From positions 1-52,504 of the forward strand of contig JAKOPZ010000293.1 in the NCBI GenBank assembly GCA_029778615.1: 52,504 nt of DNA, written 5' to 3'. The stretch is from Chloroflexota bacterium (GTDB taxonomy: Bacteria; Chloroflexota; Anaerolineae; UBA4142; SHND01). This document shows, in pieces, positions 1-52,504 of this stretch; the first letter of the stretch is position 1, and each line of letters opens with the position of its first letter. The notes beneath the pieces are model-generated. The model did not search any database. It was not told where the DNA came from and saw only the letters and a program-made list of their open reading frames with translations. Both the position numbers and the translations under genes were made by a program.

Positions 1-31
1 ACTCAATGTGCAACTCTTTCGCGGGACAAAT

Positions 32-124
32 GTCATTTCGAGCCGTTCCCTCAATGCTTCGGGACAAGTTTTGCGAGAAATCTCATTCGCGCCTTGCGAG
101 ATTTCTCGCTCCGCTCGAAAGGAC
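32..124. repeat. Dispersed palindromic repeat, copy A
   Basis: Begins gtcatttcgagccgttccc and ends in the approximate inverse ctcgaaaggac; agaaatctc and gagatttct form the inner arms. It belongs to the family at 213-327, 10246-10316, 20689-20755, 23399-23526 and 42366-42493. No coding signal was found in it. Confidence 0.75.
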
Positions 125-212
125 TAAAGTGTTGCACATTAGGTTAACTTGTGTTATCCACTTGGTATACGAGACTGTGCGCGCAAATACATTTCAGGAC
201 ATTCGCTCAGAT

Positions 213-327
213 GTCATTTCGAGCCGTTCCCTCAATGCTTCGGGACCTGCTTTGCGAGAAATCTCAGTGGTACAGTGCAAGATTTCTCTCAGAGTTTACC
301 CCGAAGGATTGAGGGGTTCGAAATGAC
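213..327. repeat. Dispersed palindromic repeat, copy B
   Basis: Left end gtcatttcgagccgttccc, right end gggttcgaaatgac, with inner arms gcgagaaatctc and gatttctctcagag. It shares ccctcaatgcttcgggac with copy A and the inverse of the ccccgaaggattgagggg arm of the 128-bp copies. The whole stretch 1-344 holds only these two elements and no convincing gene. Confidence 0.75.
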
Positions 328-344
328 AAGCGCAAGTCCTACAT

Positions 345-1160
345 TTATTGCAGCTGCATCAAAACAATTCCCGCAATGACCAACAGCACGACCAGTACGA
401 CCAAGAGAATCAAAAAGTTACGCAAGCGCGTATCGCTCGTGGGCGCGGCGGCGCGCAGATTTTCCACTGTAGCGTGTGTGACGTTGCCGGGAGGTTCGGG
501 CGGTGGAATATTCGCGCGCAATTTTCGCAGGCGTTCCATCGTCGCATCCTCTTCAGACGATGTGGGAAACGCGGGCGCGCTCGCCTTGTCGCTCATTGCC
601 GCGAGGCGTTCACTGCGCGGCGGCGGCGTTGGCTCGGCGGGCGGCGGCAGTTTGACTTGAAGCAGACCCGCGCGCGCGCGCGGGTCGCGCGGATTCGTCG
701 CCAGCGCGCGATTGAGATAATCGAGCTGGGCTTGCTCGGTGGGCGCCAGTCCCGCCAGCCACACCAGCGCGTCGGTGGACGACGCGTCCAAATCCGACGC
801 GCGTTCGAGCAGCGTGCGCGCTTGCTCGGTCAAACCAACCTCTGCAAATTCTTGTCCCAACGCGACAAGCAGCGGCACATCGTTCTTGCTCGCATTTTGC
901 AAACGCTGTTCCATCGCCGCGTCCAACGTGCGCGTAAGCGGTTGATTGTCCGGCGCGAGCGCGGACGCATACGCATAACTCACCAATGCTTCATCGGACG
1001 ACGCGGCGGTTTCGGCGCGTCCTTGCCACGCCTGAATATCTTGCGGGTTCAATTCACTCGCGCGCGAAAACAATTGATAGGCGAGTTCTTGATTGCCTTG
1101 CGCGCGGGCGCTCTGTGCGCGCGCCAGTGTTTCGGCAGGGTCATCCCAATTGCTGCTCAA
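345..1160 (-). CDS. TPR-repeat protein with C-terminal membrane anchor
   Basis: The 271-residue protein has TPR-like helix pairs over about residues 10-170 (for example AYQLFSRASELNPQDIQAW and ARTLLERASDLDASSTDALV), then a Pro-rich linker at about 170-240. It ends in one hydrophobic segment (FLILLVVLVVLLVIAGIVL), so it is likely tail-anchored with its TPRs in the cytoplasm, acting as a protein-protein scaffold. It starts 2 bp after the stop of the upstream response-regulator-like gene and is probably co-transcribed and translationally coupled with it. No catalytic motif is seen and the partner is unknown. An ORF of nearly equal length on the other strand is very rich in Arg and is treated as a shadow. 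Confidence 0.8.
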   Translation of the reverse strand: MSSNWDDPAETLARAQSARAQGNQELAYQLFSRASELNPQDIQAWQGRAETAASSDEALVSYAYASALAPDNQPLTRTLDAAMEQRLQNASKNDVPLLVALGQEFAEVGLTEQARTLLERASDLDASSTDALVWLAGLAPTEQAQLDYLNRALATNPRDPRARAGLLQVKLPPPAEPTPPPRSERLAAMSDKASAPAFPTSSEEDATMERLRKLRANIPPPEPPGNVTHATVENLRAAAPTSDTRLRNFLILLVVLVVLLVIAGIVLMQLQ

Positions 1161-1162
1161 GT

Positions 1163-2539
1163 CTAGACTCCTTCCACGCGATTTCGTCCGGCGCGTTTTG
1201 CCGCGCGCAATCCTTGGTCCGCAATCGCAAACAAATCAAATATCGAAGCAACATTACTGCGATACGCGGCAACGCCGAAACTCGCGGTGACTTGCCATAC
1301 ATCATCTTGCGTCGGCACTTGAATTTCCGCAAGCAATAAACGCAAACGTTCTGCTACGGCGATGCCGTGCTGCTTGTGCGCCATCCACAAACTGAACCCG
1401 ATGGTATGCGGACTGAGCCGTCCCACCAAGTCCACGCGGCGTACATGTTCGCGCACCACATGCGCGACGCGGCGCATCACCTGGTCGGTCTCTTGCGGAC
1501 CCAGTTCCAGATGCATGGCGCCAAACTCATCCACATCCATTACCATCGCGCAGAGGGTCTGGTCAAAGCGCCACGCGCGCCGAAAATCGCGGTCCGCCAA
1601 TTCAAAAAAATATTCGCGGCTAAAAAGTCCGGTTACGGGATCGCGCGGTTCGAGCCGTTTCACGCGCGCGGCGAGCCGCGCCATTTCGATAGCGACCGCC
1701 GCTTGCTGTGCCAACTCTTGAATCGCCGCAAGCATCGCGTTCGAAAATGTTTCGCTCGGCGGTGTTTGATGCGCGATGGCGATGCCCATAATTTGGTCTT
1801 GAAACAACAGCGGAACGCCGAGCGTGTTTTCCGCGATGTCGCGCGCTCCGGCGGTCAACCACTTGGCGCTTTTGGCAGTGGCGACGCGCACCGCAAACTG
1901 TTCACCCACGCGATTGGTATAGCTGCGTCCTGCCTCGACGCGCGTGGTAAAGCCGTGCGATGCGGTGAGATGCAATTGTCCGTCCGTGTGCGGCAAGAGA
2001 ACGAACGTGTGGGCGGCGCGTGCGAGCCGCGCCAATTCGACGGCAAAGAGATTGAGGATGGCATTCAAGTCCTGGCTCGTTGCCAACGCGTTCAGTAACG
2101 TGGCTGGTGCGCCTTCCACAGCAGTTTGTGCCAGAGGCGTTGACTGTGGGATGACGCGACGCGGCGCGGGCGCTTGTGCCGCCGCGCGTTCAATCAGAAT
2201 GGCAAGCGTGGTCAAATCGTCCAACGGTTTGACGAGGTAATCGAACGCGCCTTGGCGCACGCCGCTTGCCGCGTCGGCGATGTGATTCGGGTCGGTCAAG
2301 AGGATGACGGGGAGCGGACTTTTTTTCTCGCGCGCCGCGCGCAGAATTTCCATGCCATCATGTCTGGGTAGTGTTACCTGCGTGACCACCACATCCAGCG
2401 AACCGTTCTGCATGTGCGCGAGCGCTTCGGCGCCGTCGGCGGCGGGAACCACAAAATAGCCCTGCTGGGTGAGGACGCGTTGCGCTTCCATCCGCAGCTG
2501 GGCATCGGCATCCGCAATCAGGACGCGCATGTTTGCCAT
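1163..2539 (-). CDS. Degenerate receiver-GAF-GGDEF signalling protein
   Basis: The 458-residue protein has a receiver domain (about 4-120), a GAF domain (about 150-290) and a GGDEF-like domain (about 300-450, starting DPVTGLFSREYF). The receiver keeps the acidic pair D10/D12 and a C-terminal Lys (YLVKP), but the phosphoacceptor position reads VVVTQVTLP, with Gln54 in place of Asp. In the GGDEF domain the signature is replaced by GRLSPHTIGF, so diguanylate cyclase activity is unlikely. By family it would be a c-di-GMP or phosphorelay component; by its residues it is probably a ligand-sensing or scaffolding pseudo-enzyme. It is coupled to the downstream TPR gene. A TATAAT box lies 9 bp upstream of the ATG. 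Confidence 0.85.
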   Translation of the reverse strand: MANMRVLIADADAQLRMEAQRVLTQQGYFVVPAADGAEALAHMQNGSLDVVVTQVTLPRHDGMEILRAAREKKSPLPVILLTDPNHIADAASGVRQGAFDYLVKPLDDLTTLAILIERAAAQAPAPRRVIPQSTPLAQTAVEGAPATLLNALATSQDLNAILNLFAVELARLARAAHTFVLLPHTDGQLHLTASHGFTTRVEAGRSYTNRVGEQFAVRVATAKSAKWLTAGARDIAENTLGVPLLFQDQIMGIAIAHQTPPSETFSNAMLAAIQELAQQAAVAIEMARLAARVKRLEPRDPVTGLFSREYFFELADRDFRRAWRFDQTLCAMVMDVDEFGAMHLELGPQETDQVMRRVAHVVREHVRRVDLVGRLSPHTIGFSLWMAHKQHGIAVAERLRLLLAEIQVPTQDDVWQVTASFGVAAYRSNVASIFDLFAIADQGLRAAKRAGRNRVEGV

Positions 2540-2548
2540 AGCTTAAAA

Positions 2549-2578
2549 ATTATACATGTTTTCAGGGCGCGGGTAAAT
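2549..2578 (-). promoter_or_regulatory. Promoter of the receiver-GGDEF gene, probably leaderless
   Basis: On the minus strand a perfect -10 TATAAT (2549-2554) is preceded, with an 18-bp spacer, by a weak -35 TTTACC. Only 9 bp separate the -10 box from the ATG at 2539, so the transcript would start within a few bases of the start codon. Confidence 0.55.
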
Positions 2579-2609
2579 GCCAAGATAATTACAGAATCGG
2601 ACAGTTTCG

Positions 2610-2638
2610 TTGACACCTGTTGGAATTACCGTTATCAT
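2610..2638 (+). promoter_or_regulatory. Sigma-70 type promoter of the 2648 gene, probably leaderless
   Basis: TTGACA (2610-2615), a 17-bp spacer and TATCAT (2633-2638) give near-consensus boxes. The ATG at 2648 is 9 bp past the -10 box, so no room is left for a Shine-Dalgarno sequence. It is divergent from the promoter at 2549-2578. Confidence 0.65.
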
Positions 2639-2647
2639 CCCTGCGCT

Positions 2648-3052
2648 ATGCACTGGCTCGCCCGCGTTCCGCAGCTTGCGTTGCTCCTCGCGCTCGTCGT
2701 TTTCAGTCTCACGTTGTTTTTGGTGATTACTTCGGGCGAGGGTTTGACGCAGCCGCTCAATCCCTTGTTGCTTTTTGCTTGTGCGCTGTCCGTCGCGTTT
2801 TTGTTTCTCGCGCAGAATCCGAATAACGAGAACGCGGCGCTTTTGTGTTGGGTCGGCGCGGGCGTCTGGGGCGCGGCGGCGTACTTGAATTTTCAAATGC
2901 TGGGGCTGCCGCAGCTCGTGGTTGCGTTGTTGTGCGCGGCGAGCGCGTTTCTTATCGAGCGCGAGAGCCGCGTTTTTTCTTTTACCGGACCTGCATTGTT
3001 TATCGGAGTGGGCTTGTCGCTGGTTATCATTGCGAATCTGTTGACGCGATGA
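2648..3052 (+). CDS. Small four-helix membrane protein
   Basis: The 134-residue protein is almost entirely hydrophobic, with about four membrane segments (LALLLALVVFSLTLFLVIT, LLLFACALSVAFLFLA, the region around residues 65-95, and a C-terminal LFIGVGLSLVIIANLL). An upstream in-frame extension to 2414 runs through the divergent promoter and is rejected. The ATG at 2648 sits directly behind a strong promoter. The function is not recognised. It precedes surE by 40 bp and may be co-transcribed with it. Confidence 0.65.
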   Translation: MHWLARVPQLALLLALVVFSLTLFLVITSGEGLTQPLNPLLLFACALSVAFLFLAQNPNNENAALLCWVGAGVWGAAAYLNFQMLGLPQLVVALLCAASAFLIERESRVFSFTGPALFIGVGLSLVIIANLLTR

Positions 3053-3092
3053 CCAAGCGTATTTCAGGCGAATGCTTTTGGATTGAAAAATT

Positions 3093-3932
3093 ATGCCGCG
3101 ACCTTTGATTGTGTTGACCAATGACGATGGGGTGCGTTCGCCCGGCTTGCTTGCCGCCGTGCACGCGCTGCGCGGTTTGGGCGAACTGATGGTGGTTGCC
3201 CCGCGCGAACAGCAGTCTTCTTCGGGACGCGCGTTTTATTGGAGCAAGCGCCCGGTCTTGAAATCGAAAATCAAAATCGGACGTCTGCAAATTCCCGCGT
3301 TTGCGGTGGACGCTTCCCCGGCGGTGACGATGCGAAATGCGTTGATGCTGTTGGCGCCGCGTCCGCCCGCGCTCGTCGTCAGCGGCATCAATTACGGTGA
3401 AAATTTGGGCAGTGGTCTGACGATTAGTGGCACAGTTGGCGCGGCGCTTGAAGCCGCATCGGACGGCGTGCCCGCGCTGGCGGTCTCGTTGGAAACTGCC
3501 AAAGAATTTCACATGAGCCACAGCCACGCGGTGGATTTTTCCACTGCCGCGCATTGGACGCGCTGGATGGCGGAACGCATTCTCGCGCACGCGATTCCCG
3601 AAAACGCGCCGGTAGTCAATGTGAACGTGCCGAGCGACGCGACGGATGCAACCGCGTGGCGCGTAACGCGCGCATCGCATCAAGCGTATTTCAAATCGCT
3701 GGTGCAAGACGGAAAATTTATCGGGTACGATGTGGTCATTCGCGCCGAAGACCTGGAACGTGATTCGGATATTTATGCGGTGCGCGTGGACCGCGTCGTT
3801 TCCATTACGCCGCTGACGTACGACTTGACCGCGCGTGTGAATTTCAAGACCTTTGCCCGGACACTGCAAAAGAAACTCAATGTCAAGCGAACACGAGCTC
3901 GCGCAACTAACAAGACAGTTCGGCGCGTTTGA
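3093..3932 (+). CDS. surE: 5'/3'-nucleotidase SurE
   Basis: This is a SurE-family metal-dependent phosphatase that dephosphorylates nucleoside monophosphates in the cytoplasm. The N-terminus carries the hallmark LTNDDGVRSPGL (N10-D11-D12), followed by VVAPREQQSSSGRAF and the SGINYGENLGSGLTISGTVGAA motif region that lines the metal site. At 279 residues it is slightly longer than many SurE proteins (about 250) because of a basic C-terminal tail (KRTRARATNKTVRRV). That tail overlaps the start of the Nudix gene by 53 bp and may be a product of the overlap. No clear Shine-Dalgarno sequence precedes the ATG. Confidence 0.93.
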   Translation: MPRPLIVLTNDDGVRSPGLLAAVHALRGLGELMVVAPREQQSSSGRAFYWSKRPVLKSKIKIGRLQIPAFAVDASPAVTMRNALMLLAPRPPALVVSGINYGENLGSGLTISGTVGAALEAASDGVPALAVSLETAKEFHMSHSHAVDFSTAAHWTRWMAERILAHAIPENAPVVNVNVPSDATDATAWRVTRASHQAYFKSLVQDGKFIGYDVVIRAEDLERDSDIYAVRVDRVVSITPLTYDLTARVNFKTFARTLQKKLNVKRTRARATNKTVRRV

Positions 3933-4446
3933 ACGCGCGACGTTTGAATTCCAAAATCTCGCGCCCGATTTTGTCGAGTGGGTTGAAAAATTGACGCGCC
4001 GACGCGGCGAAATTGTGCTCGTCGTTCCGCGCGGACAACAGCGCGTCTTGCTGCACACCAAGCCGCACTATCCCGACCAAGTGTATCGCCTGCTCACGGG
4101 CGGCGTGCAGCCACGCGAAGACGCGGCGGACGCGGCAGTGCGTGAAGCGTACGAAGAAATTGGCTTCAGACCCGAAACGTTGCAATTGCTCGGTGTGCTG
4201 GAGAATATTTTTTGGGTCGGCGACAAAAAATTGGTCTATCCCTCATTCGTGTTTCAAACGCGCGAATGGCGCGGCGAGCCCGTCACCACCGACCCCGACG
4301 AAGCGATTTCCGGATTCCGTGACGCGGACGCGTTGGAACTGCGCGGCGCGGGAATTCATCTGGCAAGTCTGCCGGGCGGCTGGCGCGATTGGGGACGTTT
4401 TCGCGCGGCGGCGCACATGTGGTTGACAGAGCGGCTGAAATTTTGA
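3880..4446 (+). CDS. Nudix hydrolase
   Basis: The 188-residue protein has a perfect Nudix box: G74, then E80, R88-E89, E92-E93 and G95 (GGVQPREDAADAAVREAYEE). It should hydrolyse a nucleoside diphosphate linked to another group; the substrate cannot be read from the sequence. The start at 3880 is preferred over 3853 because MSSEHELAQL begins the conserved-looking part, and it lies inside the 3' end of surE (53-bp overlap), implying coupled translation. A Nudix hydrolase with SurE suggests nucleotide-pool housekeeping. Confidence 0.88.
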   Translation: MSSEHELAQLTRQFGAFERATFEFQNLAPDFVEWVEKLTRRRGEIVLVVPRGQQRVLLHTKPHYPDQVYRLLTGGVQPREDAADAAVREAYEEIGFRPETLQLLGVLENIFWVGDKKLVYPSFVFQTREWRGEPVTTDPDEAISGFRDADALELRGAGIHLASLPGGWRDWGRFRAAAHMWLTERLKF

Positions 4447-4457
4447 GGAGGCAAACA

Positions 4458-5402
4458 ATGGACATTGGTCGCATCTTGACACGTTCTCTCGAAATCGTCT
4501 GGCGTTACAAATTTCTCTGGTTGTTTGGGTTTGTGCTGGGGCTGACGAGCGCGGGCGCGGGGGGCAATGGAAATTTCAATTTTCGCGGCAACGGAGTCGG
4601 CGCAACGCCATTCAATCTGAACGGAGAGCTCGCACCCCTCGTCGTCATTATTGCGGTGGTGGTGGGATTGGTGCTCGCGTTGATTTGGCTTGTACTGTTT
4701 TTCTATTTTCGTTTTGTCTCGCGCGGCGCGCTCGTTTCGGCAGTGCAGGACATTGAAACGCAAGGTTCATCCACTCTGCGCGAAGCGTGGAATCAGGGAC
4801 GCACCTTTTATGCGCGCTTGCTCGGGTTGGGCTTTTTGGTGAACGTGCCGCTCGCGCTGTTTACGCTGCTGCTCATCCTCATTGCGTTTGTCCCATTCGT
4901 CGGACTGATTATTTCCGCCGTGAGCCAACGCGAGTCACCGAATGCGTTGATGGCAGGGCTCGGCATCACCGGTGTCGTTGCTCTGTGCTGCGCCATCCTC
5001 TGTTTGGTGTTGGTGCATCTGGTCGTTCACCCGTTGTATGAATTTGCCGTGCGCGCGATTGTGTTGGAAAACCTTTCAGTGCGCGAGGGAATCAAACGCG
5101 GCATCGAGCAGGCACGCGCCCATTTGGGCAATGTCATCGTCGTCTATTTGATTCTCATGGGCGCGCGGCTCGGCTGGGCAGTGGTCAGCGCCATCATCAT
5201 CGTTCCGCTCGCGTTGGTGTTTGCAGCGCTTGTATTTGGAATGATGCGCGCAGATTTGAACGGCGTCATTTTGGTCATCCTCGCCGCCATCATTCCCTTT
5301 TGGTTAGTGATTGGCGTGCTCGAGGGCATTTTTCAAACGTTTGAATCAAACGTGTGGACCGAAGCGTATATAGCGCTCGACCAACAAACTGCGAGCGCGT
5401 AA
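4458..5402 (+). CDS. Polytopic membrane protein (GlpQ-membrane-domain-like)
   Basis: The start codon at 4458 follows a strong GAGGAGG ribosome site. The 314-residue protein begins MDIGRILTRSLEIVWRYKF and has about six membrane helices: one at about 20-35 and a helix (LVVIIAVVVGLVLALIWLV) near 65-90, then 120-150, 170-215, 240-270 and 275-305. The N-terminal amphipathic stretch followed by paired helices resembles the glycerophosphodiester-phosphodiesterase membrane-domain or DUF975-type proteins. That is a resemblance only and no catalytic residues are seen. It ends against an 11-bp hairpin shared with the convergent CNNM gene. Confidence 0.7.
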   Translation: MDIGRILTRSLEIVWRYKFLWLFGFVLGLTSAGAGGNGNFNFRGNGVGATPFNLNGELAPLVVIIAVVVGLVLALIWLVLFFYFRFVSRGALVSAVQDIETQGSSTLREAWNQGRTFYARLLGLGFLVNVPLALFTLLLILIAFVPFVGLIISAVSQRESPNALMAGLGITGVVALCCAILCLVLVHLVVHPLYEFAVRAIVLENLSVREGIKRGIEQARAHLGNVIVVYLILMGARLGWAVVSAIIIVPLALVFAALVFGMMRADLNGVILVILAAIIPFWLVIGVLEGIFQTFESNVWTEAYIALDQQTASA

Positions 5403-5414
5403 GAATGGTAAACA

Positions 5415-5448
5415 CAAGCCCTCCGTCAAATTTTACGCGGAGGGCTTG
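5415..5448. terminator. Hairpin between convergent genes
   Basis: caagccctccg (5415-5425) pairs perfectly with cggagggcttg (5438-5448). It lies between the convergent stops at 5402 and 5433 and runs into the last codons of the CNNM gene. There is no long T-run, so termination strength is uncertain. Confidence 0.55.
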
Positions 5449-6776
5449 GGCGTTTCACCGATTTTTGCCAGCACGATTTTTTCAATTTTCGGTCCTTGCA
5501 TTTTTGTCACGGTCAATTTCAAATTGTTGATGCGCACCGCGTCGCCTTCTTTTGGAACGCGTCCCATGCGCGTCAAGACAAGACCCGCGAGCGTTTCGTA
5601 GTCATCCGATTCGGGTAACTCGATATCGAGCTGCGCGTTGGCTTCATCCACACCGAGCATCGCATCCGCCTCGATTTGTCCTTCGCCGAGACGCCGCAGC
5701 TGGGGCACAATTTCCGCGAGTTCGTCGCTAACACTGCCGACGACTTCTTCAATCAATTCTTCGATTGTCACCATTCCCGCCGTCCCGCCATATTCGTCCA
5801 ACACAATTGCCATTTGCGCTTTGGCGCGCTGCATTTCGCCAAACAGTTCGCCAATGACTTTGCTTTCGGGAACGTATAAAGGCGTGCGCATCACGCCGGT
5901 AATGGGCGCTTCGCGTGCGCTGCGATTTTTTGCCATCGCGCGCAAAATATCTTTTACCCACACAAAGCCGACGATATTGTCGAGCGTATTGTTGTAGACG
6001 GGAAAACGGCTGTGGCTGATTTCGGTAAAGAGGTCCAGAAAATCCTGAATCGTCGCGGTGTCGGGCACGGCGCGGATGGCGGTGCGCGGAATCATTACTT
6101 CGCCGACTTGGGTATCGGCAAACTCAAAGGCGCGTTCCGCAAATTCGCGCTCCACCGGCTCCAATTCGCCGCTGGCGGTGCTCGCGCCGACGAGCATTTT
6201 CAATTCTTCGACGGAATGCACCAGTTGATGTCCGGCGGGGCGATGCAAGCCGACCAATTTCAAAAGCCAATTGCCTGCGCCGTTCAACGCCCAAATCGCG
6301 GGACGAAACACATTTTCAAACAACACCATCGGACGCGCGACGACAAGCGCCGCTTGTTCGGGATAGCCCAACGCGACGGATTTGGGCGCGAGCTCGCCAA
6401 TGACGACATGCAAAAACGTAATGCACGCGAACGCCACAACCGTCGCAATCACGCCCGCCGTGGCTTCGGACAGAATGGAATGAGGCACAAATCCAAACAA
6501 CGGGTCAATGAGATGCGCGACGGCGGGTTCGCCAATCCAACCGAGCGCGAGCGAGGCGATGGTGATGCCCAGCTGTGTTGCCGCGATAAAACGGTCAGGG
6601 TCGTGAATGACATGTTTGACGGTGCGCGCGGTCGTGTTGCCTTGCGCCACCAATTCCTCGATGCGCGTTTTCCGCACGCTGACAAGCGCGAACTCTGCGG
6701 CGACAAAGAACGCGTTCGCAAAGATCAACAGCGCGGCAGCGCCCAGAAAAATGAAATTTAGAATTGTTTCGTCCAT
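5433..6776 (-). CDS. CNNM/CorC (HlyC-CorC family) membrane protein
   Basis: The 447-residue protein has a DUF21/CNNM transmembrane domain (about 1-195, starting MDETILNFIFLGAAALLIFA), a paired CBS domain (about 205-330, with EVMIPRTAIRAVP and VVLDEYGGTAGMVTIEELIEE) and a C-terminal CorC_HlyC transporter-associated domain (about 345-430). Family members are linked to Mg2+/Co2+ efflux and respond to adenine nucleotides through the CBS pair. The start at 6776 is chosen because the longer ORF adds only a non-conserved, divergent-promoter-derived leader. Confidence 0.9.
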   Translation of the reverse strand: MDETILNFIFLGAAALLIFANAFFVAAEFALVSVRKTRIEELVAQGNTTARTVKHVIHDPDRFIAATQLGITIASLALGWIGEPAVAHLIDPLFGFVPHSILSEATAGVIATVVAFACITFLHVVIGELAPKSVALGYPEQAALVVARPMVLFENVFRPAIWALNGAGNWLLKLVGLHRPAGHQLVHSVEELKMLVGASTASGELEPVEREFAERAFEFADTQVGEVMIPRTAIRAVPDTATIQDFLDLFTEISHSRFPVYNNTLDNIVGFVWVKDILRAMAKNRSAREAPITGVMRTPLYVPESKVIGELFGEMQRAKAQMAIVLDEYGGTAGMVTIEELIEEVVGSVSDELAEIVPQLRRLGEGQIEADAMLGVDEANAQLDIELPESDDYETLAGLVLTRMGRVPKEGDAVRINNLKLTVTKMQGPKIEKIVLAKIGETPKPSA

Positions 6777-6805
6777 GAAAAACCTCTGCCCGAGCGCACG
6801 CAAAT

Positions 6806-6834
6806 TTGCAAATCGTCGTACATTCTACTACAGT
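6806..6834 (+). promoter_or_regulatory. Promoter of mevalonate kinase, probably leaderless
   Basis: TTGCAA (6806-6811), 17-bp spacer, TACAGT (6829-6834). The ATG at 6843 follows the -10 box by 8 bp, so the mRNA would have almost no 5' leader. No Shine-Dalgarno is present, which agrees. Confidence 0.5.
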
Positions 6835-6842
6835 TGAAAACC

Positions 6843-7805
6843 ATGACGGAAGCATCGGCGTGCGGCAAAATTATTTTGTTCGGCGAGCACGCCGTCGTGT
6901 ACGGACGCCCTGCGCTTGCGGTGCCGCTGGCGCACTTGCGCGCGCACGCGCGCGTCGAATCGCGCGCCGCGCCGGGCAGTATCATTCATGCGCGCGATGT
7001 GGGACGCGAAATTTGGGTTGACACGAGAGATACGGATGACCCGCTCGCCGTGATTACGCGCCTGACTTTGAAAAAGCTTGGCGTCCGGGCAAATTTGGAA
7101 CTGACCGTCGCGTCGGAAATTCCGATTGCGAGTGGCTTGGGCAGCGGGGCAGCCATTTCGACAGCGCTCGTACGCGCGCTCGCCGCACATTTTCAAACCG
7201 CGCTCGCCCCGGCAGAAATTTCCGCGCTCGTGTACGAAACCGAAAAATTGTATCACGGCACGCCGAGCGGAATTGACAACACGGTCATCGCGTACGAGCA
7301 GGCGATTCGTTTTCAACGGGTCGCGGCGGAACCCGGTTCCGTCGCGATCCGTTCCGCTACCCCTACCATTTCTGCATTTCAAATTGAGCGTCCATTCACA
7401 TTGGCGATTGCGAATACGGGCATTGCGAGTCCAACCAAAATCACCGTAGGTGATGTGCGGCGCGGCTGGGAACACGACGCGGCGCGCTATGAAAGCATTT
7501 TCGATGCGATTGCTTTGATTGTGCAACAAGCGCAGACTGCGCTGGCGCGCGGAGAAAATGAAACGCTTGCCGCATTGATGACGCGCAATCAACGCGCGTT
7601 GGAAACATTGGGCGTTTCGTCACGCGAAATTGAAATCTTGTTGGAAGCGGGCTTGCGCGCGGGAGCGCGCGGCGGAAAACTTTCGGGCGGCGGGCGCGGG
7701 GGCAATGTAATCTTTTACATTGAACCGGAAGACGCGCCGCAGGTGCAGCGCGCGTTGTCGGAAGCAGGCGCGGTGAGCGTCATTGTGACGACGATTGGAA
7801 CGTGA
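6843..7805 (+). CDS. mvk: Mevalonate kinase
   Basis: This GHMP-family kinase phosphorylates mevalonate to 5-phosphomevalonate in the cytoplasmic mevalonate route to isoprenoids. Motif 1 is KIILFGEHAVVYGRPA near the N-terminus, the ATP-binding glycine loop is PIASGLGSGAAIS near residue 100, the substrate-site motif is GTPSGIDNT near 140, and the C-terminal motif is KLSGGGRGGNV near 280. At 320 residues it has the normal family length. The ATG at 6843 is preferred to the in-frame TTG at 6834. The other mevalonate-pathway genes are not in the window. The pathway is uncommon in bacteria but known in some Chloroflexota, which supports the taxonomic guess. Confidence 0.93.
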   Translation: MTEASACGKIILFGEHAVVYGRPALAVPLAHLRAHARVESRAAPGSIIHARDVGREIWVDTRDTDDPLAVITRLTLKKLGVRANLELTVASEIPIASGLGSGAAISTALVRALAAHFQTALAPAEISALVYETEKLYHGTPSGIDNTVIAYEQAIRFQRVAAEPGSVAIRSATPTISAFQIERPFTLAIANTGIASPTKITVGDVRRGWEHDAARYESIFDAIALIVQQAQTALARGENETLAALMTRNQRALETLGVSSREIEILLEAGLRAGARGGKLSGGGRGGNVIFYIEPEDAPQVQRALSEAGAVSVIVTTIGT

Positions 7806-7812
7806 CCGTGTC

Positions 7813-7845
7813 GGGGCAAAGCATTGTGTGTTGCCCCTACTTTTT
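7813..7845 (+). terminator. Rho-independent terminator of mevalonate kinase
   Basis: ggggcaa (7813-7819) pairs with ttgcccc (7831-7837) and is followed on the plus strand by tacttttt. It also touches the stop of the convergent der gene. Confidence 0.75.
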
Positions 7846-9177
7846 GGTGTGGGCGCGAAAAATCATTTTAATCGGGGCGCCCGTTAATTTGAAACGTTCG
7901 CGAATTTTGTTTTCCAAATAGCGTTGGTACGAAAAATGCACCATATCTTTGCGATTCACGAAAAAAACAAACGTCGGTGGAATAATTGCCACTTGCGTCG
8001 CGTAATAAAATTTTAATTGGGTCTTGCCGTGCGTGGGCGGCGAATGCTGCGCCACCGCCTGGCGCAGAATATCATTCAGGTCGGCGGTCGGGACACGCGC
8101 GCGCAGTTCCTGCCGGACACGCAGCGCCGTATCCATCACCGCAGGAATGCGCTGCCGATATTTGGCGGAACAAAACACAATCGGCGCGTAGGGAATAAAA
8201 TTGAACGCGGCGCGCACGCGTTCCTCGTACAATCTCATTGTGTCCGTTTCTTTTTCCACCGTGTCCCACTTGTTCACTACCAGCACGATGCCTTTGTTTT
8301 CTTCGAGCGCGTACGAGGCGACGTGCATGTCCTGTGAGGTGGGTCCATCCTCTGCATCCAACAGCAGCAGCACCACATCCGCGCGTTGAATCGCTTTCAG
8401 CGCGCGCAGACTGGAAAATTTTTCAATCCCCGGTTCAATTTTGCCGCGCCGCCGAATGCCTGCGGTATCAATCAACGTTACGGGTTCGTTCCGCCACAAC
8501 ACCTCCGTATCAATCGCGTCGCGCGTGGTGCCGGGAATTTCCGAAACAATCGCGCGCTCCTGCCCGAGAATCGCATTAAGGAGTGACGATTTTCCAACAT
8601 TTGGTCGCCCCACAATCGCGATGTGCGGAATTTCGCTTTCCGGTTCTTGCGACGCGGGCGGAAAATTCTCAATAATTTCTTCCAACAAATCGCCCGTGCC
8701 GATACCGTGCAGAGCCGAAATGGGATGCGGCTCGCCGAGACCGAGCGCGAAAAATTCCACCGCGTCGGCGACGCGTTTTTCATTGTCGGCTTTGTTCACC
8801 GCGAGATAAACGGGCGCATTCGACTGGCGCAAAATGTCCGCGATTTCATAATCACCGGGGAGCACTCCCTCTTCTACATCCGTGAGAAATAAAATCGCGT
8901 CCGCTTGGTCAATCGCCAATTGTGCTTGGGCGCGCGCCAACGCAAAAAATTTTGACGTGTCGTTTTGCTCAACCGCTTCGCGTTCGCCGACGATGCCCCC
9001 TGTGTCCACTACGGTAAATTCACGTCCGGCAAAATCCGCGTCCGCGTACAAACGGTCGCGCGTCGTTCCCGCGATTTCGGAAACAATCGCGAGCCGTTCG
9101 CCGACGAGGCGGTTGAATAATGTGGACTTGCCCACGTTCGGGCGTCCGACGATGGCGAGAATGGGTTTGGAAGGCAT
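7837..9177 (-). CDS. der: Ribosome-assembly GTPase Der (EngA)
   Basis: Der is an essential GTPase of 50S ribosome maturation with two tandem G domains and a C-terminal KH-like domain. Both G1 loops are intact (GRPNVGKSTLFN near residue 10, GRPNVGKSSLLNA near 190). The G3 motifs are DTGG and DTAGI, the G4 motifs NKAD and NKWD. The KH-like region (about 360-446) ends with basic residues. At 446 residues it is the usual length. The start at 9177 follows a spacer of GGAGAC-type heptamers and has no obvious Shine-Dalgarno. Confidence 0.97.
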   Translation of the reverse strand: MPSKPILAIVGRPNVGKSTLFNRLVGERLAIVSEIAGTTRDRLYADADFAGREFTVVDTGGIVGEREAVEQNDTSKFFALARAQAQLAIDQADAILFLTDVEEGVLPGDYEIADILRQSNAPVYLAVNKADNEKRVADAVEFFALGLGEPHPISALHGIGTGDLLEEIIENFPPASQEPESEIPHIAIVGRPNVGKSSLLNAILGQERAIVSEIPGTTRDAIDTEVLWRNEPVTLIDTAGIRRRGKIEPGIEKFSSLRALKAIQRADVVLLLLDAEDGPTSQDMHVASYALEENKGIVLVVNKWDTVEKETDTMRLYEERVRAAFNFIPYAPIVFCSAKYRQRIPAVMDTALRVRQELRARVPTADLNDILRQAVAQHSPPTHGKTQLKFYYATQVAIIPPTFVFFVNRKDMVHFSYQRYLENKIRERFKLTGAPIKMIFRAHTKK

Positions 9178-9182
9178 GGAGA

Positions 9183-9230
9183 TTTGAGACTGAAGACTGG
9201 AGATTGGCGATTGGAGATTGATAACTGGCG
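9183..9230. repeat. Spacer repeat of GACTGGAGATTGG-type words
   Basis: Tandem heptamer-like words (gagactg, aagactg, gagattg, gcgattg, gagattg) fill the gap between the glycosyltransferase-like gene and der. It is the same word family as at 11679, 12465, 13821, 15069, 19021, 35069 and 40309. Confidence 0.7.
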
Positions 9231-9235
9231 CTTAA

Positions 9236-11302
9236 TTACTGCCCACTGATTTTCCACAACGCGCCTGCATCTGGAATTGCGGCATCTCCAAATAACGGAG
9301 CATCCAGCGTCGTCACGCGCTCTACGCGATATGTTTCGCGTATCTCATTCATGGCGCGCGCGAGGGACGCGTTGTCTTCTAGCAGATAAATTTCATAATT
9401 GTTTGTGCGCGCGATTGCGATAAATTCGCGCAGGTCGTCGTTTGACCAATCGGCGGGACGAAACGCGTTTCGATGCGAATACAATTCAAGCGCGCCGGAA
9501 TTGAGCGATGCCCCGATGATTGCGCGTTGTGGTGTTACGCGCGCAATTTCATCGAATGACGCGCGCTGTCGCTGCGTCATTGCGCCAAAACGCGCGGGCG
9601 CTTCGGAAAACGCGCGCGGCAGTGTATTCCACACGCGCGCGAGGTTGAATTCCAGCGCCAGAAAAATGAAACACGCCGCGCCGAATGCTGCCCACGCGCG
9701 TTGTCGTTTCCACAAAAGCGAAACTGCCGCCACAATTCCGTAACTCGCAAAAAACGCGATGATAGAAAATTGCGGAAGCAAGTCGCGCAAGCGTAACGCC
9801 GCATAGGGCAAATGAATCGCTAACGCTGCGCCGAGCCATAACAACAACGCGAGGCTCGAAATTTTTTCGCGGCGCGTGTAGAAAAAAATTCCCGCAATGA
9901 TAAAGAACGACAGCCAACCAAATTCTGAGCCGATGAACGCGCTCTGCCCTATCGCGCCAAGCGTTTGCGGAATCGCGTTCCACGAAAACAACGCGAGCTC
10001 TTCGGATTCGGGCGTGAGCCAATTGCCCAGATACAGTTGATGATACCACAAGTCAGGAAGCGCGATGAGAAACGCGGCACTGCCCATCACAATCAAATCG
10101 CGAAATTTTTGGATGCGCGTCGCATTTGAAAACAGAACGAAGGGGATGAACGCGAGCGCAACGACCAATTGCGTATGCCGCACGAAATACGCCATGCCCC
10201 AAAACACTCCCGCGCCGATTGCCCAGCCCCATGTGCTATGCTTGGCATTTCGAGCGGAGCGAGAAATCTCTCTTGGGATACGAGAGATTTCTCGCAAAGA
10301 CGGCTCGAAATGACGATTCTCAAGAGAGTGATTTTGACGATACGCGCGCAGCGCGCAGTAAAACGCGAGCGTCGAAAACACCAATGCCTGCGTGTCAACC
10401 ATCGTCACACCTGCCCAATTCACAATTTCGTTCGATGTGGCGATGAGGGCAAGAACGACCAAAGTCGTTATTACGCGCCGCGTCAGTTCCCACGCGAGCA
10501 GTCCTGAAACGAAAACACTTGCCAATGAAAAAAACGGATTGACGAAATATAACGCGTTCTCACCCGCGAGCCGATATGCCAGCGCATACGCGAACGCGCC
10601 GCCGATAGACCACACGGTAATTGCGTCGCCTTGCAAATTAAACGGCAAGCGATAGCCGACGTGAACAATTGGGTACCATGAGATTTGTGTTTGGGAGATG
10701 AGAGGAAATAGGGAAAAGGAATGACTCGCGGTTCCGCGCGTTGCCAAATCAATGCCCATTTGCACATACGCGAACGGGTCACTCCCGGTCGCACCAAACG
10801 TGCGGTGTCCAAAATATTCTGCGATCGCCCAAACAAAAATTGCGAGTGCGCCAAGAATTGCAACCCATTGAATTGCACGCGTGCGCGGCGGAAATAGCAA
10901 AGCGAAAAAAATCAACGCGCTGTACAGAATCCCCGCGCCGATGAAAAATTCGTACTGGAGCAGCACGCGCGCATCCGGCAGTGCGTAATCAAAATAGCCC
11001 TGAATCTCTTCGCCCAACAAACGGAGCCACGCAAAACGCAGCGCGACAAAAATATACACAATGAAAAATGGCGCGAGCAGCGCGGGCGAAAGGATTTCAC
11101 GCGCGCGCGGAAAAAGTTGTGCGAGAATACAAAGCCCCATGACGACGCCGACAATCCACAGCGGCGCGCGGGTGAGTTGCGTTAAGAGCGCGAGGGCGAG
11201 CGCGTGGACGAGGAGGAGAGCTAGAGAGATTGAGAGATTGAGCAAAGGCGGGGGAACAAGCGAGAGGGCGGAGAGGTGGTATGAGAGGAGGCGGGAAAAC
11301 AC
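9236..11302 (-). CDS. Large polytopic membrane protein, GT39/PMT-like glycosyltransferase fold
   Basis: The 688-residue protein has about 12-13 membrane helices over residues 1-560 and a soluble C-terminal part (about 570-688). The layout resembles lipid-linked-sugar glycosyltransferases of the GT-C superfamily (PMT/ArnT-like), which would act at the outer face of the membrane; no Asp-containing catalytic loop could be assigned with certainty. A palindromic repeat at 10246-10316 is read in frame and adds a polar segment (HFEPSLREISRIPREISRS) between two helices. The start at 11302 is the longest ORF and the first residues (MFSRLLSYHLSAL) may be spacer-derived. Confidence 0.65.
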   Translation of the reverse strand: MFSRLLSYHLSALSLVPPPLLNLSISLALLLVHALALALLTQLTRAPLWIVGVVMGLCILAQLFPRAREILSPALLAPFFIVYIFVALRFAWLRLLGEEIQGYFDYALPDARVLLQYEFFIGAGILYSALIFFALLFPPRTRAIQWVAILGALAIFVWAIAEYFGHRTFGATGSDPFAYVQMGIDLATRGTASHSFSLFPLISQTQISWYPIVHVGYRLPFNLQGDAITVWSIGGAFAYALAYRLAGENALYFVNPFFSLASVFVSGLLAWELTRRVITTLVVLALIATSNEIVNWAGVTMVDTQALVFSTLAFYCALRAYRQNHSLENRHFEPSLREISRIPREISRSARNAKHSTWGWAIGAGVFWGMAYFVRHTQLVVALAFIPFVLFSNATRIQKFRDLIVMGSAAFLIALPDLWYHQLYLGNWLTPESEELALFSWNAIPQTLGAIGQSAFIGSEFGWLSFFIIAGIFFYTRREKISSLALLLWLGAALAIHLPYAALRLRDLLPQFSIIAFFASYGIVAAVSLLWKRQRAWAAFGAACFIFLALEFNLARVWNTLPRAFSEAPARFGAMTQRQRASFDEIARVTPQRAIIGASLNSGALELYSHRNAFRPADWSNDDLREFIAIARTNNYEIYLLEDNASLARAMNEIRETYRVERVTTLDAPLFGDAAIPDAGALWKISGQ
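10246..10316. repeat. Dispersed palindromic repeat inserted in a coding sequence
   Basis: catttcgagcggagcgagaa is matched on the far side by gatttctcgcaaagacgg and ctcgaaatgacg. It belongs to the family of 32-124 and 213-327 but lies wholly inside the membrane protein gene 9236-11302, in frame and without a stop codon. Confidence 0.8.
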
Positions 11303-11311
11303 CGTCTAAGC

Positions 11312-11393
11312 GTAGGACAATTTTGTAAATTGTTGGCGAGCAGGCAATTTACAAAATTGCGGTACCGGTGGGCAATTTACAAAATTGCCCTAC
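11312..11393. repeat. Triple-word palindromic spacer repeat
   Basis: The word gcaatttacaaaattgc, itself nearly palindromic, occurs at about 11344 and 11372 and inverted at about 11316. The outer ends gtagg (11312) and cctac (11393) pair. It lies just past the 3' end of the DUF503 gene and could end its transcript. Confidence 0.75.
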
Positions 11394-11674
11394 AAAAGTT
11401 CTATCTGATAGTCCAAGATGTTGGCGTCAAAGCGATTGCGTTCAATCCAATCCACCACTTTTTCCAAAAGCCCATGCGCGTAACTCGCATCGTTGGACAC
11501 GCACGCGAACGCGATGGTCGCCCGCTCCCACGAATCCAAATCGTCCACCTCGGCGGCGGACACGTTAAAATGATTGCGTACTCGCGCGAGAATCGGCTTG
11601 ACGACACGCCGCTTGCCTTTCAGCGAGTCGTTGCCAAAAATCTCAAGTTGGATGGTACAAACGCCGACGACCAT
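11390..11674 (-). CDS. DUF503 family protein
   Basis: The 94-residue protein starts MVVGVCTIQLEIFGNDSLKG and continues KRRVVKPILARVRNHFNVS, the typical DUF503 signature. Family members are small, single-domain, often encoded near ribosome-maturation genes such as rbfA, and have no firmly established role. The start at 11674 is used because residues upstream of it are translated spacer repeat. Its position after the BMC-locus aldolase is probably incidental. Confidence 0.85.
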   Translation of the reverse strand: MVVGVCTIQLEIFGNDSLKGKRRVVKPILARVRNHFNVSAAEVDDLDSWERATIAFACVSNDASYAHGLLEKVVDWIERNRFDANILDYQIELL

Positions 11675-11678
11675 AAAA

Positions 11679-11736
11679 GACTGGAGACTGGAGTTTGGAG
11701 ACTGACAGGGAGTCACTAGTCTCCAGTCTCTAGTCT
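11679..11736. repeat. Inverted spacer repeat (GACTGGA words)
   Basis: gactggagactggag (from 11679) is inverted in ctccagtctctagtc (ending 11735). The right arm encodes the last residues (RLETGD) of the aldolase at 11716-12462. Confidence 0.75.
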
Positions 11737-12462
11737 TGACGCATGTCTCTCACTCACCATACACGCATTACATTCCGCACACACATCGCGCCCGCGTTGC
11801 GCGAATACATTTTTTCGCATGGTCGCGAGTTTTTGAATTTGCGAGTCCGTAAGCGGCGTCACGGGTTGAACGGCATTCGCTTGCAAGGCAATCAACGCGG
11901 AATGTTCCAATCGTTCGAGCCGCATGTATGCTTCCCACAGATTTTTTCCCACCGTCACCGAACCGTGTCGTTCGAGCATCAGCGCGTCATAACGCGGAAT
12001 GAGTTCGCGGATGCGTTCGGGTCCTTCGATGCTCGTCGGTGTCGCGTAGGGCAATGTGGGAATCGTTCCCAAATCGTACACCACTTCGGGCAAAATACAT
12101 TTCGCGAGCGAGATGCCGACGAGCGTGCAAGAAATCGCGGAGGGAGGATGCGCGTGAACGACGGCTTGAATGTCTGCGCGTTGGCGATAACATTCGAGAT
12201 GCAATTTGATTTCGGAAGACGGAATGAGTTCACGCGCCGCGCCAAAATTCGCGCCAATTTTATTGCCCTGCAAATCAATCACGAGCAATTGTTCCGCGTT
12301 CAAAAATCCTTTGCTCAAGCCGCTCGGCGTACACAACAAACGGTCTGTGCCAAGACGCACGCTCAAGTTTCCGTCGCCTGCCGCGATGAAATTTTTTTCC
12401 CACATCAATTTTCCGATGCGGACGATTTCTTCGCGCAAGGCGTATTCGCTACGCGCGTCCAT
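11716..12462 (-). CDS. Class II aldolase (fuculose-phosphate aldolase type), BMC-associated
   Basis: The 248-residue zinc-dependent aldolase has AAGDGNLSVRL near residue 27, a Zn site formed by HAHPP near 104 and a third His in LERHGSVTV near 166, and the Glu of SSEIKLHLE near 82. Relatives cleave L-fuculose-1-phosphate or similar sugar phosphates to dihydroxyacetone phosphate plus an aldehyde such as lactaldehyde, and occur in several BMC types where the aldehyde is trapped by the shell. An unusual C-terminus carries CAECNAC (CxxCxxC), then a tail RLETGD encoded by spacer repeat. It lies near BMC-P genes but with a GH1 gene between. Sugar specificity cannot be deduced. Confidence 0.88.
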   Translation of the reverse strand: MDARSEYALREEIVRIGKLMWEKNFIAAGDGNLSVRLGTDRLLCTPSGLSKGFLNAEQLLVIDLQGNKIGANFGAARELIPSSEIKLHLECYRQRADIQAVVHAHPPSAISCTLVGISLAKCILPEVVYDLGTIPTLPYATPTSIEGPERIRELIPRYDALMLERHGSVTVGKNLWEAYMRLERLEHSALIALQANAVQPVTPLTDSQIQKLATMRKNVFAQRGRDVCAECNACMVSERHASRLETGD

Positions 12463-12464
12463 AG

Positions 12465-12499
12465 GATTGGAGACTGGAGACTGGAGACTGGAGATTGGA
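12465..12499. repeat. Tandem GGAGACT-type heptamers
   Basis: Five near-identical 7-bp words (ggagact x3, then ggagatt and ggatt) fill the gap between the GH1 stop and the aldolase start. There is no inverted arm here. Confidence 0.8.
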
Positions 12500-12507
12500 T
12501 TCCATTT

Positions 12508-13812
12508 TTAGACGCCGAACCTTTTCATCAACTCATCGGCTATTCCATTGTCGCGAATGATTTGTGCGTACGTATCCGCGACGGGGCGTTTGGTGCGCGT
12601 TTGTGTTTCCACGTCGAGATGATACAGACCGAAACGCAGCCAATAACCCGCGTCCCATTCAAAATTATCCACGAGCGTCCACCAATAATAACCGTTAATT
12701 TTCACGCCTTCTTGCATTGCGCGGTGCAGCGCGCGCAAATGCGTGACGAGATATGGCGACTGATTGTCGTATCCAATATCAAACGTGCCGTTTTCGGTAA
12801 TGTAAATCGGCAAATTGATACGCGCCAACATTTTCAACAGTTGATAAAACGTGTCAGGCGCGAGGTCTCCCGCGTCGCTGAATTCCTCAAATGGCGTTCC
12901 TTTGAGCCATGTCGAATGTAACTGGCGCGCAAACACAGAACCGGGACGCGAAATGTCAAAGGTGACGCGATTTTGAAAATAGTAATTGAGCGCGAAATAA
13001 TCGAGCGGCATTTTGCCATCGCCAATTTTTTCACCGCGTCCGAGTGGAGTGGGCATTCTACCTGTCGTCAACGCGCGCACAAACATTTCATTCGTCAAAT
13101 AATTGCTCTGCCACGCGACAACACGGTCAAGCAATGAGTTTTTCTTCGCAGGCGCAATCCAACGCCATTGATGCGCGAGCGAAACTTGTGCGTTTGATTG
13201 AAGATGATGAATGGCTGCATAGGCGCGGTAATGACCGATAATGATATTGCGTGCGACGCGCAACCCTTGGGTCAAACTTCCGGTCCCGGGCGGGCGCGTT
13301 TTCCAAACATAATTCAGCACCATATACAAATTCGGCTCGTTTATGGTAATCCAAACATTGCACAGGTCACCGAATGTTTCGACGACGCGCGTGGCATGGC
13401 GTTCCAAAATTTGGGGTGAATTGTCCGCGAGCCAACCACCTTTTTCCATGAACCAGCGCGGGTGCGTGAAATGCACGAGCGTTACCATCGGCTCGATGTT
13501 GCGTTCGCGCAGCGCGGTCAACATTTCGCGATAGCGCGCAACTGCCGCGTTATCCCACTCACCCTCGCGCGGTTCAAGGCGGCTCCATTCGACGGACAAC
13601 CGATGCGCGTTGTGTCCGAGCGATTGCGCGCGGTCAAAATCTTCAATAAAGCGTCCATTCCACCAATCGTTCGCCACACGCGACGAATCACCATTTTTGA
13701 TATGCCCGGGCGTTTGTTCCCAGTCCCACCAATCGTTATCGAAATTTTGTCCTTCGACTTGATGCGCGGCAGTGGCAGCGCCCCAGAGGAAATTTTTTGG
13801 AAAAGATAACAT
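12508..13812 (-). CDS. GH1 family beta-glycosidase
   Basis: The 434-residue TIM-barrel glycosidase starts FPKNFLWGAATAAHQVEG, the GH1 N-terminal signature. The acid/base Glu is in TINEPN (near 160) and the nucleophile Glu in YITENG (near 345); a WWTLVDNFEW motif near 380 completes the active site. It should hydrolyse beta-glucosides or beta-galactosides in the cytoplasm, since no signal peptide is seen. It lies between the aldolase and a BMC-P gene, so it might supply sugar to the aldolase branch, but it carries no targeting peptide and the position may be chance. Confidence 0.93.
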   Translation of the reverse strand: MLSFPKNFLWGAATAAHQVEGQNFDNDWWDWEQTPGHIKNGDSSRVANDWWNGRFIEDFDRAQSLGHNAHRLSVEWSRLEPREGEWDNAAVARYREMLTALRERNIEPMVTLVHFTHPRWFMEKGGWLADNSPQILERHATRVVETFGDLCNVWITINEPNLYMVLNYVWKTRPPGTGSLTQGLRVARNIIIGHYRAYAAIHHLQSNAQVSLAHQWRWIAPAKKNSLLDRVVAWQSNYLTNEMFVRALTTGRMPTPLGRGEKIGDGKMPLDYFALNYYFQNRVTFDISRPGSVFARQLHSTWLKGTPFEEFSDAGDLAPDTFYQLLKMLARINLPIYITENGTFDIGYDNQSPYLVTHLRALHRAMQEGVKINGYYWWTLVDNFEWDAGYWLRFGLYHLDVETQTRTKRPVADTYAQIIRDNGIADELMKRFGV

Positions 13813-13820
13813 GCGGGGAA

Positions 13821-13849
13821 AAGATTGGAGACTGGAGATTGGAGATTAG
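13821..13849. repeat. Tandem GGAGATT-type heptamers
   Basis: agattggagactggagattg and gagattag fill the 33-bp gap between the BMC-P stop and the GH1 start. Same family as 12465-12499. Confidence 0.7.
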
Positions 13850-14118
13850 TGCGTGAGGGAAATCGAATCAATGACGCCGACAATGGAAGAACGCACGGGC
13901 GCGTTCGGCACGCCAATCACTTGACGCGTCGAATTGCCTTCTTGACACACGAGCACCGTGTCGCCAATTCCCGCTTGCGCCGCATCAACAGCAATGAAAT
14001 CATCTTCGGGTTTTTCGTTCGCGAGATGCAACGGACGCACAAGCAAAAGTTTGCGTCCCGCGAATGCAGGATGCTTGATGGTGGAAACGACAGTGCCGAC
14101 GACTTTGGCGAGAATCAT
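13846..14118 (-). CDS. BMC-P shell vertex protein (EutN/CcmL family), copy 3
   Basis: The 90-residue protein starts MILAKVVGTVVSTIKHPAF, the standard start of the pentameric EutN/CcmL fold, with conserved AVDAAQAGIGDTVLV in the middle and a C-terminal SSIVGVIDSI strand. Pentamers cap the twelve vertices of the microcompartment. Its start overlaps the DUF5615 stop by 4 bp (ATGA), so translation should be coupled to a toxin-like gene. It is one of three divergent BMC-P genes here. Confidence 0.92.
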   Translation of the reverse strand: MILAKVVGTVVSTIKHPAFAGRKLLLVRPLHLANEKPEDDFIAVDAAQAGIGDTVLVCQEGNSTRQVIGVPNAPVRSSIVGVIDSISLTH

Positions 14119-14447
14119 AGATACTCTATTCGATTTCGCATTTCTTCCGACTCCACAAGTTCGTAGAGCATAATCAACAGACCTATCAACTCCCCAATGC
14201 CGTATTTATCCGGGTAACAATAAGCGATGCCCGCATGTTCGACATTTCCTGATGTAATCCGCAAATAATCTTGGTCAAAGGTCACCATCACCCGTTCCTC
14301 TTGAAATGCCCGAGCCAGCTGTGCTTCATCGGGGAGACCATCGTGTCCAATATCTTGCGGGCGCACGGCATCAATTTTACGTCGCTGCAATCCGCGCAAA
14401 ATCGGGAGTGGAATATGCTCATCCAGAAAAAAACGGATTTCAGCCAC
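14115..14447 (-). CDS. DUF5615 PIN-like protein (toxin-like partner)
   Basis: The 110-residue protein has the DUF5615 signature: RFFLDEHIPLPILRGL at the start, HDGLPDEAQLARAFQEER, and VMVTFDQDYLR with the second acidic cluster. The acidic residues resemble the metal site of PIN-type ribonucleases. It overlaps the DUF433 gene by 8 bp and the downstream BMC-P start by 4 bp. The pair DUF433-DUF5615 is commonly proposed as a toxin-antitoxin system. Activity is inferred from family only. Confidence 0.82.
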   Translation of the reverse strand: MAEIRFFLDEHIPLPILRGLQRRKIDAVRPQDIGHDGLPDEAQLARAFQEERVMVTFDQDYLRITSGNVEHAGIAYCYPDKYGIGELIGLLIMLYELVESEEMRNRIEYL

Positions 14448-14748
14448 GCAGTTTTTCTTTCAAAATTGATGGATACTTGGCTTTCATTTCAGAGACAATC
14501 TCAGCTTCGCGTTTGAAATCCCGCTCAATCTCCTCTCGATTATCATAATAATATGTCATTGCCGCATGAACATCCGCCAAGGTGATATTAGAAAACATAT
14601 CCACAACTTCATCGGCGGTCTTGCCATGTTTCTCGTACCAAATCACAATATCCATCACACGAATCCGCGTCCCCGCAATTCGCGCTTTGCCGCCGACAAC
14701 GCCGGGCGTTTTTTCTATATGCTGCGTCAACACATTTTCAACTGCCAT
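14440..14748 (-). CDS. DUF433 protein (antitoxin-like partner)
   Basis: The 102-residue protein carries the DUF433 core: GVVGGKARIAGTRIRVMDIV, then TADEVVDMFSNITLADVHAA, a short winged-helix or HTH-like fold. The C-terminal half (about 65-102) is a charged helix that likely contacts the DUF5615 partner. It would act as DNA-binding autoregulator and antitoxin. It starts 9 bp after the upstream BMC-P stop and overlaps DUF5615 by 8 bp. Confidence 0.82.
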   Translation of the reverse strand: MAVENVLTQHIEKTPGVVGGKARIAGTRIRVMDIVIWYEKHGKTADEVVDMFSNITLADVHAAMTYYYDNREEIERDFKREAEIVSEMKAKYPSILKEKLRG

Positions 14749-14756
14749 CTTTCACC

Positions 14757-15068
14757 TCACGCAAAATAACTTTCGCCTTCCGGCAATTCCAACTCTACAT
14801 TCTCAATCGCGTCCGCTGTTTCGACAATTCCCACAATCGCCAAATCAACAGGACCCACAACAGGATACGTTGCTAACGCGGCTTCACGCGCGCGGACGAG
14901 AAAAACGAAATCATTTTGTCCCGCATCCACCACATCAATCGCCGCTTGCGGGCGCCCTATTTTTTCGCGCTTGCGATTCATTAGTTGCACGAGCAACAAT
15001 TTTTCGCCCGCGAGCTGTTCGTCTTTGACGGTGGCGACGACGGTGCCGACGACTTGACCTAAAATCAT
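14757..15068 (-). CDS. BMC-P shell vertex protein (EutN/CcmL family), copy 2
   Basis: The 103-residue protein starts MILGQVVGTVVATVKDEQL and keeps AIDVVDAGQNDFVFLV and a C-terminal DLAIVGIVETAD strand. It is longer than the other copies, with an acidic C-terminal tail (ENVELELPEGESYFA). Its predicted role is a pentameric vertex cap. It is separated from the third copy only by the DUF433/DUF5615 pair. Confidence 0.92.
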   Translation of the reverse strand: MILGQVVGTVVATVKDEQLAGEKLLLVQLMNRKREKIGRPQAAIDVVDAGQNDFVFLVRAREAALATYPVVGPVDLAIVGIVETADAIENVELELPEGESYFA

Positions 15069-15130
15069 AGAGACTGGAGATTAGAGATTAGAGATTGGAA
15101 GCAATCTCCAGTCTCTAGTCTCTGATCTCT
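15069..15130. repeat. Inverted spacer repeat (GAGATTA words)
   Basis: agagactggagattagagat (from 15069) is inverted in the arm ending 15130 (caatctccagtctctagtct onward), forming a long imperfect hairpin between the BMC-P and the possible adaptor gene. Confidence 0.8.
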
Positions 15131-15497
15131 ACAATTTTTCCACCACGCGTTTTACAATTTGCTCCACCACCGCGCTGTCTACACCCGCGCCGAGTCGCGC
15201 AATGACGCCGCTTTTCACTTGCTCAATGACCTGTTGCTTTTCCGCATCGGTCAAGGACGCGTTGTTTGACGCGGGCGCGTTGGGCGCAGATTGCGCGTGA
15301 AGATTCGCTACATCGGGCGATTTCAAAACGCTCGAGGACGCGGACGCGCTGTTTGTCACCTTGCGCTTGATGCCAAGTTTGTCCATCATCTCGCGCGCAA
15401 CGTCGGTGATGTAAACGGAATCGTCCACTTGGATTTCGGTGACGCCGCGTTTTGCCAAATCTTCGATATCACGTTCGGTGTAAAAAGTGCGTGACAT
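15129..15497 (-). CDS. Small BMC-associated protein with targeting-peptide-like C-terminus
   Basis: The 122-residue protein is not recognised as a named family. Residues 4-46 (FYTERDIEDLAKRGVTEIQ onward, with a later YITDVAREMMDKLGI) match the N-terminal module of the EutQ in this locus (LFTAADIRIWKECGETKID), also seen in EutT-like proteins. Residues 47-78 are a Ser/Ala/Pro/Asn-rich linker. Residues 80-122 are two amphipathic helices, the last being SAVVEQIVKRVVEKL, very like the targeting helices on EutC and the aldehyde dehydrogenase here. With no catalytic domain between them, an adaptor or scaffold linking cargo and shell is a reasonable guess. It lies between BMC-T and BMC-P genes. Confidence 0.75.
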   Translation of the reverse strand: MSRTFYTERDIEDLAKRGVTEIQVDDSVYITDVAREMMDKLGIKRKVTNSASASSSVLKSPDVANLHAQSAPNAPASNNASLTDAEKQQVIEQVKSGVIARLGAGVDSAVVEQIVKRVVEKL

Positions 15498-15500
15498 AAA

Positions 15501-15583
15501 AGTAAAGAGGGAAACAGGGAGACAGGTATCAAGTAATCAGGTTACTTGTTTCCCTGTCTACCTATCTACTTACTACCTTCTAC
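15501..15583. repeat. Inverted spacer repeat (GGGAAACAGG words)
   Basis: The left arm contains agagggaaacagggagacag and tatcaagtaatcag. The right arm contains gttacttgtttccctgtcta, then cctatctacttactacc. The same word family recurs at 50151-50196. Confidence 0.75.
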
Positions 15584-16203
15584 TTGCCCTGCAAATTTTC
15601 AATCGCTGCGACGGCGGCTTTTTGTGCTGCCATCATTTCCGCTTCACTGCCCGACATCCACATCCGTCCAAAACGCCCGACGGAGGAAACGTGAATCAAT
15701 TTCACACTCGCATATTTTTCTGCTTCGTTCGCGGCGAGATTGATGTACGCGGCGGGCGCAACTTCCATGATGAATAGTGTTTCGCCCGCGACCAACATCG
15801 CGCCGCGTCGAAAACGGTTGAGCAATTGTACTTGGTACGTGTTGACGTGAGTGATGATTTGGAGCGACGCGACAGTGGGCTTGATGCGGTCTTCGGGTTT
15901 GAGATTCAAACGCTCCAAAACAATGCGTCCCGCTTCCAACACTTCGGCTTGTTTGAGCGAATGGACTTCGAACATGCCAAATTCGCGTTCGACAATTTGC
16001 GCGCCCGGTTTCGCGTCGGTGGATTTCACCGCAATGTCCACGAGCCGAAACACATCATTGCCGGGCGCGACTTCGACGTACAGCGACGCCATGCCTTCAA
16101 TCGGCAAATCGCCTTGCGTAATCGTGCCGACGAACGCCGCGTACTGCGGCTGCATGCGGTCCAAATAACAATACGCGCGGAGTTCAAATTTGGTGTCTGC
16201 CAT
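15580..16203 (-). CDS. BMC-T shell protein with two degenerate BMC domains
   Basis: The 207-residue protein has two BMC-like halves: about 35-100 (ASLYVEVAPGNDVFRLVDIA, ending AEVLEAGRIVLERL) and about 138-205 (ETLFIMEVAPAAYINLAANE, then VGRFGRMWMSGSEAEMMAAQ). Each matches the strand-helix-strand layout of the BMC fold, so a trimer of pseudo-hexamer shape is expected, probably with a gated pore. Residues 1-34 (ELRAYCYLDRMQPQYAAFVG) are an extension absent from EutL. It is clearly different from EutL at 28914-29570. The ATG at 16203 is used, as the ORF upstream is spacer repeat. Confidence 0.8.
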   Translation of the reverse strand: MADTKFELRAYCYLDRMQPQYAAFVGTITQGDLPIEGMASLYVEVAPGNDVFRLVDIAVKSTDAKPGAQIVEREFGMFEVHSLKQAEVLEAGRIVLERLNLKPEDRIKPTVASLQIITHVNTYQVQLLNRFRRGAMLVAGETLFIMEVAPAAYINLAANEAEKYASVKLIHVSSVGRFGRMWMSGSEAEMMAAQKAAVAAIENLQGK

Positions 16204-16209
16204 GTTTGA

Positions 16210-16292
16210 GAATACAGAACACAGATGACAGAATACAGGCAGGAGCATCTGTGTTCCGTTATCTGTGTTCTGTTATCTGTGCTCTGTCATCT
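16210..16292. repeat. Inverted spacer repeat (ACAGAACACAGATGAC words)
   Basis: acagaacacagatgacagaa and acaggcagg on the left are inverted in atctgtgttccgttatctgt, then gttctgttatctgtgctctgtcat. It reaches the stop codon of eutJ. Confidence 0.8.
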
Positions 16293-17105
16293 GATTTTAT
16301 CGTTCATCGCAATTCCGAGTGGTGTAATAAATAGCGGTTTCGGCGGCACAATCGTTTTGACGCCTGTCACGCGTTCAATCACCTGTCCCATATTCGGAAA
16401 CATGCTCGTTCCGCCGACGAGATAAATTTCATGCACATCATAACGCGCAATGTGTTTTGAAACAATCGCTCCAACTTTTTCCATTACAGGTTGAACCAGC
16501 GGAAACAAACGCGCCTGTTCGCCCGCGTCCGTTTTCAATTTTTCCGCGTCCTCGAATGGAATGTTTAGCGCGCCGGCGATGACGAGCGAAAAATGTGTGC
16601 CGCCTGTTGCTTCGTCGGCAGTGTAAATCACTTGTCCGTCGCGCAAAACTGCAACGCCCGTTGTCCCGCCGCCAACGTCAACGACTGCCCCATCGCGAAT
16701 TTGCAAAACCGCATTTGCCGCGCTTGGCTCATCAATTTCGTTCGTACATTCCAACCCCGCGCCGCGCAACACATTCGCGGTCGCGCGCACTTCAGCGCGC
16801 GGCACGCCCGGAGGAAACCCTGTCGCGGCGTGAGTAAGTTCAAAACCGAGACGCGCTTCAACTTTGCGTTTCAATTCTTTCAGCAAATCAATCGCGCCGA
16901 TGAAATCCACCACGAGTCCATCGCGCACCACTTCTGCGAAACGATACGTGCCGACGAGCGGCTGAAAATTTTCGTCGAGTACGAGAACGACGGTATACGC
17001 GGTCCCCAAATCCACGCCGACGTGAACGCGCCCGCGATATTCAACACGCGGCGTTTGCATCGCGCGTTCCGTCGCGTCAAGCAATTGCTCTAAATCCGAA
17101 TTCAT
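16287..17105 (-). CDS. eutJ: EutJ-type Hsp70-like chaperone
   Basis: This 272-residue actin/Hsp70-fold ATPase of the EutJ/PduJ-neighbour family has a phosphate-1 loop HVGVDLGTAYTVVLVLDE near residue 28, phosphate-2 VVDVGGGTTGVAVL near 140 and an adenosine motif IYLVGGTSMFPNMG near 230. EutJ is thought to help fold or assemble ethanolamine-utilisation proteins, and its exact client is unproven. The length matches E. coli EutJ (about 278). Its start overlaps the upstream methyltransferase stop by 4 bp. Confidence 0.9.
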   Translation of the reverse strand: MNSDLEQLLDATERAMQTPRVEYRGRVHVGVDLGTAYTVVLVLDENFQPLVGTYRFAEVVRDGLVVDFIGAIDLLKELKRKVEARLGFELTHAATGFPPGVPRAEVRATANVLRGAGLECTNEIDEPSAANAVLQIRDGAVVDVGGGTTGVAVLRDGQVIYTADEATGGTHFSLVIAGALNIPFEDAEKLKTDAGEQARLFPLVQPVMEKVGAIVSKHIARYDVHEIYLVGGTSMFPNMGQVIERVTGVKTIVPPKPLFITPLGIAMNDKIR

Positions 17106-17905
17106 CGCGTGCCTTTAACCGCCCACGCGCGCGCGATTAAATCAATCGAACCGTCCGCGTTGTGCGGTAGACGTTCGCGCAATCGTTCGCGCAGCGCCGC
17201 GCGTTTTGCTTCACTCAAAGACATCGCATAATGCGGCGCGGGCGCTTGTCCGCTGAGAAACGGATTCCAGTAATCGTCAAAATTCTCAAAATGGGTTGGC
17301 ACGTCAATCGCGCGCGCCATGACATCATTCAAACCCGCATCGAGAAAGAGATTCCACAACGGCTTGCGATTCGCCAATGGAAAGCGCGCGCCCTCGTCCA
17401 ATTCCCGCGCGGCAGGGTCGAGTTCTATCGCCGCATCCCAAAAGTGGCGCATCAACTGCATTTCGCCCGCATAATCCCAAACATACAACGCCACCTTGCC
17501 ATTCAAACGACAGGCGCGCGTCATTTGCGTCACCATGCCTTCGGGGCTTGGCACAAAATTCAACACCAGTCCCGAAACGACCACATCAAATTCACCGCGC
17601 TGTGCTTTCAAATCTTGCGCGTCCTCCACGCGAAACTGTGCGCGGGGGTCACTGATTCGTTCGCGCGCATGTTCGATGATTTCTTCCGAGCGGTCCACGC
17701 CGACAACATCTTGTGGCGCGGCAAGATCCAAAATCGTTTGCACCAGCGCGCCGGTGCCGCAGCCAACATCGAGCCAGCGTTTTCCGCCTCGCACGCCGAG
17801 CCATTGTATAAATTCGCGCGCGACGAGGCGGCTCCATCGCCCGACGTACGATTCATAGACATCGCCGCGTGACCAAACTTGTGCCTGATTGAGTTCGTCC
17901 GCCAT
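17102..17905 (-). CDS. SAM-dependent class I methyltransferase
   Basis: The 267-residue protein has motif I RWLDVGCGTGALVQTIL near residue 44 and motif II VVGVDRSEEIIEHARERI near 70, then DVVVSGLVLNFVP (motif IV). It is a Rossmann methyltransferase of the UbiE/MerR-neighbour type acting on a small molecule; the substrate is unknown. Translationally coupled to eutJ by ATGA. No BMC-specific role is evident. Confidence 0.85.
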   Translation of the reverse strand: MADELNQAQVWSRGDVYESYVGRWSRLVAREFIQWLGVRGGKRWLDVGCGTGALVQTILDLAAPQDVVGVDRSEEIIEHARERISDPRAQFRVEDAQDLKAQRGEFDVVVSGLVLNFVPSPEGMVTQMTRACRLNGKVALYVWDYAGEMQLMRHFWDAAIELDPAARELDEGARFPLANRKPLWNLFLDAGLNDVMARAIDVPTHFENFDDYWNPFLSGQAPAPHYAMSLSEAKRAALRERLRERLPHNADGSIDLIARAWAVKGTR

Positions 17906-17929
17906 TTTCTCTGCACCAACGCGCTTGGG

Positions 17930-18352
17930 TCAAGGATTTCGTCTCGCGAGCAAATCGCGAATTTCGGTGAGCAGCAGTTCTTCTTTGGTCGGCGCGGGTG
18001 GCGGCGCGGGCGCTTCCTCTTTCTTTTTCGCTGCCATATTGACCGCTTTGACAATTAGAAACACTGCCCAGGCGATGATGAGAAACGTGATGATGGCTTG
18101 AATCAGCGCACCATAACCAATCACCGCCGCGCCTGCGGTTTTTGCCGCTTCGTACGATTCAAACGACTTGCCCGACAGATTGATGTACAAACTGTTGAAA
18201 TTGATGCCGCCCGTAAGCAGACCAAGAATTGGCATCAAAATATCTTGCACGAACGATGTCACCACCGCGCCGAACGCCGCGCCAATCACAACGGCAACTG
18301 CCAAATCAATCACGTTGCCGCGTTCGATAAACGCGCGAAATTCTTTTAACAT
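17930..18352 (-). CDS. mscL: Large-conductance mechanosensitive channel MscL
   Basis: MscL forms a homopentameric pore that opens under membrane tension and protects from osmotic downshock. The 140-residue protein starts MLKEFRAFIERGNVIDLAVA and runs into TM1 (VVIGAAFGAVVTSFVQDILM), then a loop and TM2 (ALIQAIITFLIIAWAVFLIV), with a charged C-terminal helix (EELLLTEIRDLL). A strong GGAGGAAAAA ribosome site precedes the ATG at 18352, ruling out the longer ORF to 18460. Confidence 0.96.
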   Translation of the reverse strand: MLKEFRAFIERGNVIDLAVAVVIGAAFGAVVTSFVQDILMPILGLLTGGINFNSLYINLSGKSFESYEAAKTAGAAVIGYGALIQAIITFLIIAWAVFLIVKAVNMAAKKKEEAPAPPPAPTKEELLLTEIRDLLARRNP

Positions 18353-18374
18353 TTTTTCCTCCTCAAATCGGTAG

Positions 18375-18446
18375 GACAAATTTGAAATTTGTCTTGCATA
18401 GTTGTTCTTATTCGTGCGAATTGGACTATTGCGATGTCCAATTCGC
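18375..18446. repeat. Two short hairpins between eutQ and mscL
   Basis: gacaaattt/aaatttgtc (18375-18393) forms one hairpin and gcgaattggac/gtccaattcgc (18416-18446) another with an 11-bp perfect stem. The second overlaps the eutQ stop codon. The first word recurs upstream of the membrane protein gene at about 37175 and 37215. Confidence 0.75.
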
Positions 18447-19013
18447 GGGATACGTAACATACATAAAGTGCGCGAACGTGCGCGTACAAAACAAAATGCT
18501 CGTGCCGTGCGGGATAAAAATCACATCGCCCGCGTGTCCGATGAAACTTTCATCGCCGACACGAATTTCCAATTCACCGTCAATCACATACTCGACTTCA
18601 TCGTAATTTAACGTCCACGGAAACGAACCATTTTCAAAACGCATAAACCCCACGCCCATCGGCGAACCATCGCGGTCGGTAATCACATCCGTCGCGCGAA
18701 TGTTCATGTCGGGACGTTTCACATCGAATGGAAACGGTCCGAGCTCGACGCGCTTGGGGTTAATCAATTGCACGCGCGTCCCGCGTACATCCGGCGCGCG
18801 TTTGTCCACCATCCGATTTTGCATCTCGCGCACGACGTTGCGGACTTGGTCGGCGAGCGGGTCAACCGACGCGCGCACCAGCGCAATTTTCAGCGCGCGC
18901 GCCACGTCTTCCGCCTCCGGCGTCACAATGTCGTCAGGCGCCAAATCAATTTTCGTTTCGCCGCATTCTTTCCAGATGCGAATGTCGGCGGCGGTAAAGA
19001 GACGTTTGGGCAT
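18426..19013 (-). CDS. eutQ: EutQ cupin protein (acetate kinase-like)
   Basis: The 195-residue protein has an N-terminal module (about 4-46, LFTAADIRIWKECGETKID) shared with the small protein at 15129-15497, a linker, and a C-terminal EutQ cupin (about 105-190, DEVEYVIDGELEIRVGDESF and AGDVIFIPHGTSILF). EutQ is required in some ethanolamine pathways and has been reported to have acetate kinase activity, giving ATP from acetyl phosphate. Acetyl phosphate supply would need a phosphotransacylase, which is not seen in the window. Confidence 0.92.
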   Translation of the reverse strand: MPKRLFTAADIRIWKECGETKIDLAPDDIVTPEAEDVARALKIALVRASVDPLADQVRNVVREMQNRMVDKRAPDVRGTRVQLINPKRVELGPFPFDVKRPDMNIRATDVITDRDGSPMGVGFMRFENGSFPWTLNYDEVEYVIDGELEIRVGDESFIGHAGDVIFIPHGTSILFCTRTFAHFMYVTYPANWTSQ

Positions 19014-19020
19014 AAACGGA

Positions 19021-19101
19021 TTAGAGACTGGAGACTGGAGATTAGAGATTCCTCACTCCGTTCGGAATGACATTTTTCTAATCTCTAATCTCTAGTCTCT
19101 A
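19021..19101. repeat. Inverted spacer repeat (GAGACTGGA words)
   Basis: The left arm ttagagactggagactggag, then attagagatt, is inverted in taatctctaatctctagtct (ending 19101). The loop contains a fragment ttcggaatgacatt of the dispersed palindromic family. Confidence 0.8.
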
Positions 19102-19572
19102 ATTCTTGGTATCGAGCATCCAATCCGCGAGAACATTTCGGTCAACCAACTTGCAACCGTTTGAACGCGCGAGTTCTTGCGCGCCGGGCGAAAATAAATT
19201 ATTCGTGACAACCATTGCGGCGTTGCATTTGTAATGCGCTTTGCCGGCGACGGCATCGCTGACCGCGCTGCGTGAAACGGGATTGCTTAAGCGTTTCACC
19301 TGCACCGCGAATTTGTAGGGCGCTTTTTCCGCAATCAAATCCACGCCCAAATCGCCCGCCTTGCCCGTATGGGTCACGCGATAGCCGCGTTTTTTCAACA
19401 ATGCCTCGACGTATGCTTCAAATGCCGCGCCGTCGAGTGAATCAATCGCGCTGTGCTGCAAGGCGTTCGCGCGTCGGGAGACCAGCCACCGATTCCAAAA
19501 ATACAAATAAATCGCGAGAAACAACAACCCCGCGCCCAGCGCGAGTATAACACTGATTGGGTCAATGAACAT
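19099..19572 (-). CDS. Membrane-anchored Mrr-like restriction endonuclease-fold protein
   Basis: The 157-residue protein has one N-terminal membrane helix (ISVILALGAGLLFLAIYLYF), then a restriction-endonuclease-like Mrr_cat domain with the D-(x)n-QVKR active site: AGDLGVDLIAEKAPYKFAVQ followed by VKR. This fold commonly cleaves DNA, often modified DNA. The membrane anchor suggests a role at the cell surface such as incoming DNA; that is an inference. The ATG at 19572 fits the helix start; residues upstream in the longer ORF are spacer repeat. Confidence 0.82.
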   Translation of the reverse strand: MFIDPISVILALGAGLLFLAIYLYFWNRWLVSRRANALQHSAIDSLDGAAFEAYVEALLKKRGYRVTHTGKAGDLGVDLIAEKAPYKFAVQVKRLSNPVSRSAVSDAVAGKAHYKCNAAMVVTNNLFSPGAQELARSNGCKLVDRNVLADWMLDTKN

Positions 19573-19574
19573 GG

Positions 19575-19612
19575 GGTTCAATGCACAATGCTCAATGCCT
19601 AATGCACAATGA
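19575..19612. repeat. Tandem CAATGCACAATG words
   Basis: caatgcacaatgctcaatgc followed by ctaatgcacaatgatgcc sits between the Mrr-like gene and the PNPOx-like gene and encodes the last residues (GIIVH) of the latter. Confidence 0.65.
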
Positions 19613-20147
19613 TGCCTTGCAGTCCGTCCAAACTCGACGCGTTGCGCGTTTTGCGATACGTTTCGTTTTCGGCTTCGCCCTTGTTGCTCCAATAATTCAA
19701 CAGCGTATCGCGCTCGCCGAGGTATTCATAACGCGGCACACCGTACCCGCACGAATCCGAGACGCGCGAAATTTCTGCGCGGATGATGGAACGCATTCCG
19801 GGACGTGGCTCGAAATGCTCCATCAGTTTTTCAAATTCCGGTGTACCGCGTTGGTGCACAAATCCCTTGCCGTGCAAACGCACAATGCGCGGCGTTTGCT
19901 CGAACGAACAAAACATAAACACGATGCGCCCGTTCTCTTGCAAATGCGCGACGGTCTCGATGCCGCTGCCCGTCAAATCCAAATACGCGACCTCATGGTC
20001 GTTCAAAATGCGAAAGACATCATATCCTTTGGGCGAACAATTTACCATGCCGTCGGCGGAGAGCGGCGCGGTGCTGACGAAAAACATTTTTTGTTTTTCA
20101 ATCCATGCGCGCAGTGCATCGTCAATGCGTTCAAAGACCTTTGCCAT
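19599..20147 (-). CDS. Pyridoxamine 5'-phosphate oxidase family protein
   Basis: The 182-residue protein is a split-barrel flavin-binding PNPOx-like protein: FFVSTAPLSADGMVNCSPKG near 22-42, VAYLDLTGSGIETVAHLQEN near 60, and RIVRLHGKGFV near 97. Family members bind FMN or F420 and act on diverse small substrates; the particular substrate is not readable. The last five residues derive from spacer repeat. It precedes a DinB gene and the Mrr-like gene in the same direction. Confidence 0.85.
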   Translation of the reverse strand: MAKVFERIDDALRAWIEKQKMFFVSTAPLSADGMVNCSPKGYDVFRILNDHEVAYLDLTGSGIETVAHLQENGRIVFMFCSFEQTPRIVRLHGKGFVHQRGTPEFEKLMEHFEPRPGMRSIIRAEISRVSDSCGYGVPRYEYLGERDTLLNYWSNKGEAENETYRKTRNASSLDGLQGIIVH

Positions 20148-20169
20148 TCATTTCTCCCGATTCATCGTT

Positions 20170-20676
20170 TCAAAAGGATAAACCCGCCGCGCCTTGTACG
20201 CCTTTCAACGCAGCGATTTCGCCCGCGTGCGAAAGATTGTGGACGACGAGCATGGACAATACATCGCCGATGCGGCGTTCGCGTCCTTCAAACTCTACGC
20301 GGCGGTCCAATTCTTCGGACGTAATGGTTTCGATGTACGCGTCGGTTGCCGCGCGCACAGCTTCTTGAAATTGCGCCACATCGTCGAGCGTCAATTCCTT
20401 GCCGCGCAAATCGTCCCAATTCTCACCGCGCCACGGCGCGCGCGAACCGATTTTGTCTTCCCAACCGCCCGTTTCCCACAAACGCGGCTTGTCCAAAATC
20501 GCTTCTTGAATATACGCGTCTTCAATCGTCACCATGTGCAAAAAAATCGCACTGATGGAACTGACGGTGCCGGGCGGCGTCCAGTTGAATTGTTCTTGGC
20601 TCACATCGAGCAGAACACTGTCCGATTGTCGCCGCGCCCAACGGAATTGGCGGATGATGTATTCTTTGGCGTCCAT
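20170..20676 (-). CDS. DinB-family metal-binding protein
   Basis: The 168-residue four-helix protein has the DinB layout: an N-terminal QFRWARRQSDSVLLDVS helix, an IFLHMVTIEDAYI helix supplying the first His, and a C-terminal VLSMLVVHNLSHAGEIAALK helix supplying two more. Such proteins bind a divalent metal and often act as thiol-dependent (mycothiol or bacillithiol) transferases. The function is unassigned. A second DinB protein is encoded between eutB and eutC. Confidence 0.82.
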   Translation of the reverse strand: MDAKEYIIRQFRWARRQSDSVLLDVSQEQFNWTPPGTVSSISAIFLHMVTIEDAYIQEAILDKPRLWETGGWEDKIGSRAPWRGENWDDLRGKELTLDDVAQFQEAVRAATDAYIETITSEELDRRVEFEGRERRIGDVLSMLVVHNLSHAGEIAALKGVQGAAGLSF

Positions 20677-20688
20677 GTTTTTAGGATT

Positions 20689-20755
20689 GTCATTTCGAGC
20701 GGAGCGAGAAATCTCATTTCTGACGGATGAGATTTCTCACGTTGTTCGAAATGAC
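20689..20755. repeat. Dispersed palindromic repeat (67-bp copy)
   Basis: gtcatttcgagcggagcgag is inverted in the right end ctcacgttgttcgaaatgac, with inner arms aaatctcat and atgagattt. It lies between the MazG-like and DinB genes. Confidence 0.85.
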
Positions 20756-20763
20756 AAGCTAGT

Positions 20764-21096
20764 TCAACGATAATCCCCTTCGCCGCGAATTTGATTGCGT
20801 TCCAACCGCGACATGAGTTTATCAATGTTCGCTTGCGCGATTTCGTCCAGTGATAAATTGAGTTCTGTTGCGATTTGCGCGAGATACCACAGCACATCGC
20901 CCAATTCGTACTTGAGCGCGTCGCGGTCTGTTTCGGAAATTTCGCCGTTCTTGTCGCGGAAAATTTTTTTCACCTTGCCCGCGAGTTCGCCCGCTTCATT
21001 CACCAAACCGAGTGTGGGATACACAATCGGATGGTCGGTGTGCACGAGATTCCACGTGCGGCGCGATAGTTTTTGATATTCGTCAAAATTTTCCAA
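20764..21096 (-). CDS. MazG-like nucleotide pyrophosphohydrolase
   Basis: The 110-residue all-alpha NTP-PPase has TLGLVNEAGELAGKVKKIFR and YELGDVLWYLAQIATELNLS, which supply the E-x2-E and E-x2-D Mg2+-binding motifs. It would hydrolyse non-canonical nucleoside triphosphates. The start at the TTG at 21096 is preferred because a GGGAGAA ribosome site lies 5 bp upstream and ENFDEYQKLSRRTW is a typical family start. An in-frame GTG at 21144 would overlap the upstream stop. Confidence 0.88.
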   Translation of the reverse strand: MENFDEYQKLSRRTWNLVHTDHPIVYPTLGLVNEAGELAGKVKKIFRDKNGEISETDRDALKYELGDVLWYLAQIATELNLSLDEIAQANIDKLMSRLERNQIRGEGDYR

Positions 21097-21143
21097 TAGT
21101 TCTCCCTCAACTCTGTGTGCGCGGGATACGACCCAAGTCGTCA

Positions 21144-22112
21144 CTACGGGACTTGTGCGTAACCAAGCATCAATTCCACCGCGCGTTCAAAATTCGATTC
21201 GTCCAGCAATTCCACGCGGTCGCGAAAGGTATGCCACGTTACATCCAAATAGTAAATATCGTCGCTCGTAAAAGTCACCGCGTTCCAACCTTGGTCCTGA
21301 AAATAGGTCCCGTCCGATTTTGCGACCATGCGGTCAAAATACGCGAGCGGCACAATGTTTCCAACGCGCTTCAAAATTTCCGCATCGGGCTGGCGATACG
21401 CGGACGCGCGCGTCAATTCGCGCCCGTCATAGACAAATTCGCCGAGCAGGGGAATCGTAAACACAAAGCCGCTGCGTTCGCCCGACGCGCGCGCGGCGAT
21501 GCCGGCGCGTCCCATGCTGTCAAAATTCAAAACTTGCGCGACTGGAATCCCATTTTGCATCGCGTATTCGTAAAATGCTTTCGCGCCGACGAGTCCGATT
21601 TCTTCTTCGCCCGTGAACAAAAACGCGATGGGACGATTGGGTTTTTGCTTGGTCAATTCTTCCGCCGCGACCAGAAGCATACACACCGCCGCCGAATTGT
21701 CCGACGCGCCTTGATAATCCGGCTGGTCCAAGACCTTGTCGTAATGCGCGGAATAAATGGTGTACGGAACGAACGCCGTTTCGTTCCCGCGCGATTCGTT
21801 CCCTTGCGTGTGCAGCGGCACAAACAGGTTGTCGAATTTTGTATCATAAATCGGCAACCGCTGCACCTTGATTCCGCGCGCATCCAAATAATTTTCAATA
21901 AATTGCGCGCGCTGCGCGTTGCGCAAGGTCACGAATTGTTTGCAAAAACCAAAGCGCCCGTTTTCATTCAACGGCTGCGCGGGTGTTTCGCGATACGCCG
22001 CCATGTCTTGCAAATATAAAATTCCGTCGTCCCAACTATTCCAATTGGCAATTACAAAAATCAGACACGCGCCGAGAACGACGAGGGCTAGCCATTTCAA
22101 AACGCGTTTCAT
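21144..22112 (-). CDS. M28-family zinc aminopeptidase-like protein, membrane-anchored
   Basis: The 322-residue protein begins with one hydrophobic segment (LKWLALVVLGACLIFVIANW), a signal anchor placing it outside the membrane. The M28 co-catalytic zinc ligands are visible as SAHYDKV, QGASDNSAA, TGEEEIGL, NFDSMG and the late WHTFRDR. It likely removes N-terminal residues from extracellular or periplasmic peptides. It starts at 22112, overlapping the MscS stop by 4 bp. Confidence 0.88.
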   Translation of the reverse strand: MKRVLKWLALVVLGACLIFVIANWNSWDDGILYLQDMAAYRETPAQPLNENGRFGFCKQFVTLRNAQRAQFIENYLDARGIKVQRLPIYDTKFDNLFVPLHTQGNESRGNETAFVPYTIYSAHYDKVLDQPDYQGASDNSAAVCMLLVAAEELTKQKPNRPIAFLFTGEEEIGLVGAKAFYEYAMQNGIPVAQVLNFDSMGRAGIAARASGERSGFVFTIPLLGEFVYDGRELTRASAYRQPDAEILKRVGNIVPLAYFDRMVAKSDGTYFQDQGWNAVTFTSDDIYYLDVTWHTFRDRVELLDESNFERAVELMLGYAQVP

Positions 22113-22906
22113 TTGTTTGCCGCATTCAACGGACGCAGTAAGTCTTGCAGTGCGCGCCATGCTTCGGACACCACGCGCGGTTGTTGGTGCACGGGGTCGT
22201 TGACCCAAAAGTGGACGACAAGATTCATTGTGCCGCCGCGGATGGATTCGAGCCAAACGCTCGGCGCCGGGGATTCAGAAATGCCCTCGATATTTTTTAA
22301 CGCGTCAAGAATATTTTTTTCTGCGTCCGCAAAATCGCGCTGTGAATCCATTTGCAAATGGAGCGTGCTGCGTAATTGCGCGTGAAGCGAATTGTTTGTT
22401 ACAACGCTGTTGACGATGTTCGCATTGGGAATAATGACACGGCTGCCGTCAAAGGTATCGAGAAACGTGCCGCGCCAACCAATCTGTGCTACGCGCCCTT
22501 CACTGCCACTCACCACAATCCAATCGCCCGTTTGAAACGGACGCGTTCCCATGATGAGCAAACCCGCCGCGAAATTTTGAATCAAATCTTTGAACGCAAA
22601 GCCGGCGGCAATGCCGAGAATCACAACCGAGAGCCCAAAGCCGCCAAGAATCCAAATAATGCCAAGTGAAAGAATCCCGTAATACACCACCTGTGTCGCA
22701 AACTGTTCGACGCGCGGGTCCAAGTTTGCCTGGCGAAACGCGCGCCGCAGCACGCCGCGCAAACTACGCGCGCAGACATAGACGACAAGTAGGATGAAGA
22801 GGGAACGAAGGATATTGCCGAGCGAAAAATCAACCTCTGTCGGAATTTGGCTCGCCGACGCGCCCGCCGCCGCGAGAATTTGCGTGAGGATTGACGAAGG
22901 GTCCAT
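22109..22906 (-). CDS. Small-conductance mechanosensitive channel MscS family
   Basis: The 265-residue protein has about three membrane helices. The pore-lining TM3 region has the MscS pattern AAGFAFKDLIQNFAAGLLIM, followed by the beta domain FQTGDWIVVSGSEGRVAQIG and RVIIPNANIVNSVVTN. It opens under membrane tension. It is coupled upstream to a membrane protein (TAATG overlap at 22906) and downstream to the M28 gene. Confidence 0.93.
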   Translation of the reverse strand: MDPSSILTQILAAAGASASQIPTEVDFSLGNILRSLFILLVVYVCARSLRGVLRRAFRQANLDPRVEQFATQVVYYGILSLGIIWILGGFGLSVVILGIAAGFAFKDLIQNFAAGLLIMGTRPFQTGDWIVVSGSEGRVAQIGWRGTFLDTFDGSRVIIPNANIVNSVVTNNSLHAQLRSTLHLQMDSQRDFADAEKNILDALKNIEGISESPAPSVWLESIRGGTMNLVVHFWVNDPVHQQPRVVSEAWRALQDLLRPLNAANK

Positions 22907-23391
22907 TACGAATTGCGTCGTCCGGTCAGCCCGAACGCGCCCGCGAGAATGAGCAAGCCGATGACGACGAGAATAAGGGGCCAGCCCTTGGCGAGCAGCG
23001 CTTGCAGATTTTCATTCGCCGACGCGATGCCGCTGACGACAATAATTCCGCCGGGGATGAGGGGCCACCAACGAAAATTTCGAGTGTAGACCCAATCAAT
23101 CAAAAAGATGGCGATGAAACCGAAACCGAGTCCGATGCCGCTCAAACCCATGAACGAAAACAATCCGCCTTGCGCCGCTATTTGTCCGAGCGCCAATCCC
23201 GCGAGAATGCAGCCGGGGATGAGGAAACCATACGTCCGCGTGTAAAAATACGCGACGAGAAAAATTAACCCCACCGCAAAAAGAATTGCCGACGCGCCAA
23301 GCTCGCCAAAAAATTGCATTGCAAAAAACGCGATGCCGAGCAAAATCAACACAGCGCCCGCAATCATTCGTCCGCGATTTTGATTTTCCAT
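22906..23391 (-). CDS. Six-helix small membrane protein
   Basis: The 161-residue protein starts MENQNRGRMIAGAVLILLGI and is mostly membrane helix (about 9-30, 33-50, 52-70, 77-97, 102-122 and 138-156), with the short polar start inside the cytoplasm. It resembles small LiaF/DUF5668-type membrane proteins in layout, but no motif is diagnostic and the function is unknown. It is the first gene of a coupled MscS-M28 group. Confidence 0.7.
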   Translation of the reverse strand: MENQNRGRMIAGAVLILLGIAFFAMQFFGELGASAILFAVGLIFLVAYFYTRTYGFLIPGCILAGLALGQIAAQGGLFSFMGLSGIGLGFGFIAIFLIDWVYTRNFRWWPLIPGGIIVVSGIASANENLQALLAKGWPLILVVIGLLILAGAFGLTGRRNS

Positions 23392-23398
23392 TTATTTT

Positions 23399-23526
23399 AT
23401 TCACCTTACGCATGTCATTTCGAACCCCTCAATCCTTCGGGGTAAACTCTGTGAGAAATCTCAGTTTTTTCCACCGAGATTTCTCGCAAGACCGCTCGAA
23501 ATGACAATTCTGCGTAACATGAGTTA
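23399..23526. repeat. 128-bp dispersed palindromic element, copy 1
   Basis: The outer inverted ends are ttacgca (23406-23412) and tgcgtaa (23511-23517), then tgtcatttcga and tcgaaatgac. The inner arms are gagaaatctcag and gagatttctc. It matches 42366-42493 over 128 bp with one substitution (T to C in the central T-run). Confidence 0.9.
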
Positions 23527-24159
23527 TTTTATCCTCAACGACAACGACTGCCCGTCGCGCAATGGCATGAGCGTTGTAAAAAACGTTTCGTCATCCAACA
23601 ATGCACGCGTGGTTTCCAAGATGGCGTTCGTGTCCGCATCCGTTTGGCTCACCACGCGCCCGTGCCACAACATGTTGTCGTAAATCAAAATGCCGCCGAC
23701 GCGCAATTTCTCGCGCGCAATGGTAATCGCTTTGGGATAATCATGTTTGTCAATATCACAAAAGATAATGTCAAAGGGACCCGGATATTTTTTTGCAATT
23801 TCCAACGCGTCACCGACGTTGAACTCGACGCGTTCCACCAAACCGGCGCGTGTGAAATAATCGCGCGCGCGGTCTTGATTCGACTGCTTGCCTTCGGTCA
23901 TTATCACTTGACCGCCGTCGCCGACTGCCAGCGCAAACCACATCGCGGAATAACCAAAGCCCGAGCCGAGCTCCAGAACATTTTTTGCGCCAATCGCCCG
24001 CGCGAGAAAATGCAGCATCCGTCCTGCTTGCGCGCCGATGATGGGGAACCCTTGCGCGCGTCCATAATCGCCCATCTCTTTCAGAATCGGCGTTTCTTCG
24101 GACAATGTTTTTTCGAGGTACTCGTAAATTTTTGGGTGTGTGATTTCGAGGTCGGACAT
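23524..24159 (-). CDS. SAM-dependent O-methyltransferase (family 3)
   Basis: The 211-residue protein matches the catechol-O-methyltransferase-like family 3: GRAQGFPIIGAQAGRMLHFL near 30-50, motif I NVLELGSGFGYSAMWFA near 60, then GPFDIIFCDIDKHDYPKAI (metal-binding Asp) near 128 and GGILIYDNMLWHGRVV near 160. It methylates a hydroxyl, probably on a small aromatic, with Mg2+. The ATG at 24159 is preferred over the long ORF whose first 80 residues cross a spacer hairpin. Confidence 0.92.
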   Translation of the reverse strand: MSDLEITHPKIYEYLEKTLSEETPILKEMGDYGRAQGFPIIGAQAGRMLHFLARAIGAKNVLELGSGFGYSAMWFALAVGDGGQVIMTEGKQSNQDRARDYFTRAGLVERVEFNVGDALEIAKKYPGPFDIIFCDIDKHDYPKAITIAREKLRVGGILIYDNMLWHGRVVSQTDADTNAILETTRALLDDETFFTTLMPLRDGQSLSLRIK

Positions 24160-24167
24160 TCGAGTTT

Positions 24168-24216
24168 GACGTTTTATGTTTGACGCCTGAACGTGATGCA
24201 TCAAACGTAAAACGTC
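24168..24216. repeat. Hairpin between metallopeptidase-like and methyltransferase genes
   Basis: gacgttttatgtttgacgc (24168-24186) pairs at 17 of 19 positions with gcatcaaacgtaaaacgtc (24198-24216). Confidence 0.8.
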
Positions 24217-25771
24217 ACGAGTGCGCGCACGCGATAAACGCGCGGCGCAGGATTTTGTTTCCTTGCGCGTCGTAGGCAATATAGTAGGGCTGCTGACGCG
24301 TAATGAGATGCGCAATCTCGGCTTCGTCGCCCGGACACGCGTCATAGATGCGTTTGTGCTCAGCGAGTTTTTCGACATGGTCGCGAATCGCGCGCACATC
24401 GTCCACGCCCGCGCGATAGTAACCCGAAAAGGCGACCATCCCGCCGGGATTCACGTTCAGCGTCAAGCCGCCTTGCAGTGGCACCATTGCGCCGTTTGCG
24501 GGACCGTACTGTTTGCCTTTGAGCGGAATCATCCGCTGCGCGCGATATTGCACGACTTTGTCATCTTGAATGTGTCCGAGCTCGCGCGCAAAAATCAATT
24601 CTTCGCCGCGCAAGCGCAGCGCATTTTGTAATTCCTGCGGCGGCATCGGTTCAGCAGTTGTGCCTGCCATACTGAGCAAACCGAGATTCACGGGTGACGT
24701 TTTCAATCCAATTGTTTTGGTATGCGGTTTGAACAGATTCGCATCTTTGACCTGCAAGATGCGGCGGTTGGAAAAAATCCGCTTCAAGATTTCAAAATAC
24801 GTCCCCTGAAACAATTGCTGCTCGGCTTTGAACATGGACGTGGCGATAACGCGAAACACCGCGTCGCCGGGCGGGGCGAGCATCAGCGCGGTTGCCATCA
24901 TTTTTCCCACATCATCGCGCGCCTGACACAGCGCCTCATCTGCGCTCAACTTGGCATCCTGCTTGCGTTTCCATTCATAGATGCCGACCAAGATTTGGTA
25001 CACCGCGCCGCTGAGTACGCGCGAGAAACTATGCGATTCCGAAGCGAGGCGCGTGGTGGGCGCGGTCGCGGGCAGCATCCACGTCTCCCGGTAACGAAAC
25101 GTGTTGACCAAATCGCGCAAAGAAGTTGCGCCCGCGACATCTTTGCCAAAGGCGGCGTACAGCGCTTTGCCCAATTGTTCTGCCAGTCGCGTCACATTGC
25201 TGCTCGCGCGCAAATTGCCGCCTGTCTCGCGCAGCAATCGTTCGCGCACGGTCGGAAATTGCAGCGTGGTGAGCAGCGCGGTAATGTCGCCGAACGCTTC
25301 GTGGAACGCGCCGGTTTCGGGATGGAGCGAAGACCAGTAGTCGGGATGGTGCGCGTCGAGAATCGCGTGTCCGCATTCATGCGCGACGACATCGGACGAC
25401 TCGCAAGTGTAAATAGTGCGGTTGCTGAGCGTATCGGTAGTGTAGAAAAATTTTAGCGCGGTGCGGTCATAATACGCGTTGAGGTCGCGCCCCGCGCGCG
25501 GCTGAACGGGGAGTACGGTTCCGGTCTGCCAATCGAATGGCGCGCCGAAATAGTTTTGCCAAATGTCGTACGCGTGGGAAAGGATAACCATCAAGTGCGA
25601 TGCTTGAAATTCAACACTGCCCGGTTTTGCCGCGTCCAAATTGCCGTCCACAGGCAAACCGGGGATGGCAAATTTGTCTGGACAGCAGCCCGGTGACGCT
25701 GCTTCGGGCACATCGCCTTTGCCGCCGGGGTCATTGAGGAATGCGCTAAAGAGGCGCGGGGGTGGCATCAT
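24215..25771 (-). CDS. Thermolysin-like zinc metallopeptidase with C-terminal repeat domain
   Basis: The 518-residue protein has a zinc motif VVAHECGHAIL (HECGH) near residue 125 and a downstream Glu in ETGAFHEAFGDI near 150, the M4/thermolysin arrangement (HExxH plus NEA-like E). No signal peptide is seen. The C-terminal 80 residues (RAIRDHVEKLAEHKRIYDAC onward to YYIAYDAQGNKILRRAFI) closely resemble the C-terminus of the neighbouring 154-residue protein. The start at 25771 follows an AAGGAATTGCC site. The substrate is unknown and the peptidase role is inferred from the motifs. Confidence 0.75.
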   Translation of the reverse strand: MMPPPRLFSAFLNDPGGKGDVPEAASPGCCPDKFAIPGLPVDGNLDAAKPGSVEFQASHLMVILSHAYDIWQNYFGAPFDWQTGTVLPVQPRAGRDLNAYYDRTALKFFYTTDTLSNRTIYTCESSDVVAHECGHAILDAHHPDYWSSLHPETGAFHEAFGDITALLTTLQFPTVRERLLRETGGNLRASSNVTRLAEQLGKALYAAFGKDVAGATSLRDLVNTFRYRETWMLPATAPTTRLASESHSFSRVLSGAVYQILVGIYEWKRKQDAKLSADEALCQARDDVGKMMATALMLAPPGDAVFRVIATSMFKAEQQLFQGTYFEILKRIFSNRRILQVKDANLFKPHTKTIGLKTSPVNLGLLSMAGTTAEPMPPQELQNALRLRGEELIFARELGHIQDDKVVQYRAQRMIPLKGKQYGPANGAMVPLQGGLTLNVNPGGMVAFSGYYRAGVDDVRAIRDHVEKLAEHKRIYDACPGDEAEIAHLITRQQPYYIAYDAQGNKILRRAFIACAHS

Positions 25772-25800
25772 GGCAATTCCTTCGCGAAGGTGTGGAAAGA

Positions 25801-25858
25801 GCAAAGCACCTGTTGTTGTATCGGGTCAAAGCTCCAAACACGCGCGCAGGTGCTTTGC
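25801..25858. repeat. 12-bp inverted ends around 34-bp loop
   Basis: gcaaagcacctg (25801-25812) and caggtgctttgc (25847-25858) pair perfectly. The hairpin lies between two genes that share a C-terminal domain. Confidence 0.8.
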
Positions 25859-25869
25859 CCCAATAGACC

Positions 25870-26334
25870 TCAAGAAATCCACGCGCGCTTGAGATGTTTG
25901 TAGCCGTGCGCGTCTTGTTCCACGTACCACGCTTTGCCCTGGCGGCGCAATTGTTCGGTGTCAATTTGCTCGCCCGGTTTGGGCACATAGACCTCGCCGT
26001 TAGCCACCAATTTGGAAACATGGTCGGCGATGGCGCGCAGCTGTCGCGGGTCGGCGGGTTCAACGTGGGCTTGGACCAACTCGCCGCGCGCATTGAATTT
26101 CAATTCGCCTTGCGCGCGGAGGTCTACGCAGATGCCTGCCACATCGCAGAGCGTGTTGTCGTCCAACACCACGCGCTGGGTGTATGAAAAATCAATACGC
26201 GTGCCGCGCGCGGTGCGCGTGACATTTTCCACGTGCAGCTGGGCATCGGGCGTGAGGTCCAGAATCGGGCGCGCTTGCTCCAAGATTTGCAGCGCGTCCG
26301 CGCTTTCAAAATCGCGGGGTAGTGCGAGTGCCAT
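25870..26334 (-). CDS. Unknown protein sharing a domain with the adjacent metallopeptidase
   Basis: The 154-residue protein is not recognised. Residues about 75-154 (RQLRAIADHVSKLVANGEVY, then AWYVEQDAHGYKHLKRAWI) align with the C-terminal 80 residues of the downstream metallopeptidase-like protein (RAIRDHVEKLAEHKRIYDAC, YYIAYDAQGNKILRRAFI). The N-terminal part (DLTPDAQLHVENVTRTARGT) looks like an extended beta-rich domain. The pair may be substrate recognition or an inhibitor with its protease; that is speculation from shared sequence and adjacency only. Confidence 0.7.
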   Translation of the reverse strand: MALALPRDFESADALQILEQARPILDLTPDAQLHVENVTRTARGTRIDFSYTQRVVLDDNTLCDVAGICVDLRAQGELKFNARGELVQAHVEPADPRQLRAIADHVSKLVANGEVYVPKPGEQIDTEQLRRQGKAWYVEQDAHGYKHLKRAWIS

Positions 26335-26365
26335 TCACGTTTCAGGCGTTACCGCGCTTCACGCG

Positions 26366-26422
26366 AAAAAGACAAACCAACTCCCAGAGCCGCGCGTGCC
26401 GCGTCGGCTCTGGAGGTTTGTC
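26366..26422 (-). terminator. Rho-independent terminator after the EutM-like BMC-H gene
   Basis: gacaaacc plus ccagagccg (26371-26392) pair with cggctctgg plus ggtttgtc (26405-26422), and the minus-strand transcript then continues with TTTTT (26366-26370 is aaaaa on the given strand). It probably ends the first BMC transcription unit. Confidence 0.85.
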
Positions 26423-26455
26423 GCGAGGAAATGTGAAACGGATACGCGCGGAGAA

Positions 26456-26770
26456 CTAACCGCTGCGCCCGCCGACGGCACCTTTGGTGTTTTGCGGGAG
26501 AATCATCTCGACGCTTTCGTGCGGACGTGGAATGACATGAACACTCACCAGTTCGCCGACGCGTTTCGCCGCCGCTGCGCCCGCGTCCGTCGCCGCTTTC
26601 ACCGCGCCGACATCGCCGCGCACCATGACGGTGACGAATCCGCCGCCAATGTATTCACTTCCGATGAGTACGACATTCGCGGCTTTCACCATTGCGTCCG
26701 CCGCTTCAATCGAACCGACCAGCCCTTTGGTTTCCACCATGCCGAGGGCAATCATGTTAGGGTCTGCCAT
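26456..26770 (-). CDS. eutM: BMC-H shell protein, EutM-like
   Basis: The 104-residue protein is close to EutM/Pdu[21 protein letters not shown], the pore loop EYIGGG near residue 37, [20 protein letters not shown] and [20 protein letters not shown]. Hexamers tile the shell facets and the GGG pore admits small polar substrates. The start at 26770 has a GAGAGGAAC ribosome site 6 bp upstream. An in-frame upstream extension of 54 residues to 26932 ([20 protein letters not shown]) is open but is not expected of this family. The C-terminal tail ([11 protein letters not shown]) is short. Confidence 0.94.
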
Positions 26771-26945
26771 GTTGTTCCTCTCCTCCGAAACGCTCGCTCC
26801 TGCGAGCGCGAAATTTTGAGGCGACAAGTCTGGCGGTACAGAATCGTCGCGCACATCCACTTGTGTTTTTGATTTTCTTTGCGTCGCGCGCACCGCACGC
26901 GCGAGTTTGTCTTGCAATGATTTGCGAGGCATTTCGGTTCGCTTC

Positions 26946-27365
26946 TTAAACGATTATCACGTGCTGTGGCTTTTCCGCGTCGTATTTGACACGTACCGTG
27001 TCTCCGACGCGCGGAATTGCAATACGCGACACGAACGCCCGCACCTTTGCCTCATACGGCGCCGCATCCGTTGGCTCCACTCGCAAACGAAAACTGACAT
27101 AGGGACTTTTGTTGAGGGTGATTCCCGTATCCTTCATTTCCAAAATCGTCGCGTTCGCATCCCGTCCGTTGTGCATTAACCACTTGTATTTTCCCGATGT
27201 CGTGCCCCAGCCCGTGAACATAACCAGCAAGAATAGTCCAACCCCTACAAACAATAGTACCAGATACAACCCGAGATTGCCCGTCGGAAGGACAATAAAG
27301 ATGATACCAAAAAGATATGCCAGATAGATGGCGCAAATGACAAGCAAACGCGTCACCGAAAACAT
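26946..27365 (-). CDS. Small two-helix membrane protein with beta-domain
   Basis: The 139-residue protein has two N-terminal membrane helices (about 5-27 and 30-52; [20 protein letters not shown] and [19 protein letters not shown]) and a soluble beta-rich part ([40 protein letters not shown]) with the pattern of DUF3592. The role is unknown. It starts 3 bp after the aldehyde dehydrogenase stop, so it is translationally coupled within the BMC operon. Confidence 0.72.
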
Positions 27366-27368
27366 GGT

Positions 27369-28835
27369 CTATCTGCTCCGCAACTCTGCAAGCACACGCT
27401 GCACGACTTCTTCAATCTGCGCGTCGCTCGCGTCAGAACGTTGCGGCGAACGTTCCGCACCGGCGGATGATTCAGGATTCCAATCGCGCACGCCCCATGC
27501 GACGCGCTTGACGTTCAACACATGCTTGACAGAAATGTTTTCGCTGAATACGCCGCCGCCGATGCCGCCCGTCGCGAGTGTCATGGACGGGTCGAGGTTC
27601 GTGGTGAAACCCACCGCGCCGAGCGTCGCCATGGTGTTGACGACGATGCGAAACGCGGGTTTCTCCAAACCGAATTGCATGATGACATTTTCATCGCGGC
27701 AGTGAATCGAAAGTGTGTGTCCGTCGCCGCCAAATTTCAAAAGTTCGATACAGCGTTCGCAACCTTTTTCCCAACCGTCCGCGACGTACCAACCGAGAAC
27801 GCTCGTCAATTTTTCGCGCGAGAGTGGATATTCGGGTCCAACACCTTTTAATTTTCCAATCAATACGCGCGCGTTCGAGGGAACGCTGATGCCCGCCATT
27901 TGCGCGAGCGCTTGCGGCGATTTGCCGACGGCTTTCGGGTTTGGCAAACCATTCGCTTGATGAATGATTTTGCTCATCGCCGCGCTTTGCGCGTCGTCCA
28001 TAAAATACGCGCCGCGTTTTTCCATCTCTGCTTGCAACTGCGCGGCGATAGGTGAATCCGCGACGACGGACTGTTCGCTCGCGCAAATCGTTGACCAATC
28101 GAACGATTTCGATTTCACAATCAAATCGGCGGCTTGCGGAATGTCCGCGCTGCGGTCAACATACACGGGAACATTGCCCGGACCCACGCCAATCGCGGGT
28201 TTGCCCGAACTGTGCGCCGCGCGAACCACTGCCTCGCCGCCCGTCGCAATCAACATGCTCACCGCCCAATGCTTCATCAATTCATTGAGCGCGGGCATCG
28301 TCACCGTCGTCAAACTCGAAATCAATCCTTTAGGCATTCCCGCGCGTTCGCCCGCTTCCGCCATGACGCGCACAGTCTCACTCGTACATTTGACCGCGCT
28401 TGGATGCGGCGAAATTATCATCGCGTTGCGCGCTTTGACGGCGATGAGGACTTTGAACATCGCGGTTGACGTTGGATTCGTCGAAGGCGTAAATCCCGCG
28501 AGCACGCCGACGGGCCATCCGATTTCGACAATCTTTTTCGCGTCATCGCGTCGAATCACGCCAACGGTTTTTACATCCTTGAGCGAGTCCCATAAAAATT
28601 TGCTGCTAAATTCATTCTTGACGCGTTTGTGCGCGGGGACGCCGTACGTCGTTTCGTCCGTCGCCATTTGTCCGAGACGCGCGGATTCGCGATAGGCCGC
28701 GTCCGCCATCGCCGCGCAAACCTTGTCCACTTGCTCTTGCGAGAAATGGAAAAATTCGCGCTGTGCTTGACGCGCGGCAACGGCAAGATTGCGGACTTCT
28801 TGGATGGAACGGAGGTCAGTGTCGAGTTCGGGCAT
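27369..28835 (-). CDS. eutE: CoA-acylating aldehyde dehydrogenase with C-terminal targeting peptide (EutE/PduP type)
   Basis: The 488-residue enzyme converts acetaldehyde (or another short aldehyde) to acyl-CoA with NAD+ inside the shell. The catalytic Cys is in FDWSTICASEQ near residue 247; VLAGFTPSTNPTSTAMFK near 112 and the late NVKRVAWGVRDW match EutE/PduP and clostridial BMC dehydrogenases. After an Arg/Ser/Pro-rich linker, the last residues DAQIEEVVQRVLAELRSR form an amphipathic helix typical of encapsulation peptides. E. coli EutE instead has its peptide at the N-terminus, so the placement here follows other BMC dehydrogenases. The main dehydrogenase of the locus. Confidence 0.95.
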   Translation of the reverse strand: MPELDTDLRSIQEVRNLAVAARQAQREFFHFSQEQVDKVCAAMADAAYRESARLGQMATDETTYGVPAHKRVKNEFSSKFLWDSLKDVKTVGVIRRDDAKKIVEIGWPVGVLAGFTPSTNPTSTAMFKVLIAVKARNAMIISPHPSAVKCTSETVRVMAEAGERAGMPKGLISSLTTVTMPALNELMKHWAVSMLIATGGEAVVRAAHSSGKPAIGVGPGNVPVYVDRSADIPQAADLIVKSKSFDWSTICASEQSVVADSPIAAQLQAEMEKRGAYFMDDAQSAAMSKIIHQANGLPNPKAVGKSPQALAQMAGISVPSNARVLIGKLKGVGPEYPLSREKLTSVLGWYVADGWEKGCERCIELLKFGGDGHTLSIHCRDENVIMQFGLEKPAFRIVVNTMATLGAVGFTTNLDPSMTLATGGIGGGVFSENISVKHVLNVKRVAWGVRDWNPESSAGAERSPQRSDASDAQIEEVVQRVLAELRSR

Positions 28836-28841
28836 TGTGTT

Positions 28842-28914
28842 GGTAGTAGGTAGTAGGTAGTAGGTAGTAGGTAGTAGGAACAGCCCTGCTACTTGCTACG
28901 TGCTACGTGATACT
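28842..28914. repeat. Inverted spacer repeat (GGTAGTA heptamers)
   Basis: Five tandem ggtagta words (28842-28878) are inverted in ctgctacttgctacgtgcta onward (28887-28914). The same words recur at 34445-34506 and 51108-51182. Confidence 0.85.
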
Positions 28915-29570
28915 TAGAACTTTAATGGATTGCGCGCAACATCGAGAACGGCATCTTGAAACGCGGCGCAGGCGGCGCGGCACGCGGCTTGTGAACCCGT
29001 GAGCAGCGCGCCGGAAAAGTTGGTTTCGCTCGGCGGATTGAACCAAACGCGCAGTGTAACGTTGGCGGCTTTCAGTGCCGCATCAATGCCAAAGGTCGCT
29101 TCGAGCGGCGGGGCGATAAGATATGCCATCGGCGTTCCCAGCGGCACGCCGGCGGTTTCACTCAAGTATGTGCCGGTGCGCGAAATCAGATGCGGGAAAA
29201 AAGCGATGGTGTTGTTATCATTCGCGGAATAAAAGTACGCCTCGTCGCGGATGTACGTGAGCGCGGCGTTCAAACCCGCGCGCACTTCGGCAGGGTCGGG
29301 TCCTGCAAGAATCGCAATGATTTCGCCCGACAGCGGACCCGACGCGTGCGCGGAACCGGCGTAAAAACTTTTTGCATACGCGACGCGCACATCCGCCTGT
29401 TTGGTCGCTTCGTCAATCGCCGTGTATGTCGCGTCGTCAATATCGGCGGTGAGAAATCCAATACTGCGTTCGTTTTCGCGCAGCTGCATTTTTTCGGCGA
29501 ACATGCGGTCCACATTCGGAATAATCCGAACGGCGAGGACGTTGGCTTTGATGGGGTCGAGAACGCTCAT
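28914..29570 (-). CDS. eutL: EutL trimeric shell protein
   Basis: The 218-residue tandem-BMC protein is EutL: starts MSVLDPIKANVLAVRIIPNV, then RSIGFLTADIDDATYTAIDE, TGTYLSETAGVPLGTPMAYL, APPLEATFGIDAALKAANVT, and the C-terminus FQDAVLDVARNPLKF. EutL trimers form pseudo-hexamers with a gated pore that binds ethanolamine. Length matches E. coli EutL (219). The start at 29570 overlaps the sulfotransferase stop by 4 bp; the longer ORF reads back into that gene in another frame. Confidence 0.97.
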   Translation of the reverse strand: MSVLDPIKANVLAVRIIPNVDRMFAEKMQLRENERSIGFLTADIDDATYTAIDEATKQADVRVAYAKSFYAGSAHASGPLSGEIIAILAGPDPAEVRAGLNAALTYIRDEAYFYSANDNNTIAFFPHLISRTGTYLSETAGVPLGTPMAYLIAPPLEATFGIDAALKAANVTLRVWFNPPSETNFSGALLTGSQAACRAACAAFQDAVLDVARNPLKF

Positions 29571-30472
29571 ACGAATTCTCCAATGAAAGGCACGTCTTTG
29601 ACGCGTCGTTTGGCGCGCGAGATGCGGTCGAACCATGGACCGTACAGTTGATTGCGTTGGCGATATGCCGCGACCTGCGGCGCGAAATCGGGACCTTGCA
29701 ACTGAATTTGTTCGGCAAATAATTTTTGGGCAAACGCGTACAGCTCGGCATCCAGTTGATTCTGCTCGCGCAGCCATGCCATGACCTCTGCCGGGACGCG
29801 TTCCCCGCGCGGACGCGTGCGCGTGATGTTACTTTTCACATAGTACGGCGCGCGCCAGCCGAACGCTTTGGTGAGCATGACGAGCGATTCATCAAAACGT
29901 TCGACCAAGCCGACGATGAAATAGCGCGCGAGATGCTCTTGCGCGCGTTCCAACATTTCGCGCGTGACGCCGCCAAATTTGGCAAAGAGGTCGCCGGAAA
30001 GAAAACGCGTTTGCATATTGTCGAACATGTCGCGCATGGTGCCGTTGCGTAAATCGTCAATGGACGGCATGTGCGGCGCAACGTCTTGTTTCAAAATCGA
30101 GGTGCGATAATCCATTTCAAAATAAAAGTAACTCGACAACGCGAGGTCAATCGGTTCGCGCAGCATGGTGAAATATGTGCTGGGTTGTGACAACGTTTCA
30201 TGCAAGCCGAACGGCATGTGTCCCCAAAACAATTTGTACTGGGCTTTGGCAGCCGGTGGCAGCGCGCGCAGGGTCCAATAGTCTTTGACCTCAACATACG
30301 GGTACGCTTCGCCGTAGCGATACTGCCGCAGCAAAATATTTTCAAGCGTCGTTCCCGCTGTTTTGGGGATATGAAAAAAAATACACGCGCGCGCGCCCGG
30401 TTTCAAGAGTTCGTGCCGCGCGGCGGGAACCGGCTTGGAAAAATCCGTGCGTGTTGCTTGTTCTCGCGTCAT
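29567..30472 (-). CDS. Sulfotransferase-family P-loop protein
   Basis: The 301-residue protein has a 5'-phosphosulfate loop ACIFFHIPKTAGTTLENILL near residue 25 and a 3'-phosphate loop MLREPIDLALSSYFYFE near 105, the PAPS-binding pattern of the sulfotransferase family. It could transfer sulfate to a carbohydrate or peptide; the acceptor is unknown. The ATG at 30472 gives a start just before KPGARACIFFHIP, and the longer ORF overlaps the upstream gene. It sits between the DUF697 gene and eutL with ATGA coupling to eutL, so it is in the BMC operon although no BMC role is known. Confidence 0.82.
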   Translation of the reverse strand: MTREQATRTDFSKPVPAARHELLKPGARACIFFHIPKTAGTTLENILLRQYRYGEAYPYVEVKDYWTLRALPPAAKAQYKLFWGHMPFGLHETLSQPSTYFTMLREPIDLALSSYFYFEMDYRTSILKQDVAPHMPSIDDLRNGTMRDMFDNMQTRFLSGDLFAKFGGVTREMLERAQEHLARYFIVGLVERFDESLVMLTKAFGWRAPYYVKSNITRTRPRGERVPAEVMAWLREQNQLDAELYAFAQKLFAEQIQLQGPDFAPQVAAYRQRNQLYGPWFDRISRAKRRVKDVPFIGEFV

Positions 30473-30497
30473 GTTGTTCTGTGGCTTGACCGTCAAA

Positions 30498-31577
30498 TTA
30501 TTCCTGCGTGCTTGGTTCGGGTAGAGCAAGTGCGCCCGTTTTCTTTTTTCGAAAAGACAGGCGCGGGCGCGTAAAGCGGGGCGGCTGGACTCTGGGCGCT
30601 TTGTCCGCAATTGTGGCGGCGAGCGTCTTGCCGCGTTCCAATGCTTCGCGGAAAAATTTTTCAATGTCGGCGCGTGACACGTCGCTTCCCGTTTCGTACC
30701 ATTGCAGCGCGCCGCGTCCCATCGCGTACGTGCCGGCATACGCGATGGCGACTTTTGGAAGGATGCCGAATCCCGGGATGAGACCGACCAGTTGCCGCGC
30801 GATCGTCCGCCACAAGAAACCCGCGCCGACGGTGGAACCGAACGCGGTGAGATGGTCTTGCCAGCGCGTCGAGAGTCCAAAAATCAGACCGAGCCGATAC
30901 ACCATGAACGCTTGGGCTTTGGTGAGAATGACCATGTCCGCAACATTGAATGGAACATTCAACACGGGAACAATTTCTGCGAGTCCTGTGCTGAACGAAT
31001 AACTCGCATTTGCCATGGATGTTTCGTTGATAATGTCTTTGGCGACGGGGGAACGAAACAACGGAAAATTGCGCGCGAGGGACAATTTGTGCTCCGGCAG
31101 CAAAGTCAAAACGGCGGGCACAAACTGTTTGTCTAAAAATTCGCGCGTGACGACTTGTCCTTCCAATACGCGCGCACCCATCCATTCTTGCCGCGCGAGA
31201 ATGGCGTTAGGCGATGGCGCTTGGTCAAAGATGACGATTATTTTTTTGCCCGTCGCCATCCATTTTTGAAACGCGTTCTTGAGCGCGCCATTCGCGTTGT
31301 TGCCTGACTCTAACACAATAACAACCAAGTCCGCGCGTTCTGCCAAGTCTGCCTTGTCCGGAGAAATTAGAATCGGACCTGCCATTTGATTACTGGCGTC
31401 GTCAATCGGCAGTGGGCGCGGTGCGAGATATAACGCGGTTGCCAAATCGCGCGCGCCGCCCGTTTCATTGCCGACGATAGCAACCCACGTTTGATATTCG
31501 GCGGCATCGCGAATCGGCGTGAGGTCTACTTCGCGGATGGTTTTGAAAATCGTTCCTACATCGGTGAGACTGGGCAC
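30498..31577 (-). CDS. DUF697 / degenerate GTPase-like protein
   Basis: The 359-residue protein has a GTPase-like N-terminal half (about 30-190) in which the P-loop position reads VAIVGNETGGARDLATALYL, lacking the GKS/T, so GTP binding is doubtful. VVIVLESGNN and KIIVIFDQAPSP occupy the G3 and G4 positions. The C-terminal half (about 190-330) contains hydrophobic segments of the DUF697 type (VILTKAQAFMVYRLGLIFGL), and a basic tail follows. In other eut/pdu loci the GTPases EutP and PduV occupy comparable sites; this may be a divergent analogue, which is speculative. Confidence 0.7.
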   Translation of the reverse strand: MPSLTDVGTIFKTIREVDLTPIRDAAEYQTWVAIVGNETGGARDLATALYLAPRPLPIDDASNQMAGPILISPDKADLAERADLVVIVLESGNNANGALKNAFQKWMATGKKIIVIFDQAPSPNAILARQEWMGARVLEGQVVTREFLDKQFVPAVLTLLPEHKLSLARNFPLFRSPVAKDIINETSMANASYSFSTGLAEIVPVLNVPFNVADMVILTKAQAFMVYRLGLIFGLSTRWQDHLTAFGSTVGAGFLWRTIARQLVGLIPGFGILPKVAIAYAGTYAMGRGALQWYETGSDVSRADIEKFFREALERGKTLAATIADKAPRVQPPRFTRPRLSFRKKKTGALALPEPSTQE

Positions 31578-31586
31578 GGGAATTCA

Positions 31587-31649
31587 CGACGGAGGACGAA
31601 GGACGAACGGCGCAAAGATATTTCGCTTCGTCGTCCATCGTCCGCCTCC
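31587..31649. repeat. Inverted spacer repeat (GACGGAGGACGAAGGACG words)
   Basis: cgacggaggacgaaggacga is inverted in tcgtcgtccatcgtccgcct. It fills the gap between eutC and the DUF697 gene. A related word set is at 48217-48296. Confidence 0.8.
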
Positions 31650-31650
31650 C

Positions 31651-32541
31651 CTACTTGTTCTGTTCTTGCTCCATCAATTTCAATTTAATACCGCTCGCCT
31701 GATGTTTCAGCATGCGTTTGATATATTCTACCACGTACGCGCCCGCTTCAAGCGGATTTGTGCCACCGTTAAAAATATTGCACACCACGTCGCGGTCGGC
31801 GTCCGTCGAATCGGGCTGCGGCTTGTAACCCATATATGCGCTCATCGCTTCCGCGCGTCCAAGTCCAGGGCGTTCGCCAATTAGAGTGACAACGACTTTT
31901 GCATCCACGACGGAATTGACATCGTTCAACAATCCAACGCGTCCATATTTTACATAGAACGGCGTGCCCATTTTTAGACCCGCTTGCGCGAGCCCCTGTT
32001 GAATCACAGGAAAAATGTCGCGCAAATTATGTTCAATCGCGGCGGCGGAAAGTCCATCCGAAACGTACACTTGGACATCGGGCTGTTTGATACATTTTTC
32101 CTGCAATGTTTTGCGCGCGGCGTCGGAAAGTTTTCTGCCCAAGTCGGGACGCAAAAGATATTCTTGACGATTGCTCGCTTGTGTCTGCACCTCGAACAGA
32201 TTGAACTGTTGTAACAGCGTGGGGTCAATTTCTTTGAACAGCGCGTCTTGCGTGACCGCGTGGTCTGCCCAAAAAATAAATTGCGGAATGTTGCGATAGC
32301 GCGGACCCGCGTGTCCGATGCCAATGCGCGCGGGCGTCGTCTGCATCAACGCGCGCAGCACATCGGGCTTGCGAACGTTTTCGACGTACGAACGCGTACG
32401 ATATTCCGACGCGGTGATGTCGGGGAGGTCGAGATTGATGGTAGGGGTGTTCAATTGAACGCCCCTACCATCAATACCTTGCCGTTTCAATTCCGCGACG
32501 ACGGCATCAATGATGGATTCGATTTGTTGTTGTGTAATCAT
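31651..32541 (-). CDS. eutC: Ethanolamine ammonia-lyase small subunit EutC
   Basis: With EutB this forms the adenosylcobalamin-dependent lyase that converts ethanolamine to acetaldehyde and ammonia. The 296-residue protein has an N-terminal encapsulation helix (MITQQQIESIIDAVVAELKR, residues 1-20), a short linker, then the catalytic domain (TTPARIGIGHAGPRYRN, YLLRPDLGRKLSDAA, VQVYVSDGLSAAAIEHN, VVVTLIGERPGLGRAEAMSA). The linker residues IDGRGVQLNTPTIN are encoded by a 42-bp near-perfect palindrome at 32434-32475. It is coupled upstream by ATGA overlap to a DinB gene. Confidence 0.97.
   Translation of the reverse strand: MITQQQIESIIDAVVAELKRQGIDGRGVQLNTPTINLDLPDITASEYRTRSYVENVRKPDVLRALMQTTPARIGIGHAGPRYRNIPQFIFWADHAVTQDALFKEIDPTLLQQFNLFEVQTQASNRQEYLLRPDLGRKLSDAARKTLQEKCIKQPDVQVYVSDGLSAAAIEHNLRDIFPVIQQGLAQAGLKMGTPFYVKYGRVGLLNDVNSVVDAKVVVTLIGERPGLGRAEAMSAYMGYKPQPDSTDADRDVVCNIFNGGTNPLEAGAYVVEYIKRMLKHQASGIKLKLMEQEQNK
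32434..32475. repeat. 42-bp palindrome inside eutC linker
   Basis: attgatggtaggggtgttca on the left matches, with one G-T wobble, tgaacgcccctaccatcaat on the right; the centre is caattg. It is exactly 14 codons long and in frame, and it encodes the linker between the EutC targeting helix and the catalytic domain. Confidence 0.9.
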
Positions 32542-33062
32542 AAGGCGCTCTTTGTTCTGCCAATCCAGCCGGGCGCGGACCCGGTGCGTTGTCCGAGGAA
32601 CAAACTCAATTGCGCGGCGTGTTCGTGAACGTGGCGCAAGTTGTAAATGAAGAGCTCTGCAACCGTCATATCGGGATTATTTGGTCGGCAGCGCTGCGGC
32701 GCCAAGAGGTCGGCGGAGGCAATGCGCGCGCGGCATCGGTCGCGTCCGTACGCCAAATATGTCAACACCTCGTCGCGCGCATACACGCGCTCGGGTAGCC
32801 CTTCATCCATATCGGCTTCGCTCATCGTAAACGGCGCCGGTGGTGAAAACGTTTCGGGGTCGTCCGACAAATAATAATCGAGCCAGAACAACGCGTGAAA
32901 GCAGAGATACCAGAAAGTGGCGAATTCGGGTTGGTCTTGTTCTTGCCACAAACGCGCGTGCCACAAATCGTCCGGACACGCGCGAATGGAATTTTCCAAC
33001 ATATCAATCGCCGCGCCGAACTGACGCCAGAGGAGATTCCGCCACGTTGATTCCATTTCCAA
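32538..33062 (-). CDS. DinB-like metal-binding protein between eutB and eutC
   Basis: The 174-residue four-helix protein has a DinB-type layout: TFWYLCFHALFWLDYYLSDD near residue 50 with the first His, and ELFIYNLRHVHEHAAQLSLF near 135 with the other two metal-binding His. It is expected to bind a divalent metal; enzymatic function is unknown. Its start (33062, or an in-frame Met at 33056) is 11 bp after the eutB stop and its stop overlaps eutC by 4 bp, so it sits between two subunits of one enzyme that are normally adjacent. Confidence 0.82.
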   Translation of the reverse strand: MEMESTWRNLLWRQFGAAIDMLENSIRACPDDLWHARLWQEQDQPEFATFWYLCFHALFWLDYYLSDDPETFSPPAPFTMSEADMDEGLPERVYARDEVLTYLAYGRDRCRARIASADLLAPQRCRPNNPDMTVAELFIYNLRHVHEHAAQLSLFLGQRTGSAPGWIGRTKSAL

Positions 33063-33073
33063 TCTTCCTCTTG

Positions 33074-34444
33074 TCAGCGCACAAAAATCGTCGGGTCGCC
33101 CGCTTTATCCGTCAACAACAATTTTTCTTTATCCCACAAGCCCATCTCGACGAGCCAATTTTCAAATTCGGGCAGTGGGCGCAATTTCAAAATTTGACGC
33201 AGTGACGGCGCGTCGTGGAATGAATTGGATTGGTACGAAAGCATGGGGTCGTCGCCCATCGGTACGCCCATAAAATAATTGCAGCCCGCGGCGGCGAGAA
33301 GGATGGAAAGATTTTCCAGTGAGTTCTGGTCAGCGCGCGCATGATTCGTGTAACACGCGTCGCAGCCCATTGAGATGCCCGTGAGTTTCGCGCAAAAGTG
33401 GTCTTCCAAGCCCGCGCGCGTAATTTGCCGCGCATCGTACAAGTATTCGGGTCCGATGAAACCCACAACCGAATTGAGTTGATATGGCGCGTAGCGTTTC
33501 GCCAGACCGTAGCACCGTACTTCTAACGTCAATTGGTCCCACCCGTGATGCGCGTCGGCGGAAAGTTCCGCGCCTTCACCCGTTTCAAAATACATGTAAT
33601 TCGGTCCGGGGACGACGGAATATTTTTTCGCCACCTCGTACGCTTCATCCAACATGCCAACGGAAATTCCAAACGACTCGTTGCCTTTTTGCGAACCCGC
33701 GAGCGATTGAAACACAAGTCCTGCCGGTGAACCGCGCTTCATCGCCTCCATCTGCGTCGTCACGTGCGCGAGAACACAATTCTGTGTCGGAATTTTCCAA
33801 TCGGTGATGACCTTGTAGCTCATGTCCAGCAAGCGCTGTACGCTCGCGAGGGAATCGTCAACAGGATTGATGCCGATAACGGAATCGCCCGAACCATACG
33901 AGAGTCCTTCGTAAATTTCCGCGCGGATGCCGTCGGGGTCGTCGGTGGGATGATTCGGCTGATTGCGCGAAGCGAGCCGTCCCATTTCGCCCATCGTGTT
34001 GTTTGCATGAGTGACGACGCGAATTTTGGACGCGGCAAGAACGAGGTCCATGTTCGACATCAATTTTGCGACGGCGGAAATCATTTCGCTCGTGAGCCCG
34101 TTTTGAATTTTCTTGATATCGTCGTTCGTCGTCTTGTTGTCGAGCAGCCACTCGCGCAATTCTCCAACTGTCCATGATTTGATTTGCGCGTACGCGTCTT
34201 GGTCAACGGCATCCAGGATGACGCGCGTCACTTCATCTTGGTCGTACGGGGCGACGGGATTTTCGTACAAAACGGACAGCGGCACTTGACTCAACACATA
34301 TTTCGCCGCCGCGCGTTCAATCGCCGACGACGCGGCAACGCCCGCGAGGTGGTCGCCCGATTTGTCCTCGTTCGCCTTGCCCATGAGGTCGCGAATATCG
34401 CGGAACTCGTACAATTTGCCGAAAAGTTTGCAGCGTAGAATCAT
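33074..34444 (-). CDS. eutB: Ethanolamine ammonia-lyase large subunit EutB
   Basis: The 456-residue TIM-barrel subunit carries the active site and, with EutC, binds adenosylcobalamin. Diagnostic stretches include LAGVAASSAIERAAAKYVL, GLSYGSGDSVIGINPVDDSL, IPTQNCVLAHVTTQMEAMKR, YMYFETGEGAELSADAHHGW, FIGPEYLYDARQITRAGLED, GISMGCDACYTNHARADQNS and the C-terminal KAGDPTIFVR. Length matches E. coli EutB (453). The start at 34444 (MILRCKLFGKLYEF) aligns with family starts; a longer ORF reads into the spacer repeat upstream. Confidence 0.98.
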   Translation of the reverse strand: MILRCKLFGKLYEFRDIRDLMGKANEDKSGDHLAGVAASSAIERAAAKYVLSQVPLSVLYENPVAPYDQDEVTRVILDAVDQDAYAQIKSWTVGELREWLLDNKTTNDDIKKIQNGLTSEMISAVAKLMSNMDLVLAASKIRVVTHANNTMGEMGRLASRNQPNHPTDDPDGIRAEIYEGLSYGSGDSVIGINPVDDSLASVQRLLDMSYKVITDWKIPTQNCVLAHVTTQMEAMKRGSPAGLVFQSLAGSQKGNESFGISVGMLDEAYEVAKKYSVVPGPNYMYFETGEGAELSADAHHGWDQLTLEVRCYGLAKRYAPYQLNSVVGFIGPEYLYDARQITRAGLEDHFCAKLTGISMGCDACYTNHARADQNSLENLSILLAAAGCNYFMGVPMGDDPMLSYQSNSFHDAPSLRQILKLRPLPEFENWLVEMGLWDKEKLLLTDKAGDPTIFVR

Positions 34445-34506
34445 CGGTAGTAGGTGGCAGGTAGTAGGTAACAAGGAAAATCCCTGCTACCTACTACTTG
34501 CTACTC
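34445..34506. repeat. Inverted spacer repeat (GGTAGTA words)
   Basis: ggtagtaggtggcaggtagt on the left is inverted in tgctacctactacttgctac on the right. It lies directly before eutB in transcription order and its right end overlaps the cupin stop. Confidence 0.8.
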
Positions 34507-34929
34507 GAGTTCCTTATATTGCTCGCGCCAATCCCTTTCCTCCACATCCCAATTCGTATGATTCCCCATCTTGCGAATCGAAATGTGCATCATCGGTTCG
34601 CGCGGCGTAGCGCCATGCCAATGCCACACCTCTTTTGGAACGGTAATGATTTCGCCCGTGTGGACAAGTGTAACACCGTTTTCGTCTCCGTACGCGCACG
34701 TTCCTTCCAAAACATGCAGCACTTGGTCCACATCGTGAATGTGGGGACGCGTGCGCGCGCCTGCGCTGAACCAGACCGCGAGCAATTCGACATCCGAACT
34801 ATCGGCGGCCCACACGAGACGTTTGAGTGTCACGTCGCCGGAAAACTCTTTATCCCCGCCTTTGTATGGCGTGTGCAGCGCGTCGGGTTCGGGTTGGGTT
34901 TTGTTGATTTGGATGGGTTTCAAAGTCAT
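34501..34929 (-). CDS. Cupin-domain protein
   Basis: The 142-residue single-domain cupin has LLAVWFSAGARTRPHIHDVD with the two metal His near 62-64, VLHVLEGTCAYGDENG, and EIITVPKEVWHWHGATP with a second His pair near 112-114. It probably binds a divalent metal and acts on, or senses, a small molecule. The immediate neighbour of eutB suggests a role in the pathway but no specific function can be named. Not the same protein as EutQ. Confidence 0.85.
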   Translation of the reverse strand: MTLKPIQINKTQPEPDALHTPYKGGDKEFSGDVTLKRLVWAADSSDVELLAVWFSAGARTRPHIHDVDQVLHVLEGTCAYGDENGVTLVHTGEIITVPKEVWHWHGATPREPMMHISIRKMGNHTNWDVEERDWREQYKELE

Positions 34930-34974
34930 GTTCCTTCTACTCGTTCAAGTTTAGCTTATCCCATACTCGCCGTT

Positions 34975-35067
34975 TTATCCACCAATGTTTTCAAATGCGT
35001 AATCACCCTCGCACCAGCTAATGGTCAAAATATCAATTGCCTCATCAACGACCACACGAATCGTCAT
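34975..35067 (-). pseudogene. Possible DUF2283-type remnant
   Basis: A 30-residue reading frame starts MTIRVVVDEAIDILTISW and ends in GG before a stop. The VDEAIDILTI pattern resembles the first strand of DUF2283 proteins (about 60 residues), so this could be the truncated 5' part of such a gene. It is too short to be certain. The rest of 34930-35119 holds part of a GAGACTGG-type repeat. Confidence 0.3.
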
Positions 35068-35068
35068 A

Positions 35069-35097
35069 GTCTCCAATCTCCAGTCTCTAATATCAAT
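35069..35097. repeat. GAGACTGG-type repeat word, inverted form
   Basis: gtctccaatctccagtctct (35069 on) is the inverse form of the family at 9183 and 12465. It lies between the ankyrin gene and the cupin gene. Confidence 0.6.
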
Positions 35098-35119
35098 CAG
35101 AAATCAAAAATCCGAAATC

Positions 35120-35680
35120 CTAAATTTCCACCCCCCCCTCACTCTGCAACATATCCGCAATATCAAAGTATCCCTTTTCCAGCGCAACCGTGAGCGGCGT
35201 CTTGTGTTCGTAATTCGGATAATTCACATCGCTGACGCCGTTCGCCAAAAGCCACGTCACCATTTCGGGTTGTCCCGAAAGCACCGCCGCGTGCATGGCA
35301 AATTCTTTGCCCTCGCCGCCACCATACGATTGGAGCAATTCCGCAATATCGGGATTGCCGCTCAAGCACGCGTGGTACAACACGGGATAATCGTGCGAAC
35401 CTTTCGCGTGCGCGAGCAACGGGTCGGCTTGGAGCATCGCATCCACGCGTTTCACATCGCCCAACATCGCGGCGGTACAAATGTCAACGGGCGCGCCTTG
35501 CGAAATCAAAAATTCCGCAATCTCGCGCTGTCCCGTTTGCGTCGCGGCTTGAATTGCAGTTTCATTTACCTCTTCCCAAACCGCGTTCAAAAGTTCGGGA
35601 TGTTCCCGCAACATTTGTTTTACGACATCAAGATTGCCGTGTGCGTTTCCGACGAATTGGGCTACAAGTTGTGGGTCCAT
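35120..35680 (-). CDS. Ankyrin-repeat protein
   Basis: The 186-residue protein has about four ankyrin repeats: ETAIQAATQTGQREIAEFLI near 38-58, LGDVKRVDAMLQADPLLAHA near 76-96, VLYHACLSGNPDIAELLQSY near 100-120, and FAMHAAVLSGQPEMVTWLLA near 128-150, then TPLTVALEKGYFDIADMLQS. There is no signal peptide or membrane segment. Ankyrin proteins bind other proteins; the partner is unknown. Its place in the BMC operon between the asparaginase and cupin genes suggests a partner in the locus, without proof. Confidence 0.88.
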   Translation of the reverse strand: MDPQLVAQFVGNAHGNLDVVKQMLREHPELLNAVWEEVNETAIQAATQTGQREIAEFLISQGAPVDICTAAMLGDVKRVDAMLQADPLLAHAKGSHDYPVLYHACLSGNPDIAELLQSYGGGEGKEFAMHAAVLSGQPEMVTWLLANGVSDVNYPNYEHKTPLTVALEKGYFDIADMLQSEGGVEI

Positions 35681-35801
35681 AATACTCGTTTGACAATATC
35701 GCTATGAACGAGAATTTCCGCGAATCGAGACGAACATTTCTTGGTTTGTTATGATTCGAGATGATTCGTAAAAATTCGCGTAGCTTCGCGTTTCCCATCC
35801 T

Positions 35802-36779
35802 CTACCTTTCGAGGGGAACAATACTCCGTTTTTTCTTGCGCGGCATTTTCATTTTTTCGGTTTGAAAAACATATTCCACCACGCGGTCCGTTTCCGTTGT
35901 GAAACCCACGTGCTTGCCATTCGCATCCACCGCGACCAAATTCATACCCGGCGGAAAGGGAACGGTGAGCGCGCGCAAATCTTGCATCGCTTCACGCGCG
36001 GCGCGTTGGAGCGTCATGCCCATTTTCAAATACAATACAACGGAATGTGCAGTGTTCGCGCGCATCGCCATTTCGCCATACCCCGTGCACGCGCACGCGC
36101 CGTAACGATTATCACAATAATTGCCCGCGCCGATAATGGGAGAATCGCCGACGCGTCCCGGATATTTCCACGCCCAGCCGCTTGTGCTGACGCCGCTCGC
36201 CAAATTCCCGCGCAGGTCAATCGCAATCACGTTCGTCGTCCCGTGCGGCGGCGAGTGGTCGTTTGTCTTTGACAAACGACCACTCGATTCATCACCATAC
36301 TCGTCGTTGCTCGCGGCGATTTCGGGGTCATGCGTTGCGCGTGAAACCAATTCGCGCAAGATATTGTAACGCGGGTAATCGCTCACTTTGTTTTCGTAAA
36401 TGGCGCGCGCGGCGTCGGTCAATAAATTTTTCTTTTTCATGCCGAGTTCGCGCGCAAAACGTTCCGCGCCCGCGCCGGCAAGCATCACGTGCGGCAAGCG
36501 TTCCATCACTTGGCGCGCAATCGAAATCGGATGCTCGAAATTTTTCACCGCGCACACCGCGCCTGCCGCACGCGTTTTGCCATCCATAATGCTCGCGTCC
36601 AATTCCACTTGACCGAGAATGTTGGGCAAGCCGCTGTACCCGACGCTGTGGTCTTCGGGGTTCGATTCGACCAAACGAATCACCGCTTCCACCGCGTCCA
36701 GCGCGCTGCCGCCCGCGCGCAAAATTTCCATTCCGGTGGCGAAACCAAGTTCCGCGTTCGTTGAGGCGACGAGAAGCAT
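35802..36779 (-). CDS. N-terminal-nucleophile asparaginase (T2 family, glycosylasparaginase/isoaspartyl peptidase-like)
   Basis: The 325-residue precursor of the T2 family has GMEILRAGGSALDAVEAVIR near residue 16 and HSVGYSGLPNILGQVELDAS near 43, then the autoprocessing site HGTTNVIAID near 178 (Thr nucleophile after HG), followed by the oxyanion region NLASGVSTSGWAWKYPGRVG. It should cleave itself into alpha and beta chains and hydrolyse an asparagine-linked amide. A 35-bp palindrome (36252-36286) encodes about 12 residues (SSGRLSKTNDHSP) just upstream of the processing site. Located in the eut operon; relevance to ethanolamine use is unknown. Confidence 0.85.
   Translation of the reverse strand: MLLVASTNAELGFATGMEILRAGGSALDAVEAVIRLVESNPEDHSVGYSGLPNILGQVELDASIMDGKTRAAGAVCAVKNFEHPISIARQVMERLPHVMLAGAGAERFARELGMKKKNLLTDAARAIYENKVSDYPRYNILRELVSRATHDPEIAASNDEYGDESSGRLSKTNDHSPPHGTTNVIAIDLRGNLASGVSTSGWAWKYPGRVGDSPIIGAGNYCDNRYGACACTGYGEMAMRANTAHSVVLYLKMGMTLQRAAREAMQDLRALTVPFPPGMNLVAVDANGKHVGFTTETDRVVEYVFQTEKMKMPRKKKRSIVPLER
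36252..36286. repeat. Perfect 16-bp hairpin inside the asparaginase gene
   Basis: cgagtggtcgtttgtc (36252-36267), loop ttt, then gacaaacgaccactcg (36271-36286): every stem position pairs. It is in frame within the gene and ends two codons before the HGTT processing site. Confidence 0.9.
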
Positions 36780-37157
36780 TTATTTTTTGATGTACAAAAA
36801 GTAAACGTACGCGGAAATGAACAGGATGCCGAGAACGATGAAAATCCAACCACTCGGTCCGTACTCGCGCGACACGACCAATTCGTACAAAATACCAAGC
36901 GATTGCGCGACAAAGCCGAGCATCATCGTCGGACCGACAACGCGCTTGAGCATGTCTTCGTCGGCGTGACGCGAAAAATACGCGAGAAAGGTGTACAACA
37001 GTCCGACCGCGCCGCGCACATGGATATTCGCCAGTGCGAACGCGCTGAGCGGTTCGGGGTTCAGCATTGCCCCGAGCGGTACCGCCAAAAAGAGGTCGCC
37101 CAAAACAAACACCAGTGCGGCAACACCGGTCAAGTACACGAGATTGCGGAGCGTCAT
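36780..37157 (-). CDS. Four-helix membrane protein in BMC operon
   Basis: The 125-residue protein has four membrane helices (about 6-28, 42-62, 72-92 and 103-122), among them LVYLTGVAALVFVLGDLFLA, a central one with TMMLGFVAQSLGILYELV, and IFIVLGILFISAYVYFLYI. It starts with a GAGGAAC-type ribosome site and its stop abuts the asparaginase start. No family is recognised. Transport of a pathway molecule is conceivable but unsupported. Confidence 0.65.
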   Translation of the reverse strand: MTLRNLVYLTGVAALVFVLGDLFLAVPLGAMLNPEPLSAFALANIHVRGAVGLLYTFLAYFSRHADEDMLKRVVGPTMMLGFVAQSLGILYELVVSREYGPSGWIFIVLGILFISAYVYFLYIKK

Positions 37158-37174
37158 TTTGTTCCTCCTCTATG

Positions 37175-37228
37175 TGGCAAGACAAATTTGAAATATGTCC
37201 CACGCGCTGACACATTACAAATTTGTCT
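37175..37228. repeat. Spacer hairpin (GACAAATTTGAAATATGTCC words)
   Basis: gacaaatttgaaatatgtcc is inverted in the right-hand ttacaaatttgtctta. Similar to the first hairpin at 18375-18393. It lies between eutA and the four-helix protein. Confidence 0.6.
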
Positions 37229-38661
37229 TAGCGATAAAATACGAGCGTTTTCACACTCAACGGCACCACGCGGCCATCGAGCATCGGCAAACCAATGTCA
37301 ATGTAATCACCTTCATCCAAGCCAACTTGGTCAATCGAAAGCAGCGCGCGCGGCGGCGATAATGCCTTCACCGCTTGCCCCAAACTCTGCGCATAGTCGC
37401 GTCCCAAAATCAAAATCAACGGGCGCTCACCCGGCAATTCGTGCGTCGCATAATCCGACAACCCCTTTGCCAAATTTTGCAACTGTGCGAAATCCAACGT
37501 GCCGTGAATGTCCAACGCAATCGCCGCGTTTTCACCGCGCGCGTCAATTTCCATGCGTGCCATCGCATCCCGAATCGCGTTGGGAATGTTCGATGTACTG
37601 CCGAGATACGGACGCACAACGGGAACATTCTTGAGCGGCAGAATTTGTTTCTCTGCCCAAATTGTCGAACCGCTCAACGTCACCGTTTGCGAGCTTGCGC
37701 CAATCACCGTCGCGCGAATCGTTTCGGGCGGCTCAATCGCTTCCATTTCCTGAAGCGCTTTGTTTTCACGCAGCGCGAGTCCGAACAATGGACCGATGTC
37801 ATCATGCGTTGTAACATTTTCCAAGGTCACATTTTGAATCGGATGATAAAAATAATGTCCAACGCCGCCGCTGAGAAATAATTTTGTGTTGCGCCCGCTC
37901 ACACTCATCGGCGGCGTGAGCATCACTTGATGCGCGAGCGCGGACTCGCGTCCTTCAAGCAATTCCACCGTCAAGTCCGCGAGGATGTTGCAAAATTCGC
38001 GCAAGGGTCCGAGTTCCGCGCGCGCGCCAACACGAATCGGCAAATTGTGATGCTGGATAATTTTTCGCGCCGGTTCGGCAATGTGACGAATCTGTAATGT
38101 GTTGTGGTCAATCTCGACGATGCGTCCGCCCACGTTCATCGCCGCCGCCGCGAGCGTGTTGCCCAATTCAAACACCGCGCTGTTTGCGGTGCCGCCGCCA
38201 ATGTCCACATTTGTCACGCGCGCATAATGTTCGCGCGACCAACTCGCCGCGCCGCTGCCGCGTCCCGCCATTTGCGCTTCAAGGCGCGGACCCGCGACGG
38301 TCACCACAAATTCGCCCGCATATTTTCCGAGCGCTTGCAAAATTTCCGCCGCGTTTTCTTTTTTTGCAATTTCGCCCGTGACGATGACCGCGCCCGTCTC
38401 TACTTGCGACGGGGCAATGTTCGCTTTGGCGTATTCTGTTTCGACGATATGTTCCAGTGCCGTTACGTCCACACGTTCGCGCGTGGCGAGCGGCGTAAGA
38501 TAAATTTGGGATTGATAAAGCACATCGCGGTCATTGATACCGATGCGCGGCACTTGACTGGACGGCGCGATATTTTTCAAATAAATCCGCGAAAAAACAA
38601 TTTGCGTCGTCGTCGTCCCAACGTCTAGTCCCACACTCAACAGTGTGCGCGCGTCAGCCAT
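37228..38661 (-). CDS. eutA: EutA, reactivating factor of ethanolamine ammonia-lyase
   Basis: EutA is an actin/Hsp70-fold ATPase that releases damaged cobalamin from EutBC so it can bind fresh adenosylcobalamin. The 477-residue protein has SVGLDVGTTTTQIVFSRIYL near residue 9, TNVDIGGGTANSAVFELGNT near 148, and the C-terminal RPLILILGRDYAQSLGQAVK near 415. Length is close to E. coli EutA (467). It is the second gene after the operon promoter at 39100-39128. Confidence 0.96.
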   Translation of the reverse strand: MADARTLLSVGLDVGTTTTQIVFSRIYLKNIAPSSQVPRIGINDRDVLYQSQIYLTPLATRERVDVTALEHIVETEYAKANIAPSQVETGAVIVTGEIAKKENAAEILQALGKYAGEFVVTVAGPRLEAQMAGRGSGAASWSREHYARVTNVDIGGGTANSAVFELGNTLAAAAMNVGGRIVEIDHNTLQIRHIAEPARKIIQHHNLPIRVGARAELGPLREFCNILADLTVELLEGRESALAHQVMLTPPMSVSGRNTKLFLSGGVGHYFYHPIQNVTLENVTTHDDIGPLFGLALRENKALQEMEAIEPPETIRATVIGASSQTVTLSGSTIWAEKQILPLKNVPVVRPYLGSTSNIPNAIRDAMARMEIDARGENAAIALDIHGTLDFAQLQNLAKGLSDYATHELPGERPLILILGRDYAQSLGQAVKALSPPRALLSIDQVGLDEGDYIDIGLPMLDGRVVPLSVKTLVFYR

Positions 38662-38671
38662 TTAGAGAGTC

Positions 38672-38725
38672 CACGAATAACACGAATAACGCGAACAAAA
38701 CAGATACAATTCGTGCGGATTCGTG
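38672..38725. repeat. Spacer hairpin (CACGAAT words)
   Basis: cacgaataacacgaataac (from 38672) pairs with attcgtgcggattcgtg (38709-38725). It lies between the first BMC-P gene and eutA. Confidence 0.7.
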
Positions 38726-38741
38726 CTATGCGCGGATAGTA

Positions 38742-39032
38742 TCAAGATTTCTTGAACGTGATTTTTCCGTCCACCGCGAGTTCGTCAATGATTGCCATGA
38801 TGACGGCATCCGTCGGCGTGTCTTTGGTGAACGTGGTTTGACGCGCGCTGGAACCTTGCGCGATGAGGACAAGGTCGCCGATGCCCGCGTCCACCGTATC
38901 AATCGCCGCAATCGGTTTCCCGACGAGTTCATTTTCGGTGGTGGCTTCGCGCACGATGAGAATTTTTTTGCCGACAAGTTTGTCGTCTTTGATGGTAGAG
39001 ACGACGGTGCCAACGACGCGACAGATTAACAT
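38742..39032 (-). CDS. eutN: BMC-P shell vertex protein (EutN family), copy 1
   Basis: The 96-residue protein starts MLICRVVGTVVSTIKDDKL and has AIDTVDAGIGDLVLIAQGSS and DAVIMAIIDELAVDGKI, the pentameric EutN/CcmL pattern. It is the first gene after the strong promoter at 39100-39128. No Shine-Dalgarno sequence is seen, as the leader is filled with gggtgatt words. Together with the copies at 13846 and 14757 it gives three vertex proteins for one locus. Confidence 0.94.
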   Translation of the reverse strand: MLICRVVGTVVSTIKDDKLVGKKILIVREATTENELVGKPIAAIDTVDAGIGDLVLIAQGSSARQTTFTKDTPTDAVIMAIIDELAVDGKITFKKS

Positions 39033-39072
39033 GGGTGATTGGGTGATTGGGTGATTCGAGATGGAATCACCT
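39033..39072. repeat. Tandem GGGTGATT words in operon leader
   Basis: Three near-identical gggtgatt words (39033-39056) are followed by ggaatcacc, the inverse of one word, so the leader RNA of the operon can form a hairpin (ggtgatt/aatcacc) right before the first start codon. Confidence 0.75.
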
Positions 39073-39099
39073 TTCACAATTTTTCTCGTGATGGGAAAG

Positions 39100-39128
39100 A
39101 TTATAGACGCGCAAAAAATCTATTGCAA
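39100..39128 (-). promoter_or_regulatory. Promoter of the BMC operon
   Basis: On the minus strand TTGCAA (39123-39128), a 17-bp spacer and a perfect TATAAT (39100-39105). A start about 60 bp upstream of the first BMC-P gene is predicted. Upstream lie a perfect 10-bp palindrome aggcgcgcct (39130-39139) touching the -35 and an inverted repeat aacgatttcaatcgtt (39148-39163), both possible operators. Confidence 0.75.
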
Positions 39129-39129
39129 G

Positions 39130-39163
39130 AGGCGCGCCTTTCGTAGTAACGATTTCAATCGTT
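39130..39163. promoter_or_regulatory. Two candidate operators upstream of the BMC promoter
   Basis: aggcgcgcct (39130-39139, perfect palindrome) and aacgatt-tc-aatcgtt (39148-39163). They abut the -35 box. No regulator gene is present in the window, so the cognate protein is unknown. Confidence 0.4.
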
Positions 39164-39197
39164 CTTGTACCGTAAGAATGAATTCGATATTACAGCA

Positions 39198-40211
39198 TCA
39201 ATCAAACTTTTGAACAAGCCAATTTTCGCCGACGGATTTTTTCCACTGCGCGAAGGTTCGCAGAGAATCGGTTGTGGGTTCGACGAGCAGCGCGCAATCG
39301 GTCGCCCATTCGAGCAACGTCCAATCGCCGATGCTGTCCCCCGCGCAAAAATTTGGCGGACGCGCGCGCGTGACGAACAAATTATACGCGTCCAATTTTC
39401 CGTCGCCCCATGAACAAGGTGGCTCGAGCGCGGCGGTGATGCGTCCATTGACAATTGCACGGCGCATTCCAATTACATTTTGCGGCGGAATAAAGTAACG
39501 TTCCGCAAACGCTTCAATTTCCCACTGCGGCGACGCGGTAATAACAAATACCCTCCACCCTGCGCTGCGAAATTCGTACATCAAGTCGCGCATTTCGTTT
39601 CGCACGCGCAAACCGCGCGCCAGCGGCAAGGTCATATCCGCGTCCAAATCCATCGCGCGCATTTGCCGGGCGCGTTCCAGATAATGGAGTCCGCTCAAAT
39701 CTTGCTGTACCGCGCCCGCGCCAATTTGCTCTGCGCGCATGTACGTAGGATGAGTCAAAAATTCAGTGTGGAGCGGTTGTGCCAATTCGCGCGCAATGAC
39801 GCGGCGCGTATACTCGCGCACTTGCTGCGGCGTCCAGCCGACGAACGCGCCCGAATCCCATGCCCACGCTTGATTGTCGTCTTCGCTCTCATGCAATGCC
39901 CAGCGCGTGCGTTCCAATTCAAAGCGCAGTGCCGCGCGCGTGTCGCGGGAATCGCGTGCCCAAAACATTTCGACACATTCCAAAATGCGCGAAGGAATGG
40001 GAATTTCTTGTACCCATTCCGCAAACTGCCGATGCTCAAATTGAAACGCGAGGTCGCGGCATAATTGGTGGAACACCGCGTTCGACGTATCGCCAAGAAT
40101 CGCGGTGTGGTCCCAATCAAAAATCGCGATGGGTGTGTAATCAAATTTTCGCGCGAGCAAGTTTTCCAACGCCGCGCGATTTTCAAACGTCCAGCGTCCG
40201 TGTAGTGACAT
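39198..40211 (-). CDS. HAD-family phosphatase
   Basis: The 337-residue HAD hydrolase has motif I AIFDWDHTAILGDTS near residue 31 (nucleophile Asp), motif II VFVITASPQWEIEAFAERYF near 228 and motif III to IV at about 275-300 (CAGDSIGDWTLLE), resembling the HAD-IB phosphoserine-phosphatase or PHOSPHO1-like group, with a large cap between. It would dephosphorylate a small metabolite; phosphoserine, phosphoethanolamine or phosphocholine are candidates by family, none provable. It lies directly upstream of the BMC operon promoter. Confidence 0.82.
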   Translation of the reverse strand: MSLHGRWTFENRAALENLLARKFDYTPIAIFDWDHTAILGDTSNAVFHQLCRDLAFQFEHRQFAEWVQEIPIPSRILECVEMFWARDSRDTRAALRFELERTRWALHESEDDNQAWAWDSGAFVGWTPQQVREYTRRVIARELAQPLHTEFLTHPTYMRAEQIGAGAVQQDLSGLHYLERARQMRAMDLDADMTLPLARGLRVRNEMRDLMYEFRSAGWRVFVITASPQWEIEAFAERYFIPPQNVIGMRRAIVNGRITAALEPPCSWGDGKLDAYNLFVTRARPPNFCAGDSIGDWTLLEWATDCALLVEPTTDSLRTFAQWKKSVGENWLVQKFD

Positions 40212-40212
40212 A

Positions 40213-40243
40213 AGTGCGATAGTGCGTTCGTGCGATAGTGCAA
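40213..40243. repeat. Tandem TGCGATAGTGC words
   Basis: agtgcgatagtgcgttcgtg and cgatagtgc repeat the word gcgatagtgc in the gap between the HAD and phosphodiesterase genes. Confidence 0.6.
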
Positions 40244-40308
40244 TGCCGATTTGGTGAATGTAAACTCACTGATAACTGACCTTTTGATTACTGTTCACTC
40301 CAATAATC

Positions 40309-40338
40309 CAATCTCTAATCTCTAGTCTCCAATCTCTT
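40309..40338. repeat. Inverse GAGATTAGAGACTGG words at phosphodiesterase 3' end
   Basis: aatctctaatctctagtctc and caatctctt. On the minus strand they encode the last codons (RLETRD) of the gene at 40315-41664. Confidence 0.7.
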
Positions 40339-41664
40339 TTTCTCTTCCTCCATCGCCGCCAAATTCATTCGCGCCCGCATCAGAATTTCTGCGCGTTCCG
40401 TTTCGTATTCGGAGCGATACAGCGCGCCGCCCGCGCGTTCGCGTTTCAATTGTTTCAATTCTTCCAACGCGCGTTCACGTTCCAACAACAAATCAACATA
40501 ATTGCCAATGTGAGGCGCGCCGGGTTCTGTATCCAGCGCTTCCCACAAAATTCGTCCTTGATTGTTTTCGGGAATCGCGCCGCCGAGCAAAACGGAAAGT
40601 GTTGACGCGAGGTCAATCAGCTCACACGCGTCGAGCGTCGCATCCGCGCGAATGCCTGCACCACTGAGAATCAACGGAATGCGGCGGTCGGTTTCGCTCC
40701 ACGCGCCGTGAAAGCCGACGAGCGGGCGCGCCGACTCGAACATCCATCCTTCGCGCAATTGCAAAACGTGTTCGCCCCAGCGCGGACCATACGCACCCAA
40801 CAATTCCAACTCATCGCGCGCGAAAATGTCATCTACGCGCGGGTCATTCATCAACGCGTCGAAAGTGGCATCGTCGAACGCGCGGGGTGCTAACGCGACG
40901 CGCCCATGCGCGAGCGCGCCCGCGTTTTCTGCGAACGAATGCGCGACAGTTTCATTCACGGGAACCATGCCATGGTCTGCATTGACGACGACGAGCAATT
41001 CATCGTCCAGATTTTTGTCCGCGTACGCGTTGAGCAAACGCGCGGTCATCTCATCCATCTGTTGAATCGCCCACAACGTTTCATCGGCATCGGGTCCGTA
41101 CAAGTGTCCCGCCGAATCCGCGACGTAATAGACAACGTGCAAATAGTGCGGTTGCCATTCCTGAATCGCCGCGAGTGCGCGGTTCGTGATGTCAAGATAA
41201 TCTTCGCCAAAGATTCCTTCGGTCTGCATCATGTCGGCGCCGCGCAAAAAGCGCGAACCAATGCCTGCGGTGGTGATTCCGCGCGGACGCCACGCTTCGG
41301 CAATCGTTTCCGCGCGCATGAGTCCTTCGGAAAATTCCAACAAGCGATTGCCGAACGCATCGAGCATCTTTGGATACAAAAAGCCGTGCGTGCCCACGCG
41401 CGCGCCCGTAAGCATTGAAGTATGCGATGGACCCGTGATGGTGGGAAAGACGCCGCGTGCGTCCGCTGCCGAAACGCCGTTTTTCATCAGCGCGTCGAAC
41501 GTCGGCGTATCGGCGCGGGCTAACGCTTGCGGCGTGATGCCGTCGGTGAGAATGTGCAGTGCATATTTCGGCGCGCGCTTGAGAAATTCGCGCGGCGCGG
41601 GCGCGTATTCGTTCTTGTCGAGAGAACGGAGGAGAGTGATGAGTTCGGGCGTGAGTGAGAGCAT
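40315..41664 (-). CDS. Type I phosphodiesterase / nucleotide pyrophosphatase family protein
   Basis: The 449-residue protein belongs to the alkaline-phosphatase superfamily (nucleotide pyrophosphatase/phosphodiesterase): HILTDGITPQALARADTPTF near residue 38 with metal-binding Asp, GVFPTITGPSHTSMLTGARV with the catalytic Thr, VVYYVADSAGHLYGPDADE near 195, and VVVNADHGMVPVNETV near 240. No signal peptide is visible. It may cleave phosphodiesters such as glycerophosphoethanolamine or phosphonates, which cannot be decided here. The start at 41664 follows a perfect hairpin. Confidence 0.85.
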   Translation of the reverse strand: MLSLTPELITLLRSLDKNEYAPAPREFLKRAPKYALHILTDGITPQALARADTPTFDALMKNGVSAADARGVFPTITGPSHTSMLTGARVGTHGFLYPKMLDAFGNRLLEFSEGLMRAETIAEAWRPRGITTAGIGSRFLRGADMMQTEGIFGEDYLDITNRALAAIQEWQPHYLHVVYYVADSAGHLYGPDADETLWAIQQMDEMTARLLNAYADKNLDDELLVVVNADHGMVPVNETVAHSFAENAGALAHGRVALAPRAFDDATFDALMNDPRVDDIFARDELELLGAYGPRWGEHVLQLREGWMFESARPLVGFHGAWSETDRRIPLILSGAGIRADATLDACELIDLASTLSVLLGGAIPENNQGRILWEALDTEPGAPHIGNYVDLLLERERALEELKQLKRERAGGALYRSEYETERAEILMRARMNLAAMEEEKKRLETRD

Positions 41665-41676
41665 TTCAAAAAATTC

Positions 41677-41722
41677 ATGCTTGGAATTCGGATTCTCAAA
41701 AGAGAATCCGAATTCCAAGCAT
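41677..41722. terminator. 21-bp perfect hairpin at lysE/phosphodiesterase junction
   Basis: atgcttggaattcggattct (41677-41696, stem to 41697) pairs at all 21 positions with 41702-41722, loop aaaa. It contains the lysE stop and may terminate or protect its transcript. Confidence 0.75.
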
Positions 41723-42358
41723 CATAATAATCACATTCCCCACCACGCTCGTCCACACGCGAAAGCTCGGCGGGAGATGTTTGTGTGCGAGCGCGCCGAC
41801 AGCAGCGATGAGCGACTGCCATGACCAGGACGAAAGCGTCGCGCCGAGAACGAACGCGCCTTTGTCCGCGAGCGTCGGCGTTGCGCCCACTGTCCCCCCC
41901 AAAATCAACGCGGCGAAATACGCGATAGTCGCAGGATTCAAAATCGTGAGTCCGAGCAGCATCACGTACGTTTGAAAAATGCTTGCGTGGATGGCTTTTG
42001 GTTCCGCGCCATTTTCTTTTTTCCGCGCTTGCCACGTTTTGTATAGACCGCGCAGTCCGAGCGCGATGAGAAACGCCGCGCTGGCAATTTTCAAAATCCC
42101 CGAAATCGGTTGGAGAAATTGTGCTACCACAACGCCGAGCGTTGCCGCAATCGTCGCGTAAATCAAATCGGCGGTGGCAGTCCCTGAACCCGCCGCGAAC
42201 GCGTGCCAAAAACCGCGTTGCAACCCCGTTTCCAAAATGAGAATCGCAATTGCGCCGACGGGAATCGCGATGGCGTACCCCGCGAGCGCGCCGTTCAGAA
42301 AAGAGTTGAGCACGATATCGTAATGCAAATTTGCAGTTTGCGTGTGCGGCAAGCGCAA
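41696..42358 (-). CDS. LysE/RhtB-family amino acid exporter
   Basis: The 220-residue six-helix transporter has GALAGYAIAIPVGAIAILIL near residue 23 (the LysE G-x-x-x-GP-like start), KIASAAFLIALGLRGLYKTW near 90, and LGLTILNPATIAYFAALILG near 135 with the conserved NP. It should export an amino acid or related amine. The last residues (MLGIRILF) are encoded by the arm of a perfect hairpin. The first 13 residues look spacer-derived and a GTG at 42313 is an alternative start. Confidence 0.88.
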   Translation of the reverse strand: MRLPHTQTANLHYDIVLNSFLNGALAGYAIAIPVGAIAILILETGLQRGFWHAFAAGSGTATADLIYATIAATLGVVVAQFLQPISGILKIASAAFLIALGLRGLYKTWQARKKENGAEPKAIHASIFQTYVMLLGLTILNPATIAYFAALILGGTVGATPTLADKGAFVLGATLSSWSWQSLIAAVGALAHKHLPPSFRVWTSVVGNVIIMMLGIRILF

Positions 42359-42365
42359 ATTACAA

Positions 42366-42493
42366 ATTCACCTTACGCATGTCATTTCGAACCCCTCAAT
42401 CCTTCGGGGTAAACTCTGTGAGAAATCTCAGTTTTTCCCACCGAGATTTCTCGCAAGACCGCTCGAAATGACAATTCTGCGTAACATGAGTTA
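42366..42493. repeat. 128-bp dispersed palindromic element, copy 2
   Basis: Differs from 23399-23526 at one base. It has the same nested inverted ends ttacgca/tgcgtaa and tgtcatttcga/tcgaaatgac. It lies between the ABC ATPase and lysE genes. Confidence 0.9.
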
Positions 42494-42510
42494 CAAATCT
42501 GCGCTACCGA

Positions 42511-42541
42511 AATAAAAAAGAGAAGGCGACAGGACGCCTTC
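42511..42541 (-). terminator. Rho-independent terminator of the ABC importer operon
   Basis: gaaggcg (42522-42528) pairs with cgccttc (42535-42541), and on the minus strand the stem is followed by tcttttttatt. It sits 32 bp after the ATPase stop. Confidence 0.85.
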
Positions 42542-42572
42542 CCTCCGGCAAGAGTGTTCGACCCGGCGCGCG

Positions 42573-43661
42573 TCAAGCTTGCACGGGCGCAGCGTTTTGT
42601 TCCAAAATCAAAACCGCGTCGCGCGGGAACGACATGGTAATTTTTTCACTTGCGCGCGGCAGGGTGAGATTGGGATTGTTGAACGTATCAAACGAAATAA
42701 TACTGTCGCGCAAACGCACGCGCGTCCGCACAATTGAACCGAGAAAAGTTGTATCCTCCACCGTGCCCTGCAAATGATTCTCTTCGCTCTCGCCGCTGCC
42801 ATCAAGGTCTATCATTTCGGGACGCAGCGCAATCGCCACCGTTTCGCCTGTCATTTTTTCAAAGGGTTTTGCTGCGTAAATCGTCTGCCCTTCCACGTCG
42901 AGTTTACCGCTCGCCGCGTCGCTCACGCGCGCTTGGAGTTGATTGAGCGTGCCCACGAACGACGCCACAAATTGTGTTTTCGGAAAGTTGTAAATTTCAA
43001 ACGGCGTGCCAACTTGCTCCATGCGCCCGTTGCTCATCACGACAATGCGGTCGGAAAGCGACATTGCCTCTTCCTGGTCGTGCGTCACATAAATGGTGGT
43101 GATGCCGAGTGTACGTTGAATCGCGCGAATCTCTTGGCGCAGTGAAACGCGGATTTTCGCGTCGAGCGCAGAGAGCGGTTCATCGAGCAAAAGCACCTGC
43201 GGCTGAATTGCCAACGCGCGCGCGAGCGCGACGCGCTGCTGCTGTCCGCCGGAAAGTTGGTACGGATAGCGATTGCCCAATTGTGGCAGGTGAATCAAGC
43301 GCAGCATTTCGTCCACGCGTTTGGTAATTTCTTCTTTGGGCTTGCGCGCGACGGTCATGCCAAACGCGATATTTTCCGCGACGGTCATGTTGGGAAACAG
43401 CGCGTAGGATTGAAACACCATCCCGACGTTGCGTTTGTTTGGCGGCAAATTGGTCACGTCTGCGCCGTTCAAGCGAATCGTTCCACTGCTCGGCACTTCA
43501 AACCCCGCAATCATTCGCAGCGTGGTGGTCTTGCCACATCCGGACGGTCCGAGAAAGGAAACAAATTCGCCGCGTTCGACATCGAGGTTGAAATTTTCAA
43601 CCGCCGTTGCCGTCGCAAAATTCTTTTGAACTTGATGCAGTTCCACAAACGCCATAGTCAC
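42573..43661 (-). CDS. ABC importer ATP-binding subunit (PotA/FbpC type)
   Basis: The 362-residue ATPase has Walker A FLGPSGCGKTTTLRM near residue 35, signature LSGGQQQRVALARALA near 138, Walker B QVLLLDEPLSAL near 160 and the H-loop TIYVTHDQEEAM. A C-terminal TOBE-type regulatory domain (about 245-355) is present, as in PotA, FbpC and PhnT proteins. It powers the two permeases encoded upstream. The start at 43661 (or the in-frame Met at 43655). Confidence 0.95.
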   Translation of the reverse strand: MTMAFVELHQVQKNFATATAVENFNLDVERGEFVSFLGPSGCGKTTTLRMIAGFEVPSSGTIRLNGADVTNLPPNKRNVGMVFQSYALFPNMTVAENIAFGMTVARKPKEEITKRVDEMLRLIHLPQLGNRYPYQLSGGQQQRVALARALAIQPQVLLLDEPLSALDAKIRVSLRQEIRAIQRTLGITTIYVTHDQEEAMSLSDRIVVMSNGRMEQVGTPFEIYNFPKTQFVASFVGTLNQLQARVSDAASGKLDVEGQTIYAAKPFEKMTGETVAIALRPEMIDLDGSGESEENHLQGTVEDTTFLGSIVRTRVRLRDSIISFDTFNNPNLTLPRASEKITMSFPRDAVLILEQNAAPVQA

Positions 43662-43675
43662 TCCTGCCTGCGCGC

Positions 43676-44503
43676 TTAGTGTGTTCCCGCCGCCGAACGC
43701 GTGTCACCGCGTGTGACGAAACTAATCAGCACCATTGCCACCCAGGTCAATAGAAAACTTACAATGGTCAATGCCGAAGGTTCATACGCTTTGTGCTGTC
43801 CCAATTGCTGCAAGTACGGACCGAACGCGGGAATGCCCAAAAACGTTGCGAGGGTCAATTCGCCGACGACAATCGCAAAGGTGAGCAGCGCGCCGCTCAA
43901 CAACGCCGTACGCAAATTCGGCAAGATGACGCGGAACAAGATCGTGCCCCATCCCGCGCCCAGACTCTGTGCCGCTTCGGTCAACCGCCGCACGTCAATC
44001 GCGCGCAGTCCATTATCCACCGCGCGGTACATGTACGGCATCGAAAGCACGGTATAACCTGCCACCAAGACAATGTTTGTGCTCGCGCTGGTGCTTAGCA
44101 GCGGCGGAATCAGGTCGATTCCCAAAACATCTACCGGTCGGCTATAGACGCGAATGTAACCAAACACCAGTGTAATCGCGGGGATCACGAACGGCAGCAG
44201 CGAAATCGCTTCGACGACCGGGCGCAGCTTGGGCAAGTACAGATGCACCCAATAGGTGGTAGGGACGATGAGCAAAACGCTGGCAATAATTGTGGCGACG
44301 GCGAGCAGATTGGAATAGACGAACGACTCGACAAATTTTGGGTCCGCGAACGCGCGTTGGTATGCGGCGAAACTCAGCTGGTCGCGCAGCGCGGTCAACG
44401 AGTATGCAAAAGTGCCCACCAGCGGCGCAAGAAAATAAATCGCGCCGATGACAATAACAATCCAACTGAACCACGAGACATTGCGAGCGGCGCGCGCGTT
44501 CAT
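43676..44503 (-). CDS. ABC importer permease subunit 2
   Basis: The 275-residue inner-membrane permease has about six helices and the binding-protein-dependent transport EAA loop (LTEAAQSLGAGWGTILFRVI). It belongs to the PotC/PhnV-type second permease. The ATG at 44503 overlaps the upstream permease stop by 4 bp; the much longer ORF to 44908 reads that gene in another frame. Confidence 0.93.
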   Translation of the reverse strand: MNARAARNVSWFSWIVIVIGAIYFLAPLVGTFAYSLTALRDQLSFAAYQRAFADPKFVESFVYSNLLAVATIIASVLLIVPTTYWVHLYLPKLRPVVEAISLLPFVIPAITLVFGYIRVYSRPVDVLGIDLIPPLLSTSASTNIVLVAGYTVLSMPYMYRAVDNGLRAIDVRRLTEAAQSLGAGWGTILFRVILPNLRTALLSGALLTFAIVVGELTLATFLGIPAFGPYLQQLGQHKAYEPSALTIVSFLLTWVAMVLISFVTRGDTRSAAGTH

Positions 44504-45399
44504 CGCAGCCACCTTTCCGTTTGGCGTTGCAGCAGGGTATAGCCGATGATGCAAACAAACATGATAAACACCATGCCCAACGCCATGGCGAATCCCAAGT
44601 TCGGATTGTGCAACACATCGCCGCGAATCTGCGCTCCGATTTGGATGGTGACCAAGTTCAAGCGTCCCCCCGTCAACGCAAAGGCAGTGGCATACGCGCC
44701 AAAGGCGTTGCCGAACAAGAGAATCATGGTGCCGAGCAAGGAAGGCAGCAAAATCGGAAACGCGACGCGCCGCCAGTACTCGAATTGAGTCGCGCCCAAA
44801 TTGGCGGCGGCTTCGCGCCATTCCGGTTTCAGCCCTTCGAGCGAAGGTATCATAATCAACAACATTAACGGAAATTGAAAAAACAAATAGACCAAACTCA
44901 AGCCCCAAAAGTCATACAGGTTAAAACCGATGTCGTACAAGTTTATTCCAACATTCTTGAACAACGCGGTGATCGCGCCCGTGCGTCCCAATACGGCGAC
45001 GAACGCGAACGCGAGAGGGACGCCCGCAAAATTGGAAGCGACGCCGCTAAAGGTAACGTAACTGGAACGCACCCATTTGGGCAGCCCGCCCAAGGTGACC
45101 GCGTAGGCGAGCAAAAATCCAAAGATGCCCCCGACGAGCGCGGTAAAGGCGCTGATTTCGATGCTGGCGATATAGCCCGAGCGAATGGGTTCGTCAAACA
45201 ATCCGACGATATTGGCAAGCGTAAAGTTGCCCTGCGTGTCTTGAAAACTTTCGATAAAGAGTGATGACGATGGCAACAACAAAAAGAGAAACGCAAACGC
45301 GAAAAATGGAATCACGCCGAGCCACGTGATAAAAATAGTCCGCACGCGCGGCAAGGTAAATGCCGCACCCGATTTTGTTACAACAGCCGTTTGTGCCAT
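44500..45399 (-). CDS. ABC importer permease subunit 1
   Basis: The 299-residue permease has about six helices and an EAA loop (EAAANLGATQFEYWRRVAF). It is the first permease of a PotB/PhnU-type pair with 43676-44503. Together with the ATPase and lipoprotein it forms a complete importer. It is separated from the binding-protein gene by a 107-bp inverted-repeat element. Confidence 0.93.
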   Translation of the reverse strand: MAQTAVVTKSGAAFTLPRVRTIFITWLGVIPFFAFAFLFLLLPSSSLFIESFQDTQGNFTLANIVGLFDEPIRSGYIASIEISAFTALVGGIFGFLLAYAVTLGGLPKWVRSSYVTFSGVASNFAGVPLAFAFVAVLGRTGAITALFKNVGINLYDIGFNLYDFWGLSLVYLFFQFPLMLLIMIPSLEGLKPEWREAAANLGATQFEYWRRVAFPILLPSLLGTMILLFGNAFGAYATAFALTGGRLNLVTIQIGAQIRGDVLHNPNLGFAMALGMVFIMFVCIIGYTLLQRQTERWLR

Positions 45400-45441
45400 G
45401 ACTCCCTCATTCGTGAGATTGCCGCGTCCCTACACGCTTTG

Positions 45442-45548
45442 CTAGTGCATCATTAAACAAGCTCTTTTGCGTCGAAACGCAAGAACTCGTTTAGAAATTG
45501 GTCTCACGCCAACACGCACTCACAACCAGTTGGTTAATGATGCACTAG
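45442..45548. repeat. 107-bp element with perfect 15-bp inverted ends
   Basis: ctagtgcatcattaa (45442-45456) and ttaatgatgcactag (45534-45548) are exact inverses. Inside, tttgcgt/acgcaa form a second small hairpin. It lies between the binding-protein gene and the first permease gene and may be a differential-expression hairpin or a small mobile element. Confidence 0.85.
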
Positions 45549-45582
45549 GCGCAGCGCTTGGGACGCGGCAACTTGTTACGAA

Positions 45583-46770
45583 TTATTGTCCTGCCTTGAT
45601 GTCCGCGCCGACGGCGGCATCCCAACCTTTGACCACTACGTCTTTGCCTGCCACGAGGTCTGCGTTCGATGGGAACGTGGCGCCTTCGGTGCTGGGAAGT
45701 TTCGCTTTGAGGTCAGCCGGGATTTTGCCTGCCTTGTCCATGGCATCTTGGCGAATCGGGTGGCAATATGCGGGTGGCGCGAGCCACAGCAATTGTCCCT
45801 CATCGGAATAGAGGTATTCCATCCAAAGTTTCGCGGCGTTTGGATGTGGCGCATACGCGCTGATGGCTTGGACATAGACGCCCGCGATTTTTCCACTCTT
45901 GGGCACGACAACTTCGACTTTCGGATTGCCGTTCATGCTGTCACGCCCAGCCAACGCGTTATAGTCCCAAGTGATGCGAATGGGCGTTTCGCCTTTCGCA
46001 AGCGAAGCATTGTTTGCAATCAGTGGCACGAGGTTGCCTGCTTTGTTCATCGCGGCAAAATATTCAAGACCTTTGGTGGGGTCTGCCACGGTGCCGCCGT
46101 TGGCGAGCGCGGCGCCTTGCACGGTTTGAATCGCTTGATTCGAGGTGCGCGGGTCGCCGGACATGCCAATTTGACCCTTGTATTCGGGTTTCAAAAGGTC
46201 TGCCCAATCTTGGGGCAAGTCTTTGACCACGTCGGCGTTCACCTGAAATGCCATGACGCCGTAATAATCACCATACCAGTAACCGTCCGCGTCCTTGGCG
46301 CCTGCGGGAATATCGTCCCACGTTGCCACTTTGTACGGTTGGAACAGTCCATCTTTTTTACCCGATTCGCCAAACGCAAAACCAACGTCCACCACATCGG
46401 GCGCTTGCGGACCTTTGTTGTCTTTGTTGGCTTTGATGGCTTCGATTTCGTCGCCGGAACCGGCATCGGGATTCAATTCGTTGACGGTGATGCCCGGATA
46501 TTTTTTCTTGAAACCGTCAATGACGCCGCCGTAATTGCACCAATCGTGCGGCAGAGCGATGGTGGTCAACATGCCTTCTGCCTTCGCGGCTTCGTACAGT
46601 TTATCCATGTCGCTCATCTGCGGCGCGGCGGTGGGTTGGGGCATCGCGGTGGCTTGTGGCGCGGCGGTCGGCGGCGCGGCAGTGGGCTGCGCGGCAGGCG
46701 CACACGCCATGATGGCAAGCACCACCAAAAGTAAAACAGCAATCGGCATTACACGTACAAGAGCTTTCAT
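45583..46770 (-). CDS. ABC importer substrate-binding lipoprotein (family 1/2 SBP)
   Basis: The 395-residue protein has a lipoprotein signal: MKALVRVMPIAVLLLVVLAI then MAC, with Cys near residue 23, a Pro/Ala/Thr-rich linker of about 30 residues, then a periplasmic-binding fold with VTVNELNPDAGSGDEIEAIK and AYAPHPNAAKLWMEYLYSDE. The fold is of the PotD/PhnS/FbpA type, so polyamines, 2-aminoethylphosphonate, iron or similar are possible. The strong AGGAGGAGAAG ribosome site fixes the start at 46770. First gene of the importer operon. Confidence 0.92.
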   Translation of the reverse strand: MKALVRVMPIAVLLLVVLAIMACAPAAQPTAAPPTAAPQATAMPQPTAAPQMSDMDKLYEAAKAEGMLTTIALPHDWCNYGGVIDGFKKKYPGITVNELNPDAGSGDEIEAIKANKDNKGPQAPDVVDVGFAFGESGKKDGLFQPYKVATWDDIPAGAKDADGYWYGDYYGVMAFQVNADVVKDLPQDWADLLKPEYKGQIGMSGDPRTSNQAIQTVQGAALANGGTVADPTKGLEYFAAMNKAGNLVPLIANNASLAKGETPIRITWDYNALAGRDSMNGNPKVEVVVPKSGKIAGVYVQAISAYAPHPNAAKLWMEYLYSDEGQLLWLAPPAYCHPIRQDAMDKAGKIPADLKAKLPSTEGATFPSNADLVAGKDVVVKGWDAAVGADIKAGQ

Positions 46771-47103
46771 TCTTCTCCTCCTAAGAGACTTGCTCGTTAT
46801 TTTGGGTTCATTGAATAAACGCAATGATTAGTTTTGGTCTCACCCCCTTTGGTGCGCGGATATGCAAACTGTGAAAGAATAGGAAATGCTTGTCAAGAGA
46901 AATTCAAGCGCGCTTGAAATCTGTGTAAAGGTCCGTTCAAGATTTCTTGCTTCGACAGTCAAAAACACTAGCCCCTTTGCGAGTGTTGCTGAAATCATCA
47001 GGGGACAAAACCAAACGTGACCGAAGATAGGTTAGGTCAAATGAGGATGCGGGCGAGTGTTGCACTCCCGTTGCGGGAGTGTAGCACTGTTGCGCGGGGC
47101 ATG
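46771..47103. other. 333-bp intergenic region without a gene
   Basis: It holds the ribosome site and promoter/operator of the importer operon on its left side and, at about 47053-47087, a hairpin (actcccg/cgggagt flanked by agtg/cact) past the esterase stop that may act as terminator. No convincing ORF remains. Confidence 0.6.
46891..46918 (-). promoter_or_regulatory. -35 box and 16-bp operator-like palindrome of the importer operon
   Basis: ttcaagcgcgcttgaa (46903-46918) is a perfect 16-bp palindrome with a central CG, the layout of LacI/GalR-type operators. TTGACA on the minus strand lies at 46891-46896 just downstream. A convincing -10 was not found at 17-bp spacing (CACAGT at 46868-46873 is weak). 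Confidence 0.55.
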
Positions 47104-48216
47104 TCAAGGGGCAAACGCCCACGTCAACGCTTCGGGCAAAACATTGCGCCACGCGGGCCAATTGTGATAGGCGTAATACTCGCGATATTTCACGTCGAAC
47201 TTGTTTCGCCGCAATGCTTTGTGCATTCGCCGATTCGGCTCGAGGAGCCAGTCCATTTGCCCCACGTCGAGCCAAACGCGCGGCGGCGTTTTCGTTTGCG
47301 TGAGCCAGGTAAACGTCGAGGTCGGAAAATCCCAAAATTCAAATGCGCCCGCGTGGCTGATGACGTGACCGAAGACTTTGGGCGCGCGCAATCCCGTAAA
47401 GAGCGCCATCAAGCCGCCCATGCTCGCGCCCATGATGCCGTACGCGCCTTTTTTCTTTTTCCAATCCATCAGTTTCAAATGCTGTTGCGCGAACGGCACT
47501 ACTTGTCTCAAGAGAAAAATCAGAGTCAACTCGTTGCACGCGTACTCGCTCATGCGCGCGCTGCCTTTTTCCAAACGACTGCTTTCGAGCATCGCGACGG
47601 CGAGCGGCGGAATTTTGTTCTGCGCGAAAAGATTATCCAGAATCGTTGGCAGTTTTGCGCGCTGCAAATAGTCCTGACCATCGAGCGCGACGATGAGCGC
47701 GGCAGGTTCTTGCGTTGGCGGCTGATACAAATGCACGCGGCGTTGATTGCCGATGACAATACCCCCCGCTTGCAGCAAATGCGTCGTCACGCGCCCGCGC
47801 GGAATGCCGCGCACGGGCTTGAGAAACGGTGTCGGTAGCGCGTCTGGCGCGTAGAAAAAATTGTTGATGCCGCCGACGCCGTTTGGCGTTTTGCGCCCGT
47901 TGAACGGGTCATTGACGCGTTTCCCATCTTTCAAAAAAACATATTCCACATACGCGTTGCGCGGAAACTTTAAAGTCGTCGCCCAAGCATTCGGTTCGAT
48001 TTGTTCCAACGCGAGCGGCGCGCGTGGTGAACTACCGCCATCCTCCGCCCAAAAAACAAAATCGCCGGTGAGCGCGGGCGGCTGTTTGCCTTGCCACACA
48101 AACGTCGCATGACACTCCGCGCCATCGGAATCGAATGGCACGCCATCGCGCGTGATGCGTCCGTCAATCAACGGCGTCCCTTCCGCGCGGACACGTTCGA
48201 GAAGAAAAGATTTCAT
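47104..48216 (-). CDS. Enterochelin-esterase-like alpha/beta hydrolase
   Basis: The 370-residue protein has an N-terminal beta-sandwich (about 20-130), like the IroE/Fes starch-binding-like or CBM48 modules (VEYVFLKDGKRVNDPFNGRK), then an alpha/beta hydrolase domain with the nucleophile in YGIMGASMGGLMALF near residue 268 and VWLDVGQMDWLLEP near 315. It would cleave an ester; substrate unknown. Its start overlaps the activator gene stop by 4 bp. Confidence 0.85.
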   Translation of the reverse strand: MKSFLLERVRAEGTPLIDGRITRDGVPFDSDGAECHATFVWQGKQPPALTGDFVFWAEDGGSSPRAPLALEQIEPNAWATTLKFPRNAYVEYVFLKDGKRVNDPFNGRKTPNGVGGINNFFYAPDALPTPFLKPVRGIPRGRVTTHLLQAGGIVIGNQRRVHLYQPPTQEPAALIVALDGQDYLQRAKLPTILDNLFAQNKIPPLAVAMLESSRLEKGSARMSEYACNELTLIFLLRQVVPFAQQHLKLMDWKKKKGAYGIMGASMGGLMALFTGLRAPKVFGHVISHAGAFEFWDFPTSTFTWLTQTKTPPRVWLDVGQMDWLLEPNRRMHKALRRNKFDVKYREYYAYHNWPAWRNVLPEALTWAFAP

Positions 48217-50126
48217 GACGAAGGACCAATGACGAATGACGAAGACATTTCCATAACGAGCGGCTCTTGCGTCGTTGGTCGTTCGTCGTTCGTCAATTTC
48301 GGAAACGCGAGCGCGTCGGTAAAAATATCATTGAACTCGCCGCGTCCCGAAAGTTCCACGTATTCAATAAATTCGGGAATCCGATTCGCCGCTTCGCGTT
48401 CGCGGAAAGAAAGGAGCGCGATTTTCGCGCCTTCGCCCGCGCTGTTGCCCACCGCGATAATTTTTTCCACAGGCACCCAGGGTACCAGTCCAATCGTGCG
48501 CGCGCTCGCGGGATTGATGTAACTGCCGAATGAACCTGCAAGCAAAACCTCATGCAAATCGTTCGCGGTGACGCCCATTTGCTGCATCAACACTTCCACG
48601 CCTGCCGCAATTGAACCTTTCGCGAATTGCAGCGCGCGAATGTCTTGTTGTGAGAGAACAATGTTCGATTCGACATCACTCAGACGAAAACAGCGCACGC
48701 CGTCAATCGTCACCAAACGCTCGACCAGCGTGTCCGGTAATTTCCCGCGCGCATCTTCCACACGAATCATTCTACCCGACGCGTCCACAATGCCCGCGCG
48801 CACCATTTCCGCAACAGCATCCACAAGTCCCGAACCCGCGATGCCGATTGGTTTTACATCGCCGCCGATGATTTGCAAAAGCACATCGCCATCGGGCGTG
48901 ATTTGAATTCCTTCGATTGCGCCGGTACTCGCGCGCATGCCGTTTTTGATTTGCGCGCCTTCAAACGCGGGACCCGCAGGCGCGGCGGTTGCAAGCGTAC
49001 CATTCACCGAACCCAACACAATTTCACCGTTCGTTCCCACATCAATCAACAAACGCAATTTGCCGTCTTTGTTGCGCGTCAAGTCCGTTGCCAAAATGCC
49101 CGCGACAATATCCGCTCCGACGTACGCGCCGAGATGTGGCAATGTAGAAACGCGCGCTTCAGGATGCAAACGCAAACCAATGTCCGCCGCGCGAAAGGTG
49201 ACGGGTTGTGTAATCGTTGGAATAAATGGCGCGACGGAAATTGGTTCGGGGTCAATGCCGAGCAGGAGATGAAGCATCGTCGCGTTGCCCACGATGACCG
49301 CTTCGTAAATGTTTTCGCGCGCGATGTCCGATTGCGCGGTGAGTTGTTCGAGCAAATCATTTAACGTTTCAATGATGCGCGCTTGCAATTCGACGAGTCC
49401 ATCTTTTTCCATCATCGTATGCGAAACGCGCGAAATTACATCCGCGCCGAACGGGGCTTGACGATTCAAATCAGACTTGACCGCTTCCACCGCTCCCGTG
49501 TTCAAATTAACAATCGCGCACACGACGGACGTGGTTCCCACATCCACCGCGATGCCATAATTTTTCGCGCGCGTATCGCCCGCTTCCAGCGCAATCAATT
49601 CATCGCCGACGACAACTGCGGTCACTTGAAAATCACTGCCACGCAAAATGTTTGGCAATGAGCGCCACAGCGTGATGTTCGAATGAACATCGTACCCTTC
49701 TTTATCAAGCGCAGCGTGAATACGCGCCAAATCGGAAACTTGGTCTTCTAAATTCGGTTCCGACAATTCCAAATAGATTTTCGCGACGTTGGGATGGAGT
49801 ATGACGTGATGCCCATAGCCAAGCAGCGCGGCTTTGGGATTGCCCATCAAGCGCGGAATGTCTACAACACAATCGGAATGAAGCACCGCGCGGCAGGACA
49901 AACGCCAACCTTGTTCCAACTCTGAAGGAGAAATAAATTTGCGGTCGGCTTCGCGCACGGGCGCGCTGCCCTGCATCACGCGCACTTTGCATTTGCCGCA
50001 CGTGCCGCGTCCGCCGCAGGTAGAATCAATCGCAAGTCCTGCCCAATTCGCCGCATTAAAAATGGTCGTGGCTTCGGGCGCACGCGTTGTAGTTTCGCTT
50101 GGAAGAAAACGTATCTCGTATTTCAC
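48213..50126 (-). CDS. Corrinoid-protein reductive activator (RACo/DUF4445 family)
   Basis: The 637-residue protein combines an N-terminal 2Fe-2S ferredoxin domain (Cys in DSTCGGRGTCGKCKVRV near 35-45, and LSCRA near 76) with a C-terminal ASKHA ATPase domain (AVDVGTTSVVCAIVNLN near 198, LLIDVGTNGEIVLG near 362, EVLLAGSFGSYINPASART near 530). Such proteins use ATP and low-potential electrons to return Co(II) corrinoid to Co(I). The GTG at 50126 begins it. The last 20 or so residues (TQEPLVMEMSSSFVIGPSS) come from spacer repeat. It follows the pterin methyltransferase and corrinoid genes. Confidence 0.92.
   Translation of the reverse strand: MKYEIRFLPSETTTRAPEATTIFNAANWAGLAIDSTCGGRGTCGKCKVRVMQGSAPVREADRKFISPSELEQGWRLSCRAVLHSDCVVDIPRLMGNPKAALLGYGHHVILHPNVAKIYLELSEPNLEDQVSDLARIHAALDKEGYDVHSNITLWRSLPNILRGSDFQVTAVVVGDELIALEAGDTRAKNYGIAVDVGTTSVVCAIVNLNTGAVEAVKSDLNRQAPFGADVISRVSHTMMEKDGLVELQARIIETLNDLLEQLTAQSDIARENIYEAVIVGNATMLHLLLGIDPEPISVAPFIPTITQPVTFRAADIGLRLHPEARVSTLPHLGAYVGADIVAGILATDLTRNKDGKLRLLIDVGTNGEIVLGSVNGTLATAAPAGPAFEGAQIKNGMRASTGAIEGIQITPDGDVLLQIIGGDVKPIGIAGSGLVDAVAEMVRAGIVDASGRMIRVEDARGKLPDTLVERLVTIDGVRCFRLSDVESNIVLSQQDIRALQFAKGSIAAGVEVLMQQMGVTANDLHEVLLAGSFGSYINPASARTIGLVPWVPVEKIIAVGNSAGEGAKIALLSFREREAANRIPEFIEYVELSGRGEFNDIFTDALAFPKLTNDERPTTQEPLVMEMSSSFVIGPSS
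48217..48296. repeat. Inverted spacer repeat (GACGAATGACGAAGGACC words)
   Basis: atgacgaaggaccaatgacg onward is inverted in cgtcgttggtcgttcgtcgt onward. It overlaps the 3' end of the activator gene and supplies its C-terminal residues. Confidence 0.75.
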
Positions 50127-50150
50127 AATGCCACAGTATATTCAGATACA

Positions 50151-50196
50151 AGAAAACAGGGAAACAAGATTCCTGTTTCCCTGCCTACCTGTTTCC
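50151..50196. repeat. Spacer hairpin (ACAGGGAAACAAG words)
   Basis: agaaaacagggaaacaagat is inverted in cctgtttccctgcctacctg. Same words as 15501-15583. Confidence 0.7.
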
Positions 50197-50237
50197 GCCA
50201 CCACTCTGTTTGTTTACAACTGATTTCTGATTACCGC

Positions 50238-51101
50238 TTACTGATTACTGGCGGCTGCTTTCTTTTGTCTAAAATCCGCAATCCAATTCACCGCGTACGC
50301 GTCGTGTCCCAACATCACATCGCCCGCCATAACGCCCATGCGAATCGTCTCATTCATCGCGTCGGTGATGGCGGAAGTGAGTCCGCAGTACATTGCCATA
50401 TTCAAATACGCGGCGGTGAGCGGTGCGCGATTTGGCAAACCGAATGACGTGTTACCCGCGCCGCATGTGAAATTCACGCCGAGTTCTTGGCGAATGAGTT
50501 TTATCGTTTCGAGTGTGACGGTAATTGCAGCAGGGTCGGCGGCGACAGTGAGAGCGAGCGGGTCAATCACAATGTTCTCTTTGGCGATTCCATAGTCCGC
50601 CGCGCGTTCGACAATTTTTTTCGCAATCATCAAACGATATTCGGGGTCCATCGAAATTCCCGTTTCGTCGTTCGCCATGCCAATGACCGCGCAGTTGTAT
50701 TTTTTGATGAGGGGCAAAATCAATTCGAGACGTTCGTCTTCGCCTGTCACGGAATTGACGAGCGGTTTGCCTTGATACACCGCGAGCGCGGCTTCCAACG
50801 CTTCAAACACGGACGAGTCAATGCACAACGGCACGTCCACAACACTTTGCACCGTTTGGATTGCCTGCACGAGCATCGCGGGTTCGTCGCCCATCGGATA
50901 GCCCGCGTTCACGTCGAGCATGTGCGCGCCGCTCGCGACTTGCTGAATCGCATCATTTCGGACGCGTTCAAAATTTCCTTCCGCCATTTCCGCGCCGAGT
51001 TTTTTACGTCCGCTCGGATTGATTTTTTCGCCAATCATCACGAACGGCACATCGTCGCCGATAATGACGGTTTTGGTTTTGGATTCGAGAATTGTTTGCA
51101 A
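50238..51101 (-). CDS. Methyltetrahydrofolate-corrinoid methyltransferase (MtrH/MtgA-like)
   Basis: The 287-residue pterin-binding TIM barrel has FVMIGEKINPSGRKKLGAEM near residue 20, HMLDVNAGYPMGDEPAMLVQ near 60, PLCIDSSVFEALEAALAVYQ near 92, and GAGNTSFGLPNRAPL near 220. Family members (AcsE, MtgA, MtvA) move a methyl group between a corrinoid protein and tetrahydrofolate in the cytoplasm. It stands between the corrinoid protein and activator genes. Its last residues (AAASNQ) lie against spacer sequence. Confidence 0.92.
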   Translation of the reverse strand: MQTILESKTKTVIIGDDVPFVMIGEKINPSGRKKLGAEMAEGNFERVRNDAIQQVASGAHMLDVNAGYPMGDEPAMLVQAIQTVQSVVDVPLCIDSSVFEALEAALAVYQGKPLVNSVTGEDERLELILPLIKKYNCAVIGMANDETGISMDPEYRLMIAKKIVERAADYGIAKENIVIDPLALTVAADPAAITVTLETIKLIRQELGVNFTCGAGNTSFGLPNRAPLTAAYLNMAMYCGLTSAITDAMNETIRMGVMAGDVMLGHDAYAVNWIADFRQKKAAASNQ

Positions 51102-51107
51102 GATTCG

Positions 51108-51182
51108 GGTAGCAGGTAGCAGGTAGCAGGTAGCAGGTAGTAGAGTTGCCCTTACTACTTGCTACGTACTACTTGATACCTA
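51108..51182. repeat. Inverted spacer repeat (GGTAGCA heptamers)
   Basis: gggtagcaggtagcaggtag (four to five tandem words) is inverted in ttactacttgctacgtacta. Same word family as 28842 and 34445. Confidence 0.85.
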
Positions 51183-51929
51183 TGTTGGTTCCACAACACT
51201 CATCATATTTTCCACTGCGGCAATCGCATCGGCTAACGCGCCGCCCGGGGCATCGCCGTCGGTGCCGACAAATTTTTTCGCCAGCCGCGCGGTGGCGCTC
51301 GCATCGGGCGCGTAACCATCCGCGCCGGAAATTTGCGTGTAATGTTCGGTGACGGGCGCACCGCCTGCCATCACTTTGACCTTGTCGCGCAGTCCCGCTT
51401 TTTTCAATGCTTCGATGTTCACCTTAATCATCGGCATCGTCGTCGTGAGAAACGCGCTGAAACCGACAACATCGGGTTGATGGTCTTGCACCGCTTTGAC
51501 AAATTTTTCAGGCGACGTGTTCACGCCGAGGTCAATCACTTCAAAGCCCGCGCCTTCCATCATGATGTTGCACAGATTTTTGCCAATGTCATGCACATCG
51601 CCTTTGACAGTGCCCATCACCACTTTGCCGAGAGTCTTTTCACCCTTCGCCGCGAGCAACGGGCGCAAAATGGTCAACGCCCCTTGCATCGCGCGCGCGG
51701 ACATGAGCATTTCGGGCACAAAAAAATCGCCAATTTCAAAACGGCGTCCCACTTCTTGTAAGGCAGGTAACAACCCGCGTCCGCCGAGTTCTTTGTTCTC
51801 GCCGCCGTACAGCATATCAAGCGGGTCCATGCCTTGTTCCAAGCCCTCTTTGGTGAGATTGGTCACTTCGGGCACTTTGCCGAGAACGGTATTGTCGTAC
51901 ATTTGTTGGAGGATTTCATCAGGCGTCAT
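51180..51929 (-). CDS. Corrinoid protein (MtbC/MttC-like B12-binding methyl carrier)
   Basis: The 249-residue protein has a cap helical domain (about 1-90, with EVTNLTKEGLEQGMDPLDML) and a B12-binding Rossmann domain with the cobalt-ligating motif GTVKGDVHDIGKNL (DxHxxG) near residue 108 and MAGGAPVTEHYTQISGADGY near 190. It carries a methyl group from a dedicated methyltransferase to the MtrH-like enzyme. The C-terminus after residue 225 is a flexible Ala-rich stretch. Start at 51929. Confidence 0.93.
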   Translation of the reverse strand: MTPDEILQQMYDNTVLGKVPEVTNLTKEGLEQGMDPLDMLYGGENKELGGRGLLPALQEVGRRFEIGDFFVPEMLMSARAMQGALTILRPLLAAKGEKTLGKVVMGTVKGDVHDIGKNLCNIMMEGAGFEVIDLGVNTSPEKFVKAVQDHQPDVVGFSAFLTTTMPMIKVNIEALKKAGLRDKVKVMAGGAPVTEHYTQISGADGYAPDASATARLAKKFVGTDGDAPGGALADAIAAVENMMSVVEPT

Positions 51930-51944
51930 AGGAAAGGTGATTGT

Positions 51945-51995
51945 CGCAAGTTGTCGCACTCGACGTACCTCGAGCAGAGAGTGCGACAACTTGCG
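51945..51995. promoter_or_regulatory. 17-bp perfect hairpin in the leader of the corrinoid-protein gene
   Basis: cgcaagttgtcgcactc (51945-51961) pairs exactly with gagtgcgacaacttgcg (51979-51995), loop 17 bp, ending 15 bp before the ATG. It could be a regulatory leader element or repeat. Confidence 0.7.
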
Positions 51996-52084
51996 AGAGT
52001 GACAAGTGACGGGAAATCAGCTCCGTCGCGCGTCGCCCGAACGATACAATGTTTGTAAAAATTAGCGCTGGCGTTGTGAGTGTG

Positions 52085-52130
52085 CTTTATAACAAAACAC
52101 CAATGGCACGGCTTTGATTCGCCATTGGTG
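52085..52130 (-). terminator. Rho-independent terminator of the HAD gene
   Basis: caccaatggc (52098-52107) and gccattggtg (52121-52130) pair, and on the minus strand the stem is followed by gttttgtt. It precedes the corrinoid-module leader. Confidence 0.7.
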
Positions 52131-52157
52131 AAAGTTATCGCGCATTTTACCACAATA

Positions 52158-52504
52158 TCATGCAACGCTTGAATTTTTCGGGAGCAATTCCAACACACCT
52201 TCCACGTTCGCTACAATGGCGTCCGCTTGGTTCTCGATTTCATCACGCCGCGTCACGCCCGAAAGGACCGCAACGCGCAAACCAATTCCCGCCGCGCGCG
52301 CCGCTTCCATGTCCGCCACCGAATCGCCAATCATCACACTTGATGCGGGCGCGACGTTCAATTCCTCGCACACGCGCAAAAGCATATCGGGCGCGGGCTT
52401 GTTCGGCAATCCATCGTCCGCGCTCACCAATGCGTCCACCATTTCAAAAATCTCTAGTGCGCGCAATGTTTCCATTGTTGACGCGCGGTCATCGCTTGTG
52501 GCAA
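52158..52504 (-). CDS. HAD-family hydrolase, cut by the window edge
   Basis: The visible part starts within a frame reading ATSDDRASTMETLRALEIFE and contains the HAD motifs KPAPDMLLRVCEELNV and VMIGDSVADMEAARAAGIGL. The N-terminal motif I lies outside the window, so this is a 5'-truncated view of a phosphoglycolate-phosphatase-like protein. The substrate is unknown. Confidence 0.85.
   Translation of the reverse strand, partial: ATSDDRASTMETLRALEIFEMVDALVSADDGLPNKPAPDMLLRVCEELNVAPASSVMIGDSVADMEAARAAGIGLRVAVLSGVTRRDEIENQADAIVANVEGVLELLPKNSSVA

Follow-up and report, generated by a model that had tools for sequence, protein, structure and literature searches.

For most metabolosomes, the way in which enzymes are loaded is not known to have been explained, and for Eut cargo an explanation came as late as 2025, with the N-terminal domain of EutQ (PMC12487888). 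The window, a stretch of 52,504 nucleotides from a Chloroflexota bacterium, makes up the complete contig C74 in a genome of 6.0 Mb and 372 contigs and encodes a protein of 122 amino acids, hereafter called the adaptor (Table 1). With a probability of roughly 0.7, we regard this adaptor as a free-standing EutQ N-terminal domain, which would form a bridge between the shell, contacted by its N-terminal module (N-module), and the cargo, contacted by a C-terminal pair of helices (H3/H4).

Table 1. Coordinates of the adaptor, its parts and the surrounding microcompartment (BMC) genes in the window
Feature	Position	Strand	Remarks
Adaptor gene (122 aa)	15129..15497	minus	stand-alone EutQ-N-terminal-domain-like protein
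N-module, residues 1-47	15357..15497	minus	strand-helix-strand-strand-helix-strand (predicted); proposed shell-facing part, corresponding to H1/H2 of EutQ
Disordered linker, residues 48-83	15249..15356	minus	Ser/Ala/Asn-rich; contains genus motif SSVLxSPDVAxLH
Helix H3, residues 84-102	15192..15248	minus	AF2 model
Helix H4, residues 108-121	15135..15176	minus	similar to encapsulation peptides (EPs); AF2 model and alignment
Second EutN-type BMC-P vertex protein	13846..14118	minus	
EutN-type BMC-P vertex protein	14757..15068	minus	just downstream of adaptor
BMC-Tdp (CcmP-like) shell protein	15580..16248	minus	NF053796 261 bits, under cut-off of 340
EutJ-like chaperone	16287..17105	minus	TIGR02529 above cut-off
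EutQ of the locus	18426..19013	minus	N-module and cupin, without H3/H4 pair
BMC-H shell protein	26456..26932	minus	
EutE-like aldehyde dehydrogenase	27369..28835	minus	with C-terminal encapsulation peptide
EutL BMC-T shell protein	28914..29777	minus	above cut-off
EutC	31651..32541	minus	with N-terminal encapsulation-peptide-like helix
EutB	33074..34474	minus	named from sequence
EutA	37228..38661	minus	NF007992 433 bits, under cut-off of 598

All PF00936 matches of the genome are confined to the window. Read along the strand of the adaptor, the locus encodes EutA, EutB, EutC, EutL, the aldehyde dehydrogenase, BMC-H and EutQ, then EutJ, BMC-Tdp and the adaptor, and finally the two EutN proteins with a DUF433/DUF5615 pair between them; other genes are interspersed. 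The BMC-Tdp gene is the conserved neighbour immediately upstream of the adaptor gene, and the EutB protein of the window is also found beside EutA, EutC and EutL in eight other adaptor loci. EUT genes together with BMC-Tdp characterize the EUT3 type of Sutter et al., which is related to the SPU6 type of Anaerolineae (PMC8217296), and we infer that the locus in the window belongs to EUT3. The DUF433 and DUF5615 (PIN-like) genes between the two EutN genes (14115-14748, minus strand) are reminiscent of a toxin-antitoxin pair. Beside the BMC-H gene (24215-26334, minus strand), a large and a small protein are encoded, which have a common C-terminal stretch (VRAIRDHVEKLAEHKRIY... / LRAIADHVSKLVANGEVY...), and the large protein has a weak match to M4 peptidases. 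A methyl-transfer system composed of a RACo-type corrinoid activator, a pterin-binding methyltransferase and a B12-binding protein (48213-51989, minus strand) is located on the same contig as the B12-dependent eut genes.

The adaptor reading frame starts with an ATG at 15497, stops at 15129 on the minus strand and is no chance frame, as the protein is conserved in 80 or more genomes. In the AF2 model, the N-module has pLDDT values between 78 and 92 by block of ten residues, and the linker, which had been described as flexible in the preliminary description, indeed has a pLDDT of about 43 over residues 51 to 80. It is followed by the helix pair H3/H4, which is present in the model, with a modest confidence (pLDDT about 60 to 73), and in the alignment to EutQ. 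Neither Pfam nor NCBIfam contains a model that matches the window adaptor at its cut-off, and no enzymatic domain was found at the Pfam cut-off in any of 53 family members, which agrees with the earlier assessment of the protein as non-enzymatic. A cargo enzyme carrying an encapsulation peptide was dismissed on the same Pfam and NCBIfam results. A PDB search with the single window sequence found no family, a PDB search with the family profile returned nothing, and Foldseek gave no match to the adaptor model at E values up to 0.001. Matches to aRib, Mnd1 and NAD synthase were dropped; they lay far below the cut-offs and were not common to the family.

A relative could be found among the Eut proteins themselves. 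When the family HMM was run without filters against a set of 16 Eut proteins from E. coli K-12, EutQ alone was reported (E 0.0013 at Z=10000), with an alignment over its residues 2-98 that takes in N-module, linker and H3/H4, and hhalign paired positions 3-120 of the family with the stretch 2-99 of the E. coli EutQ (pair E 4.1e-6). In the comparison with nine EutQs of adaptor loci, exactly residues 1-50 were aligned (pair E 7.8e-10). Separate profiles of the two modules, an approach proposed in the preliminary description, point in the same direction: the N-module profile scored above all shuffles with residues 1-50 of both the window EutQ (2756 shuffles) and E. coli EutQ (2812 shuffles), and the score of the C-module with residues 46-105 of E. 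coli EutQ was equalled by 2 of 2238 shuffles. The same N-module is also seen in the AlphaFold model of the window EutQ. The NCBIfam EutQ model gives weak matches in 33 of the 53 members (best 4.7e-6); for the window adaptor, NF012001 (EutQ) reaches 17.3 bits at a cut-off of 193 bits. The EutQ cupin (PF06249) is absent in all 53 members, and the window adaptor ends after H4. Judged by these alignments, the adaptor is a homologue of EutQ 1-99 over its full length. The likeness to EutQ had previously been noted for the first 43 residues, which is true but too narrow, and the protein, which had been taken for a novel BMC adaptor, has the proposed layout but is not without precedent, being an EutQ domain on its own. 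Taken alone, the homology of the C-terminal part is modest, and it draws on a combination of position, order and conserved residues; that amphipathic helices resemble one another by convergence speaks against the C-terminal match.

In Salmonella, it was shown that EutQ 1-99 both targets and bridges, with H1/H2 as the shell (EutL/EutM) part and H3/H4 binding to EutC 1-20 and EutE 1-20 with a Kd of about 7 uM (PMC12487888, Yang et al.). All helices and the flexible part are required, assembly does not depend on the cupin, and the exchanges L89A or V93A abolish peptide binding (PMC12487888). Salmonella positions were transferred to E. coli EutQ with an offset of +4, at which all five named residues agree; at other offsets between -3 and +8, at most one of them does. 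Via the hhalign alignment, L89 and V93 correspond to I114 and V118 of the window adaptor, and among 80 adaptors, position 118 is always V and position 114 always I or V. Only the two hydrophobic ones of the five contact residues are clearly kept in the family: the equivalent of R67 is mostly R or K (Q93 in the window adaptor), and E64 is not kept.

Helix H4 itself resembles encapsulation peptides, as would be expected if it packs on them, and EPs have been found to co-assemble with one another (PMC12339742). The C-terminal 25 residues of the window aldehyde dehydrogenase received 13.7 bits from the H4 profile, more than any of 2610 shuffles; the N-terminus of the window EutC received 5.5 bits, which was bettered by 17 of 2684 shuffles. 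Three of 2370 shuffles were as good as E. coli EutC, and the N-terminus of an RpiB from a sugar-phosphate (SPU)-type organelle scored above all shuffles. Other peptides, such as those of SPU DeoC and SPU aldehyde dehydrogenase, did not stand out, and the termini of nine other locus proteins, used as controls, scored lower (best 2.4 bits). The likeness of the C-terminal helices to the peptides of EutC and aldehyde dehydrogenase, as suggested earlier, is partly borne out by the shuffle tests for H4 and is weaker for H3.

Within the limits that incomplete metagenome bins set to presence/absence counts, the family was matched in 38 of the 298 genomes sampled from the class Anaerolineae, and a set of 400 genomes of the phylum gave no match outside this class. 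The scan of a larger contig collection yielded 80 adaptor loci, practically all from Chloroflexota. Two adaptors from Lokiarchaeota and Edwardsbacteria bins (L076, L102) nest within Anaerolineae in the tree, and these look like mis-binned contigs. Complete members have 94 to 139 amino acids, with a conserved N-module, conserved C-terminal helices and a linker that varies in length and sequence. The searched literature, including the BMC catalogue PMC8217296 without its supplementary tables, contained no mention of the family, an unnamed group of small, conserved, non-enzymatic Anaerolineae proteins of about 95 to 140 amino acids. PF00936 is found in 36 of the 38 adaptor genomes versus 69 of 260 others of the class (Fisher p 1.9e-16); the other two genomes carry the adaptor on short contigs, with a BMC-Tdp gene adjoining it upstream. 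Wherever genomes and loci could be checked, the adaptor occurs only with shell genes, as had been anticipated, and its recurrence beside BMC-T genes was likewise confirmed: a BMC-Tdp gene is present in 80 of 80 loci, on the same strand and upstream, at a distance of less than 190 bp in 76 of 79 measured cases. In a few genomes of the class, a true EutQ is present but an adaptor was not detected; either the adaptor is not obligatory or it was missed in incomplete genomes. One sub-family (L031:1498-1833, L033:1498-1836 and L034, minus strand, 1321-1686), encoded in clusters of the order BMC-H, BMC-Tdp, adaptor, EutN and BMC-H, lacks H3/H4 and has a possibly metal-binding KP(K/R)GCQH motif instead.

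The EutQs of adaptor loci consist of the N-module and the cupin, lack H4 and mostly also lack H3. Some EutQs of the class (L137, L139, L141, L143) have an intermediate layout, in which one H3-like helix (DDLEARVRSAVMKVLG) separates the N-module from the cupin. For the window EutQ, an H3 of its own (DPLADQVRNVVREMQNRM) was considered and rejected, with a C-module score no better than that of shuffles (306 of 2883). EutQ is encoded in eight of the nine adaptor loci with EUT genes. It is absent from all 40 loci in which RpiB or DeoC, enzymes of the SPU type, were called (by Pfam for L101 and by tblastn for the rest). Three genomes (G089, G233, G280) possess both an EutQ-bearing EUT-type locus and an SPU locus, each of which has one adaptor. 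In a tree of the 80 adaptors, which is based on few columns and unsure in its details, 39 of 40 SPU copies fall into one supported half and all EUT copies into the other. The linker motif PPxAPxRPY is present in 36 of 40 SPU adaptors and in none of nine EUT adaptors, and the motif SSVLxSPDVAxLH is conserved in the genus of the window; such lineage-specific conservation suggests that the linker is more than a spacer. PPxAPxRPY sits directly after the N-module (L101:10001-10348 and 35 other SPU loci), and it is possible that it is a short motif for binding the shell or BMC-Tdp. The best reading of these distributions is that the adaptor serves both EUT- and SPU-type organelles. A more far-reaching idea, which we consider doubtful though worth stating, is that genomes with two kinds of microcompartments keep one free-standing adaptor paralogue per kind, which sorts cargo to the right shell; the N-module and linker motif would match the shell, and H3/H4 would match the peptides. 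The adaptor would then be a general, exchangeable cargo-loading part that is older than or independent of EutQ, and enterobacterial EutQ would be its fusion with a cupin.

According to the proposed mechanism, the folded N-module would lie on the inner face of the shell, which in Salmonella is the EutL/EutM interface and here perhaps BMC-Tdp or BMC-H. The disordered linker of about 36 residues would provide reach, and the H3/H4 pair would pack hydrophobically on the amphipathic EPs of the cargo, namely the EutC N-terminus and the aldehyde dehydrogenase C-terminus, so that the adaptor keeps the enzyme core joined to the shell while the organelle assembles. The enzyme part, the cupin, would stay on EutQ, which retains the N-module alone, presumably as its own shell tag. 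Shell binding, cargo binding, polarity and a need for assembly are what we infer here, the polarity (N-terminus to shell, C-terminus to cargo) from the homology with Salmonella EutQ. The bridge between cargo and shell that the preliminary description had envisaged is supported by this homology; its assignment of shell affinity to the C-terminal helices is probably reversed, and these most likely face the cargo.

In another reading, H3/H4 are ordinary EPs that carry a small N-module protein into the lumen, where the N-module has another job such as the binding of a cofactor or of EutJ. H4 scores like a cargo EP (with the EutE C-terminus above 2610 shuffles), and EPs are known from many cargo proteins (PMC8217296). 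Such a passenger role appears unlikely, however, given that the counterpart of the N-module in EutQ is H1/H2, which binds the shell (PMC12487888), that two helices in a fixed layout are kept rather than a single EP, and that the same layout bridges in EutQ itself. The constant BMC-Tdp gene upstream, more closely linked to the adaptor than any enzyme gene, could also mean that the adaptor attaches to the stacked double trimer of BMC-Tdp, whose gating or placement it would adjust, instead of serving in general cargo loading. This is improbable, as no BMC-Tdp gene was detected adjoining the second adaptor copies in the SPU loci of three genomes and as the homologue EutQ works in Salmonella, whose EUT1 organelle lacks BMC-Tdp (PMC8217296).

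Small, partly disordered and BMC-linked, the adaptor also recalls positioning or partition factors of the McdB kind, in which a disordered body would touch the shell with an amphipathic end. The sequence homology to EutQ instead makes this very improbable; a ParA/McdA-like gene with a deviant Walker A motif was sought with a regular expression only and was found in 0 of 80 loci. That the adaptor is a decayed EutQ, which has lost its cupin and is no longer needed, would account for the same N-terminal architecture with a missing enzyme part, but we give hardly any credence to decay: dozens of genomes conserve the adaptor with invariant positions in both modules, a separate EutQ persists in EUT loci, and there is one adaptor per organelle type. 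The free-standing EutQ domain acting as a bridge is the reading we prefer, and under it the family would show that the loading part of EutQ exists alone and enzyme-free, in EUT-type organelles as well as in sugar-phosphate organelles without EutQ, for which the adaptor is the predicted loading factor. It would also explain how the EutQs of such loci manage without H3/H4. In EutQ of Gram-positive bacteria, the first three helices are missing, and assembly must differ there (Yang et al., PMC12487888); a split-out adaptor would be a concrete precedent for such a difference. Furthermore, the adaptor might serve as a small natural tether for engineering.

Among known systems, residues 1-99 of Salmonella and E. 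coli EutQ (PMC12487888) are closest, with a profile match over the full length, a common N-module, flexible linker and H3/H4 pair, and hydrophobic EP-gripping positions that are kept in the adaptor. The cupin with its acetate-kinase part (100-229) is found in EutQ only, whereas the adaptor is an independent gene without it; EutQ dimerises via the cupin, so that no dimer contact is known for the adaptor. The adaptor also occurs in organelles that have neither EutQ nor ethanolamine enzymes. TIGR02536 (eut_hyp), which weakly matches 23 of 53 adaptor members, carries a copy of the N-module as well, but at the C-terminus of a 207-aa protein. The N-terminus of EutT is distantly related to the N-module (pair E 9e-5 and a probability of 59% in hhalign) and is followed by a cobalamin adenosyltransferase, in which EutT differs from the adaptor. 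A stand-alone protein of 91 amino acids with an EutT-like N-terminus (ITEQELREQW...) and no adenosyltransferase domain is encoded in a BMC locus that belongs to a related family (L051:5745-6020, plus strand). CcmN, CsoS2 and PduB 1-37, which link cargo to the shell of carboxysomes and Pdu organelles (PMC12487888), are work-alikes at the level of the proposed function.

Follow-up and report, generated by a model that had tools for sequence, protein, structure and literature searches.

The stretch of DNA analysed here (the window, 52,504 nucleotides) encodes an ethanolamine ammonia-lyase light chain, EutC, in which a 42-bp palindrome encodes most of the linker that joins the N-terminal helix to the catalytic domain. 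This palindrome very probably represents a double-foot REP (a 28-bp GTAG...CTAC repeat of the RAYT group-4 kind) that was kept in a tolerant linker. A mobile-repeat origin is well supported, because the core is dispersed, a RAYT gene is flanked and entered by it in a congener, and the arrangement is that published for double-foot REPs. The features are as follows.

31651 to 32541, minus strand: eutC, ethanolamine ammonia-lyase light chain, ORF of 296 amino acids (Pfam EutC, 2.4e-78)
32476 to 32541, minus strand: EutC codons 1-22, N-terminal segment, conserved in four congeners
32434 to 32475, no strand assigned: complete palindrome (two 21-nt arms), coding for EutC residues 23-36
32441 to 32468, no strand assigned: core of the dispersed double-foot REP (28 bp, GTAG...CTAC); a single base separates it from the commonest copy

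The arms of the palindrome (32434-32454 and 32455-32475) are 21 nt each, have no spacer between them and are 95% complementary. With arms of 21 nt, a spacer of 0 and at most one mismatch, 32434-32475 is the sole instance within the window, and 40 random sequences with the window's dinucleotide make-up held no such palindrome, the longest such arm being 14. A first-pass annotation, made from the sequence alone, had described a 42-bp palindrome of exactly 14 codons, in frame at the boundary of helix and catalytic domain; arm complementarity and the random controls confirm this description, and the residues encoded (23-36 of EutC) are IDGRGVQLNTPTIN. The single imperfect pair (32448/32461), which the annotation had called a wobble, is indeed T-G on the plus strand, but in the mRNA it is an A-C mismatch, and RNA folding leaves this pair open. 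The random-sequence controls rule out a chance origin of the palindrome. Assembly artefact or chance together carry a negligible probability: the window does come from a draft genome (G000, 6.0 Mb in 372 contigs), but the random sequences yielded nothing comparable, further copies of the core are found on different contigs and in a second genome, and EutC reads as an open frame free of stop codons.

Close to eutC lie genes for EutB, EutA, an aldehyde dehydrogenase and a BMC-domain protein, and a microcompartment context is therefore likely; codons 1-22 we take to be the microcompartment-targeting helix. Among 60 relatives, EutC was detected at E <= 0.001 in five genomes, namely our own and four congeners, and 19 of 400 genomes in a sample of the phylum gave a match. 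Our EutC shares 91, 88, 86 and 82% identity with its counterparts in the congeners, but the linkers are unrelated in sequence. Linker lengths are 14 residues in our genome, the shortest of the five, and 20, 21, 18 and 17 in G003, G004, G001 and G005, respectively; in six class-level outgroups, for which a slightly different anchor was used, they are 19-50 residues. An AlphaFold model from the five-row EutC alignment had a mean pLDDT of 33.4 and was set aside; the linker is probably flexible, judging by its sequence variability alone.

The EutC linker of G001 belongs to a second repeat family, with 22 other places in G001 at E < 0.001, some of them in tandem, and the G003 linker is a diverged member of the same family, which has three other such places in G003. 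This family also forms a hairpin (CCCCCTTCCC / GGGAAGGGGG), and its only trace in our own genome is a 16-bp match. The linkers of G004 and G005 gave strong matches to themselves only, so that a repeat-derived EutC linker is found in three of the five species, from two families. The G003 linker is 79% identical to the G001 linker (63 aligned positions) and 83% identical to a genomic copy in G003 (42 positions), and with the linker excluded, the identities of the congener EutC to our own gene are 86.0, 84.8, 83.3 and 76.8%, giving nearly star-like distances; the second repeat in G001 and G003 may be of either shared or separate origin. This position in EutC is clearly open to foreign sequence.

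A role for the hairpin in the mRNA of the eut operon, for example ribosome pausing or an adjustment of EutC output relative to EutB, could also have kept the palindrome, the peptide being incidental. In the mRNA the hairpin folds at -46.9 kcal/mol, compared with a mean of -22.1 for shuffled sequences (z -8.1), which makes it very stable, and the G001 linker is a hairpin-forming repeat as well, but the linkers of G004 and G005 are not such repeats, the A-C mismatch is unrepaired in the mRNA, and the same 28-mer is found in unrelated genes and between genes. We consider this explanation very unlikely. A conserved functional hairpin at the EutC linker was rejected, as it is not kept in congeners.

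The first-pass annotation had proposed that EutC orthologues lacking about 14 residues at this point would prove an insertion. No such empty site was found in the four congeners or the six outgroups, and the congener linkers are 3-7 residues longer. The observation that it held to count against an insertion, the same residues conserved in distant EutC over non-palindromic DNA, was not seen among the EutC compared. Its view of a repeat element at a permissive linker is supported as regards the repeat, the core being dispersed and also flanking and entering a congener RAYT; a clean 14-residue insertion lacks support, as the linkers of the relatives are longer and different.

Searching the genome for the palindrome word, as the annotation had suggested, revealed that the core is dispersed, with four further copies in our genome and three in the congener G005. 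A loose pattern (GTAGGGGN{2,30}CCCCTAC) was found at 10 places in our genome, compared with one for the reversed pattern used as control. A stricter pattern gave 8 matches in G000, 1 in G001, none in G002, 11 in G003, 2 in G004 and 4 in G005, and none with the controls throughout. Several dispersed copies in the genome, as required of a double-foot REP, are therefore present (10 against 1; 8 against 0). The core repeat has the 28-bp consensus GTAGGGG(C/T)GTTCAATTGAACGCCCCTAC; the four other copies in our genome are exactly GTAGGGGCGTTCAATTGAACGCCCCTAC, from which the EutC copy differs by one base, the exact 28-mer occurs in three of the four strict-pattern copies of G005, and the copies of G003 have different centres. 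At eutC the core is GTAGGGGTGTTCAATTGAACGCCCCTAC, with GT[AG]G at the 5' end and the complement C[TC]AC at the 3' end of one hairpin. Only one frame of the 28-bp core is free of stop codons; it reads xRGVQLNxPT, identically on both strands.

We scored complementarity of the flanks beyond the 28-bp core at the pattern-found copies (30 rows, 29 of them scored, as L009 ends at a contig edge; L144 at 1527 is a duplicate, so that 28 distinct copies remain, including the composite one within the G005 RAYT). Flank complementarity is 0-2 bp in all 28 except the EutC copy, where it extends for 7 bp, a length of at least 7 bp being reached at about 0.03% of random sites. Since the flanks outside the EutC copy pair over 0-2 bp only, 28 bp is the common repeat unit. 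Three copies with changed cores found by BLAST (L137, L138 and L139) lie outside this test; L137 and L139, judged by eye, have complementary flanks too, which weakens the statement that the EutC copy alone has extended flanks, and outward growth of the hairpin beyond the core may not be unique to EutC.

The palindrome could instead be non-mobile and have arisen at this site through quasi-palindrome correction, a fold-back copying of the linker's DNA. This would fit the 7 bp of complementarity past the core, seen in 1 of the 28 distinct copies, and the right arm of the copy in the G003 prolyl-tRNA synthetase gene, which matches the palindrome-free G000 gene at 12 of 14 bases. With one base changed, however, the EutC core matches four other places in its own genome and three in a congener, and an independent origin of such a sequence is not credible, making fold-back as the sole source extremely improbable. 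Within the double-foot REP reading, fold-back copying could explain the outer 7 bp at EutC.

Palindromes adjoining RAYT genes were also seen to have a GTAG...CTAC core with a complementary extension of 5-10 bp outward that varies from copy to copy (compare 7 bp at EutC), and these hairpins may have grown outward by fold-back copying.

L033, 1417-1457 and 2215-2261: outward-extended palindromes beside a RAYT gene
L034, 1095-1137 and 1785-1823: outward-extended palindromes beside a RAYT gene
L129, 1450-1497: outward-extended palindrome beside a RAYT gene

Y1 transposase domains are present in all six genus genomes. On contig C137 of G005, a RAYT ORF of about 216 amino acids carries the exact 28-mer at each end (576-603 and 1233-1260 of locus L046); the repeat is also present in frame in the loop that follows the NHIH motif of the protein, between the HuH and Y motifs. 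The protein matched the NCBIfam model REP_Tyr_transpos (NF047646) at 1.6e-14 with 54 bits, under the cut-off of 80, in a match split by the insert, and had no match in Pfam at 0.001. Its motifs NHIH, WQ and YIFNNP agree with those given for subclass 2.4 (NH[IFV]H, WQ and YIxNNP) in a table of PMC6006769. A repeat flanking a RAYT gene is thus seen at both ends of the G005 gene; in our own genome a truncated RAYT carries the 28-mer once, at the same loop position, and no intact RAYT of matching type was found in this possibly incomplete draft. The RAYTs of G004, G001 and G000 carry or adjoin GTAGAGACG-type palindromes. Of two of these RAYT genes, L132 and L128, the latter has an additional 33 nt, cleanly inserted in frame, that hold a related palindrome; in our data this pair is the best direct evidence that such hairpins insert with the frame kept. 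A RAYT presumably moved the hairpin to eutC.

The first-pass annotation had likened the eutC palindrome to the palindromic elements of Rickettsia, repeats that are translated as in-frame parts of proteins. The comparison is fair as an analogy: the two are alike in effect, an in-frame palindromic repeat, and differ in lineage and presumably in sequence. The Rickettsia elements are mentioned in section 15 of Di Nocera et al. 2013 (PMC3733652), and the parts of that paper compared here describe short GTAG-tagged palindromes lying in frame in many genes, suggest that linkers and loops are tolerant, and report different REPs at about the same recB site in two Xanthomonas species. The eutC copy resembles these intragenic REPs as a short GTAG-tagged palindrome in frame at a tolerant linker. 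In the families described there, however, GTAG is unpaired at one end, whereas at eutC it pairs with CTAC, so the copy is not a classical GTAG REP; and at eutC two unrelated repeat families fill one linker in different species. The closer likeness is to TnpA-REP subclass 2.4 (the same as RAYT group 4), for which the passages compared of Quentin et al. 2018 (PMC6006769) describe 'double foot' REPs as well as REPs read in frame within the transposase gene, in the stretch from HuH to Y. In both systems GTAG and its complement CTAC form the two ends of the repeat, the repeats flank the RAYT gene and lie in frame inside it, and the transposase motifs agree (here in the G005 protein). The present copy differs from the subclass 2.4 examples in lying in a metabolic gene, eutC, and neither gene nor genus is named in those passages. 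Intragenic REPs in linkers (PMC3733652) and in-frame REPs in subclass 2.4 RAYTs (PMC6006769) are, on the parts of these papers compared, already known. No published REP in EutC was found in searches that did not query EutC and REP jointly and stopped short of supplements, which is weak evidence of absence. The present case adds an enzyme-subunit linker apparently built from a mobile-type hairpin that is tied in a congener to a particular transposase type, and is relevant to the question of how selfish repeats turn into coding sequence in lineages other than Rickettsia.

The repeat sits in unrelated genes and in intergenic places. ORFs reading through it were sought at 21 copies (10 of G000 by the loose pattern and 11 of G003 by the strict one), and at least seven of these lie in frame within family-supported genes. 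Seven is a minimum, because the family scans covered part of the ORFs (EutC, L003, L008, L010, L042, L045, L142, L144 and L146); L003 and L142 gave no family in these scans and were left out.

G000, in-frame copies: EutC; nSTAND1 NTPase; RAYT remnant
G003, in-frame copies: prolyl-tRNA synthetase; glutamate-synthase-type GXGXG protein; amine-oxidase-like protein; HemC-HemD junction

The RAYT copy is placed in the variable loop of the protein. In the G003 prolyl-tRNA synthetase the repeat stands immediately ahead of the editing domain, and the protein is one residue longer than its orthologues and no more. HemC and HemD of G003 form a single ORF (L146, 722-2494) with the REP where the two enzymes meet; in G001 (L153) they are likewise one ORF, with a longer and different linker, and no clean empty site was found at this junction. 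The related genomes thus allow the entry of the repeat to be compared gene by gene, in EutC, prolyl-tRNA synthetase, HemC-HemD and the RAYT loop.

A double-foot REP copy would, in the reading we prefer, have come to lie in the linker that follows the N-terminal helix of EutC, be read in the core's sole stop-free frame, and have been retained because this linker tolerates almost any sequence. Selection would then merely filter the frame and place of copies, and EutC with the palindrome-coded linker presumably still works. As aligned with its congeners, the palindrome occupies the place of the linker instead of adding to it. Insertion of the 28 bp alone would shift the reading frame, and bases were therefore gained or lost around the core or an existing linker was overwritten; the route at EutC may have been either insertion with later loss of the old linker or replacement in one step. 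In the G003 prolyl-tRNA synthetase, the gain of a single residue and the match of the right arm to the G000 gene point to overwriting, and the L132/L128 pair of RAYT loops points to plain insertion. We suggest, as a speculation that is rather unlikely to hold, that mobile hairpins in this genus renew protein linkers by replacement, a copy of a REP or another hairpin repeat overwriting a similar length of the linker between two domains, with short matches or fold-back copying as the guide. If so, linkers such as that of EutC would turn over from species to species through the exchange of one whole repeat module for another.

The window holds further inverted repeats. A second perfect palindrome, at 36252-36286, has arms of 16 nt around a 3-nt spacer. 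It is read in frame within an Asparaginase_2 gene on the minus strand (35802-36779), where it codes for SSGRLSKTNDHS shortly before the HGTT stretch, at a site that we take to be the usual linker ahead of the catalytic threonine. A perfect inverted repeat at 41677-41722, where two minus-strand ORFs meet, has 21-nt arms and a spacer of 4 nt and is possibly a terminator or another repeat. Inverted repeats of the GAGAAATCTC type occur at least five times in the window (20687-20757, 10242-10293, 229-315, 23426-23489 and 42393-42456), and one also adjoins the nSTAND1 gene in L010. Short TAGAGACTGGAGA-type repeats are scattered in the window, at 19020-19103 and also, for example, at 15068, 12466, 9182, 13822 and 40310.
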